A stretch of DNA of 64,000 nucleotides, taken from the NCBI GenBank assembly GCA_030272155.1, contig CP126200.1, forward strand, positions 5,220,001 through 5,284,000, given 5' to 3'. Shown in pieces: positions 1-64,000 of the stretch (its first letter is position 1; each line of letters opens with the position of its first letter). The notes below the pieces were generated by a model. It saw only the letters and a list, made by a program, of their open reading frames with translations, searched no databases and was not told the origin of the DNA. The position numbers were made by a program, and so were the translations under genes. This stretch comes from Tetradesmus obliquus (lineage: Eukaryota; Chlorophyta; Chlorophyceae; Sphaeropleales; Scenedesmaceae).

Positions 1-3000
1 GAGGCAACGTTTCGAAAGGCACACACTGTGGGCCAGCACCTGAGCCAGGCTCAGCTGCGTCTTGTTTGCCGTAGCACTGGCCAGCCCCCAACGGGCCGAC
101 TGCTATGTTTCATTGCAGTTATCTTAGCTGTGCTCACTGAAGACACTCTTGCCACCCTGTGTTGATGGGCCATGTGTTGTGGGCACCCAGTGGGTGGGCC
201 AGGACCGTCATCCGATGGGTGATCCATGTGCTGCGCTTGGCCGCAGCAGGTATACACATTCCCCCATTACATGCAATTTACACTACTGCCACTCCTGCTT
301 CTTTAGCCTAAACCTAAACCCTAAACCCTAAACCCTAAACCCCTCCTCGCAGTTAAAAACGGCGGGGATAGGCAGGTTTTGCTGCGGCTGCGCTGCTTCG
401 AGTGACACATAAAAATATGGAATGTGTTTGCATGCAGCAGCAGGGCTGGCTGTGTGTTGTGTGTGGCGATCCAGGGCTGTGATGCGCTTGCCATGCCAAA
501 GTGAACTCGTGATGCTTGCCCTGCTTGATCGAGCTGAGTGCCGAAAACATGTTTTCTGAGTATCGAGATTTTGGTTGTGTTGCTGTTGTGAGGCGTGCTG
601 CAGCAGCAGCCCAGCTTGTTCACCTGATGCCTGCAAATAGCTCCTGTGGCCTTGCTGTGCTGCTGCGTGCTGATGAGAGCCCTGTGCCACGGGGGGGTTT
701 CGATGCTATTGTGTGGTGCAAGTGTGGGTGTAAAACAGGCGTCACTGAGGGGTGTCACCAGCAGCAGCAGCAGGCAGCAGGTTGGCAGTGTCTGCATTGG
801 CCCTGTTCAAGGCTTCATTGTGTGCTCAAGGTAACCACGGTTATACATACGAAGCTGCGTTGGATAGTATTGCGGCCGTGCGCAACAGGCTGCATGTGAA
901 CGTGTGAGATTCTTTTCTCGACCCAGTGCACACATGCATGGAATCGTCCACACAGCGCTGTGCTTGTACACAGACACCGCCGGCTCAAGAACTGAAGTTG
1001 ATCAGAGTTTGACTGGAGTTGACCGTGTCTTGGGCTGACTGCTTTGCGGCCTATGTTCCTGTGATTACTGTATGCTGAGTTGCTGCCATGTGCTTGGCTT
1101 TGGCAGCGCCCTCGGCAGGACCAGTGCACCTGCACTGCCAAGTTGCAGCTTGGCTGTCTGTGGATGTGTTTTTGCCTTGATGAAATGGGTTTTGGTGTGC
1201 CAGCTTGGCTGCATGCGTGATTAAAGCATGTTGTGTGATGACGCACTCGCCAAAGGCGGTCCTTGACTAAGCCGTTATTTTGTATGTTATATGTATCAGG
1301 AAGCTGCAACGATGCTTCACTGCATGCACATCTGCTGCATGCTACACATCTGCAAGAGGCAACGTTTCGAAAGGCACACACTGTGGGCCAGCACCTGAGC
1401 CAGGCTCAGCTGCGTCTTGTTTGCCGTAGCACTGGCCAGCCCCCAACGGGCCGACTGCTATGTTTCATTGCAGTTATCTTAGCTGTGCTCACTGAAGACA
1501 CTCTTGCCACCCTGTGTTGATGGGCCATGTGTTGTGGGCACCCAGTGGGTGGGCCAGGACCGTCATCCGATGGGTGATCCATGTGCTGCGCTTGGCCGCA
1601 GCAGGTATACACATTCCCCCATTACATGCAATTTACACTACTGCCACTCCTGCTTCTTTAGCCTAAACCTAAACCCTAAACCCTAAACCCTAAACCCCTC
1701 CTCGCAGTTAAAAACGGCGGGGATAGGCAGGTTTTGCTGCGGCTGCGCTGCTTCGAGTGACACATAAAAATATGGAATGTGTTTGCATGCAGCAGCAGGG
1801 CTGGCTGTGTGTTGTGTGTGGCGATCCAGGGCTGTGATGCGCTTGCCATGCCAAAGTGAACTCGTGATGCTTGCCCTGCTTGATCGAGCTGAGTGCCGAA
1901 AACATGTTTTCTGAGTATCGAGATTTTGGTTGTGTTGCTGTTGTGAGGCGTGCTGCAGCAGCAGCCCAGCTTGTTCACCTGATGCCTGCAAATAGCTCCT
2001 GTGGCCTTGCTGTGCTGCTGCGTGCTGATGAGAGCCCTGTGCCACGGGGGGGTTTCGATGCTATTGTGTGGTGCAAGTGTGGGTGTAAAACAGGCGTCAC
2101 TGAGGGGTGTCACCAGCAGCAGCAGCAGGCAGCAGGTTGGCAGTGTCTGCATTGGCCCTGTTCAAGGCTTCATTGTGTGCTCAAGGTAACCACGGTTATA
2201 CATACGAAGCTGCGTTGGATAGTATTGCGGCCGTGCGCAACAGGCTGCATGTGAACGTGTGAGATTCTTTTCTCGACCCAGTGCACACATGCATGGAATC
2301 GTCCACACAGCGCTGTGCTTGTACACAGACACCGCCGGCTCAAGAACTGAAGTTGATCAGAGTTTGACTGGAGTTGACCGTGTCTTGGGCTGACTGCTTT
2401 GCGGCCTATGTTCCTGTGATTACTGTATGCTGAGTTGCTGCCATGTGCTTGGCTTTGGCAGCGCCCTCGGCAGGACCAGTGCACCTGCACTGCCAAGTTG
2501 CAGCTTGGCTGTCTGTGGATGTGTTTTTGCCTTGATGAAATGGGTTTTGGTGTGCCAGCTTGGCTGCATGCGTGATTAAAGCATGTTGTGTGATGACGCA
2601 CTCGCCAAAGGCGGTCCTTGACTAAGCCGTTATTTTGTATGTTATATGTATCAGGAAGCTGCAACGATGCTTCACTGCATGCACATCTGCTGCATGCTAC
2701 ACATCTGCAAGAGGCAACGTTTCGAAAGGCACACACTGTGGGCCAGCACCTGAGCCAGGCTCAGCTGCGTCTTGTTTGCCGTAGCACTGGCCAGCCCCCA
2801 ACGGGCCGACTGCTATGTTTCATTGCAGTTATCTTAGCTGTGCTCACTGAAGACACTCTTGCCACCCTGTGTTGATGGGCCATGTGTTGTGGGCACCCAG
2901 TGGGTGGGCCAGGACCGTCATCCGATGGGTGATCCATGTGCTGCGCTTGGCCGCAGCAGGTATACACATTCCCCCATTACATGCAATTTACACTACTGCC

Positions 3001-6000
3001 ACTCCTGCTTCTTTAGCCTAAACCTAAACCCTAAACCCTAAACCCTAAACCCCTCCTCGCAGTTAAAAACGGCGGGGATAGGCAGGTTTTGCTGCGGCTG
3101 CGCTGCTTCGAGTGACACATAAAAATATGGAATGTGTTTGCATGCAGCAGCAGGGCTGGCTGTGTGTTGTGTGTGGCGATCCAGGGCTGTGATGCGCTTG
3201 CCATGCCAAAGTGAACTCGTGATGCTTGCCCTGCTTGATCGAGCTGAGTGCCGAAAACATGTTTTCTGAGTATCGAGATTTTGGTTGTGTTGCTGTTGTG
3301 AGGCGTGCTGCAGCAGCAGCCCAGCTTGTTCACCTGATGCCTGCAAATAGCTCCTGTGGCCTTGCTGTGCTGCTGCGTGCTGATGAGAGCCCTGTGCCAC
3401 GGGGGGGTTTCGATGCTATTGTGTGGTGCAAGTGTGGGTGTAAAACAGGCGTCACTGAGGGGTGTCACCAGCAGCAGCAGCAGGCAGCAGGTTGGCAGTG
3501 TCTGCATTGGCCCTGTTCAAGGCTTCATTGTGTGCTCAAGGTAACCACGGTTATACATACGAAGCTGCGTTGGATAGTATTGCGGCCGTGCGCAACAGGC
3601 TGCATGTGAACGTGTGAGATTCTTTTCTCGACCCAGTGCACACATGCATGGAATCGTCCACACAGCGCTGTGCTTGTACACAGACACCGCCGGCTCAAGA
3701 ACTGAAGTTGATCAGAGTTTGACTGGAGTTGACCGTGTCTTGGGCTGACTGCTTTGCGGCCTATGTTCCTGTGATTACTGTATGCTGAGTTGCTGCCATG
3801 TGCTTGGCTTTGGCAGCGCCCTCGGCAGGACCAGTGCACCTGCACTGCCAAGTTGCAGCTTGGCTGTCTGTGGATGTGTTTTTGCCTTGATGAAATGGGT
3901 TTTGGTGTGCCAGCTTGGCTGCATGCGTGATTAAAGCATGTTGTGTGATGACGCACTCGCCAAAGGCGGTCCTTGACTAAGCCGTTATTTTGTATGTTAT
4001 ATGTATCAGGAAGCTGCAACGATGCTTCACTGCATGCACATCTGCTGCATGCTACACATCTGCAAGAGGCAACGTTTCGAAAGGCACACACTGTGGGCCA
4101 GCACCTGAGCCAGGCTCAGCTGCGTCTTGTTTGCCGTAGCACTGGCCAGCCCCCAACGGGCCGACTGCTATGTTTCATTGCAGTTATCTTAGCTGTGCTC
4201 ACTGAAGACACTCTTGCCACCCTGTGTTGATGGGCCATGTGTTGTGGGCACCCAGTGGGTGGGCCAGGACCGTCATCCGATGGGTGATCCATGTGCTGCG
4301 CTTGGCCGCAGCAGGTATACACATTCCCCCATTACATGCAATTTACACTACTGCCACTCCTGCTTCTTTAGCCTAAACCTAAACCCTAAACCCTAAACCC
4401 TAAACCCCTCCTCGCAGTTAAAAACGGCGGGGATAGGCAGGTTTTGCTGCGGCTGCGCTGCTTCGAGTGACACATAAAAATATGGAATGTGTTTGCATGC
4501 AGCAGCAGGGCTGGCTGTGTGTTGTGTGTGGCGATCCAGGGCTGTGATGCGCTTGCCATGCCAAAGTGAACTCGTGATGCTTGCCCTGCTTGATCGAGCT
4601 GAGTGCCGAAAACATGTTTTCTGAGTATCGAGATTTTGGTTGTGTTGCTGTTGTGAGGCGTGCTGCAGCAGCAGCCCAGCTTGTTCACCTGATGCCTGCA
4701 AATAGCTCCTGTGGCCTTGCTGTGCTGCTGCGTGCTGATGAGAGCCCTGTGCCACGGGGGGGTTTCGATGCTATTGTGTGGTGCAAGTGTGGGTGTAAAA
4801 CAGGCGTCACTGAGGGGTGTCACCAGCAGCAGCAGCAGGCAGCAGGTTGGCAGTGTCTGCATTGGCCCTGTTCAAGGCTTCATTGTGTGCTCAAGGTAAC
4901 CACGGTTATACATACGAAGCTGCGTTGGATAGTATTGCGGCCGTGCGCAACAGGCTGCATGTGAACGTGTGAGATTCTTTTCTCGACCCAGTGCACACAT
5001 GCATGGAATCGTCCACACAGCGCTGTGCTTGTACACAGACACCGCCGGCTCAAGAACTGAAGTTGATCAGAGTTTGACTGGAGTTGACCGTGTCTTGGGC
5101 TGACTGCTTTGCGGCCTATGTTCCTGTGATTACTGTATGCTGAGTTGCTGCCATGTGCTTGGCTTTGGCAGCGCCCTCGGCAGGACCAGTGCACCTGCAC
5201 TGCCAAGTTGCAGCTTGGCTGTCTGTGGATGTGTTTTTGCCTTGATGAAATGGGTTTTGGTGTGCCAGCTTGGCTGCATGCGTGATTAAAGCATGTTGTG
5301 TGATGACGCACTCGCCAAAGGCGGTCCTTGACTAAGCCGTTATTTTGTATGTTATATGTATCAGGAAGCTGCAACGATGCTTCACTGCATGCACATCTGC
5401 TGCATGCTACACATCTGCAAGAGGCAACGTTTCGAAAGGCACACACTGTGGGCCAGCACCTGAGCCAGGCTCAGCTGCGTCTTGTTTGCCGTAGCACTGG
5501 CCAGCCCCCAACGGGCCGACTGCTATGTTTCATTGCAGTTATCTTAGCTGTGCTCACTGAAGACACTCTTGCCACCCTGTGTTGATGGGCCATGTGTTGT
5601 GGGCACCCAGTGGGTGGGCCAGGACCGTCATCCGATGGGTGATCCATGTGCTGCGCTTGGCCGCAGCAGGTATACACATTCCCCCATTACATGCAATTTA
5701 CACTACTGCCACTCCTGCTTCTTTAGCCTAAACCTAAACCCTAAACCCTAAACCCTAAACCCCTCCTCGCAGTTAAAAACGGCGGGGATAGGCAGGTTTT
5801 GCTGCGGCTGCGCTGCTTCGAGTGACACATAAAAATATGGAATGTGTTTGCATGCAGCAGCAGGGCTGGCTGTGTGTTGTGTGTGGCGATCCAGGGCTGT
5901 GATGCGCTTGCCATGCCAAAGTGAACTCGTGATGCTTGCCCTGCTTGATCGAGCTGAGTGCCGAAAACATGTTTTCTGAGTATCGAGATTTTGGTTGTGT

Positions 6001-9000
6001 TGCTGTTGTGAGGCGTGCTGCAGCAGCAGCCCAGCTTGTTCACCTGATGCCTGCAAATAGCTCCTGTGGCCTTGCTGTGCTGCTGCGTGCTGATGAGAGC
6101 CCTGTGCCACGGGGGGGTTTCGATGCTATTGTGTGGTGCAAGTGTGGGTGTAAAACAGGCGTCACTGAGGGGTGTCACCAGCAGCAGCAGCAGGCAGCAG
6201 GTTGGCAGTGTCTGCATTGGCCCTGTTCAAGGCTTCATTGTGTGCTCAAGGTAACCACGGTTATACATACGAAGCTGCGTTGGATAGTATTGCGGCCGTG
6301 CGCAACAGGCTGCATGTGAACGTGTGAGATTCTTTTCTCGACCCAGTGCACACATGCATGGAATCGTCCACACAGCGCTGTGCTTGTACACAGACACCGC
6401 CGGCTCAAGAACTGAAGTTGATCAGAGTTTGACTGGAGTTGACCGTGTCTTGGGCTGACTGCTTTGCGGCCTATGTTCCTGTGATTACTGTATGCTGAGT
6501 TGCTGCCATGTGCTTGGCTTTGGCAGCGCCCTCGGCAGGACCAGTGCACCTGCACTGCCAAGTTGCAGCTTGGCTGTCTGTGGATGTGTTTTTGCCTTGA
6601 TGAAATGGGTTTTGGTGTGCCAGCTTGGCTGCATGCGTGATTAAAGCATGTTGTGTGATGACGCACTCGCCAAAGGCGGTCCTTGACTAAGCCGTTATTT
6701 TGTATGTTATATGTATCAGGAAGCTGCAACGATGCTTCACTGCATGCACATCTGCTGCATGCTACACATCTGCAAGAGGCAACGTTTCGAAAGGCACACA
6801 CTGTGGGCCAGCACCTGAGCCAGGCTCAGCTGCGTCTTGTTTGCCGTAGCACTGGCCAGCCCCCAACGGGCCGACTGCTATGTTTCATTGCAGTTATCTT
6901 AGCTGTGCTCACTGAAGACACTCTTGCCACCCTGTGTTGATGGGCCATGTGTTGTGGGCACCCAGTGGGTGGGCCAGGACCGTCATCCGATGGGTGATCC
7001 ATGTGCTGCGCTTGGCCGCAGCAGGTATACACATTCCCCCATTACATGCAATTTACACTACTGCCACTCCTGCTTCTTTAGCCTAAACCTAAACCCTAAA
7101 CCCTAAACCCTAAACCCCTCCTCGCAGTTAAAAACGGCGGGGATAGGCAGGTTTTGCTGCGGCTGCGCTGCTTCGAGTGACACATAAAAATATGGAATGT
7201 GTTTGCATGCAGCAGCAGGGCTGGCTGTGTGTTGTGTGTGGCGATCCAGGGCTGTGATGCGCTTGCCATGCCAAAGTGAACTCGTGATGCTTGCCCTGCT
7301 TGATCGAGCTGAGTGCCGAAAACATGTTTTCTGAGTATCGAGATTTTGGTTGTGTTGCTGTTGTGAGGCGTGCTGCAGCAGCAGCCCAGCTTGTTCACCT
7401 GATGCCTGCAAATAGCTCCTGTGGCCTTGCTGTGCTGCTGCGTGCTGATGAGAGCCCTGTGCCACGGGGGGGTTTCGATGCTATTGTGTGGTGCAAGTGT
7501 GGGTGTAAAACAGGCGTCACTGAGGGGTGTCACCAGCAGCAGCAGCAGGCAGCAGGTTGGCAGTGTCTGCATTGGCCCTGTTCAAGGCTTCATTGTGTGC
7601 TCAAGGTAACCACGGTTATACATACGAAGCTGCGTTGGATAGTATTGCGGCCGTGCGCAACAGGCTGCATGTGAACGTGTGAGATTCTTTTCTCGACCCA
7701 GTGCACACATGCATGGAATCGTCCACACAGCGCTGTGCTTGTACACAGACACCGCCGGCTCAAGAACTGAAGTTGATCAGAGTTTGACTGGAGTTGACCG
7801 TGTCTTGGGCTGACTGCTTTGCGGCCTATGTTCCTGTGATTACTGTATGCTGAGTTGCTGCCATGTGCTTGGCTTTGGCAGCGCCCTCGGCAGGACCAGT
7901 GCACCTGCACTGCCAAGTTGCAGCTTGGCTGTCTGTGGATGTGTTTTTGCCTTGATGAAATGGGTTTTGGTGTGCCAGCTTGGCTGCATGCGTGATTAAA
8001 GCATGTTGTGTGATGACGCACTCGCCAAAGGCGGTCCTTGACTAAGCCGTTATTTTGTATGTTATATGTATCAGGAAGCTGCAACGATGCTTCACTGCAT
8101 GCACATCTGCTGCATGCTACACATCTGCAAGAGGCAACGTTTCGAAAGGCACACACTGTGGGCCAGCACCTGAGCCAGGCTCAGCTGCGTCTTGTTTGCC
8201 GTAGCACTGGCCAGCCCCCAACGGGCCGACTGCTATGTTTCATTGCAGTTATCTTAGCTGTGCTCACTGAAGACACTCTTGCCACCCTGTGTTGATGGGC
8301 CATGTGTTGTGGGCACCCAGTGGGTGGGCCAGGACCGTCATCCGATGGGTGATCCATGTGCTGCGCTTGGCCGCAGCAGGTATACACATTCCCCCATTAC
8401 ATGCAATTTACACTACTGCCACTCCTGCTTCTTTAGCCTAAACCTAAACCCTAAACCCTAAACCCTAAACCCCTCCTCGCAGTTAAAAACGGCGGGGATA
8501 GGCAGGTTTTGCTGCGGCTGCGCTGCTTCGAGTGACACATAAAAATATGGAATGTGTTTGCATGCAGCAGCAGGGCTGGCTGTGTGTTGTGTGTGGCGAT
8601 CCAGGGCTGTGATGCGCTTGCCATGCCAAAGTGAACTCGTGATGCTTGCCCTGCTTGATCGAGCTGAGTGCCGAAAACATGTTTTCTGAGTATCGAGATT
8701 TTGGTTGTGTTGCTGTTGTGAGGCGTGCTGCAGCAGCAGCCCAGCTTGTTCACCTGATGCCTGCAAATAGCTCCTGTGGCCTTGCTGTGCTGCTGCGTGC
8801 TGATGAGAGCCCTGTGCCACGGGGGGGTTTCGATGCTATTGTGTGGTGCAAGTGTGGGTGTAAAACAGGCGTCACTGAGGGGTGTCACCAGCAGCAGCAG
8901 CAGGCAGCAGGTTGGCAGTGTCTGCATTGGCCCTGTTCAAGGCTTCATTGTGTGCTCAAGGTAACCACGGTTATACATACGAAGCTGCGTTGGATAGTAT

Positions 9001-12000
9001 TGCGGCCGTGCGCAACAGGCTGCATGTGAACGTGTGAGATTCTTTTCTCGACCCAGTGCACACATGCATGGAATCGTCCACACAGCGCTGTGCTTGTACA
9101 CAGACACCGCCGGCTCAAGAACTGAAGTTGATCAGAGTTTGACTGGAGTTGACCGTGTCTTGGGCTGACTGCTTTGCGGCCTATGTTCCTGTGATTACTG
9201 TATGCTGAGTTGCTGCCATGTGCTTGGCTTTGGCAGCGCCCTCGGCAGGACCAGTGCACCTGCACTGCCAAGTTGCAGCTTGGCTGTCTGTGGATGTGTT
9301 TTTGCCTTGATGAAATGGGTTTTGGTGTGCCAGCTTGGCTGCATGCGTGATTAAAGCATGTTGTGTGATGACGCACTCGCCAAAGGCGGTCCTTGACTAA
9401 GCCGTTATTTTGTATGTTATATGTATCAGGAAGCTGCAACGATGCTTCACTGCATGCACATCTGCTGCATGCTACACATCTGCAAGAGGCAACGTTTCGA
9501 AAGGCACACACTGTGGGCCAGCACCTGAGCCAGGCTCAGCTGCGTCTTGTTTGCCGTAGCACTGGCCAGCCCCCAACGGGCCGACTGCTATGTTTCATTG
9601 CAGTTATCTTAGCTGTGCTCACTGAAGACACTCTTGCCACCCTGTGTTGATGGGCCATGTGTTGTGGGCACCCAGTGGGTGGGCCAGGACCGTCATCCGA
9701 TGGGTGATCCATGTGCTGCGCTTGGCCGCAGCAGGTATACACATTCCCCCATTACATGCAATTTACACTACTGCCACTCCTGCTTCTTTAGCCTAAACCT
9801 AAACCCTAAACCCTAAACCCTAAACCCCTCCTCGCAGTTAAAAACGGCGGGGATAGGCAGGTTTTGCTGCGGCTGCGCTGCTTCGAGTGACACATAAAAA
9901 TATGGAATGTGTTTGCATGCAGCAGCAGGGCTGGCTGTGTGTTGTGTGTGGCGATCCAGGGCTGTGATGCGCTTGCCATGCCAAAGTGAACTCGTGATGC
10001 TTGCCCTGCTTGATCGAGCTGAGTGCCGAAAACATGTTTTCTGAGTATCGAGATTTTGGTTGTGTTGCTGTTGTGAGGCGTGCTGCAGCAGCAGCCCAGC
10101 TTGTTCACCTGATGCCTGCAAATAGCTCCTGTGGCCTTGCTGTGCTGCTGCGTGCTGATGAGAGCCCTGTGCCACGGGGGGGTTTCGATGCTATTGTGTG
10201 GTGCAAGTGTGGGTGTAAAACAGGCGTCACTGAGGGGTGTCACCAGCAGCAGCAGCAGGCAGCAGGTTGGCAGTGTCTGCATTGGCCCTGTTCAAGGCTT
10301 CATTGTGTGCTCAAGGTAACCACGGTTATACATACGAAGCTGCGTTGGATAGTATTGCGGCCGTGCGCAACAGGCTGCATGTGAACGTGTGAGATTCTTT
10401 TCTCGACCCAGTGCACACATGCATGGAATCGTCCACACAGCGCTGTGCTTGTACACAGACACCGCCGGCTCAAGAACTGAAGTTGATCAGAGTTTGACTG
10501 GAGTTGACCGTGTCTTGGGCTGACTGCTTTGCGGCCTATGTTCCTGTGATTACTGTATGCTGAGTTGCTGCCATGTGCTTGGCTTTGGCAGCGCCCTCGG
10601 CAGGACCAGTGCACCTGCACTGCCAAGTTGCAGCTTGGCTGTCTGTGGATGTGTTTTTGCCTTGATGAAATGGGTTTTGGTGTGCCAGCTTGGCTGCATG
10701 CGTGATTAAAGCATGTTGTGTGATGACGCACTCGCCAAAGGCGGTCCTTGACTAAGCCGTTATTTTGTATGTTATATGTATCAGGAAGCTGCAACGATGC
10801 TTCACTGCATGCACATCTGCTGCATGCTACACATCTGCAAGAGGCAACGTTTCGAAAGGCACACACTGTGGGCCAGCACCTGAGCCAGGCTCAGCTGCGT
10901 CTTGTTTGCCGTAGCACTGGCCAGCCCCCAACGGGCCGACTGCTATGTTTCATTGCAGTTATCTTAGCTGTGCTCACTGAAGACACTCTTGCCACCCTGT
11001 GTTGATGGGCCATGTGTTGTGGGCACCCAGTGGGTGGGCCAGGACCGTCATCCGATGGGTGATCCATGTGCTGCGCTTGGCCGCAGCAGGTATACACATT
11101 CCCCCATTACATGCAATTTACACTACTGCCACTCCTGCTTCTTTAGCCTAAACCTAAACCCTAAACCCTAAACCCTAAACCCCTCCTCGCAGTTAAAAAC
11201 GGCGGGGATAGGCAGGTTTTGCTGCGGCTGCGCTGCTTCGAGTGACACATAAAAATATGGAATGTGTTTGCATGCAGCAGCAGGGCTGGCTGTGTGTTGT
11301 GTGTGGCGATCCAGGGCTGTGATGCGCTTGCCATGCCAAAGTGAACTCGTGATGCTTGCCCTGCTTGATCGAGCTGAGTGCCGAAAACATGTTTTCTGAG
11401 TATCGAGATTTTGGTTGTGTTGCTGTTGTGAGGCGTGCTGCAGCAGCAGCCCAGCTTGTTCACCTGATGCCTGCAAATAGCTCCTGTGGCCTTGCTGTGC
11501 TGCTGCGTGCTGATGAGAGCCCTGTGCCACGGGGGGGTTTCGATGCTATTGTGTGGTGCAAGTGTGGGTGTAAAACAGGCGTCACTGAGGGGTGTCACCA
11601 GCAGCAGCAGCAGGCAGCAGGTTGGCAGTGTCTGCATTGGCCCTGTTCAAGGCTTCATTGTGTGCTCAAGGTAACCACGGTTATACATACGAAGCTGCGT
11701 TGGATAGTATTGCGGCCGTGCGCAACAGGCTGCATGTGAACGTGTGAGATTCTTTTCTCGACCCAGTGCACACATGCATGGAATCGTCCACACAGCGCTG
11801 TGCTTGTACACAGACACCGCCGGCTCAAGAACTGAAGTTGATCAGAGTTTGACTGGAGTTGACCGTGTCTTGGGCTGACTGCTTTGCGGCCTATGTTCCT
11901 GTGATTACTGTATGCTGAGTTGCTGCCATGTGCTTGGCTTTGGCAGCGCCCTCGGCAGGACCAGTGCACCTGCACTGCCAAGTTGCAGCTTGGCTGTCTG

Positions 12001-15000
12001 TGGATGTGTTTTTGCCTTGATGAAATGGGTTTTGGTGTGCCAGCTTGGCTGCATGCGTGATTAAAGCATGTTGTGTGATGACGCACTCGCCAAAGGCGGT
12101 CCTTGACTAAGCCGTTATTTTGTATGTTATATGTATCAGGAAGCTGCAACGATGCTTCACTGCATGCACATCTGCTGCATGCTACACATCTGCAAGAGGC
12201 AACGTTTCGAAAGGCACACACTGTGGGCCAGCACCTGAGCCAGGCTCAGCTGCGTCTTGTTTGCCGTAGCACTGGCCAGCCCCCAACGGGCCGACTGCTA
12301 TGTTTCATTGCAGTTATCTTAGCTGTGCTCACTGAAGACACTCTTGCCACCCTGTGTTGATGGGCCATGTGTTGTGGGCACCCAGTGGGTGGGCCAGGAC
12401 CGTCATCCGATGGGTGATCCATGTGCTGCGCTTGGCCGCAGCAGGTATACACATTCCCCCATTACATGCAATTTACACTACTGCCACTCCTGCTTCTTTA
12501 GCCTAAACCTAAACCCTAAACCCTAAACCCTAAACCCCTCCTCGCAGTTAAAAACGGCGGGGATAGGCAGGTTTTGCTGCGGCTGCGCTGCTTCGAGTGA
12601 CACATAAAAATATGGAATGTGTTTGCATGCAGCAGCAGGGCTGGCTGTGTGTTGTGTGTGGCGATCCAGGGCTGTGATGCGCTTGCCATGCCAAAGTGAA
12701 CTCGTGATGCTTGCCCTGCTTGATCGAGCTGAGTGCCGAAAACATGTTTTCTGAGTATCGAGATTTTGGTTGTGTTGCTGTTGTGAGGCGTGCTGCAGCA
12801 GCAGCCCAGCTTGTTCACCTGATGCCTGCAAATAGCTCCTGTGGCCTTGCTGTGCTGCTGCGTGCTGATGAGAGCCCTGTGCCACGGGGGGGTTTCGATG
12901 CTATTGTGTGGTGCAAGTGTGGGTGTAAAACAGGCGTCACTGAGGGGTGTCACCAGCAGCAGCAGCAGGCAGCAGGTTGGCAGTGTCTGCATTGGCCCTG
13001 TTCAAGGCTTCATTGTGTGCTCAAGGTAACCACGGTTATACATACGAAGCTGCGTTGGATAGTATTGCGGCCGTGCGCAACAGGCTGCATGTGAACGTGT
13101 GAGATTCTTTTCTCGACCCAGTGCACACATGCATGGAATCGTCCACACAGCGCTGTGCTTGTACACAGACACCGCCGGCTCAAGAACTGAAGTTGATCAG
13201 AGTTTGACTGGAGTTGACCGTGTCTTGGGCTGACTGCTTTGCGGCCTATGTTCCTGTGATTACTGTATGCTGAGTTGCTGCCATGTGCTTGGCTTTGGCA
13301 GCGCCCTCGGCAGGACCAGTGCACCTGCACTGCCAAGTTGCAGCTTGGCTGTCTGTGGATGTGTTTTTGCCTTGATGAAATGGGTTTTGGTGTGCCAGCT
13401 TGGCTGCATGCGTGATTAAAGCATGTTGTGTGATGACGCACTCGCCAAAGGCGGTCCTTGACTAAGCCGTTATTTTGTATGTTATATGTATCAGGAAGCT
13501 GCAACGATGCTTCACTGCATGCACATCTGCTGCATGCTACACATCTGCAAGAGGCAACGTTTCGAAAGGCACACACTGTGGGCCAGCACCTGAGCCAGGC
13601 TCAGCTGCGTCTTGTTTGCCGTAGCACTGGCCAGCCCCCAACGGGCCGACTGCTATGTTTCATTGCAGTTATCTTAGCTGTGCTCACTGAAGACACTCTT
13701 GCCACCCTGTGTTGATGGGCCATGTGTTGTGGGCACCCAGTGGGTGGGCCAGGACCGTCATCCGATGGGTGATCCATGTGCTGCGCTTGGCCGCAGCAGG
13801 TATACACATTCCCCCATTACATGCAATTTACACTACTGCCACTCCTGCTTCTTTAGCCTAAACCTAAACCCTAAACCCTAAACCCTAAACCCCTCCTCGC
13901 AGTTAAAAACGGCGGGGATAGGCAGGTTTTGCTGCGGCTGCGCTGCTTCGAGTGACACATAAAAATATGGAATGTGTTTGCATGCAGCAGCAGGGCTGGC
14001 TGTGTGTTGTGTGTGGCGATCCAGGGCTGTGATGCGCTTGCCATGCCAAAGTGAACTCGTGATGCTTGCCCTGCTTGATCGAGCTGAGTGCCGAAAACAT
14101 GTTTTCTGAGTATCGAGATTTTGGTTGTGTTGCTGTTGTGAGGCGTGCTGCAGCAGCAGCCCAGCTTGTTCACCTGATGCCTGCAAATAGCTCCTGTGGC
14201 CTTGCTGTGCTGCTGCGTGCTGATGAGAGCCCTGTGCCACGGGGGGGTTTCGATGCTATTGTGTGGTGCAAGTGTGGGTGTAAAACAGGCGTCACTGAGG
14301 GGTGTCACCAGCAGCAGCAGCAGGCAGCAGGTTGGCAGTGTCTGCATTGGCCCTGTTCAAGGCTTCATTGTGTGCTCAAGGTAACCACGGTTATACATAC
14401 GAAGCTGCGTTGGATAGTATTGCGGCCGTGCGCAACAGGCTGCATGTGAACGTGTGAGATTCTTTTCTCGACCCAGTGCACACATGCATGGAATCGTCCA
14501 CACAGCGCTGTGCTTGTACACAGACACCGCCGGCTCAAGAACTGAAGTTGATCAGAGTTTGACTGGAGTTGACCGTGTCTTGGGCTGACTGCTTTGCGGC
14601 CTATGTTCCTGTGATTACTGTATGCTGAGTTGCTGCCATGTGCTTGGCTTTGGCAGCGCCCTCGGCAGGACCAGTGCACCTGCACTGCCAAGTTGCAGCT
14701 TGGCTGTCTGTGGATGTGTTTTTGCCTTGATGAAATGGGTTTTGGTGTGCCAGCTTGGCTGCATGCGTGATTAAAGCATGTTGTGTGATGACGCACTCGC
14801 CAAAGGCGGTCCTTGACTAAGCCGTTATTTTGTATGTTATATGTATCAGGAAGCTGCAACGATGCTTCACTGCATGCACATCTGCTGCATGCTACACATC
14901 TGCAAGAGGCAACGTTTCGAAAGGCACACACTGTGGGCCAGCACCTGAGCCAGGCTCAGCTGCGTCTTGTTTGCCGTAGCACTGGCCAGCCCCCAACGGG

Positions 15001-18000
15001 CCGACTGCTATGTTTCATTGCAGTTATCTTAGCTGTGCTCACTGAAGACACTCTTGCCACCCTGTGTTGATGGGCCATGTGTTGTGGGCACCCAGTGGGT
15101 GGGCCAGGACCGTCATCCGATGGGTGATCCATGTGCTGCGCTTGGCCGCAGCAGGTATACACATTCCCCCATTACATGCAATTTACACTACTGCCACTCC
15201 TGCTTCTTTAGCCTAAACCTAAACCCTAAACCCTAAACCCTAAACCCCTCCTCGCAGTTAAAAACGGCGGGGATAGGCAGGTTTTGCTGCGGCTGCGCTG
15301 CTTCGAGTGACACATAAAAATATGGAATGTGTTTGCATGCAGCAGCAGGGCTGGCTGTGTGTTGTGTGTGGCGATCCAGGGCTGTGATGCGCTTGCCATG
15401 CCAAAGTGAACTCGTGATGCTTGCCCTGCTTGATCGAGCTGAGTGCCGAAAACATGTTTTCTGAGTATCGAGATTTTGGTTGTGTTGCTGTTGTGAGGCG
15501 TGCTGCAGCAGCAGCCCAGCTTGTTCACCTGATGCCTGCAAATAGCTCCTGTGGCCTTGCTGTGCTGCTGCGTGCTGATGAGAGCCCTGTGCCACGGGGG
15601 GGTTTCGATGCTATTGTGTGGTGCAAGTGTGGGTGTAAAACAGGCGTCACTGAGGGGTGTCACCAGCAGCAGCAGCAGGCAGCAGGTTGGCAGTGTCTGC
15701 ATTGGCCCTGTTCAAGGCTTCATTGTGTGCTCAAGGTAACCACGGTTATACATACGAAGCTGCGTTGGATAGTATTGCGGCCGTGCGCAACAGGCTGCAT
15801 GTGAACGTGTGAGATTCTTTTCTCGACCCAGTGCACACATGCATGGAATCGTCCACACAGCGCTGTGCTTGTACACAGACACCGCCGGCTCAAGAACTGA
15901 AGTTGATCAGAGTTTGACTGGAGTTGACCGTGTCTTGGGCTGACTGCTTTGCGGCCTATGTTCCTGTGATTACTGTATGCTGAGTTGCTGCCATGTGCTT
16001 GGCTTTGGCAGCGCCCTCGGCAGGACCAGTGCACCTGCACTGCCAAGTTGCAGCTTGGCTGTCTGTGGATGTGTTTTTGCCTTGATGAAATGGGTTTTGG
16101 TGTGCCAGCTTGGCTGCATGCGTGATTAAAGCATGTTGTGTGATGACGCACTCGCCAAAGGCGGTCCTTGACTAAGCCGTTATTTTGTATGTTATATGTA
16201 TCAGGAAGCTGCAACGATGCTTCACTGCATGCACATCTGCTGCATGCTACACATCTGCAAGAGGCAACGTTTCGAAAGGCACACACTGTGGGCCAGCACC
16301 TGAGCCAGGCTCAGCTGCGTCTTGTTTGCCGTAGCACTGGCCAGCCCCCAACGGGCCGACTGCTATGTTTCATTGCAGTTATCTTAGCTGTGCTCACTGA
16401 AGACACTCTTGCCACCCTGTGTTGATGGGCCATGTGTTGTGGGCACCCAGTGGGTGGGCCAGGACCGTCATCCGATGGGTGATCCATGTGCTGCGCTTGG
16501 CCGCAGCAGGTATACACATTCCCCCATTACATGCAATTTACACTACTGCCACTCCTGCTTCTTTAGCCTAAACCTAAACCCTAAACCCTAAACCCTAAAC
16601 CCCTCCTCGCAGTTAAAAACGGCGGGGATAGGCAGGTTTTGCTGCGGCTGCGCTGCTTCGAGTGACACATAAAAATATGGAATGTGTTTGCATGCAGCAG
16701 CAGGGCTGGCTGTGTGTTGTGTGTGGCGATCCAGGGCTGTGATGCGCTTGCCATGCCAAAGTGAACTCGTGATGCTTGCCCTGCTTGATCGAGCTGAGTG
16801 CCGAAAACATGTTTTCTGAGTATCGAGATTTTGGTTGTGTTGCTGTTGTGAGGCGTGCTGCAGCAGCAGCCCAGCTTGTTCACCTGATGCCTGCAAATAG
16901 CTCCTGTGGCCTTGCTGTGCTGCTGCGTGCTGATGAGAGCCCTGTGCCACGGGGGGGTTTCGATGCTATTGTGTGGTGCAAGTGTGGGTGTAAAACAGGC
17001 GTCACTGAGGGGTGTCACCAGCAGCAGCAGCAGGCAGCAGGTTGGCAGTGTCTGCATTGGCCCTGTTCAAGGCTTCATTGTGTGCTCAAGGTAACCACGG
17101 TTATACATACGAAGCTGCGTTGGATAGTATTGCGGCCGTGCGCAACAGGCTGCATGTGAACGTGTGAGATTCTTTTCTCGACCCAGTGCACACATGCATG
17201 GAATCGTCCACACAGCGCTGTGCTTGTACACAGACACCGCCGGCTCAAGAACTGAAGTTGATCAGAGTTTGACTGGAGTTGACCGTGTCTTGGGCTGACT
17301 GCTTTGCGGCCTATGTTCCTGTGATTACTGTATGCTGAGTTGCTGCCATGTGCTTGGCTTTGGCAGCGCCCTCGGCAGGACCAGTGCACCTGCACTGCCA
17401 AGTTGCAGCTTGGCTGTCTGTGGATGTGTTTTTGCCTTGATGAAATGGGTTTTGGTGTGCCAGCTTGGCTGCATGCGTGATTAAAGCATGTTGTGTGATG
17501 ACGCACTCGCCAAAGGCGGTCCTTGACTAAGCCGTTATTTTGTATGTTATATGTATCAGGAAGCTGCAACGATGCTTCACTGCATGCACATCTGCTGCAT
17601 GCTACACATCTGCAAGAGGCAACGTTTCGAAAGGCACACACTGTGGGCCAGCACCTGAGCCAGGCTCAGCTGCGTCTTGTTTGCCGTAGCACTGGCCAGC
17701 CCCCAACGGGCCGACTGCTATGTTTCATTGCAGTTATCTTAGCTGTGCTCACTGAAGACACTCTTGCCACCCTGTGTTGATGGGCCATGTGTTGTGGGCA
17801 CCCAGTGGGTGGGCCAGGACCGTCATCCGATGGGTGATCCATGTGCTGCGCTTGGCCGCAGCAGGTATACACATTCCCCCATTACATGCAATTTACACTA
17901 CTGCCACTCCTGCTTCTTTAGCCTAAACCTAAACCCTAAACCCTAAACCCTAAACCCCTCCTCGCAGTTAAAAACGGCGGGGATAGGCAGGTTTTGCTGC

Positions 18001-19273
18001 GGCTGCGCTGCTTCGAGTGACACATAAAAATATGGAATGTGTTTGCATGCAGCAGCAGGGCTGGCTGTGTGTTGTGTGTGGCGATCCAGGGCTGTGATGC
18101 GCTTGCCATGCCAAAGTGAACTCGTGATGCTTGCCCTGCTTGATCGAGCTGAGTGCCGAAAACATGTTTTCTGAGTATCGAGATTTTGGTTGTGTTGCTG
18201 TTGTGAGGCGTGCTGCAGCAGCAGCCCAGCTTGTTCACCTGATGCCTGCAAATAGCTCCTGTGGCCTTGCTGTGCTGCTGCGTGCTGATGAGAGCCCTGT
18301 GCCACGGGGGGGTTTCGATGCTATTGTGTGGTGCAAGTGTGGGTGTAAAACAGGCGTCACTGAGGGGTGTCACCAGCAGCAGCAGCAGGCAGCAGGTTGG
18401 CAGTGTCTGCATTGGCCCTGTTCAAGGCTTCATTGTGTGCTCAAGGTAACCACGGTTATACATACGAAGCTGCGTTGGATAGTATTGCGGCCGTGCGCAA
18501 CAGGCTGCATGTGAACGTGTGAGATTCTTTTCTCGACCCAGTGCACACATGCATGGAATCGTCCACACAGCGCTGTGCTTGTACACAGACACCGCCGGCT
18601 CAAGAACTGAAGTTGATCAGAGTTTGACTGGAGTTGACCGTGTCTTGGGCTGACTGCTTTGCGGCCTATGTTCCTGTGATTACTGTATGCTGAGTTGCTG
18701 CCATGTGCTTGGCTTTGGCAGCGCCCTCGGCAGGACCAGTGCACCTGCACTGCCAAGTTGCAGCTTGGCTGTCTGTGGATGTGTTTTTGCCTTGATGAAA
18801 TGGGTTTTGGTGTGCCAGCTTGGCTGCATGCGTGATTAAAGCATGTTGTGTGATGACGCACTCGCCAAAGGCGGTCCTTGACTAAGCCGTTATTTTGTAT
18901 GTTATATGTATCAGGAAGCTGCAACGATGCTTCACTGCATGCACATCTGCTGCATGCTACACATCTGCAAGAGGCAACGTTTCGAAAGGCACACACTGTG
19001 GGCCAGCACCTGAGCCAGGCTCAGCTGCGTCTTGTTTGCCGTAGCACTGGCCAGCCCCCAACGGGCCGACTGCTATGTTTCATTGCAGTTATCTTAGCTG
19101 TGCTCACTGAAGACACTCTTGCCACCCTGTGTTGATGGGCCATGTGTTGTGGGCACCCAGTGGGTGGGCCAGGACCGTCATCCGATGGGTGATCCATGTG
19201 CTGCGCTTGGCCGCAGCAGGTATACACATTCCCCCATTACATGCAATTTACACTACTGCCACTCCTGCTTCTT
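1..19273. repeat. Subtelomeric satellite array, 1355-bp unit x 14.2
   Basis: The same sequence recurs every 1355 bp. A 303-bp partial unit (1-303) is followed by 14 complete units starting at 304 and ending at 19273. I saw no substitution or indel between copies by eye, and the translations of every copy are identical. Each unit holds one telomere-like tract. Natural units therefore run from one tract to the next (37 bp of tract plus 1318 bp of other sequence). The short open frames inside the unit (up to 188 codons) mostly begin with non-ATG codons, overlap on both strands and look like no known protein, so I call no gene here. The CCCTAAA orientation places the chromosome end to the left. 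The arrangement resembles tandem subtelomeric elements described in Chlamydomonas, but the sequence is not one I recognise. Confidence 0.97.
307..343 (+). repeat. Telomere-like tract inside the satellite unit (first of 14)
   Basis: About five CCCTAAA heptamers, the first one or two shortened to CCTAAA, lie in every unit. They begin at 307, 1662, 3017, 4372, 5727, 7082, 8437, 9792, 11147, 12502, 13857, 15212, 16567 and 17922. TTTAGGG is the plant and green-algal (Arabidopsis-type) telomere repeat. The C-rich strand reads 5' to 3' from the left, as expected for a left chromosome end. The array ends at 19273, exactly 3 bp before a fifteenth tract would begin. Confidence 0.93.
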
Positions 19274-20093
19274 GCGAGGAAAACTTCGACTTCAATCTGA
19301 GCTACGGTGTCAACCAAGTGGCGTCACTGACAAGGTGTCACCACCCAGGCTACCAAGGACTACAAGAGGATGGAAGACTGTCAGTGCCGTTGCCCCCGAA
19401 GGGCATCGTGGCTCTTCGGGACGGCGCTGACCAGGTGTTGTTATGGTTGCAGGTAATACTAGACGACATAGGCAGAAGCAGGAGCTGCACATGCTAATCT
19501 GAGGTTCAGCAGCCATGGTGGCCTTTTGGGGGACCACTTCTTGCCATGTGAGTGCGCATTATGTTGCATGATGCTCATGCTTGTAATGAATGCAATTCGG
19601 CAACTTTCTTTATAAGGTATGCTGTCCTTGTGCTGTGAAGGGACACATGAAATGTAAGCGTCGATGTACCATTGTTTCCCACAACTGTAACATCTTGTCG
19701 GCTTGCTTTGATGCGGCGGTTCTACACCTAGCAGCACCGATTGAGCAGCTGGCCAGGCTGACCTGCTGCAACATCCATGCCCCTTGAAGTACAGCACAAC
19801 GCTGTTTGGCATCCCAACGTTGTAGTTTCTCGTACATTATTGTTGGTGAACCAACGGGCAATGTTTTCATCTCGCATTGCCTGAGTTCAGCACCAACATT
19901 TGCTGGAAGATTGTTCGGCACCCCCGGCAATTTCAAATCTCAACCACCGGTGGTCGGAGAACTCAACGTAAACCAGTAGCCGGCGATTAATGCAAGCTTT
20001 TTAGCAGCAAATACCTGAAATAGTGAACCACAGTGTTGTAGAGCCGTCTTGACCGCAACAGACCAGCGTCCAGGTGTTCAGCTAATTAGCTAA
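19274..20093. other. Spacer between satellite and first gene
   Basis: This is unique sequence just inside the array. It has no convincing open frame, and the frames of about 100 codons begin with non-ATG codons and look random. Positions about 19545-19620 match, imperfectly, a segment at about 52933-52996 (see the dispersed-repeat entry). Nothing else is recognised. Confidence 0.5.
19545..19620. repeat. Dispersed repeat, copy a
   Basis: The stretch beginning ATGTGAGTGCGCATTATGTT and ending in an AACTTTCTTTATA-like block is matched at about 52933-52996 by ATGTGAGTACGCATTATGTT with a similar tail. The two copies are about 33 kb apart, in the same orientation, with small indels. It could be a short non-autonomous element or a duplicated intron fragment. 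I see no clear terminal inverted repeat or target duplication. Confidence 0.5.
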
Positions 20094-20120
20094 GGAAAGG
20101 CTGCCATTCGGCCCCAGCTA

Positions 20121-23100
20121 GTGGGCGAATCAAAGCCGACAAGCTGTGTTTCATGTAATAGAAGGCCTGTTATAGCGCCAACAGCAGTAGAGGCGGCATG
20201 GCGTCGAGCAGCAAACAGACTGCAGCCCCTGGCAGTAACAGCAGCAGAAGCAGCGGCAGGGCCAGGGAGCAGCAGGGGCAGCAGTAGCCTGTCTCAGGCA
20301 CAGTACACCTCGCTTACTCAGGTAGCAGAAGATGTGGAAAAGACCCTGGGCCGCAGTGCAGGACTGCCAGATTGTGCCGTTAGCTGGGGTGTGCCGAAGA
20401 TGCTGTTTGAAGCGGTGAGTGGCGCTGTGGGAGCAGACATTGATCTGCCAGACAGCAAGCAAAGTCGCACAATGAGCATTGAAGGCTAGCCTGCACCAAC
20501 GAAAACATACACCCTTGCAATGTTGTGCGCTGTCACAAGTTGGAGACTGCCTCAACACAGCATGCCCTCTCCTGCTGCTGGTCCTGCAGGTGGCAGCGCT
20601 TTTAACCCTGATGGCCAGGCAGCAGCAGCAGCAGCAGCAGTCAGAGGTGAACAGGGATTTGGTGGCTTGCACTGAAGCCATGCTGTCCGCAGCAACAGCA
20701 ATGCTGCATGAGGACGTCCCGGCAATGAAAGTGCATCTCGCTACAGCATGTGTAGCATCTGGCCTCCCAGACCGTGTCGTGACTGCAATGCACACCACTA
20801 CCGCGGAGCTGCAAGCAGCAGCTGCTGCAGCTGCAACAGCATTAGCAACAGGAGAGGAGCTGCCACTGCAGTACAGGCAGCGGCAGCGTGCTGTGCCGGA
20901 AGCAGTGCGGATGGCCATGGCGCTGTCCAGCTTCTGTGACAACCTGGGCAGGTGCTGGCCAGGCGCGCTGCTGCTGTCGGCGCAGGCAGGCCGAGTTGTG
21001 CTGCCTGCTGCTCAGCTGCACCTGGCTGTGATGCGGCTGGCACTGCGGCTGCCTGCAGGAAAGAACAGGGAGCTGTCCTGCAAGCTGCTGCGGATGTGCT
21101 TGAGGCCCGCAGTATCTTCGGCAGTGATGGTGAGTGCTGGCGGGCATTATGACTCGCCAGCAGCAGCACAACTGACGTGCAGCCTGGAGCTGCAGCAGCT
21201 GCAGCTGCTGCTGCTGACAGTGGCAGTGAAGCTGCGCTGCCACGAGCAGCACACATCTGAGTGGCTGCCCCACAGCAGCAACAGGCGGCGGCAGCAGCAG
21301 CAGCTGCCCAGCCTAGACACGGCCCGGCACCGCCACCTGCTGGCCATGCTGCGGGAGTGTGGCCTCTCAGGGCAGCAGGCAGCAGCAGCACCGTTTCCAG
21401 AGGTGCTAGCTCAGAAGAGTGTCCCGATCATCAGCCTGCAGATCTTTGTCAACCTTATGCGCAGCTTCAGGACCTGCAGCAGAGCTGTGCATCAGGGTTC
21501 GCCTGTGTCATCAAACCTGCAGCAGGGCGGGGGCTCAGGCCAGTCAGTCGCTGGAGGCGAGGGGGTGTCAGAGGAGCAGCGTGTCGACTATGATCATCTG
21601 CTGCACTTTGTGCAGCCGGCTGCGCTGATGCTGCTCGAGGCAACGCACAACCTGTGGCAGGCGGATGCGGCACTTGCGGTAACGGCGGCTTCAGCAGCGC
21701 TGGCCTGCACACACTTGCTGATGGTGGGGTCAATAGCTGAACCTGACAGCGCTGGCCTGCACACACTTGCTGATGGTGGGGTCAATAGCTGAACCTGACA
21801 GCGCTGGCCTGCACACACTTGCTGATGGTGGGGTCAATAGCTGAACCTGACAGCGCTGGCCTGCACACACTTGCCGATGGTGGGGTCAATAGCTGAACCT
21901 GACAGCGCTGGCCTGCACGCACTTGCTGATGGTGGGGTCAATAGCTGAACCTGACAGCGCTGGCCTGCACGCACTTGCTGATGGTGGGGTCAATAGCTGA
22001 ACCTGACAGCGGCAGCGACAGTGACGCGGAGGGTGAGGAGCTGCTAGGCGCAGGAATGCTGCCAGGCAGTCCCACTGCTGCTGCTGATGATGATCAGCTA
22101 GCAGCAGCAGCAGGTGACGCAGACGGCAGTGTCGCGGCTGACAGCAGCAGCAGCGAGGCAGCAGGTGATGGATTCAAGATGGCTGAGCTGCTCAAGCTGG
22201 TGAGTGGCAGGGGCTGGGCTGGGCTGGTGTCACTGGGCACTGCTGTGATGGTTTTACGTGTTCAGCCTGAACTTCAAACACCAGTCATTTGCCAGCAACT
22301 CCCACAGGCATACAACACACTCGCCACCCTATCCACTGTTCAGACGCCCATATGCCTGCTTCACACAGTCAGCAGCGCGGGGTGTGCAGTGTTGTATGAA
22401 AGCAATCAATGCACATGTACAGCGCCAAGTTTGTAGATGCTCAGCCGTTGCAGAGGACTACAACTGTAAATGTCCCTGCGCGGAGTTGGGGCAACCCTGC
22501 CCTGCAGCGGTGGTGCCTGAGCAGCCTTGCACGCTCACTCTGCATTGCCTAGTCGTTTTGATATTACAAAAGTGTTGGTTCAAATGCGTCTACGCTGCTG
22601 CCACTGGTTGCTTTGTTGCGCAGGTGCGCAAACTGATGGTCAAACTAGATCAGCAGCAGCAGCAGGAGGAGGAGGAGGAGCAGCAGCAGCAAGAGCAGAC
22701 AGACGGCCGCAGCACTGCTGACGAGCAGCATTTGGACAACCTGCTGAGGGTGCTGGTGCAGATCCTTGACAGCGCGGTTGTGTTTGACCGCGATGAGCAG
22801 ATTGACGAGGCATGGAGGCAGCTGGCACGGCCCACAGCATCCATGCTGGAGCATTTGATGCATGTGAAGCTGGTGCAGCTTGAGTCAGGCTCGGCTAGCG
22901 AGAGCGTGGGTATCTTGTGGGAGGCAGCTGCTCACCTGCTGGGGAGCAAAGAAGATGAGTTTGGGCCGCTGCTGATGATGGCGGCTGAGGAGGCAGCAGC
23001 AGCAGCAGCAGAAGGCCCAGAGGGTGCAGACATGGTGGCAGCAGCAGCAGCAGCAGCAGCGGATTTGCCAGCGGTCAGTGAAGCAGCTCCTGCTGATTAT

Positions 23101-24419
23101 GTCGCGCAGCGCAGTGCGCCGCAGCTGCTCAGCCTCTGCATCAGCGCTGTCAAAATGCTGACCGCTCATGCGGCTGACCCCTATGCCGCTCTGTTCTCTG
23201 TGGACAGCCGGACGGGCTGCACTGCTGCATTTGTGCTGGAGCACGTGCAGCATGCTGCAGCGGCGATGCTGGTTGGCGGCGTGCCCACAGAGCCGCTTGA
23301 CGAAGGGGAGCAGCACAGCATCACCTGCCTGGCAGATGGCCTGCCCTGGGCGCTGCTGCTGCTGCTGCGGTGCCTGCAGCTGGGTCTGACCTGGCTGCAG
23401 CAGGCCTCGCAGCGGCTGCTGGCAGCAGCTGACGGAGGCACGCAGCAGCAGCACCCGTGGGGTACCAGTGCGCATCAAGAGCACTTGCGTGATGTAGTGG
23501 AGTCACTAGGGCAGCTGCTTGACGGGCTGCATGTGCTGCAGCTGGTGCTTGGCAGCTGGTGTGCGCCAGCAGCAGAGCCGGCAGCTGCCGGAGAGCAGGC
23601 AGCAGCAGCAGCAGCAGCAGCAGTGCTGCCGCTGCTGCAGCAGCGCAAGCAGCAGCTGCAGCAAGAGCTGCTGCCAGCAGTGCAGCAGGGTGCAGCTGTG
23701 GGAGGTGGGCTACAGCAATGATGAAGAAGAAGAGCAGGAGAGCACCAGGGACGTGATGCAGGGGCATGGCATGCTCTCACGCTGGCAATTCAGCCTGGAG
23801 CGGGTAGGCTTTGAACAATATGACCAAGGGGATGCCTGTGAGGCTGCATGGAGTTCAAATGCGCACAATATGTCGGGGGGCATCGCTGCACGTGGCATCT
23901 GGGGCGCCACGCCAGAGCAGCAGCAGGCTGCGGTGCAGGCGCTGCAGCAGCTGCTGGCCAGCGGCCGCCTGCAGGCATGGGTGGAAGCAGCCAGCACTGC
24001 GCTGCCGCTGCGCTGGTGCTGCAACCACCCCGGCTGCAGCAACCTGGGCACAGCAGGCAGCAAGGCGCGTGGCAGTGAGCTGCGGCGGGTGGGCGGCATG
24101 CAGTGCTCAGGCTGCCAAAGAGCCTGCTTCTGCAGCAAGGTGCGTGTCGATGATGCAAATGATGTTGTCGGACGATTGTAAGCATATCAAGGACGAGTGA
24201 CTTCATGCTGCAGCTGCTGTCTGACATCTCGCTCTGTTGCAGCACTCTTTTGGCGTTTCTCTGCCATGGAAGCTGACAATGCACGCGCGCTGACCCTGCT
24301 TCGCACTTAACTTCTGTATGTGCTGCGCTGCACTGGCCCTGCAGGAGTGCCTGGCTGCCCACTGGCCGCAGCACAAGAGGGCCTGCAAGCTGATCAAGCA
24401 GCACCAGCAGCAACAATAG
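20121..24419 (+). CDS. MYND zinc-finger family protein, copy 1 (possibly decayed)
   Basis: The gene is multi-exon. Exon 1 (to 20414) joins exon 2 (20590-22199) by GTGAGT...CAG. Exon 3 starts at 22624, and the next block ends at 24139 (AAG|GTGCGT) and joins the last exon, 24345-24419, ending in TAG. All these joins are phase 0. The C-terminus is a canonical MYND zinc finger: CNHPGC, CSGC, CFCS, then CLAAHWPQHKRAC, with the finger split by the last intron. MYND fingers usually bind proline-rich partner proteins. The rest is helical, Ala- and Gln-rich, about 1080 residues in total, with no other domain recognised. Three problems argue for decay: the expected ATG is GTG at 20121 (copies 2 and 3 have ATG there), a 52-bp minisatellite shifts the frame in exon 2, and an extra G at 23688-23690 shifts it again. 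Unseen introns or an upstream exon could rescue it. Confidence 0.62.
21699..22010. repeat. 52-bp minisatellite, 6 copies, within an exon
   Basis: Six head-to-tail 52-bp copies begin at 21699, 21751, 21803, 21855, 21907 and 21959 and differ by only one or two bases. The first copy reads in frame from upstream (ACTHLLMVGSIAEPDS), and the last reads into the downstream frame (GSDSDAEGEELLGAG). A single copy would therefore keep the protein open. Five extra copies add 260 bp (2 modulo 3), which breaks the frame, with a stop at 21790-21792. The related gene at 25.1-27.3 kb has no such array. Confidence 0.92.
24345..24419 (+). other. Last exon of the MYND gene, second half of the zinc finger
   Basis: The acceptor CCCTGCAG precedes GAG TGC CTG. 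The exon encodes ECLAAHWPQHKRACK and a short poly-Gln tail, then TAG at 24417-24419. The joined finger has the Cys/His spacing of MYND domains. A TGTAA element, the usual green-algal polyadenylation signal, lies at about 24658. Confidence 0.8.
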
Positions 24420-24597
24420 CAGTGCAGCAGTGCTGGAGACAGCCGCTGCGGCGCATCTTTACGGCGGTTCGAGGGCGCGCCGGGCACACAATACAAGGCA
24501 GCCACCACGACAAGGTGGCCTGGCCTTCATGCTTTGGGCGGGTACTGGGAGTTGCGGCGGTTGAGTTGTGACGAGGAGGGTTGGCTGGCTGCAGGGT

Positions 24598-25356
24598 TGG
24601 CAGGCTGCCACCTGCTGCACATCTGGTTGAGAGTCTCCAGAGTTCACAAGTTGCGCTGTAACGCATGGCCCTTGCTATTTCATGTGACCTTTTTGGAGCA
24701 CTTGTACCGAAGTTATGGCAATTCAGCACTGAGGCGGCCAGCTTTGGGTAGTTGGGGCCGACTCCCGTGGCAGGCCCGTGCACAGTGAAGTGCAGCACCC
24801 TGATGGTAAGTGCCGCTGATCAGCGTTCGCACACAGTTCTTATAGGGAGAGTTTTGTAACAGAATTTGCCTGGTTCTGCGACCGAATTCAGCTGATGCTC
24901 AAGGGGTGTTCGCACACTACGAGGTAGTCATCCCCGACCATGTATGATGTCCATCGCTGATGGTGTGCACAACTGCAGCGGTCAGCGACCACTGCATGCC
25001 CTTCCACATTATAAATAAGCAGGACAGTGTACATTACGCTGCAAAGCTTTAGGCTTGCAACATTGGCTTTGCGGTCAAATTGCTGTACTTCTTGCCGGGC
25101 GCCCCAACTGCAACCTTTCCAGCTGCCCTTCATACGAAACGATGAGCGAGTCAGAACAACCCGTATTACAGGCTATATGGCTTCGAGTTGCAGATACGCT
25201 GGAGCCTCTGGTGGCAGCAGCAGCAGCACCAACAGCCGGGCGGTGGAGCATTAGGGGCAGCAGTGGCTTAACCCAGGCACAGTACACCTCCCTCCTGCAA
25301 GTAGCAGAAGATGTGGAGCAGGCTTTGGGCCGCAACCCTAGAATGCCAGAATCTGC
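24598..25356 (+). repeat. Left arm of a ~0.77-kb inverted repeat
   Basis: This arm holds the upstream flank and first exon of MYND copy 2. It matches the reverse complement of 27315-28115, with divergence and small indels. Shared blocks include GCCACCTGCTGCACAT near 24606, the CGCTGATCAGCG block near 24812, the CGCACACTACGAGGTAGTCAT block near 24910, and the exon-1 coding sequence. The arms are separated by about 1.96 kb. Between 24420 and 25141 I see no gene. Confidence 0.85.
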
Positions 25357-25863
25357 TGTCAGCCGTGGTGTGCCGTAGATGCTGTTTGAAACGGTGAGTG
25401 TTGCTGATCAACAGAATCATGTGGCGACCCTGGCCAGTGGCAGTGCCATTGGTGCATCAATCGTAAACTTGCAAGAAAGACTGATGGCGATGTTGCACCG
25501 TTTCTGCGTCGGTGACTGACAATGCGGCTGTGGACTTTGATGCGCTGCAGGCATACCGCAGCCGGCAGCGCTGATGCTGCTCGAGGCAGCACACAACCTG
25601 TGGCAGGTGGATGCGGCGCTTGCGGCGAAGTCTGCTCGAGCAGCATTCGCATGCACAAAGTCTGTAATGCTGCAGTCAGGAAAGGGTGGCAGTGACAGCA
25701 ACAGTGGCAGTATCCGTGATGCGGGTGGTGCGGATCCATCAGGGCCAGGCACTGTGTCTTCTGTGATAACATCCATGGTGGATTATGTGTGGCCACCCCG
25801 CCGCATGACCGCTGCCGCTGCGGCTGACAATGATGAAGCAGCAGAAGCAGCAGCAAGCAAGGA

Positions 25864-25915
<52 letters not shown>

Positions 25916-27314
25916 GAGGCAGCAGGTGATAATATCAGCATGACTGAGCTGCTGAAGCTGGTGAGTGGCAGCGGCTGGGCTGGGCTAGGCTAGTGTCACT
26001 AGGCACTGCTGCGATGGCGTCACCTGGCAATGCTGTGCTGGTGTCACTAGTGATTGCTGTCCTGGTGTCCCTAACAACTGATGTGATGCAGCGGATAGTT
26101 TTGCTGTACTGCTATCACTCACAGCACCTGGTGAGCCACCTTAGAGTTCCCACCACGCTCAATTGCGGACCTCGCATTAGTTGCACTTGCGCTTGTGTGG
26201 CCGCACAAGTGCCACACGCAGCCAGCTGTTTGAAAAATTGTCCTTTGCTGCTGCTACATATGTGGCTGCATAGGTGCGCAAATTGATGGTCAAGATTGAT
26301 CAGCAGCAGCAGGAGCAGCAGCAGAATGAAGAGGAGCAGCAAGCAGGCAGCAGCAGCGCTGCTGAGCAGCAGCAGCTGGACAAGCTGCTGCACAATCTCA
26401 TTTGCATTCTTGGAAGCGCGTCTGTGTTCAAGCGCAGCGAGCATATCAATGATGCTTGGAGGCTGCTGGTAGGGCGCACAGCCTCCATGCTGGAGCACGT
26501 GGTGCATGTGAAGCTCGTGCACAACAAGGCAGTCTCAGGCTGGAGAGATGACAGTGTGGAAAACTTGTGGCGGGTAGCTATTGACCTGCTGTGGAGTGAG
26601 ATAGACATCTTCGGCCCGCTGCTGATGGTGGCGGCTGAGGAAACAGCAGCAGCAGCAGCAGCAGCAGCAGGAGTAGGAGCACAGGGCACGCATAGTACAG
26701 GCAAGGCAGAGGAAGCAGCAGCAGCAGCAGCAGCAGCAGATCAGCTGCCAGCTGCCAGTGCAGCGACAGCTCCTGCTGCTAGCACCCCGCAGCTGCTCAG
26801 CCTGTATGTAAGCGCTGTGAAGGTGCTGGCTGTGCATGCTCCTCATCCCTATGCAGCAATGAATGCTGCCGAAAGCAGGGTGGGCACCAATGCAGCGCGC
26901 GTGCTGGAGCATATTCAGCACGCTGCAGCAGCAATGCTGCTTGGCGCCTCGCCTGCAGAACCTCTTGCAAAGGGGCGGCCGCGCAGCATCAGCAGCTTGT
27001 CAGGTGGCCTGCCCTGGGCGCTGCTGCTGCTGCTGCTGTCGCCTGCATCTGGGTCTGACGTGGCTGCAGCAGGCCTCGCAACGGCTGCTGGCAGCAGCAT
27101 TGAATCAAGGAAGCCGTAGCAACGGCGGTGGACGGCAGCAGCGGCAGCAGCAGTCCTGGGGTGACACAGCAAATCAAGATCTGCTGTATGACGCAGTGGA
27201 GTCACTAGGGCAGCTGCTTGACGGGCTGCATGTGCTGCAGCTGGTGCTTGGCAGCTGGTGTGCGCCAGCAGCAGAAGCTGCAGCGGCTGGCAAGCAGGCT
27301 GCAGCAGCAGCAAT
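25142..27314 (+). pseudogene. MYND-family pseudogene, copy 2
   Basis: It begins with a proper ATG (25142) and an exon-1 peptide close to copy 1 (shared SLTQAQYTSL-type and VAEDVEQALGR segments). A TAG at 25376-25378 replaces the AAG lysine codon of copy 1. The counterpart of most of copy 1 exon 2, about 1 kb, is missing between about 25400 and 25520. A frameshift precedes the block equivalent to MLLEAAHNLW at 25574. The donor at 25961 and the acceptor ending at 26273 are conserved. The exon from 26274 (VRKLMVKIDQQQ onward) matches copy 1 exon 3, then shifts frame in the CTG run near 27040. The 3' part, including the MYND finger, is gone, replaced at about 27315 by an inverted exon-1 copy. A run of 16 CAG triplets (Ser) lies at 25867-25914. 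Confidence 0.88.
25867..25914. repeat. (CAG)16 microsatellite
   Basis: An uninterrupted run of 16 CAG/AGC triplets, read as poly-Ser in the frame of the MYND pseudogene. Copy 1 has only four Ser codons at the equivalent place (22143-22154). Confidence 0.95.
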
Positions 27315-27538
27315 GCAGAGCCTGGCATTCTGGGGTTGCGGCCCAGGGCCTGCTCCACATCTTCTGCTACTTGTGAAAGTGAGGCGTATTGTGCCTGGGA
27401 CATGCCACTGCTGCCCCGGCTGCTCCAGCGCCCGGCTGTTGTTGCTGCTGCTGCTACTGCTGCTGCTGCCAGAGGCTCCAGCGTCTCTGCAACTCGAAGC
27501 CATATCGCCTGTATTGCGGTTTGTTCCGATTGACTCAT
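27315..27538 (-). pseudogene. Inverted exon-1 fragment of a third MYND-family copy
   Basis: On the minus strand an ATG at 27538 opens a peptide like the first exon of copy 2: MSQSEQ start, AIWLRVAETLEPL, a SQAQYASL segment and VAEDVEQALGRNPRMPG. Similarity stops at about 27315 within a GCA-repeat tract, where the sequence passes into the opposite-strand body of copy 2. Its upstream flank (27539-28115) is the right arm of the inverted repeat. No other exons of this copy are present, so it is a truncated relic. Confidence 0.85.
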
Positions 27539-28115
27539 TGTTTCGTATCAAAGGCAGTTGTAAAGAGTTGGGGCGCCCGGCGAAAAAAATAAGTGTAGCA
27601 GCCTGACGGAAAAGCGACTGTTGCAACCCTGAAGCATTGCAGCGAAATCTAACACTCTTTGAAATATTTAACAGTCGGAAGCGCATGCATTGGTTGCTGA
27701 CCGCTGCAGTTGCGCACACCACCATCGATAGAACATGGTCGGATGTGAGATGACTACCTCGTAGTGTGCGAACACCCTTTTAGATCAGCTGAACTCGGTC
27801 GCAGAACCAGCATATTCTTGATGCAACTCTCAAAAATAACTGTGTGAAGCGCTGATCAGCGGGACCCACCATCGGCGTTGCTGCACTTCCCTGTGCACGG
27901 GCGAGTCAGCCAGAACTTCAGTGGCAGTATATTGAAGTCAGTTGTAGTGCCTACTGCTGAAACATCTGGCCTCCTCGGTGTTGGTAAACGCGATGAATTC
28001 AAGACAATTGCTTCAGAAAGTCACATGAGAAGGCAAGGGCCATGCGTTACTGCGCAGCTTGTGAAGGCTGGGGACTGTCAACCGCATGTGCAGCAGGTGG
28101 CAGCCTGCTGGACCC
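27315..28115 (-). repeat. Right arm of the inverted repeat
   Basis: Reverse complement of 24598-25356, diverged, covering exon 1 plus about 575 bp of 5' flank. The outer end is near 28115, at the block GCAGGTGGCAGCCTGC. Confidence 0.85.
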
Positions 28116-29110
28116 ATGCCAAGTGGACAGACACAAGCCTTTGCTAGCCATGGCGCATCCACGCAAAACCAATACCAGCGATTGTTGTGCTGCAACAGCA
28201 GCAGCTGCTGCCTGTCACGCTGTTCATGGACACAAAGGCGTGCGGGGATGCAAGCTCCAGCGATGTGCATTGCATGGCAGGCATGTCCTTGCTCACTCTG
28301 CTGTGACAATAACACAACCCCAGCTGTGCAAGAGCAACAATCAACGAATGCCTGACCTGCATCAACAACCATACCCCTGAAACAGTGATTCAGGCAACTG
28401 GCGTGCAGACAAACGTGGCCACAAGGGGTTCACAAACCTGCAATGTTGCTGATAATAGGCGTGCGCATGCATTTGAGGTACTACAGCTATACAAATGCAG
28501 TTTGTGCAATGGCCACAAACAGCACACATCTCATTTCATCAAACTGCCTCTCATACACAATGTACATGGTCATCATGGTGCGGCTTGCGTGCTGCACACT
28601 GCAAGGACAGTTGCAGCATAGCCGGCACCAATATGCACAACACACAACTACATAAACCAGACACACCACATGGATTGACAACTGCCGCCCAGTTTTCATC
28701 AGGAGCAACAACCGTGCTACGGTGCAACCTGATCCAGTGTAAGTCCACGCTCAGTGGGCGCGTGCTGGCATTTGCTGTTAGCAGAATGCAGCAGAACAGA
28801 TCATGCGCGTCTTCTTTCACATCCGTTGTCTAAAACCAGTAGCCAAAGGGCCGTGTGGCCACTGCAAGCCAGCCACATGCATTACCTCCGACCCTCGCAC
28901 ACAGCGGCACCTACTGCTGGCCGCTACCCTTGCAAATTCAACCACCACCACTTGCCATCCAGCTGCAACTCAAAGGTGCAACATCTCATACACAAGACAA
29001 GACAAGACACGTCGCCAGTTCATGTCTTGCCATCGGCTCCTGCCCCTGCTCTGCAGTCCCTGTGCCGCTGCCAGCGCTCCACAACCTTCATACAAACTTC
29101 AACCAACCCT
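28116..29110. other. Intergenic region and probable 3' UTR of the giant gene
   Basis: No open frame here looks coding. The right-hand part presumably holds the 3' untranslated region of the minus-strand gene ending at 29111. I found no clear TGTAA signal on that strand. Confidence 0.4.
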
Positions 29111-29680
29111 TCACTCATCATGGTCCGTTGCCCCCTCCCCAGCAACAACATCCTCACCAACCGCAACCTCAGCCACAGCTGCATCACCCGCAGCCGTGTC
29201 TGCTGCTGCTGCATCCGCATTCACATCCGCGCTGCCCTGCTTGGCCCTCAGGCCCCCAAATAGGTAGCTGACCATGCCAGCCACAGCACTGCCGTGCTTT
29301 GCAAGCCCCGACTGAGCTGATGCATCAGTAGCTTCATGCAGCGGTGGGCAGTCTGGCAGCTCCGGCAGCTCTGCAAGAGGCACGCTGTCGTCCCCTTCCT
29401 CCTCATCAACATCATCAACCTGCTGCTGCTGCTGCTGCTCAACTCCCCATTCACCACTTGTGGGTTCAGCTGCTGAGCCGACAGCTATCACAGCGGGCGC
29501 TACAAAGGAGGATTCGTCCTCGCGTGGCTGGCGCCCTGCTGCTGCATCTGCGGCGCTGCTGCTGCTGCTGCTGCCGGCGCTGCCTTCCTCAACACCCTGA
29601 GGCCCCTCCTCAAACTCAGCACTGCTGCTGCAGGGGCCGCCAGCATCAGCATAGCTGACAGCGGAGATGTAGGACTCTCC

Positions 29681-29721
<41 letters not shown>

Positions 29722-30620
29722 TACCTGCTGCTGACTTGTTGGTGCTGTAGGGCGAGGCTGCTCCTCCCTGCGCTGCTGCTGCAGCCGCTGCAGCTGCACT
29801 TGCAGCTGCTGCTGGTGCAACCACGGCTCCTGCAGAGCCCCTAGAGCGCCAGGGAGCCGAGTCTGCTGCTGCTGCTGCTGCTGCTGCTGAGTCGGCGCGG
29901 TTGACTGCATATGATGTCTCAAGAAAAAACTGTTCGGGGCGTTCCAGTGTGGTGCCGGCGCGCCAAGGTGCCGCTGCTGCATCTCTGCTGCCCACGGGAA
30001 GCTGTGGCTCACGAAAACACATGACAGAGCGCTGCGGCATGGCATTGAATGGTGCTGCTGCGCCCACATAGTCTGCTGGCTCAGCTGCAGCAGCAGCAGC
30101 TGCTGCCGGCTCAGCTGCTCCTCTGCCCGCTGTCTCAGCAGCAGCAGCAGCGCCACCACCAGCAACAGCAGATGCCGTAGCTTCACGAGTGTCTGCTGAC
30201 TCAGCATCAGCAGCATCAGCAGCAGCATGCGTGCTGTCACCCTGGCTCAGCAGCCGTGCCAACCGCTCCCTCACTGATGGCCGCCCAGCCAGCACAGCAG
30301 CAGCATCCCTGCTGCGTGCTGCTGCCGCGCTGCTGCTGCTGGTGCCAGCAGCATCAGCAGCGCCAAATGCGCGGGGGCTTAGGCCTGTTGCTGGTGTGTG
30401 CTGGCCTGGTGTTGTGCCAGGGCTCATGGTGCTGACTGTCTCACTGATGCTGATGCGGTGAGAGCTGAGGCGGGCAATCTGAGGCGCCTCGCCTGCTGCT
30501 GCTGGAGGCACGATCTCGCTGCCGCTGTCGCTGCTGCTGCCATCCTCGCTGCCACTGGCAGCTGACTCATCGTCATGCTGCACAGTGCCAGCTGCTGCAG
30601 CAAAGCCACTGACGCCTACA

Positions 30621-30661
<41 letters not shown>

Positions 30662-32180
30662 AGAAGGACTGCTGTCGTTTGCAGCTGGTTGGTGCTGCTG
30701 CCCATTGAAGGCGCTCGTCGCCGCTGCAGCAAAGCCGGTGACACCAGGTGCTGCTGCTGCTGCATTGGAGGCTGACTCTCTGTCCTGTGGCTGCGTCAGC
30801 AAATCAGGATCAGCAGCAGCAGCAGCAACAACACCCGCTGTTGTAGCAGCCACACCCTGATGCCTGTCCTCCTCAGCCGCAGCAGCTGCACTGCTGCTGA
30901 TGGTGCCAGCTGGAAGAGGCCGGCTGCTGCTACGCTGCTGCAGACCCTGGGTATTGCTGCTGCTGCTGCTGTCAACACTGAAGCTGCCCATGAACATGGC
31001 TTTCAGTGCTGACACGCGCGAGCCAATGCCCCAGGAGGGTACTGCAGCTGCGTCTTGCAGCTGCTGCTGCTCCTGCTCCTGCAGCTCCTGCAGGCGCTGC
31101 TCGTGCAGGTGCAGCTGCGGCTGCTGCTGCTGCTGCTGCTGCTGCAGCTGCTGCCGTGCCTTGTGACCCCTGAAGGCTGCTTGAATCCTCGTGGCGGCTG
31201 CAGCCTCGTCAGCTGTCACAGATAGTGCCGCAGTTGTGCTAGCACCACTGCGTACACCATTCTGCTCAGTGCTCTCAGCTGCAGGGCTGGCAGTTGCATC
31301 ATCTGCGCCTCCTGTGCCTGCTGCACTAGTGCCTGCTGCGGCCCCTGCTGTGACTGCTGCTGCTGCCGCTGCTGCGCTGAGCACTGCAGCGGACAAGCCT
31401 GCATCGGCATAGCTGCTGGTGCTGCTGCTGCCCTCAACTGGCACCTCCTGCAGCTGGTCACCATCTATGCTGCTTGCTCCATCAAAGCCAGATGTTGGCG
31501 CGAGCATGGCATCCCTGCTGTCATTCTCAACATCTGCAGCGCCCCTGCTTATGACGTCGCCCACATCTGCAGCGCCCCTGCTTATGACGTCGCCCACATC
31601 TGCAGCTGCCACTTCCTCACCCACACTTAACTCGAGCCTGCTGCTGCTGGTGTCAGCCGCTGCAGCTCCAGTCAGGCCCCTGGAAGCAACTGCTGGGAGT
31701 ACCACAGCGCTGCTGTCGCTGCTGCTGCTTGCACTGCCGAGCAGCATGGCCTTCAGTACTGACACGCGCGAGCCAATGCCCCAGGAGGGTGCTGCTGCTG
31801 CTGCTGCTGTTGCAGCCGCATCATGCTCCGCCGCGGCGTCAGCAGCTGCCTGTTGCTGCCGCTGCTGCTGCTGCTCCCGCTGCTGCAGCAGCAGTTGCCT
31901 TGCCTGGTAGCGGCGGAAGGCTGCTTGGATGATCTTTGTAGCTGCTGCTGCCTCATCCTTAGTTGCGTCAACTGCAGCTGCAGCTACACCAGCACTGCTT
32001 GGGTGATCATTTTGCAGGCTGCTGTGCCCACCAGCGTCTGGAGCTGCTGCTGTTGCTGCTGCTGCTGCTGTGGTGACATCTGACTCCAGATCAACTTCCA
32101 CAAAGGGTGCGGCAACTGCAGCGTCAGTGCTGCTTGCTGCATCATCAGCTTGAAGCGACGCACCTGCAGCTGCGGCAGTA

Positions 32181-32211
<31 letters not shown>

Positions 32212-33016
32212 CTGGCTCTCCGTGCATGGCTCTTGCTGACCTGCTGCTGCTGCTGCTGCTGTCAATGCTGGTGCTGCCTAGCAGCATGGCCTTCAGTGCT
32301 GACACGCGCGAGCCAATGCCCCAAGAAGGCGCTGCTGCTGCTGCTGCTGCTGCTGCATCCACATCTGCACTGCTGGGAGCAGCAGCTGCTGCAGTACATA
32401 CACCACCAGCAGCAGCAGCAGCAGCATTTTCAGCAGCATCTGCTGCGGCTGCGCTGCTGCTGGCAGCATCACCTCCTTCAAGGTTGTTACGGCTGCTGCC
32501 GCTGCTGCTGGCATACGCCACAGCATCAGCTGCCTCACTGCTACCTGCCTGTTCCGGTGCTGGCTCGATCTCTGCTACAGCAGCAGCAGCACGTGCACCA
32601 GTAGCCAAGGCATATGCCTCATCCATTGACAGAGCCCTGCTGGCGGTTAATGCAGCAGCAGCAGCAGCAGCAGCGCCTGATGATGCCTCGTACATCTGTA
32701 CCTCTGCTGCTACTGCTGAATCAGCAGGAGCCACATGAGCAGCAGCAAAAGCTTCCTCAAAGCTCGGGCCACGGTCAGCGGCAGCTGCAGCTGCATCACT
32801 GCTTACTGCTGGCACAGCAGCCGTATCTGCCGGTACTGCTGCTGCATCGTCACCTGCCTCATCTGCTGCTGCCGCTGCATCTCCAGCAGCAGCTAACACC
32901 TCAGCACCAGCGCTGCTGCTGCTGTCGCTCTCGCTGCTGCTGTCGCTATCCATCGCAGTGCGTCGGCGCCATGAGGCCCTCGTGTAGAGGATGCGCTCTG
33001 CAGGGGGGCTCCCGCC

Positions 33017-33052
<36 letters not shown>

Positions 33053-34315
33053 AGATGTTTCTGTCTGATCTTCAGGCATACCAGCAGTCGCTGCTGCTGC
33101 CACTGCTGCTGCAGTGCCTGCCGCAAGGACGGCAGTAGTTGGTAAGCCACGCGCATTGTCATCTGGTGCGTCAGTTGAAGGTGCTGCTGCTTCTGTCTGT
33201 GCAGCAGAGGCTGCAAGGGCATCCGGCTTGGCCCAGCTGCTGCTGCTGCCCAGCAGCATGGCCTTCAGTGCTGATACGCGCGAGCCAATGCCCCAGGACT
33301 CCCCAGAAGCAGCAGCAGACTGCTGCAGCTGCTGCTGCTCCTGCTCCTGGAGCTGCTGCAGGCGCTGCTCGTGCAGGTGCAGCTGCGGCTGCTGCTGCTG
33401 TTGCTGCTGCAGCTGCTGCCGTGACTTGTGGCCCCTGAAAGCTGCCTGAATCCTTGTGGCAGCTGCAGCCTCTTCAGCTGTAGCTGCCTCTGGTAAAGTT
33501 GGCAGTCCAGCTTGAGCTGCAGCTGCAGCATCAGCAGAGGCACTGCTGCTGCTGCTGCCGCTTGACAGCTGTGCAGAACGGGGGCTGGGCATAGCCCTCA
33601 CTCCCGGGACAGATGCCGCAACAGCAGCCAGAGCCTCGAGCGACGCCTTGGCAGCAGCAACAGACGACTGCCGCACCAGCGATGGCCCGCGCGGGCTGTC
33701 TGCTGCTGCTGCTGTTGCTGCGGCAGCGTCACCGCTGAGGTTGCGGCTCAGCACACTGTGCAATGCAGCAACCTGGCTGCTAGTGCGGCTGGGAGCTGGG
33801 CTTGACTCATTGCTGCCGCTAATGCTGCTGTAGCGAGGGCTACCAAACTGCCTGAGCCTGTCGCTGCGAAGCTTGGCTGAGGCTTCCGTGGTGGCTGCAA
33901 GCGTTAGCAGCGACGCCTTGGCTGCTGCAAACGCTGACTGTGCCGCTGCTGCATCTGCGTCAGCGTCTGCTGCTGCTGCTGGGACGCGGCCAGCACTCAG
34001 CTGCGTGTTGAGCCTCCTAGCAGCACTGCTGCTGCCAGATGCTGCTGCTGCTGCTGCTGGCGCCTCTGCTGGTTCATACAGTGCGGCAAGCCTGCCGACG
34101 GCCCTGCTGTCGGTGCCAGCTGCATCACCGGCTGCTGCTGGCGGCTGAAGGTATGCTGGCAGGGATGTGTTACAGCCTAGTGGCTGCCTTGTCACAACAC
34201 CAGCATCAACAGACACTAGACCACCGCCATCAGCAGCAGTGCCAGAAGCAGCTGCTGCCTCAAGGCTGAAACGGCTCGGCCCAGCAGCACCTGCTGCAGA
34301 CTGCTGAGCAGCAGT

Positions 34316-34346
<31 letters not shown>

Positions 34347-34955
34347 GCGCGTGCGCTGCCGTCAGATGCTGCTCCATCAAGCGATGACCTGGCAGAGTCA
34401 ATCTCTTGCCACGCCTCAGGAGGCAATGCAGCAGTGACACCTGCTGCTACAGCCGGCTTCATCAGAGGCTTGTGGGCAGTGCGGCTGCAGTAGCTGCTGC
34501 TGATACCCTCCAGCGCTGCTGCAGCTGCTGCTGCACGTGAGGCGCTTACCCAGCTCGGGGAGGTGGGGTCGGAGTTTGCTGCTGCTGCTGTGCTGGCTAG
34601 GTGCCTGGATGCGTCAATGCTACGCCTGCTGCTGCTGCTGCTGCTGCCGCCGCCGTCAGTGCTGCGCCTGGCAGCTGCTGCGTCGCCACTACTGGCAGAT
34701 ACAAAGGCAGCAGCAGCAGGCGCCGCAGCGGTGCGGCTGCCAGCAGCAGATGAGGCGGTGTCGTCCATGTCTGCTGTGTCTGCTGCAGTGCCCCATGCAT
34801 CAAAGCTCAGCACCGCTGCACTTGCGTGATCCAGATCTGCCTCTGGTCCATTTGCAGCAGCAGGCCAGCTGCTGACATCAGCGTCATCTTGCAGCTGATC
34901 CTCTGCTGCTGCTGCTGCTGCTGCTGGTAAGCCAGCGCCAGCAGCTGTGAAGAGA

Positions 34956-34988
<33 letters not shown>

Positions 34989-35377
34989 TCATCCTCAGCA
35001 GTGTACTCAAATGCAGGCAGTCCGCCTGCTGCATCTGCAGCAACTACCCCATTGCCATGCCCGCGTGCACGTGCCACGGCTGCAGCATATGCTGCGCCAA
35101 CAACACTGCCCTCAGCTGCATTAGTTTCTGCATTTGCGCGTGCGCGAGCCACTGCAGCAGCATATGCTGCTGCAGCTGCACTGTCCTCGTCTGCATGCAT
35201 TGCATCTGCACGTGCGCGGGCCACTGCGGCAGCATACGCTGCGCTAGCCACATCTGCCTCAGCTGTGTCTGCTGCTTCTGGCCATGGCCCTGCTGCTGCT
35301 TGGCTTGCATCACCGGCAATGAGATCAAGTGCAGCAGCATCTCTGCTGTAGCTTGAGCGGCTGCTGGCTGCCGCAAG

Positions 35378-35415
<38 letters not shown>

Positions 35416-36202
35416 CCGCAGTCGTCGTGGGTGGCGAGCCACCTCTGTCAGCTGCAGCGCCCTGGTCAGCTGTTGCATCAATGTCAGCTGCTGCAGCCTG
35501 CTCAGCTGCAGCACCTTCCACCTGCACATCACTGCTGCTTGACATCAAGCTGCCTGCCCTAGCTAGCAGCATGGCCTTCAGTGCTGACACGCGCGAGCCA
35601 ATGCCCCAGGTCAGTGCAGCAGCGTCATCTTCTGTGGTGATTACTGTCGTGGTGGCTGCTGCCTCGTCTGACTCAGCCTGGCTGCCAAGCTGGTGCTGCT
35701 GCTGCAGCTGCTGCCGCACCCGGTGGCCCCTGAATACAGCCTGGATTTTGGCAGCTGCTGCTTCTTGCGCAAACTGCTGCTGCTGCTCTCGCTGCTGCTG
35801 CTGCAGCTGCTGCCGCACCCGGTGGCCCCTGAAGGTTGCTTGAATCTTTGCAGCTGCTGCTTCTTGTGCATCTTGTTGCTGCTGCTGCAGCTGCTGGCGC
35901 ACTCGATGACCCCTGAAGGTTGCTTGAATCTTGGCAGCAGCTGCATCCTGCTGCTGCTGCCGTTCCTGCTGCAGCTGCTGCCGCACCCTTTGCCCTTTGT
36001 AGACAGCCTGTATCTTGACAGCTGCTGCATGCTGCTGCAGCCGCTGCTGCTGCAGCTGCTGCCGCACCCGGTGGCCCTTGTAGGCAGCTTGCAGCTTTGT
36101 GGCTGCTGCTTCTTGCTGCTGCTGTTGCATCCGCTGCTGCTGCACCTGCTGGCGTACGCGATGACCCCTGAAGGTTGCTTGGATCTTAGCAGCAGCTGCA
36201 TC

Positions 36203-36235
<33 letters not shown>

Positions 36236-37279
36236 CAGCTGCTGGCGCTGGCGGTGGCCCGTGTAAGCAGCCTGAATCTTAGCGGCTGCTGCTTCCTGCT
36301 GCTGCAGCTGCTGCTGCTGCTGCTGCTGCTGCTTCAGCTGCTGGCGCAGCTGATGACCCCTGTAAGCAGCCTGAATCTTAGCGGCTGCTGCTTCTTGCTG
36401 CTGCTGCTTCAGCTGCTGGCGCAGCTGATGACCCCTGTAAGCAGCCTGAATCTTAGCGGCTGCTGCTTCTTGCTGCTGCTGCTTCAGCTGCTGGCGCAGC
36501 TGATGACCCCTGTAAGCAGCCTGAATCTTAGCGGCTGCTGCTTCTTGCTGCTGCTGCTTCAGCTGCTGGCGCAGCTGATGACCCCTGTAAGCAGCCTGGA
36601 TCCTCACTGCAGCTGCCTCATCTTCTGCGGGACCAGTCTCAGCGCCATCTGTTGCTGCTGCTGCTGTCATGCCTGCGGCTGTAGCTGCTCCGCCAAGTGC
36701 AGCTGCTGCCAGCAGCGCGGCTGAGCTGCTGTCCCTTTGAGCCTCCTCGAAGCTGCTTGCAGGGTACATCTGCTCATCAGACAGGCTGCTTCCAGCATAA
36801 GCAGCAGCAGCAGCAGCTTGTGTGCCAGCTTCAGCTGCATCTGGGTAGCTGCTGGCTGGGTACATCTGATCACCAGCAGCAGCCCCAGCAGCAGCATCGT
36901 GTTCTGCTGCTGCTGGCCACTCCACACCCTCTGCACTGCCAAGGCCAGTGCCAGGGTATGCTGCTGCTGCTGCCAAGCCGGCAATGTCAGCATCAAAATG
37001 CGCATGTGGGTAGCTGCTGCTGCTGCTGCTGTTGGGGGCTGTGCCCAAGGCAGCTGCTGAGTCAGCAGTGCCATCTGCTGCTGCAGGCCACTCTACTCTG
37101 TCTGCAGCGCTGATGCAAATTTCTGGGTAGCTTACTGCCTCAGGTGCCGGCGTAGACGCCAGAGTGCTGAGTGTAGATTGCAGAGGCGGCTGCTGCTGCT
37201 GCTGCTGCTGCTTTGCTGCACGGCGTTGCACCCTGGCTTGCCGGCGCTCGCCACGTGCATGCGAAGCAAACATGTGACC
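29111..37279 (-). other. Giant gene last exon 'D', IQ motifs and WGIGSRVSALKAM repeats
   Basis: This 2722-codon exon ends in TGA at 29113-29111. Eleven IQ motifs (AAKIQAAYRGHQLRQQL type, fitting IQxxxRGxxxR) stand in tandem at about 36610-35690, separated by poly-Gln. Three more lie near 33465-33405, 31940-31890 and 31190-31130. Five copies of WGIGSRVSALKAM(L/F)xx occur near 35610-35565, 33297-33250, 32327-32280, 31786-31740 and 31035-30985; four of them follow an IQ motif. Three YAAAVARARA repeats lie near 35260-35060. The rest is Ala/Ser/Gln-rich and presumably disordered, with a final GMVSYLFGGLRAKQ segment and an acidic tail. Confidence 0.82.
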
Positions 37280-40200
37280 CTGCAGGACACAGCGCAAGCA
37301 GAAATGTACATTTGCACAATTTGGTCGCTACCGCTACAATGGCCTTCAGAAAGCACGCATTGCAGCTTAGTGCGCTGTGCAGCGTGTCACACACAAAAGC
37401 CGCTGCTGCGTCTGCTGCTGGCAGGCATTGATGGGGAGGCAGTATTGCTGCAGAAGCATGCACGGCTTACCCGCGTCATCTGATCCCAGTCGTATGTCGG
37501 CGTGTCAATGCTGCTGCTGCTCGTATCCGAAGCTGCACCGTCGCCGGCCACTGCTGCAGTAGCTGGCTGTGCTGCCTCTGGCGCTGCTGCTGCTGCTGCT
37601 GCTGCCAATGCTGGTAACTTCCTCCTGCCAGCGAAAAGCATGCCAAACAGCGAAGCACCAGCTGCAGCAGGTGCAGCAGCAGCAGCCACGGTTCTGGCAC
37701 CACCTGCCTGCCTTGACGCAGCTGTCGCAGGGGTGGGCAGTGCAGTGCTCACTGCTGCTGCTGTTGCTGCTGCCGGGCCCTGCTTTGCTGCCCTGCGCTC
37801 CACCCTGGCTTGGCGCCATTCGCCACGCGCGTGTGAGGCAAATACATGACCCTGCAGAGCATACATGCATGGCTGTGGTGAGTAGACAGCGCATAAACAA
37901 CCAGCAAAAATCGCTGGAGTGCGAGACCTAGTAAAGGCAGCGATGTAACCTGTCATTGCTTGATCAGACTGACATCCACCTGCTGTGCTCTGGCGGAGTC
38001 TGGGGTAATAGGTGACAGCAGCAGCAGCTGATGAGCTCACACGTTTCATGTGATATGAAAACAGCAGAGCATCATGTCAGTGATGCTGCGTGCAGAGCCT
38101 TCTGGCTGCTGTAGCACCATTCAGTCTTATGTGGCAGCAGCAGAAGCCGTGGAGCTCACCCGTGTCATGTGATCCCAGTCATACGTTGGCGACTCGATGC
38201 TGCTGCTGCTTGTGTCAGATGCCGCACCATCGCCCGCCCCTGATGCTTCTAGCTCTGCTCGCTGTGCAGCTTCAGCTACTGCTGCTGCTGTTGCTGCTGC
38301 TGCAGGTGCCTTTTTCCTGCCACCAAACAGTGCACCAAGAAGCGAAGCACCTGCTGCTGAAGGTGCAGCAGCACCCAACTTGCCTGCAGCACCTGCCTGC
38401 CTTGCTGCTGCTGCTGCTGCAGCTGATGGGGCAGGCTGTGCATTGCCTGCCGTTGCTGCTGCTGCTGCATCACCAGCAGGGGCACCTGCAGCGGCAGCTG
38501 TTTTGATCACAAGCACCTTGCGAGCTGTTGCTGCTGCTGGTGGTGCTGCTGGTGCTGCTGCTGCTGGGGTTGTGCTGCGCCCTGCAAACAGCGCAGCAAA
38601 CAGCGGCGTGCCATGAGCTGCTGCTGCTGCTGCTGGTGCTGATGCTGCTGCTGCTGCTGCTGCAGAAGCGACAGCTGCCCTTGCTGTAGCCTTCTTGCCT
38701 TTCTGCTTGGCAGGCTGCTTTGTGGGTGATGGTGCTCTGACAGCTGCTGTGGTTGCTGGTTGGGCACTAGAAGTTGCAGCACGCTGCTTCCCCTGCAGAA
38801 ACAGCAGGCAAGGCACGAGACGGAAGTGCACAACATCGGTAACATGCTTTGCAGGTGTGGGACAGCTATGTATTTTCCAAAGCATGCTCCAGCCGTTTTG
38901 CTTGCTTGAATAATCACAAAGCTGCCTGCACAGGCACTGTGGACCATGTGGCACTGGGACATGATAGCGCCAAAGACACTCTACACCCACCCAAATTGCC
39001 TCGCAAGTTTGCTGAATGAGTGGCACATTTCAGCCTCACCTGTGCAGCTAGCCGCTGCCTGATCCTAGTACCAGCTCCGCGTGGCCGCTGCTGCCGCACG
39101 CGCATTGCAAACACTGCCAGCAGCGGCAGCAGCAGCAGCAGGCCTGTGCCATGCGGGTAATACCTCTTCACTGCTGCTGCCGCTGCCTGTGCTGAGTCAC
39201 CTCCTAGCACTGCTGCTACAGCAGGCGTGCTTGCGTCGACCGCTGACACAACATATGCGTCAGCAGCAGACGCAGCAGCGATCGCCGCAGCTGCACTTGC
39301 GTCTCTCGCCGCATTGAACGATGCAGACGACTTCAGAACAGCAGCTGACGCGTAATCAGCAGCGCCGCGGCCAGCACGCCTTGCCAGATCTTGGCTGTAT
39401 GTCACATATTCCGGAGACTTTGCTGCCGCTGCTGCTGCCGCCTTCTGTGCCGCTGACAAGTACTGAGCTGCTGTGCGGTGCACAGAAGCGACATAGCCTG
39501 CTGCTGTTGCTAGGTAGCCAGATGCTGAGCGCTGTAGGGTACCCACATATGGAGCTGCAGCCTGTTGAACAGGTGCTGCATATGATGCGGCAGTGTTGAG
39601 ATAGCCAGATGCAGCTTTCTGCACAGGTGCAATGTATGGTGCTGCCGCCTGCTGCATTGGAGCCACAGCCAATGCGTACGCTGCTGCAGCAGCTGCTGCT
39701 GCTCTGCCGAGAGTGCTTGAGGGCAGCAGGCTGCGCATGCTTGACGCCTCATCAGCAGCAGCAGCAGTGTCTGATAAGTTTGGCGCGTCCGCTGGGGCTG
39801 CAGCAGCAGTTCTGTCGGCTGCAGCTGGCATGGCAGTGCTGACGTCACCATCATGTTCTTGACTGCTGCTGCTGCTGCTGCTGCCGGCAGCAGCAACTTC
39901 ATCAACCACGCTTTCTGCACTGCTGCTGTCGCCTGCAGTTGCTGCAAGTGACGCAGCAGCTTCTTTAAGCTGCCGCAGTTGCTGCTGCACACCTGCAGCA
40001 CCTGCTGCTACAGCATCACGCACTGCTGTGCTAGTGTCCGCCTCAAGTGGCAGGTCCACCACAACATGCGGCACTCCTTCAAACTGCTGCTGCTGCTGCT
40101 GCCCAATGCCCTGCAGCTGAGCCTGTGACAGCAGCAGGCCAGCGGCTCCGGCACCAGCTGCTGCTGTACCAACAGCAGCAGCATCAGGCGTGGCAGGGAT

Positions 40201-40422
40201 CACAGGGATAATGCTGGGTACCTCAATAACATAAGACACTGCCTGGTCTGCTGCTGCTGCTGCAGCAGCAGCAGCTGAGTCATCAGCAGCAAATGCAGCA
40301 GCAGCTGCATCCTGCTGTAGCACTGCAGCATCTGTCTCCGCTTCTGGCGCTGCCACAGGCACGAATGCCGACTCCTCGCCACGCACGAGCTCAATATCAG
40401 CAGACGCGTCTGCAGCGCCTGC

Positions 40423-40463
<41 letters not shown>

Positions 40464-41617
40464 TGCGCCGCATCATGTTGAGCAGTAGCTTGCCACCCAC
40501 ACCTGCTGCTGCACCCGCTGCTGCACCCGCTGCTGCTGCCTTGGCAGCAGTGGCAGCTGCTGCTGAGCTGGCATATGCGTCAGCATCACTGCCGGCCTCG
40601 TGCTGCTGCTGCTGTTGTGACATTCCGCCTTCAGCATTGTCAGTCAAGGCAACGCTGGCTGCTGCAGCTGCCTTAGAGGCAATCACAGCTGCTTCTCCAT
40701 TACTATGAGTGCTTGCAGCAGCAGCAGCTGCAGCCACATCTCCAGCAGTAGCAGCAGCTGCAGCAGCAGCATCACCAACACCTGCAGCTGTGTGTGCTGA
40801 AGCATCTGCATCTGCAGCTGCATCAGCTGCTGGTGTGGCTCCCGTTGCTGTACAAGCATCTGCGCCAGCGATTTTGTTATCGGCAGAACAGATCGCTGCT
40901 GCCTGCTTAGTGGCTGCTGCTGCTGCTTGATCAGCGGCTGCTGCTGCTGCTGCTGCTGTGGCGCTGTCAGGTGCTGCAGGGTGTGTCATGTACCAGTCCC
41001 ACAGCCACTTGCCACCAATGCCAGCTGCTGCACCTGCTGCTGCTGCCTTGGCAGCAGTGGTGCCTGCCGCTGAGCTGGCATCCGCATCTACTGCTGCACT
41101 TGCAGGCTGGGGCACAACTGGCTTAGCAGGGGCCACACCAGCTGCTGCAGATGCAGTTGTAGATGCTGAGCTGGCATCTGCTGCATCTACTGCTGCACTT
41201 GCAGGCTGAGGCACAGCGGCAGTTGGCTGCTGCTGCAAGCCCTCAGCTGTGACAGGCCCACCAGCTGCAGCATCTGCATCCTTGCCGATGCTCAGCGGCT
41301 GCTGCTGCTGCACCACAGGCACAGGCTGCTGCCGCCTGCTCCACATGCGAGACAGCATGCTGCCGCCTGCAGAGCCCGCTGCTGCTGCTGCTGCAGCCCG
41401 TTCTGCAGCGGCCAGATCAACAGTACCCTCCACAGGAGTCGCGCTGCCATCTGCAGCTGCAGCTGCGTGGGTGGCTGCTGCTGCTGCTGAGTCAGCGTCT
41501 GCTGCTGCTGCTGAGTCAGCGTCTGATGCTGCTGCTGAGTCAGCATTCTTGCTGCGGCTGCCCCAGCGGCCAAACAGTCCACGGCTGCCGGCAGCAGGTG
41601 CTGCTGCTGCATCTCTG

Positions 41618-41651
<34 letters not shown>

Positions 41652-41933
41652 CATCAGCTGCTGCTGGGCTGGCGGCTCCAGCAGGTTGCTGTACTATCAC
41701 AGATCCAGCAGGCACCCTGGCAGGCTGCTTGCGCCACAAACGCTGCCACAAGCCGCCAGCGACAACACCAGCCCCAGCTGCTGCTGCTGCTGCCTTTTGC
41801 TGGGCATGTAGTGACCCACTCTCATCAACAGCAGACTCAGAGGGCAGCACTGCTGCTGGTGGCGCTGCTGCTGGTGCTCCACCATGCTGTGACTGCTTGT
41901 CAGCCTGTTGCCTTCTGCCCCACCAGCTGCTGC

Positions 41934-41967
<34 letters not shown>

Positions 41968-42278
41968 GGCAGGCGTTGCAGCTGGCACTGCCTTTCGGCC
42001 GCCGCCCCACCAACTGCGACGTGCAGCTGCTGTTGCTGCCGTCGCTGCTGCAGTAGCAGCAGCTTGCTGCTGCTCTTTGCGGCTGCCTTGCCACCATCTT
42101 CCAGTTGCTGTGCCGGCACCAGCTGTTGCTGCTGCTGCTGCTGTGCTTTGTTCTGCTGTTGCTGCAGGTGTCTTCTGTCTGCCCCATAAGTTCCAGCCTC
42201 TGAAGGTCCTGCTGCCAGCTGCAGTAGCGCCACATGGACCTGCTGCTGCATCAAGTATTGCGGGCGGCACTGCCCCAA

Positions 42279-42311
<33 letters not shown>

Positions 42312-43772
42312 TCACAGCAGCGCCTCTGCTTCCTGCTCCACCGATGAGGCTCAGCAGCAGTGAGGTACTGCCAAATCCAGCCAGCAGCACCAGCAGCAGC
42401 AGCGCAGTGACTGCCCTAGGATTCACCAGCAGCTGCTGGCTGACCTGTGATAGGTATCCACCCCTGCTGCGGCCGCCGGCTGCTGCAGCTGCGCCGCGCT
42501 GCTTGAGAGGCAGCAGTGTGGCTGCATCTGCTGCACCTGCAGCAGCACCCAGCTTGGTGCCTGCATCACCAGCAGCAGCAGCAGCAGCATCTGCTGCATA
42601 GGCTGCTGCTGCTGCTGCTGCTGCTGCTTCTGCTGAAGTCCTGCTACTGTCTGACTCATCTCCGGCAAAGCTCACTCGCCTTGAATCTGAGCCATCACCT
42701 GGCGTTGACTGCCGCTTCGGCTTTGCCTTTTCCCGCAGCTTGGTGTAACCGAAACCTGGCACGACCACGGCTGCTCCTGTAGGAGACAGAGCAGCTTGCA
42801 GTCGTTCTTCATCTGTTACAGCTGCAGATGACTTCCCCCGCTGCTGCTGCTGCTGCTGCTGTGCTGCCAGCTGCTGCAACTTTTGCGTGCTCCTGGGATG
42901 GTTCAGGCCTAGCACAGCAAGTGCTGTTAGCAGCAGCCCAGCAAGCAGTGCATGCAATGTAGGGTAGGCAGCAGCAATAAGGCCAGGCTCTGCTGCTGCA
43001 CCACGTGAGCCTGCACATGTGAGCCTGCAGCACAGCAGCAGCAGCAACGCGAGTGCTGCTGCTGCTGCCTTTGCTGCTGACTGAATGCGCTCCGGACTTG
43101 CTCCATAGACGGATGCAAGCACGCCACAGCCGCCCTGTGCATCTGCTGCTGCTGCTGATCCTGATCCTGATCCTGGCTGTGTTGTGTATCCAGCTGCACC
43201 GACTGCTCCAGCCAGCCCGGCTGCTGCTGCTGCTGCTGTTGGTGCAGGGTACGCTGCTGCTGCTGCTGTACCGCTGTCCGAGGTTCTGGGAGTCCTCGAG
43301 GCAGCCCTGTTCTGGTAGATCTCAGTCCATCCTGGTGGCTGCCGCCTGCCCTCCCTGCTGCTCCTCCTGCTGCTGCCATCCAAATTGTCACCACCCTCAC
43401 CATACGCTGCTGCTGCTGCTGCTGCTGCTGCTGGGGTGGGTGAGGCAGGTAAGATGCGTGGGAGGGCCTTGGAAAAGAAACCAGCAGCACCGCCGCCAGC
43501 TGCTGCAGGGGATAAGCTGCCTGCACCGCCAGCTAGGATTGCTGCACGGGCTGAGGGCGATAAGCTGCTGATAGAGGCGCCTCGGCCGCCAGCTGCTGCT
43601 GCTGCTGCTGCCTGCCCTTTAGCACGCTCATCCACCATGGAGTAGAGCCCGCTTGATGACTCAGCAGCAGCAGCAGCAGCACCGGGGACAGACGACCAGC
43701 CAGTGCTGAACTGGCCAGTGTTACGCCCACCAGATCCTGCTGCTGCTGCTGCTGCTGAGGAGCTGCCAGGGG

Positions 43773-43804
<32 letters not shown>

Positions 43805-44896
43805 GCAGCAGCAGCAGCAGCAGCAGCAGGGCTGTCGTGCTCTGCCCAGCCGCTCAGTGACACCTGGGTGTGCACAGCAGCATGGCCCTCAGGGACATCA
43901 GCATGGTCGCCGGGCACTTCTAGCCGGGGCGGCCGCCCTGCTGCTGCTGCAAAGGCCACCTCTGCTTCTGCTGCTGGCACAGTCACAACATGATCATTGC
44001 TGTCCCAAGGAGCCGGCGCGGCTGCTGCTGCAGTGGCGCTGCCGTACCGTGAAGTGCTGTCTCCGCTCCGCTCTGCGAATGGCGACAGCGGCGGGGAGCT
44101 AGGTGTAGCTGCGTCGCTGGTTGGAGCAGTGCTGCTGATGCCAGCACTGGCACTTCCATCAAGCTTATTGGTGTGTTGCCGCTGCCCTGGGGGAGCTGAA
44201 GCCGGCCGCAGCCGCGCTGCTTCGTTAGCTGCTGCTGCAGCAGCAGTCGAGAGTGCTGCAGCAGCAGCAGCGCTGCCGCCGCCCTTGCCGCCGCCTGCTG
44301 TGTAAGAAGCAGACTCTGGCCGGATGGAGGGACTGCGGCTGCCAGTGGGGCTCGCCCTCACCCAGCTGCTGCTGCCCCTGCTGCTGTCTGCTGCTGCTGC
44401 TGCTGCTGCTGTGTTTGCAGCGCTGCCAGCAGCAGCAGCAGCTGGGAATGCTGTCCATCCCTCTGGCAGCCCCTCTGCCCTTGGAGAGCCGTCAGCAGCA
44501 GCAAATGGTGATCTGGCACCAGCCGGCAGCGGCGATGCTGCACCTGCTGCTACTGCTGCATACTCTCCGTCTGTTGAAACCCCGGACACCGCTGAGTCAG
44601 CTTCACTGACACGGGGTGTCCGGTTCGGGGTGCGCCTGCTGCTCCTGCTCTTGCTGCTTTTGCTGCGCGAGCCGCGCTTGCTTGTCGCTGCTGCAGCAGC
44701 TGCTGCTGCAATGCTGGTGCGGATGCTGCTGATGCCTGCAGGACAGCTGGCAGTCAGCGGGCTGCCGTTTGAATTCAAAGCTGGCTGGCCGCTGGGTTCT
44801 AGCAGGGTTCTGCCATCAGGGCCCAGCTGGAGGGGTCTGCCGGTTGTGGGTGACACCAGCATTGCGCCAGTGTCAAGCTCAATCAGGTTGCCTGCA

Positions 44897-44934
<38 letters not shown>

Positions 44935-45877
44935 GATGGAATGACAGGAGGATGAGTGGTGTTGTCCTGTTGAACAGCATGTATAGTGTGGTGCAGTCGG
45001 CTTGTCAGCAGCCCACGAGCACCACCCCATCACCAATAATGTTCTGCTGCCACACACACATTAACCCAGTACACTAAAAACCTGGTTTGACCAACAGTTG
45101 ACTGCCATTTGACGCTTTGTTGACCAAAACATATTTTATCGTTTGACCACTCATGATCACCTGCTGGTGACAGCCCCAGCGCAGCGCCGCTTGGTGACAG
45201 CAGCGGCCGGCCACTCGCAGTGAGCAGCTTGGCCTTGTCAGCCCCAAGCCGCAGCGCGGAGCCGTCAGGGCCCAGCAGCAGCCGGCCGTCACGGCCCACA
45301 GCAGGCCTTGCCACAACGCCAATCGAGGGCCTGTTTTATGTTTTGAGTTGAAGGGAGGCGGCAAGAGAAAAGGCGCAAAGGCAGGATGTGAGCACATGCG
45401 GCAAGGCAGAAAGTTCAGCTTCTATCTGATGTGTTGCTAGCAATCGAGCGTAGAAAACATCAGCAGCGCGGAGCCAACATGGCCCAGCAGCAGCAGCAGC
45501 CTGTCAGAGCCCACAGCAGGCCTTGCCACAACACCAATGGAGGGCCTGGAGTTGGAAGAGCAGCGGCACGGTGCCAGCACATGCGCAAGGCAGGAATATC
45601 AGAGACTGTTTGGATGTGTTGCCGGCACGCACATGTGGAAAACATGCTGTGTGTTTTTGACAGATGTTGCACAGCACGATTGCCTACATCGCATGGCGCA
45701 AGCCACACACGAGAGTGTTGCAGACACAGGGCTTGTAACCACAGTTGCATTTGAGCCCCGCAGTCCACTCACGTGAGGGGCCGCCCGCTGCTGGTCAGCA
45801 CGGGCCTCCCGTCAGGGCCCGTGAAGCACTTGCCATCAACCGACAGCTGCAGCGGCTGGCCACTGGGGCCTGCAGCA

Positions 45878-45910
<33 letters not shown>

Positions 45911-46929
45911 CAAGTCAGATTTCTTGTCACTGTGGCAATAAGCACACACTTTCATTCTGATACTCTCAGCTGATTAATAAACACTAAAACACATCCTCCT
46001 GCACAGCTCAACATACCGGCCACATGTGCAGCACCACACTCACCAATTAATGGTGCCGTGCCAGGCATTGCCACACACCAACATTCAAGGTTTAATCGTG
46101 ATTACACACAAAAATTCAGTACAAGAATCGGACTCACCGGTGAGTGGTGCCCTGCCAGGCATTGCCACCAGCCTGCCATACGCATCCAGAGCCAGCGGCT
46201 CCCCTTGATACCCTAAGACCCCACACACCCACTCTGACATGCACCAATTACCCAATGCAAAGTGGATTCAGGACTCACCGGTGAGTGGTGCCCTGCCAGG
46301 CACTGTCACCAGCCGGCCATACGCATCCAGGGCCAGCGGCTCCCCCTGGGGGCCCAGCAGCGGCAGCAGCCCCCCAAGCCCCAGCAGTGCAGCAGCAGCC
46401 TTCACAGCAGCCTCAACTCGCTCCCCAACAGCACCCTCACTGCTGCTGCTGCTGCTGGATTCGGAATCGGCTGCACCCCGAGCAACAGCAGCAGCAGCAG
46501 CCGCCGTGAGATCCTGCACTGCCTGATCTTCAGACACTGTCCTCAGACCTCCCGGTAGACTCGCCGAGGAGCCTCCAGCAAGCGCTGCCCTGTCTAACAC
46601 GCCCTGGCTAGACGGCGTCCGCTGCAGCGTGAAGGAGCCAGTAATGCCCGTAAGGGAGTTTGTGCGTGACGGGCCTCCACCCACAACAGCAGCCAAATTG
46701 CCAAGGTGGCCGGCTGACAGCGTGCGCAGCAGCGTGCCGATGTTGCTGCTGCCAATGCGGTGTAGTGAGCGTGCAGCAGCGCCAGCCATGAGGGCGGTTG
46801 CATTGGTGAGGCCTGCTGCGTTGGCGGTGCCGCCTTCGCCGGCTGCTGCTGCTGTGCTGCTGCTGTAGAGGCGGCCTCCGTAGCCCATCAGCAGCGGGCG
46901 CGAGTCGGGCCCCTGCGGGGATAGGCAGC

Positions 46930-46980
<51 letters not shown>

Positions 46981-49900
46981 GCGGCAGCAGCAGCAGTGTG
47001 GGCAATGTGCCTCCTGCAAGTGTGCTTGTAAGCCCATCAGCAACGGGCGAGGGTCGGGGCCCTGCGGGAATGATGCCACACATAAAGAAAGAATGAGAAG
47101 CAGCAGCCACATGTACCGGCCGGATGCAGCATGGCGGACTGCATGTGCAACGCGCTGCAAGCATGATTGTTGCTGTTGCTGTTGCTGGGTTGTACACGAC
47201 TGCACGCTGCGCACATCTATCAATACAGGCAAGCTGTAGTGGTACATTGGCTTCGTCACAGTGCACAGCTTGGCGTAGACCCTGTCCGCAATGTTGCAGC
47301 AGCAGCAGCTCACCACCAGCAGCTTGCCCCTTGCGCTGAACACAGGGCGGCTCTTGGCAAGGGACACCTGGGAGGGGCGGCCATCAGCACCCAGGGCAGG
47401 CCGGCCGTCTGCAGCAAGCAGACGTAGCAGCAACCTCAGTAAACAGTCAGCAGATACCAAGGTGCCTCCTTTAGCTGGAGAATTCCCTACACACGCTTCT
47501 TGCTAATCTCCTTTGTTAATCTCCTTTGATTCATTAGCATGCCAACAGCGTTTTCCTCTTCTTGCATGAGCGCCTGCCATCCGTGAACCCTGGACTCACA
47601 ATGCCCATCCCTATGAGAGAGAATAGTTATGGACATCCTTATGAGAGCATAGTTGCATGTGGGTCCTGGTGCATACGAGGGTCCTGCATGCCCATACCTC
47701 ACTCCCCTCGGTCCACCAGGCTGCGCCCATCCTTCCCAAGGAACAGGAGGTCGCCGTCGCGCCCCACCAGCGGCCTGAAAGTCAAGACCTAGAACCTATA
47801 TCCCCAATCCCTAAACCCAGCACACCCATCTCTCACTCACCTCGGTCAACCAGGCTCTTGCCATCCTTCCCAAGGAACAAAAAGTCGCCGTCGCGCCCCA
47901 CCAGCGGCCGCCCGTCAGCCGTGAGCAGTGTGCAGTTGGGGCCCAGCGCCAGCGCCTGGCCCTGTTGGTGGCGGCAGCGAGACAGAAACATGTACAAACA
48001 GGAGGCAGCAGAAGTAGCAACACCAAGTTAACTCTTGAAAATGTTGGGGCCCAGCGCCAGCGCCTGGCCTTGTGTGCAACGGCAGCCACACAGGAGCAGA
48101 CGGCAGCAGAACGACCGACACCGCTACTGCCGGATTGCATGCATCAACGGGCAGCAGCCTGATGACAGGCACAGCGGCTGACACTATGGACATGTGGCTG
48201 ACATATCCAACAACCTGCAGTCACCCTGCATGCTTTGCCTCAGCTCACGGCCACCTGCTGAGCTGCTGACCAGCCGATTGAGGCAAGTTTGGCAGTAGCA
48301 TTCAAGCAAATACACACCAGTGGCCCCAGCAGCGGCAGCCCCGCCCAGCTCAGCGGCGCTTCATCATTAGGGGCCAGGGTGAGCGGGCAGCCAACAAACA
48401 TAAACACACATATACACAAACACACAAAGACGCACCTGTGGCCCCAGCAGTGGCAGCCCTGCCCAGCCCAGCAGTGCCTCATCGTCAGGGGCCAGGCTGA
48501 GCGGGCTGCCGTCAGGGCCCAGCAGCAGGGCGCCCTCAGGACTAAGAGCCAGTGGCAGGCCGGTGCCGGATGTCAGCGGGCTATTGTTGGGGCCCAGCAG
48601 CACCTGCGCAGTGGTTTAGGACGCAAAGCAGAGCGAGTCGGCAACGGCAACAACACGCGTGGTGGATAAGAAGAGGTAAGAGCTAAGACGCACTGACATC
48701 TTGCAGCTGAGACCATAAAGGTAAGAGGCAGCCACGTTCACGGGCGCCTCAGCCAGCCATGTATGCCGCTGTCTATTGTTCAACGGATTGTCAGCACGGA
48801 ACAGAAGCAGCAGCTCACCTCGAGAGGCCTCCCCCTAGGGTCACCATCAATCCACCATTCTCATCCAGCAGCAGCCACAGATAAACATTCGCCACCAATA
48901 CCAGCTGCACTTTTTTACTCACCCCAACGGGCCTTCTACCCGGGCCCACCAGCCGTACACATGCTTTTAAAACCAGGCATGTATGCATGTGCCCATTGTT
49001 CATCAGCGTGTTATCAACAGAATCAGCAGCTCACCTCCAGGGGCCTTCCACCAGGGCCCACCATCATCCCTCCATCCTCATCCAGCAGCACCGCCCCACT
49101 GGCCCCACCCAGCGCCAGCCGCTCACCTCAATAGGCCTTCCCGCAGGGCCCACTATCTGCCCGCATTCCTCCATTGATCAGCCGTCTGTGCATCTGCCTA
49201 CTATAACAGGCTATTACCTACACTATCAGCAGCGCACCTCCAGGGGCCTTCCACCCGGGCCCAGCATGGGCAGTCCATCCTCATCCAGAAGCACATTGCC
49301 ACTGGCCCCTCCCAGCACCAGCCGCAGCGGCATCCTGTCCTTCCCTTTCAGCTGCCGGCCACCTGCCACCAGCATAAACCCTGAGGCACCCTGGCCGTCC
49401 AAAACCCCAGGGGCTGGTGTAACTGGTATAACACCCAGCGGCCGGTGATCTGGCAGCAGCAGCGGCTCGCCGCCCGCTTTGATCAGGATGGGGTGGGGTG
49501 GCAGCTGCTGCGTGGGTGGGGTGATGAGGTCTAGTAGTGAGTCTGTTGAGATCTGGCCGTGCTGCAGCGCCAGCAGCAGCAGTGCTGCCAGGCAGCCGAG
49601 GACTAGCAGTGGCAGCAGCAGCAGCAGGAGCTTGATGGTCTGGCAGGGGGGGGGGGGGGGGGCGGCAGAGTGGCGGGGGGCAAGACGTGCAGCGGGAGGG
49701 GCAGCAGCAGCAGCAGCAGGCAGCGGAGGCTGTGTTTCAGTGGCTTGCTGTCAGCTGCAGGGAAGCATGAGGCTGAGGGAATGACATGCATGATGAGCTG
49801 AGAACGCACAAGCTGCACAGGCTTCAACAAACATAACTCAGCATGCAACAACTCGACAAACATGGGTACACTGTCACCAACTTCGCATGTGATTGCTGCA

Positions 49901-52900
49901 CATCATGTCATCAACAAATCAAATGACACTCACCAGGTATCCAGCTGGCCCTGCCAGGCCTATCCAGCATACCGGCAGCAGCAGCAGCAGCCCGGCAAAT
50001 GCAGCCGCACCCAGCGCCGCTGCTGCCACCAGCCCAGCCTGCTGCAGTAGATGTTCCTGCCCCTGCCGCCTGTACCGTTTTATCATTTGCCTCACATGTC
50101 GCTTCAGGCGGCCTTTTGCTGCTGCTGCCTGCAGCTGCGCTGCAACCTCCAAGGCCCGATCTGCCAGGGTTTTGCCGCGGCTCGTAGGGTTCAGCGGCCG
50201 GCCATCTGAACCCCAAACCCTGCGGCCTGTCCCCAGGCTGTCAAAACCGCCGTCGGGGCCAAGCCCTAGCTTACTCCTATCTGCAGCTAGCAATGCCTCG
50301 CCTGTGAGTGCATTTACAAGCGTGGGTTGACCACTCACTGCCGGCAGCCGTGCAGCAGCGCCTGCAGCAGCTGCTGCTGTCTGCTGCTGCCCTGGCGCCT
50401 TAAGATAAGGGAAGTCCTGAGGCACTGCTGCCAGCCCTAGATGCTCCCCTGCAGGCCCTAGCAGCGGAGAACCCTTGCCGCTGCAAGTTAGCAGCGGCCA
50501 CACTACTACGCTTGGCACTTTGCTGGAGATGCTGCCATCAGCCTGCAGCCCCAGGCGTGCTGCTGTAGCAGCCAGCAGCTGCCCCGGCTGCTGCTGCTGC
50601 TGCTGCTGCTGTGGGGTGCCAAGCAGCAGCGGCCGGCCATCACATGCCTTGAGAGGCCTGCCGTTGGCAGCCAGTGCCAGAGGATGCAGCACCCCCTTGT
50701 GTGTTGCGTGGTAGGGGTGTCCTGTATTTGATGTTATGTGGGGTTCAGGGACCAGGCCCTGGTAAGGTTTGGGGTTTGTGGCGGGATCTGCCAGCTGCAT
50801 CACGCTGCCATCAGCCGCCAGCAGCACGTGGCGCTGCATGAACATAAAAAAACACAGCACAGCACACAGCGCCAGATCACAGCAGATGGTTGTTAGGTAT
50901 AAGTTTTGCAAGCTGTGAGGCGGCAGGTTGTGCTGCAGTGCAATAATGCTTTGCCACAGCAGGACAGTATGCACTGAAGATCAAAGCAACGGCTAAAACA
51001 AGTATGATACAGCCAGCCATCGTGCATGAAGGGGATTAACTACCAGCCCAACACACCTGCACGTCCCTCAGTAGGTAGTGGTTCTCCGCATACAGCGGCC
51101 GCCCGGCAAGCAGCAGCGGCCGCTCACTGCCCCGAGTCATCGCCAGCGCCGGCGGCGGCTTGCGCGGCACTGCTGCTGCTGCTGCTGCTGCTGCTGTGCC
51201 GGCAGCCGCATAACCTGCTACAACGCTACTGGCAGCAGCAATCGAAGACCCAAAGCTTGACTGCGGGCTGAGAACGCCTGCTGCTCTGTGGCGGCCGCTG
51301 TTGCCTGGAATATCTGCTGCACTTGATGCATTGGATGCATTGTCATCATTTGTAAGATGACCTTCCAGCAGACCACTGGGCGGCCGTGTGTACATGTCAT
51401 GTGGAGCCAGCAGCACGGCGTCACTGCCATCTGTCTCTGTGTCATCGCCAGCCTGGCTGTCAGGTGGATTACTCTGGGGAGTAACCCCCTCGCGCGATGA
51501 CGACCGGCCAGACAGGGGCACGCGCGCGGCTGCCACTGCCACGGCTGCTGCTGCTGCCGCTGCTGCTGCTGCGGCCTTGGATGCTACTGCTGAACCTCGG
51601 CTAGGTGTCACCCCATCGGGTGCCTGTGCAGTGGCAGATCTGGCGGCTGCACCTGCTGCCTCATCCTGCTGCTGCTGCTGCTGCTGCTGCTGTGGCTGTT
51701 GAGCATATGGGCTGTCTGCCACTGTCTCTTCTGCACCAAAATCTGCATGGCCAGCAGCAGCAGCAGCAGCAGCCGGCATGCTACCTGCTAGCAGACCTGC
51801 ACGGGCAGCCGCCTGTGCACGTGCTGCTGCAGCCCAGGGCTCTTCTGCTGCAAACCCTGGTGGCTTTCGTGGCTGCTGCTGCTGCTGCTGCTGGGCGCAT
51901 GCTGACTCCTTGACTGCGTCCTCACCAAATGGAGCATTAGCAGCAGTGTAACTAGCCGTTGCAGTTGCGGCATTGGTGCTGTCACCAGCAGCAGCAGCGC
52001 GTGCAGCAGCCTGTGCGCGTGCTGCTGCTGCCCAGGGCTCTTCTGCTGCAAACCCTGGCGGTCTCCTGGGCTGCTGCTGCTGCTGCTGCAATGACTGGCT
52101 GTTTACTCTTGCTGTTGTATCGTCACCCTCCAATTGTGCATCAGCAGCAGCGCAACGGCCCGCAACAGGTGCAACGTCGCTGCTGTCACCAGCAGCGGCA
52201 GCACGGGCAGCAGCCTGTGCGCGTGCTGCTGCTGCCCAGGGCTCTTCTGCTGCAAACCCTGGCGGTTTTCTGGGTTGCTGCTGCTGCTGCTGGCCATAGG
52301 TGTGTGATGCCTCCTCAGCTTCAATTTCACCTACTCCAGCATTAGCAGCAGTGTAACTACCCGCTGCCGGTGCTGCATTGCTGCTGTCAGCAGCAGCAGC
52401 AGCAGCAGCTGCACGAGAGGCAGAGGGTGCACGTGCTGCTGCTGCCCAGGGCTCCTCTGCTGCGAAGCTAGGAAGCTTCTTAAGCGGCTGCTGCTGCTGC
52501 TGCTGCTGCTGCTCCTTCTTCGATCTTATCCCAAACCATATAGATCCACGCTGATCAGATGATGCATTTGTAGCACCACGCGGAGCAGCATCCGGGCTGT
52601 ATGGAACAGCGCGGTTGCTGCTGTTGCTGTGCTCAGCACCCAACTCCTGGCGGCTGGCTGAGCCACCTGCAGCATTTCCTGCTGCTGCTGTGCGAGCAGC
52701 AGCAGCCCATGGCTCTTCTTGTGCTACGCCTCGCATTAGGCCGTCCTGCTGCGGTTCAGTGTTGTTGATAACATTTGGCGCAGCTGCTGCGGCCGGCCTG
52801 GCGTCTGCAAAGCTGTTGTCGGCATGGCTGCCTGCGACTGAAGGCGAAGCAGACTGCTGAAGCTCCTCTGCAGCACAGCATGCACAGCACGCAGGAGGCA

Positions 52901-52901
52901 C
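29111..52901 (-). CDS. Giant multi-exon repeat protein, DGRPL repeats, membrane segments, 14 IQ motifs
   Basis: I joined 13 exons (minus strand, 5' to 3'): 52901-51057, 50833-49934, 49639-49238, 48603-48436, 47961-47841, 47408-47314, 46912-46279, 45869-45773, 45330-45161, 44891-39040, 38792-38160, 37851-37471 and 37279-29111. All junctions are GT-AG, every phase matches, and the sum is 19467 nt, or 6488 codons plus TGA. The order is: an Ala/Gln-rich N-terminal region with EPWAAAAR repeats (residues 1-615); DGRPL/GPDG repeats with two adjacent hydrophobic helices around residues 880-941; a 1950-residue exon with further hydrophobic segments, an amphipathic repeat and a C-terminal membrane segment; duplicated short exons; and a 2722-residue last exon with IQ and WGIGSRVSALKAM motifs. 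I recognise no whole-protein family. IQ motifs bind calmodulin, so a calcium-responsive membrane scaffold is an inference. The start codon is unresolved. Confidence 0.8.
37471..38792 (-). other. Giant gene exons B and C, duplicated symmetrical exons
   Basis: Exon B (38792-38160, 211 codons) and exon C (37851-37471, 127 codons) are both phase 0-0. Both end with DTSSSSI(E/D)(S/T)PTYDWD and contain GASL(L/F)GxLFxGR(K/R)K. Exon B has a second related PLFAALFAGR motif. Exon C opens with GHVFASHARGEWRQARVE, and the next exon (from 37279) opens with the near-identical GHMFASHARGERRQARVQ. The set therefore arose by tandem exon duplication. Either exon could be skipped without shifting the frame. Confidence 0.8.
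38032..38058 (-). repeat. Intronic echo of the exon B 3' end and donor
   Basis: ATCACATGAAACGTGTGAGCTC in the intron after exon B repeats the junction ATCACATGACACGGGTGAGCTC at 38150-38176. The copy is short and diverged. Confidence 0.6.
39040..44891 (-). other. Giant gene exon 'A', 1950 codons, membrane segments and amphipathic repeat
   Basis: The exon starts (GC|AAC CTG) with further GRPLQLGPDG repeats, then a long Ala/Ser-rich low-complexity region. Hydrophobic segments occur near 43085-42900 (two), near 42440-42350, and at the C-terminal side near 39155-39090, followed by a basic cluster (MRVRQQRPRG). Before this last segment, about 39690-39430, Tyr-anchored repeats (APYIAPVQKAASGYL, APYVGTLQRSASGYL) have Tyr spacings of 11, 7, 11, 11, 7 and 11. 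This spacing is typical of amphipathic helices that lie on membranes or lipid surfaces. Confidence 0.72.
45463..45545 (-). repeat. Intronic echo of exon E 5' end with its acceptor
   Basis: This diverged copy of the first ~85 nt of exon E (45330-45161), including a usable acceptor (CAACTCCAG|GCCCTCCATTGG), lies in the intron just upstream. The reading frame is only partly kept, and no matching donor is seen. Confidence 0.85.
46138..46206 (-). repeat. Intronic echo of exon G 3' end with its donor
   Basis: About 69 bp repeat the end of exon G (EPLALDAYGRLV and GRAPLTG) together with the donor CACCG|GTGAGTCC. A second, shorter echo of the same junction is at about 46043-46074. Both lie in the intron immediately downstream of exon G, offset by 141 bp and about 236 bp from the true end. 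Confidence 0.88.
47027..47069 (-). repeat. Intronic echo of exon G 5' end with its acceptor
   Basis: The start of exon G (GPDSRPLLMG) is repeated as GPDPRPLLMG with an acceptor (ATTCCCGCAG) in the intron upstream of exon G. Confidence 0.85.
47707..47774 (-). repeat. Intronic echo of exon I 3' half, donor GT changed to GG
   Basis: The copy reads PLVGRDGDLLFLGKDGRSLV, nearly identical to the end of exon I (47841-47961), and has its own acceptor (GACTTTCAG). The donor that is CGAG|GTGAGTGAG in exon I is CGAG|GGGAGTGAG here, so normal splicing from it should fail. Confidence 0.88.
48043..48076 (-). repeat. Intronic echo of exon I 5' end
   Basis: This short copy of the GQALALGPN coding segment stands upstream of exon I, in the intron between exons J and I. 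The sequence before it reads CACACAAG, a weak acceptor. Confidence 0.78.
48318..48391 (-). repeat. Intronic echo of exon J 3' end
   Basis: This ~74-bp copy of the end of exon J (48436-48603) reads PLTLAPNDEAPLSWAGLPLL and is followed by a GTGTGT donor-like site. It lies just downstream of exon J. Confidence 0.85.
48819..49150 (-). repeat. Four tandem echoes of the exon K 3' end and donor
   Basis: Downstream of the exon K donor (at 49238), four more exon-end and donor copies finish at 49127, 49035, 48923 and 48819, spaced about 92-112 bp apart. Each ends in a GRPLE-like sequence followed by GTGAG. The copy ending at 49035 keeps LALGGASGAVLLDEDG and GPGGRPLE. The one at 48819 has a 1-nt deletion. 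Confidence 0.82.
49238..50833 (-). other. Giant gene exons with hydrophobic hairpin (L and K)
   Basis: Exon L (50833-49934, 300 codons) carries NGRPL, DGRPLLLG, GSPLLGPAG and SDGRPL repeats, then a basic stretch (KRHVRQMIKRYRRQ) and a hydrophobic segment (LVAAAALGAAAFAGLLLLLP). Exon K (49639-49238, 134 codons) opens with a second hydrophobic segment (LLLLLLPLLVLGCLAALLLL), followed by GEPLLL, RPLG, LLDEDG and GPGGRPLE. The splice junction falls between the two hydrophobic helices. They could form a membrane hairpin or, less likely, an internal signal-like region. Confidence 0.75.
49646..49662 (+). repeat. G17 homopolymer
   Basis: Seventeen consecutive G on the plus strand, which is C17 on the coding strand, form the polypyrimidine tract directly before the exon K acceptor (TGCCAG). 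Confidence 0.9.
51057..52901 (-). other. Giant gene exon 'M', EPWAAAAR repeat domain
   Basis: This 615-codon phase-0 exon is rich in Ala and Gln. Five imperfect repeats share the core EEPWAAAARA, and four of these are preceded by poly-Gln and a KLPSF or KPPGF-type lead. They lie near 52690-52720, 52432-52480, 52210-52265, 52010-52070 and 51815-51875. The last 40 residues (RGSERPLLLAGRPLYAEN) introduce the first RPLLL/GRPL repeat that dominates the following exons. That supports its belonging to the same gene. Confidence 0.75.
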
Positions 52902-52932
52902 CTGTTGGTTCCTTGCCTGGCATCCTTGATCC

Positions 52933-53060
52933 AATGTGAGTACGCATTATGTTGCATTGTGCTGGTAATGTGTGACCTGCAACTCTCTATAGGAGGCACC
53001 TGTTGCTGGCTTGCCTGGTATCCTTGTTGAGAGCATGGTCGTGAGTATCAAAGCAAGCAT
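52933..53060. repeat. Dispersed repeat copy b and duplicated exon M acceptor
   Basis: About 52933-52996 matches the element at 19545-19620. Directly beside it, 52991-53030 repeats the acceptor region of exon M (AGGAGGCACCTGTTG, also at 52893). That leaves two acceptor-like sites 98 bp apart on the minus strand. Confidence 0.6.
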
Positions 53061-53173
53061 ACAGAAGTGGCGCGTCGTGCATGCTGCGACCATGCAGCTG
53101 GCTTGGTGCATGCGGTACACTCTGCTCGAAACGAGAGAAGCTGGATTGAGTTGAATTGCTGCTGCTCATTGAA

Positions 53174-53211
<38 letters not shown>

Positions 53212-53263
53212 GGGTCACCTTCCTCCTGCTCCTGGTGCCAGCGGCCCTTGGCTGGGATGGGCC

Positions 53264-53520
53264 CTGAGCAGAGTGAGCCCGGCAGCCGCTGCTGAGTCAG
53301 CGGCTGGGCGCCAAGCACTGCAGCAGACAAGGGAGAGCAAGTGAGCGGGATCAACATCAAAACACACACAGTTGGACAGAGGGTGTGAGAGGTGTCTGAG
53401 CAGAGTGAGCCCGGCAGCTGCTGCTGGGTGAGCGGCTGGGCGCCAAGCACTGCAACAGACAGCAGAGAAAGAAAGTGGGTGGGAGCAAGATGTACAGGGA
53501 GAGAGAGACGCGCCTGAGAG
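53264..53520. repeat. Imperfect ~132-bp tandem duplication
   Basis: The block starting CTGAGCAGAGTGAGCCCGGC occurs at 53264 and 53396. On the minus strand both copies hold VLGAQPLTQQ(R/Q)LPGSLCS after an acceptor-like TGCAG, so it may contain a further 5' exon of the giant gene. The phase does not fit a simple join, so I have not included it. Confidence 0.6.
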
Positions 53521-54109
53521 GTTTCTGAGAGGTAAACGCCTATTGTGTGTATCTGACAATTGGAATACCGAATAGTGCATCCTTTGGGCACTTGCCACAT
53601 GCTGCTCTTCTAGCCCTCTAAGAGTCTGCACGTGATCTCACAAGAAACCCACAACCAACACAGTACAGGCAGCGGTTGCGCTGTCCGTATATTGCTACAT
53701 GATTCGTGCTGTGGCAGGCGAGGAATGTCAGCGCTGGTCCTCTAGCAGCAACAATGATGTGCAGCTGCTGCCATGTGTGCAGCGCTGCTGCTGGGAGTGG
53801 TGCTGCAGCCCATGTTGCAGTGACAAGCCTCAATCGCGCTGATACGGTTCGGGTAGGTGCTCAGTTATCTCAAGACGCACCTGATGGAGTTACGCTGTAT
53901 ACTGTCGATGCGTCAGCAGCTGGGGCTTCGGTGCCTGCTGCTATTGCTTGTGTGGATGCAAGTCCCTGCACGCAGCATGCATGCAGCGTAGCATGAAACC
54001 AACCATTCTGCTTGAAAGCTAGAACGTGGTTTTGATCACAAGTATAGGAACAGGACGGCCAAACCGGAACTAGCGGGCGGGTCACTTGCCCCAAGTACCA
54101 CCAGCTCAC

Positions 54110-54253
54110 CAGCCACTGAGCAACCCTCGCTTTGCTAGCTGAGGTTCTTCGCCTTGGCAAACGTTCTGCCTGATCAGCGCGTCCTTCAGCTGGGACGTTT
54201 GCGTTCTCGGCGGTGCTTGAAGTTTGATGACTACGCCGATCGCCTCTATCCAT
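54110..54253 (-). CDS. Candidate first exon of the giant gene
   Basis: On the minus strand an ATG at 54253 opens 48 codons of a charged, probably disordered peptide (MDRGDRRSHQ start, RVAQWL end). It finishes at a strong donor, CTG|GTGAGC, in phase 0. This is the phase needed to join the acceptor at 52902. The implied intron would be about 1.2 kb, longer than the others in the gene. A different or additional 5' exon, for example near 53.2 kb, is possible. Confidence 0.35.
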
Positions 54254-55875
54254 AGACAAACGAGCCGGTTTATTCTTGTTCAAAGTTTGTCCATCGGTGT
54301 GGTCGCAGCTTCAAGTCGCCCCAAAGATCAAGCAAGCTGGTGTGCAGGCCAGTCTGGGCATGTACAAGATCTATCACACGCACCAACACCCACCACTACC
54401 ACGCATGAAACAGCGACCTGGGCCTTGCAGCGCTGCTGCGACGTATTCGATGCACCATCAACACACACTCACCCAGGTACCTGGCAGGGTTTGGACGGCG
54501 AGCTGGTCCGAGCATCAAATGCTGCTATATACAAGCTTCATTCACATACAGAGAAATTCAGTAGCACGCAGCCTGGCTGACCTATGTTCCCGCTCACACT
54601 GGTTGCGCAGTGCAGCAGCCGTTTGCCATGCTGATAGCAAAATCCTCGAGAATAGCGTGTTGCCAGAGTACGAAGGATTGAAAATGGGGCTCAGTCGTCG
54701 CCGGTGACGTATCTTGCCGCTGAGGTGCTGCAGATGCCGGTGTCGTGGCGTAAACTTTGCACACCCACAACACATGTGACGTGCAGGCAGCAGGTGACAA
54801 GGCAGCTACAGTCAACCTGCATGCAGATAGGGCTTATTAGAGCTTCCATAAACGCAGTATATACGTCCTTTGTCACAAGCAACATGCGTGGCCTGACACA
54901 TAGCTTTGCATGCTTGGAAAACTCTGCCAACTCCATGTTAACAGCTGTTACAATGCTAGGCACAACACGTCACGTGCAAAACTGCATTGTCATGTTGTGA
55001 AGTGCCATCCTGTGCACCTGCACAAAGCAGTGAAAACCCCATGTTGAAAGCAGTGACATTGCTGACTGGAAGTGCCCCATGCCTGGAGTGCATGCTGTAA
55101 CCCAAGGATTGCCACATAGCCAGTGCAGCATGCACACCCCGACCCATGACAGTCCTCAGCGTATTCAGTAGCTAGAGCTGTGCTTCTCTCCTGTTGCAGC
55201 CGCCACGCTGCTTACTAATGTAACCTTGCACAGCACCCATAATCTCACTCAACATGCACTGCTAAATACATAAAAAAGCTGCAAAAAGTACCTACAGGCT
55301 GAGCCACAATGCACATCGACAAGCACCAGCTGCTACTGCCACTTAGTACTGACAGTGCTGCTGCGTGCTGCAGAGAAATTGCCAGCCGCTGGACATGCAA
55401 CACTTCAACTCTCAAAGCAGCAGGCGCAACACTCTTTCCTGCAACTATGTGCTGTTGCGTTGCCATGCAGCCAACTACTGACACTCTCAAGCATCAAAGA
55501 GTGGACCATCACTGCTGCATCACTCTCGCCAGCGGAGCACCGATGTTTATTGCAATCAGGGGCAGCCATGAGACATCAGTCTGGCCCAAACTAGTGCGAC
55601 CGTCTAATCAATCGTGTCCAATCGGCTGCATGTGTGCACTACACAGTACCAGTCAACACGCAGCACACATGCGCGTACGGTTCTACAGCAAGCTGACATG
55701 CATGCAGCTGTGATCACAACGTGCCAAGATCTCTGCAAACTCCCTATCAACAGCACCAATTTACAAAGACGCTCCCAACCAACGCTACCCAAAGTGATGC
55801 GCTAGCACACAACATGTTGTAACACCCTCCCATTTGCTTCAAGCTGACAACAGCACCTGCTCTGCACAAGGCTGC

Positions 55876-56218
55876 CAGGCCTTCCTAGCAACCTCAGCAC
55901 AGCCAGCATCTCCAAGCAACCTCAGCACAGACAGGATTTCCTAAGGAACCTCAGCACAGCCAGCATCTCCAAGCAACCTCAACACAGACAGGCCTTCCAA
56001 GAAACCTCAGCACAGACAGGATCACCTAAGGAACCTCAGCACAGCCAAGCCTTCCAAGAAACCTCAGCACAGACAGGATCACCTAAGGAACCTCAGCACA
56101 GCCAAGCCTTCCAAGAAACCTCAGCACAGACGGGCCTCCCAAGAAACCTCAGCACAGACATAATTCCCAAGCACCTCAGCACAGCCAAACCTCCCAAAGA
56201 AGCTCAGCACAGCCAAAA
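55876..56218. repeat. 28-29-bp minisatellite, about 12 copies
   Basis: Units of the form AACCTCAGCACAG(C/A)CAG plus a variable CCTTCCAAG-type tail repeat every 27-29 bp. Two unit types alternate, with AGCCA versus AGACA after the shared core, suggesting a higher-order dimer of about 57-58 bp. Confidence 0.88.
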
Positions 56219-56915
56219 AGGCTGTGCAAGCAGACTCCGCTGCATGCCAGCATTGCCTGTGTGTGCTGCTGCTCAGCCAGCAACTACAAGCAGCGCTGTG
56301 CATCCGCAGCCGAGCCACCCAACTCGCAGCGCAGCAAACACATAGCATCCATTCTACCCAATCCCTCCGCGGATCCAAGGTCACTGCCCTAGGGCAGGCG
56401 CTGCAACCACACGCCACTTTAGCTGCCACCACCACACTGCACAAAGCCTGCATCCCAGACAGGTCACAAGCACGGCACTGTGCAAAACAACACACAAACA
56501 TCACATGCCAGCCAAACAGTACTGGCCAAGGGCAAGGAATAAGCCATGACGTTCAGCAAAGCATTGCTGCTGCGGCATGTGCAGCCAGCATGTGTTGCCG
56601 CTGCCGATGTGTCTTGAGGTGGTCAGCGCTGACAGATATTGCTACACACACAGTTGACAGGATTGCAGTGCATTGACGTTCAATCCACCAGGCACAAGCA
56701 CGAATGCATGTGTCCGGCAATAATCTCTGTTCAGATCTACTACAAACTATGTTTAAAGCCCAGCCTTGCATCAGCATGACAGCAGAACCATGTGCTGGCA
56801 TGCGACTGACCATTCGCAGCCCACATCCGCAACCAGCACACACGCCTTGCAACAACACCCAGTTCTGCAGCACTCGTGTGCTTGCGAAGCACCAGAGAGC
56901 AACTGTGTTCTACAG

Positions 56916-57043
<128 letters not shown>

Positions 57044-57834
57044 GACAGGTTGCATGGCCGCTCAACGCCATGCACACCACTGCCTGATGTATGCCACCCG
57101 CTGCATGCGGCAGCTGCTGCCCTAGGAGACATTCAACACCTCAATCGCACAAGGAATAAGCGAGTAATAGCTCAACTCAGAGAGCGTCTGCAGCTGTCAA
57201 CAGTTCACGCAGTCTTGAAATGGGCCACCCTCCAAAGCGAGGCCTGTTTGCGCCAACTCAACAGCAAATTATCCAACAAGCGCCGTGGCATTCTAGAAAG
57301 CTCTAGAAAGGGCCAGCCTGAGCTTTGAAGGCCTCCAAAGCGCGGCGCGTTGACATCAACCCAACAGCACAGTACCCAACGAAAAACCGAGGCATCCTGG
57401 CTGCGCGTGACAGGTGCTTTGACACAAACAAGCACAACACAGTTGACCAGAATCACACCTCGCCTGCTTGCAGGCAGCATCATGCAATCACTCTGTTCAC
57501 ACAAACAGCCCTGCATGGCAAACGCAAGTGTACGAAAAGTAATAAAAGCACCCAGTGCTGAAAGACATGGCATGCTTGAGCACGCAAGAGATGCTGCACA
57601 AGGGATGCTGAAGAGATACACTCATAGCTCCATTAAACTCGACCGTGCAAGCCATGTAAGAAATGCCAATAACTACGTACATACATGCCAGAGTAATGAG
57701 GCTGCTAAGCGCACACAGGGCACTTGCAGCGCCCACGCCACAACTCTTTATAGTATAACAAGCGCTGCTCAGATAGTACTGGCGCAGCTCCTACAGCTCG
57801 TCACATTTGTACAGGCTATATACCACAGCAGCAG

Positions 57835-57862
57835 TCAATCAAACAGGTACATCAGCTGCCCG

Positions 57863-57896
<34 letters not shown>

Positions 57897-59826
57897 CAGA
57901 GGTGGCTTTCAGATCAGGAGTGCGCGTCAAGCTGTGCTCGCGTAGGCATGCGGCGCTGCCGACGCCTGGCACAAACAGAAAGTCGTGCGAGAGGCGCAGG
58001 CTGCCGATCCTCAGGCAGCTGTTAGTGACGCTGTTACTAACACTTCCGAGCTTGTTCGAGCTGCAGCAGGGGCTCAGCAGCGTGCTGCAGGACAGCAGGT
58101 GCATCACGGGCTGCTGCTGCGGCTGCGGCTGCTGCTGCAGCTTGACGGCAAGGGCTGCCTGCCGCAGCTGGCTCTGCTGTGTGCGCTGCTGGTTGCCTGC
58201 AGGAATGGCTACTGCTGCTGCTGCTGCTGCTGGAGCTGGCCCTGGCGCTGGGCTAGCGGCAGTACAGGCACCAGAGGCAGCGCCACCACGTGTGGCAAGC
58301 AAACCAGAGAGTGTGCTGTTTGCTGCTGTGGTGCTGCCGACACGCAGCACCAGCAGACTCCTGCTGGTGTTGCTGACGGCATCATCTGCTGGAGCTGCTG
58401 GTGCCGCCGCTGCTGCTGCTGCTGCTGCTTCTGCCGCGATAACTGCAGCTGCCTGCTGCTGCCTGTTGGCAGCATTGCAGCTGCCGCTGATGCTGTTGGC
58501 TGAGGACGCACTCGCAACAAGCATGCCCATGCGCCTACTGCGTAGCACGGCATGGTGCTGCAGCTGCTGCCGCTCCACCAACATACCCATACGCCTGTTA
58601 CGCTGTGGCTGTTCCGGCAAAGGCAGCTGCAGCTGCTCACTGACCGCCAGGTCATCTGCCACCTGCTGCTGCTGCTCCTGCACTTGCTGCTGCTGGGCCT
58701 CGCACAGTGCCTCGACCTGGCCGCTGCAGCTGCTGCATGAGGCCCTGTGCTGCTGCAGGAACTCCTGCAGCGCAGCGGGTCTAGTAAATGAGCCCATAAT
58801 CGAGCCCAGTGTGCTGCTGTTGATGATCGTTGAGGCATGGCCCAGCAGCAGCAGCCCGCTGCCACACGTGTTGATCAGCGTATGCGTGTCTGCTCCACTG
58901 GCCATGGTGCCAGGTGGTGCTGCTGCTACTGCTGCTGCAATGGCTTCGTGCGCAGCAGTGAGCAACGGGTCGCTGGCATCTGCTGCTGCTGCTGCTGCTG
59001 CCGAGGGCGGTGCAGGGGCCAGGCTTGCTGTGGCTGTGCCAATGAGCCAGTCCGATAATGTGCCTGCTGCAGGCACAGGATCCACAAAGCCAGCAAAGGG
59101 AGACAGGGCATAGCTGCTTGGTGCTGCTGCTGCTGCTGCTGCTGCTGGAGATGCCGCAGATTGCTCCAGCGTCTCAACACTGTGGAAGGTGCTGCTGTGA
59201 CTGCGGTCGCCCTGCATGCTTGCAGGACTCAAGTATCCTGCAAGAGACACTGCGTTGCCGTGTGTAAGAGGGCCGCTGTGGCTGCCAGTGTTGCCATCCT
59301 CACTGTCACTGCCATGCAGCATGGTGTTGCTGCTGCTGTGCAGGCCCGCATGGCTGCAGCTGCTGAAGATGGCACTGCTGCTGCAGGTTCGAGGGCTGCT
59401 GCTGTGCTCACTGGCAGCCTGCGCACAGTCTATGATCGCCACGGCTCCCGTGAAGCCACATGTAGCACCGCCGCTAGTTTGGTTGTCCGCATATGAGCTG
59501 CTGTGCGGTGCGTTGAGCGCTGAAGGCTGGAAGTGCACCAGAAGCAGCTGCGGGTGGGGCTGCTGCTGGCGCTGGGGCTGCTCACTCCCTTGCTGCTGGG
59601 GCGTTGGGTGCAGCCGGTCCCCGCTCTCCAAACCATCCAAGCTGCTTGACAGGGCCTGAACTTGCCGGGCCTGTGCACTGCGCTGAGCACGAAGCACACG
59701 CACTTTCAGCCCCACAGGCCGGCCTTGACCAGGCACAACCAGCGGTTGTGTGTGTTCATATATGGCTGAACTTGAGACTGCGCAGTCGCTGCTGCCCTGC
59801 AATCCATCCTTGCAGCTGTTGGCCAT
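57835..59826 (-). CDS. Unrecognised Ser/Ala/Gln-rich protein
   Basis: A single open frame of 663 codons runs from the first in-frame ATG (59826, MANSCKDGLQ) to TGA at 57837-57835. The frame is open further upstream to a TAG at about 59970, but only non-ATG codons occur there. The protein is low in complexity: Ser/His-rich in the first third, Ala-rich in the middle, then Gln-rich. A segment is duplicated, RRMGMLVERQ and RRMGMLVASA, 20 residues apart. A ten-residue poly-Gln tract precedes a C-terminal DGQLMYLFD. I see no transmembrane segment, catalytic motif or known domain. A regulatory protein is possible but not supported directly. The antisense strand is also open for 587 codons because of CTG repeats; I regard that as a shadow. 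Confidence 0.65.
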
Positions 59827-60799
59827 CGCGATGTGATGCGGAGCCCAGTGCGGTGAGGCCTGCCTATTTCTAGATTGAGTTTGCTCAGCAGTTTGTTGAA
59901 CAGAGGCAGTCACGCCGCGAACACGCGGCTGCGAAGGCCCGACAGCGATTCCTGCATGCTTCACGGGCTATGCTCGCTGTATTGCTAGTCTGTCGGCTAT
60001 AAAATCTTCTCAAACACCAGTGAGATAACCCAACAAAGCTCTCCCAATGAAACAGGAGGCGTTTGTGCGAACCCAAGTTCTTGGTAGTCACTCTACGAAC
60101 AATGTTGTGTCACGCTGCAAGTCACAGGAAACTTCCCGGTAAGACTTGCACTCGCCTGTGCGCTACTCGGCGAGCGAGGTCATCAGACAGAAGCGGACCG
60201 TCCGACCCGAAGAGGTTCGCCGTTGGCGGTCCAACCACCGCCATATAACTCCCAGGTTCTGAAACGGAAAAGCCAAGTGCATTGATTGGAGCAGCCAATG
60301 CTATCATACGAAGCTCTTAAGGAACTGCAACAAGGCAGAGCAGTGTGCTGCAGCGTCAGCAAGCAACCTGCAGCCTGGAGGGAGGCTCAGTCACTGTCAA
60401 TAGCCTGCCTATGATCATGGCGGGTTGATGCTGGTGTGTCGTGGATACCTCCTACCTACGATTCAACGCCGACTGTAAGATAAGCAGGATGTGCAGGGCT
60501 TGATTACTCACGTAACCTATAGACATTCAACGTTTTCTGGGAACGTGCCAGAGGACGCACCTCTACAGCTCACCAGACTCATGCTTCGGTGTGCACACAT
60601 GCCAGGTTTAAGAATGTACGCACCGGGGTTGCTGAAAACTACGCCTGATGAGATCATAATATAACCACATGGAGGTTATCTGAGCAACATCATGCAGCAG
60701 CCCGACAGAGACCCATGACGCAACCACTGGCACAGCCAATGCCAGCCTTGGCTCAGCAAGTGCACAACAGCCAGCATAACAACCAGTGCAACACATCTG
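59827..60799. other. Intergenic region
   Basis: This gap lies between two minus-strand genes and should contain the 3' UTR of the LRR-IQ gene and the promoter of the 57835-59826 gene. No RNA gene, repeat or convincing small gene is visible. Confidence 0.4.
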
Positions 60800-63700
60800 C
60801 TATAGCACAGCGCCCCGCACTGGCGGCAGCGCAGACCCCAGCTGCTTGGAGCTGCCATTGCTGCACAGATGCCGTGCGCCGCCGCTGCCAGCGTCTCCAG
60901 ACCTGGCGTTGCTTGCAACAGCCGGCAGCGTGACCTTGCTGGACGCTGCCGATGAAGCCGATGACGCAGAAGAAGCCCCTGACAAGGTGCTGCGCCTCGG
61001 CTGCATGCCTTGGCAGCTGCTGCTGTTGCGCAGCAAAGCGCCTGCCTCACCCCGCGCCCCAGCTTCACTGCGGCAGCCCACACTGGCCTCATTTGGTGGC
61101 CGCCGCTGCACCGCGCTGCCATCGCTGCCACAGCTGCTGCCGGAGCCGCGCCGTGCAGCTGCAGCTGTGCCGCAGCTGCTAAAGGACTGCAGCGACAGCC
61201 GCTCATCAGCATCATCAGCCTGAGCGTCACCAGGGCAGTGATGGCTGCGGCCGCCAGCTGCACTTGGGACAGCCCAAGCACCAGTTGCTGCTGCTGCTGC
61301 CGCCGGCGGGCCGACCAGCATATGGCTGGACGGCCTAGCAGCACCATTGCTTGTACGCCTGCTGGCGCTCGCTGCTGTCAGCTGCCCAGCCACCTGCTGC
61401 GGCCGCTTCCCAAGCGACACCTGCTGCTTCAGGCCCTGTCTGCTGCTGCTGCTGCTGGCAGCGGAGACCTGCTCCTGCAACCGCTGCAGCCTGGCATTTG
61501 GGTCTCTCAGCTGCTGCTGCAGCTTGTGGCGTGTTGCTGCCTTCTGGGTGTGCTTCTGGCGCCTGCAACGCAGAGGAAATCGGTCCACGGACAGCAGCCA
61601 CACTGAGTATCCGTGCACCTGGCACCGTGTGCGCGTCATCGTTATCTGGGGAGGCACGCACACCATGTCACAGGCCCCACTGGCTGCAAGCAAGCAACAT
61701 CACCTGCAGGCAGGTGCCTGCTGTGCAATGCGCAGAGGTATGATGCAACGCGCCCACTGTAACAAACCACTTGCTGACAGTAGCTGCTACCCAGCACACC
61801 TGTAGTATGCCTCCGCAGTGGCTCTGTCTGTAAAGCCCCACTCCTGCATCAGCTGCTGCAGCTTTGCCTCATGCCGGGCAGCTGCAGCGCTAGCAGTGCC
61901 ACCAGTACCAGCAGCATGGCCAGCTCCGCTGTCAGGCGCTGACAGATTATCACCAACACCATCTTCAGCAGCGCCGCCAGCGCAGCCAGCACTGCTTGGC
62001 TCAGCTCTAGGAGCCCGTGACGCTGCTGGCTGCGCTGCAGCTGCTGCCGCCTGCATTGTGCTGTAGCTGCTACTGGTGGCAGCAGCCAGCACTTGATAGT
62101 CAGCACCGCTACCGGCAGCACCGCCGCCGCTGCTGCTGCTGCCGCTGCCAGCATGCAGCGCCCAGCTACTGCCACAACCGCGCACCTCCGGCTGCATCAG
62201 CTCTTGCAGCAGCGCAGGCGACATCAAAACAAAGTCATCTGCAACCCCTTCAAACCCACCATCCCAGCTGGAGGCCTCTGCACCCAACTGCACACCCCCA
62301 GCAACTGCTCCAGCAGCTGTTGCTGCACTGCTGCTGCCGCATGCTGCTGCAAGCGCTGCCTTCAACCGCCGCCGGACCCCAAAGCCCCTGACAGCTGCCT
62401 GAATACGCACTGCTGCAGCATGCCGCTGCGCCGCACCCTCCAGCAGCTGCTGCTGCTGCCGCTGTCGCATGAGCACTACCAGCTGCCTTGCTTGGCAGCC
62501 GCGCCACATGCTCTGCAAGCTGACTGCAGCTGCTGCCAGCACCTGCTGCTGCTGGTGCTGCTGCAGCTGCTGTTTGTACAGCAATCGCGTGCACCGGGCA
62601 CGCCAGCTGGCCTGCAGAAGCTCGGCAGCACTGCTCAGCACCGCCGCTTGCTGTGCTGCATACTGGGGGTGCTGGGTCAGCTGCTGCTGGTGTTGGCTGC
62701 ATGGATGATGCGTGAGTTGCTGCAAGTACTGGTGGTCCAGGCAGATCCCAGTTGCAGTCCCTTCCGCTGTACCTGCTTCTGCTGCTGCCAATGACAATAA
62801 CAGTCTGGTGCCAGCAACAGGCTGTACCATGTTATTGAGGGTAGCTGCAGGCCTGACGTGCTGGCATATGCTGCCTGTGTGCTGCTGCTGCTGCTGCTGC
62901 CGCTGCTGCAGGGCCTGGTTGAAGACCAGCATCGCCCTGGTGCTGTAGTCCCACTGCTCTTCCATGGCTGGCATCCAGCTGCTGCTGCTGCTGCTGCTGC
63001 TGCTAGGCACTGTGCCTGATGCTGCTGCTGCTGCTAAGTGGCTGCCTGGCAGCTGATGCTGCGGCTGTCCCTGACCAGAGCTCTGCTGTGAATGATCTTG
63101 CTGCTGTAACGACTGAGCATGCACAGCATCAGCAGCTGCATTGGCAGCAGCTGTCAAGCCAGGCACCCATGCAGCTGCGGTTGCTGCTGCCAGCACAGCA
63201 GAAGAGGCATAGCCTGTCACCTGCAAGTTCCTACTCAAGCTGCCGGGCCCCGCTGCCAGCATATTGCCAGCTGCAGCTGCTGCTGTTTCATTCACTTCTT
63301 GCTGCAATGGCTGGCTTATACGTATGCTGCCCCTTCTCAGCTGCCGCATCAGCTCTACACCTAGCACAGCATTGCTTGCGACCACACGACCAACGGCTGC
63401 AACCTGCTTTGAGGGAACATGGCTGTAACCAGCTGGCTGCAACTGCTGCTGTTGCTGTTGCCAGGGCAGCTGCTGCAGCTGCTGGCTGCTGTGCCCTTCA
63501 TACAGCTCATCCCTATCAATCTGACGCAGCCACGGCAACACAGCCGCGACCTGCTGCCTGTACCAAGCTGTTGCATCCCCGGCTGGACTGGCATCCTGCT
63601 GCTGCTGCTGCCAGCCAGGGCCAGCCAGACTGCAGCAGGGGTTGTCATGCAGCTGCAGCTGCTGCAGGCAGGGTACGCCTGCCACACATGCCAAGCTGTG

Positions 63701-64000
63701 CCGCAGATCTGCCAGCTGGTTGAAAGACACATCCAAGGTGTGCAGCTGCAGGCAGCCATCCAGGCGCTGCAGCTGCCTGATCTGGTTGTCTGCAATGCTG
63801 AGCTGCTGCAGGTGCGGCAGCGGAGGCAGGCTAGGCCAGCTGGCAACGCGGTTGCTGGACAGGTCCAGCTGCTGTAGCAGGGGCAGGTGCAGGGATGATG
63901 GGAAGCTGCTGAGGCAGTTGCCAGAGGCGTCCAGGCGCTGCAGCAGGTTGCAGCCGGCCAGCCCCTGTAGCCCCACACGGCAGCAACGCAACACAATGGG
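60800..64000 (-). CDS. LRR and IQ-motif protein, 5' partial
   Basis: Two exons, 64000-61800 and 61562-60800, join by TACAG|GTGTGC...GTTGCAG|GCGCC in frame, with a 237-bp intron. The 5' end runs off the window, and no ATG is visible before the edge. Five SDS22-like leucine-rich repeats (RLDASGNCLSSFP, QLDLSSNRVASWP, QLSIADNQIRQL, TLDVSFNQLADL, QLQLHDNPCCSL) lie at about 63960-63610, followed by an LRR-cap-like YRQQVAAVLPWLRQID. Three IQ motifs follow at about 62630-62360 (LLQASWRARCTRLL, SLQSMWRGCQARQL, RIQAAVRGFGVRRRL). The joined tail reads EWGFTDRATAEAYYRRRQKH and then a coiled-coil-like LQQQLRDPNARLQRLQ. LRR plus IQ is the layout of CEP97/LRRIQ-type centrosomal or ciliary proteins, which bind calmodulin. 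I infer a basal-body or flagellar role only from that resemblance. Confidence 0.8.

Follow-up and report, generated by a model that had tools for sequence, protein, structure and literature searches.

Diverged copies of exon ends with their splice sites recur within introns of many Tetradesmus obliquus genes

Introns of many Tetradesmus obliquus genes contain diverged copies of the adjacent exon end together with its donor or acceptor site, which we refer to as exon echoes. The first-pass annotation had presented one locus as special for this feature; we instead found echoes spread over a random sample of the genome (assembly of 104.66 Mb in 17 contigs) and in genes for serine hydroxymethyltransferase (SHMT), so the gene in our window (the whole 64,000-nt stretch analyzed, from contig C10) is no special case. 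We consider it fairly probable that recurrent short local duplications across exon borders, silent while the original splice site is used, produce these echoes. Two properties of the copies, namely their clipping near splice sites and a synonymous bias in their differences, are not accounted for by local duplication alone.

The gene with echoes lies on the minus strand of the window, with its echo-bearing part at 44.9-49.6 kb. Its 44-51 kb part is characterized by LLGPDGRPL-like repeats spread over many short exons, and an ORF at 29111-37297 probably constitutes its 3' part. In a Pfam search with four ORFs, this last ORF gave 13 IQ motifs, along with a CE2_N match on the IQ-motif stretch that looks like chance; the four ORFs also gave one weak HTH_23 match. 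No homologues of the low-complexity window protein were found at E <= 1e-10 among the scored candidates, namely those that shared the most words with it.

Joining exons by reading frame, splice-site scores and phase (Table 1), we obtained a single stop-free frame running through exons B (from 49561), D, E, F, G, I and J and the first part of K, with no echo included. Since this eight-exon model stays open, no echo is required as a constitutive exon. The six introns from B to J measure 401-634 nt, roughly double our gene finder's predicted median of 201 nt, and echoes are present in all six; of the 11 events detected in 44-54 kb, not one falls in the J-K intron (269 nt).

Exon-end echoes in six consecutive introns had been described beforehand, and self-BLAST recovered all seven of those listed to within a few tens of bases, as well as partners for the similar traces noted near 38 and 53 kb. 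Every echo match in 45-50 kb was direct and none inverted, with blocks of 37-375 bp at 71-94% identity. The proposal that echoes leave extra splice sites behind also held, several such sites being about as strong as real ones: P4 has lost its site and P5 has a weakened one, those of P1, P2, P3, P6 and the 49-kb array being kept, and the donors of the donor-type echoes P2a, P2b, P6 and the 49-kb array are about as strong as their real counterparts. Within that array (P7), four extra exon-end copies each carry a GTGAG donor (49127, 49035, 48923 and 48819; scores 6.8, 6.8, 5.7 and 6.8 vs. 5.7 for the real donor). For P1, the echo acceptor scores 5.5 vs. -1.2 for the presumed real one, and similarity extends along most of the 212-nt period (0/200 shuffles), with the intron part more diverged than the exon part. 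Similarity over the period reached 0.005 against shuffles in both P3, which contains CAG repeats, and P5, but only 0.10 and 0.06, respectively, against the flanks of other events.

Only one of the seven echo groups offers a complete in-frame exon with usable scores, the other groups apart from P7 being without a site or frame. This exon, 46212-46138 within P2a, is 75 nt long (phase 1-1); its acceptor is weak (0.6), its donor matches the real one in score (6.4), and judging from its sequence it could serve as an in-frame optional exon. The exon-internal edge of P4 bears a new acceptor, TTTCAG (6.9), and 47774-47698 as an exon would be out of frame; 49121-49035 in P7 is an 87-nt in-frame exon by frame, but its AG scores -4.5. 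Our self-made gene finder called exons at four echoes (45459-45545, 46138-46203, 47703-47774 and 49035-49121), and these calls, together with the score of the P1 echo acceptor, count against the explanation of echoes as silent relics.

Table 1 Exons of the echo-free model, echoes and outlying matches in the window, with match coordinates and identities (P1 to P7 from self-BLAST)
Feature	Position	Strand	Match	Identity	Description
Exon B	49238..49639	-			3' end LGPGGRPLE/GTGCGC; donor 5.7; placed by frame and phase; 49561-49238 used in model
Exon B 5' edge	provisional	-			AG behind poly-C tract, score -3.9
Exon D	48436..48603	-			phase 0-0
Exon E	47841..47961	-			phase 0-1
Exon F	47314..47408	-			phase 1-0
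Exon G	46279..46912	-			phase 0-1
Exon I	45773..45869	-			phase 1-2
Exon J	45161..45330	-			phase 2-1
Exon K, start of long exon	44500..44891	-			phase 1-
P1	45463..45645	-	45463-45548 copy of 45251-45333	87%	acceptor-type; exon J 5' end and most of intron part of 212-nt head-to-tail duplication
P2a	46130..46212	-	46130-46207 copy of 46271-46348	94%	echo of exon G 3' end
P2b	46038..46074	-			second, shorter donor-type partial echo; donor 6.1
P3	47031..47071	-	47031-47071 copy of 46882-46922	88%	acceptor-type, exon G 5' end; acceptor 4.8 vs. real 5.5
P4	47683..47775	-	47683-47775 copy of 47817-47909	85%	echo of exon E 3' end; donor lost, GT to GG
P5	48043..48093	-	48043-48093 copy of 47935-47985	84%	acceptor-type, exon E 5' end; acceptor weakened, -0.8 vs. 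3.0
P6	48307..48392	-	48307-48392 copy of 48425-48510	85%	donor-type, exon D 3' end; donor 6.6 vs. 7.1; inner edge without acceptor
P7	48753..49237	-	48753-49122 with 48973-49325	71%	array of diverged units of about 205-220 nt in intron BD; periods 204 and 220
Outlying trace	38009-38054		38009-38054 with 38128-38173	83%
Outlying trace	52991-53026		52991-53026 with 52893-52928	89%
Extra pair	53264-53357		53264-53357 with 53396-53491	86%	absent from first-pass annotation

These matches exceed chance. Over 44001-54000, offsets of 40-600 nt gave 16 matches (at least 40 bits), whereas offsets of 2000-2560 and 4000-4560 nt gave none; across 20 sampled loci the means for the same three offset ranges were 5.45, 0 and 0.35, with a single locus supplying six distant matches. 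Blocks of the observed lengths, placed at random in the gene, touch an exon border 19% of the time; the source blocks of all seven echo groups do so.

For the genome-wide count, we used 19 random 10-kb loci (a 20th, L007, is all N and was left out) and, for every predicted junction, matched a stretch of at most 60 nt of exon and 20 nt of intron against the adjoining 500 nt (score at least 40). Echoes were detected within 500 nt at 51 of 361 predicted junctions, with matches in 13/19 loci, compared with 0/2160 in control comparisons with other loci; the gene finder behind these junctions was trained on the very loci counted and takes some echoes for exons, so one duplication may count from both sides. 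Within the window, echoes accompanied 8/20 junctions in the echo-gene region and 3/51 in the remainder. The sample contained 57 local duplication events, 33 of which straddle a predicted border, 15 are exon copies and 9 are noncoding, whereas random placement would give 21%, 24% and 54%, respectively.

Echoes also occur in conserved genes whose correct protein is known. We found three SHMT genes (in contigs C6, C8 and C11), all with echoes. In the C6 gene, a segment of 23 protein letters is echoed, and when the predicted protein is aligned to the best solved SHMT chain, two of its stretches fall on the same residues (133-142). The gene is 99% identical to an annotated T. obliquus protein from another assembly, with at least three differing residues, and the annotated protein holds the 23-letter echoed segment once and AKTVQDSHGKLLKEW (AKSVQ here) once. 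In the C11 gene, one 44-bp block at an exon start is present five times. A Clp protease subunit gene similarly contains a five-copy array of 118-bp units (about 98% identity) that lies across an exon border and comprises RIYYWLNCPGGD plus a donor, a segment that the best solved Clp chain (7eko_L) contains once.

The first of the two misfits concerns how little intron the copies carry. In the 31 single-pair sample events, copies took along 326 intron nt in total vs. 886 expected; among the 13 events with at least 90% identity, none carries more than 12 intron nt, and this clipping is seen even at 95-100%. Testing the flanks of 45 events from the sample, the window and the SHMT genes, we found similarity (p <= 0.05) on the intron side in 13, vs. 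2 to 3 expected, and on the exon side in 5. The remaining 32 intron sides, including 5/8 of those adjoining blocks at 95-100% identity, showed no significant similarity. The spacer is therefore mostly unlike both flanks, which argues against plain tandem duplication, as this would repeat the spacer. The earlier suggestion of short tandem duplications across borders stands insofar as copies straddle borders and some are remains of longer head-to-tail duplications; P1, the array in the Clp subunit gene and the C11 SHMT gene clearly show duplication of the period. The idea that the spacer makes up the other half of a tandem unit found support only in a minority of events, and treating spacers as mobile introns failed for both that we searched, each of which matched only itself. 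Duplications confined to noncoding DNA were scarce as well (9/57 vs. the 54% expected; 4/21 at 90% identity or above), a shortage that may partly arise because both copies drift and are sooner lost from view.

The second misfit lies in the kind of differences that separate echo and exon. Among 47 pairs (31 from the sample, 10 from the window and 6 hand-chosen from SHMT; 17 multi-copy and 9 noncoding of the 57 sample events were excluded), 151 of 243 differences (62%) are synonymous, compared with at most about 41% for a neutral copy even when the real exon changes silently at full rate. The corresponding P is about 1e-11 if differences are independent, which within one echo they strictly are not, and the mutation spectrum was taken from the same differences. 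Synonymous changes made up 105/177 differences in the sample, 25/42 in the window and 21/24 in the C8 and C11 SHMT genes, with single echoes ranging from synonymous changes only to mainly nonsynonymous ones. Two of the 47 real copies have a stop in the chosen frame, and both pairs were retained; one gene in the count is presumably COX15-like, and MYND is likewise a name that we assume. Neutral relics would show no coding bias in their differences, and the echoes do show one.

Signs of decay are visible alongside this bias. One echo in the C8 SHMT gene has acquired a TAG stop and a 1-nt insertion, and one echo each in the C11 SHMT gene and in locus L006 has a 1-nt deletion; across all 47 aligned pairs, one echo has an in-frame stop and ten pairs have indels. 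A TGA and a TAG in one C11 SHMT match were discounted as decay, since both sit in the intron beside the block. Between the paralogues L022 and L041, the echo, as judged by eye, diverges at the pace of the spacer and loses its frame; L041 had been considered as an empty site, but the echo is common to both, so the comparison informs on relative decay and not on the ancestral state. Taken together, the echoes seem to have diverged in a coding-like manner and to have decayed afterwards.

The explanation we favor, border-crossing local duplication, builds on what is directly seen: the copies, the borders, the open eight-exon frame, the frequency in the sample and the occurrence in conserved genes, the known proteins of which are free of echoes. 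A local duplication, with a period of mostly 100-250 nt, would take in an exon-intron border, and the copy within the intron would be silent for as long as the spliceosome uses the original upstream donor or downstream acceptor, which are presumably the sites used. The copy would lengthen the intron, might offer an extra splice site and would then decay. Border duplications would be tolerated because the original site still yields the right mRNA, with the consequence that introns fill with exon ends. That a local DNA duplication is the primary event is something we infer, and on this reading the genome resembles a natural archive of border duplications as they arise, are tolerated and decay.

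A rather unlikely alternative addresses both misfits with one assumption, namely that each echo is the scar left when diverged alleles (haplotypes) of one gene exchange or repair sequence out of register, such that the two copies stem from allele A and allele B, whose exons differ mainly synonymously and whose introns are too unlike to align. This would cover the clipping at splice sites and the synonymous bias (151/243 overall, 21/24 in the C8 and C11 SHMT genes), and it also fits the non-homologous spacers beside highly identical exon blocks and the few recognizable intron-only duplications. Diverged strains do exist, as the residue differences between the C6 SHMT and its counterpart in another assembly attest. 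However, the near-identical arrays in the Clp subunit and C11 SHMT genes require no second allele, intron similarity is kept in P1 and P7, and the exchange mechanism is one we infer rather than see. Similarly doubtful is its strictest form, in which there would be no tandem slippage at all: only exons would pair, exchange would end at the border, and a truncated exon end of the second allele would be left in the intron. If alleles were indeed exchanged in this way, the exon echoes of a single genome would densely map the exchanges that lineages underwent in the past. A scarcely credible possibility is an assembly or consensus artefact, such as two merged haplotypes; the copies look allele-like, yet the 13 contigs with a listed length measure 5-11 Mb, the echoes show internal divergence (in some cases a stop or indels), one of them is shared with a paralogue, and five-copy arrays exist.

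The synonymous bias and the single in-frame stop among 47 aligned pairs could also mean that echoes function, or did so until recently, as alternative or mini exons and are constrained as coding sequence, for which the complete, in-frame 46138-46212 and mini-exon-like copies behind TGCAG in L022 would be examples. We regard this as improbable given that many echoes are partial, that acceptor-type copies stop inside the exon without a donor, that the inner edges of P6 and P2b lack an acceptor and that 10/47 pairs contain indels; moreover, for SHMT, the annotated protein holds each segment once, and doubling should break the enzyme. Very improbable in our view is intron gain in progress through AG/GT-bearing duplications, which the first-pass annotation had seen as many stages side by side in one gene. 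Such gain is documented for border-crossing duplication in the account of the potato RdRp gene (PMC4974935), and an AG does lie at the inner echo edge in P4 and within 5 nt of it in P2a. Against it, the introns that carry the duplications already belong to the echo-free model, whose frame stays open; no purely exonic AG/GT-bearing segment was seen to have turned into an intron here; only 46138-46212 has both sites with listed scores and the right phase (the AG of 49035-49121 scoring as low as noted above); and the pattern is genome-wide instead of a series within one locus.

To our knowledge, border-crossing duplication has so far been known from single genes. Mutually exclusive or tandemly duplicated exons, which also place similar exon sequences next to each other (PMC6071210), differ in that a complete exon of matching phase is present in just one of our seven echo groups. 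As complete exons, those carry both splice sites. The closest precedent is a tandem duplication in potato RdRp that crossed a border and produced an intron, with the acceptor carried along (Ma, Lan and Niu 2016, PMC4974935). Like the echoes here, it was a local duplication across an existing intron-exon border that included the splice site; it was a single case with a new intron whose splicing is supported by RNA-seq reads, whereas we describe many events known from DNA, the majority of which leave the model without an additional intron. Coding sequence duplicated in short regional events is also the source of splice sites in near-intron pairs in Drosophila, where introns arose by tandem duplication (PMC2891723), and in the AGGT model of Rogers, in which duplicated exonic proto-splice sites yield a new intron (as summarized in PMC4974935). 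The AGGT segment is exonic with its own AG/GT, whereas our blocks extend across true borders of introns that already exist. Introners, which are elements that spread copies of themselves to many genes, likewise change intron content on a large scale in protists (PMC9860276), whereas neither of the two spacers that we searched was a repeated insert. Mean intron length is tabulated as 462 bp in T. obliquus vs. 230-302 bp in four other algae (PMC5966456).

The kind of event is thus already known from potato RdRp and Drosophila, and what seems new is the genome-wide state of such echoes, for which we found no report in Tetradesmus among the matches listed from the open-licence literature. Fresh, middle-aged and decayed copies coexist in one assembly, including within an enzyme of known correct protein, making it possible to test how the spliceosome chooses among near-identical neighboring sites, how introns grow and how often copies become exons or introns. 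The synonymous bias adds a puzzle that plain tandem duplication leaves unanswered. In practice, gene finders may mistake echoes for exons in T. obliquus, as our self-made one did. Further candidate echo genes come from a Cpn60/TCP1 family search, in which five of ten loci with at least three matches (in C4, C12, C14, C15 and C16) had adjoining profile matches overlapping by at least 15 positions, as read from the match table and not from the sequences.

The tandem array of 52-bp units lies in a gene that presumably has a MYND-like end. Because each unit contains both a GT and an AG, and because our self-trained gene finder predicts that most of the array (21776-21996) is removed as an intron, we consider this array a candidate for real intron creation via tandem duplication. 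The region at 20.1-24.4 kb has a diverged partial paralogue at 25.2-27.3 kb, and within the stretch compared the array is absent from this paralogue at 25.5 kb. The segment that also recurs as an inverted copy (20180-20355) is the start of the neighbouring gene.

Features of the window, with positions and properties
Feature	Position	Properties	Remark
Satellite	1-19000	1355-bp units, ~14 copies	
Tandem array	21695-22011	52-bp unit x 6.1, 98%	at predicted exon's end
Inverted copy of 20180-20355	27337-27521	76%	
ORF	29111-37297	2728 aa, 13 IQ motifs	
Acceptor-type echo pair	53264-53491	86%, 96 bp, period 132	
Minisatellite	55874-56216	28/57-bp, imperfect	
(CA)63 tract	56917-57042	perfect	

Echoes are the diverged intronic copies of exon ends with their splice sites. 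At exon J (45161..45330, minus strand), the echo acceptor (45545) scores 5.5 vs. -1.2 for the inferred real acceptor (45330), and splicing at the former, read onward in frame, leads to a stop, such that mis-splicing may be frequent here. At L015 (positions 457-634), a locus elsewhere in the genome, a serine codon reads TCC in the exon vs. AGT in the echo, and the corresponding residue is Thr in another T. obliquus assembly, suggesting that this echo may retain an older state. The echo pair near 53 kb was missing from the first-pass annotation's list.

The IQ-motif ORF contains coding repeats in tandem (72-255 bp), and every satellite unit carries a short telomere-like CCTAAAC stretch.
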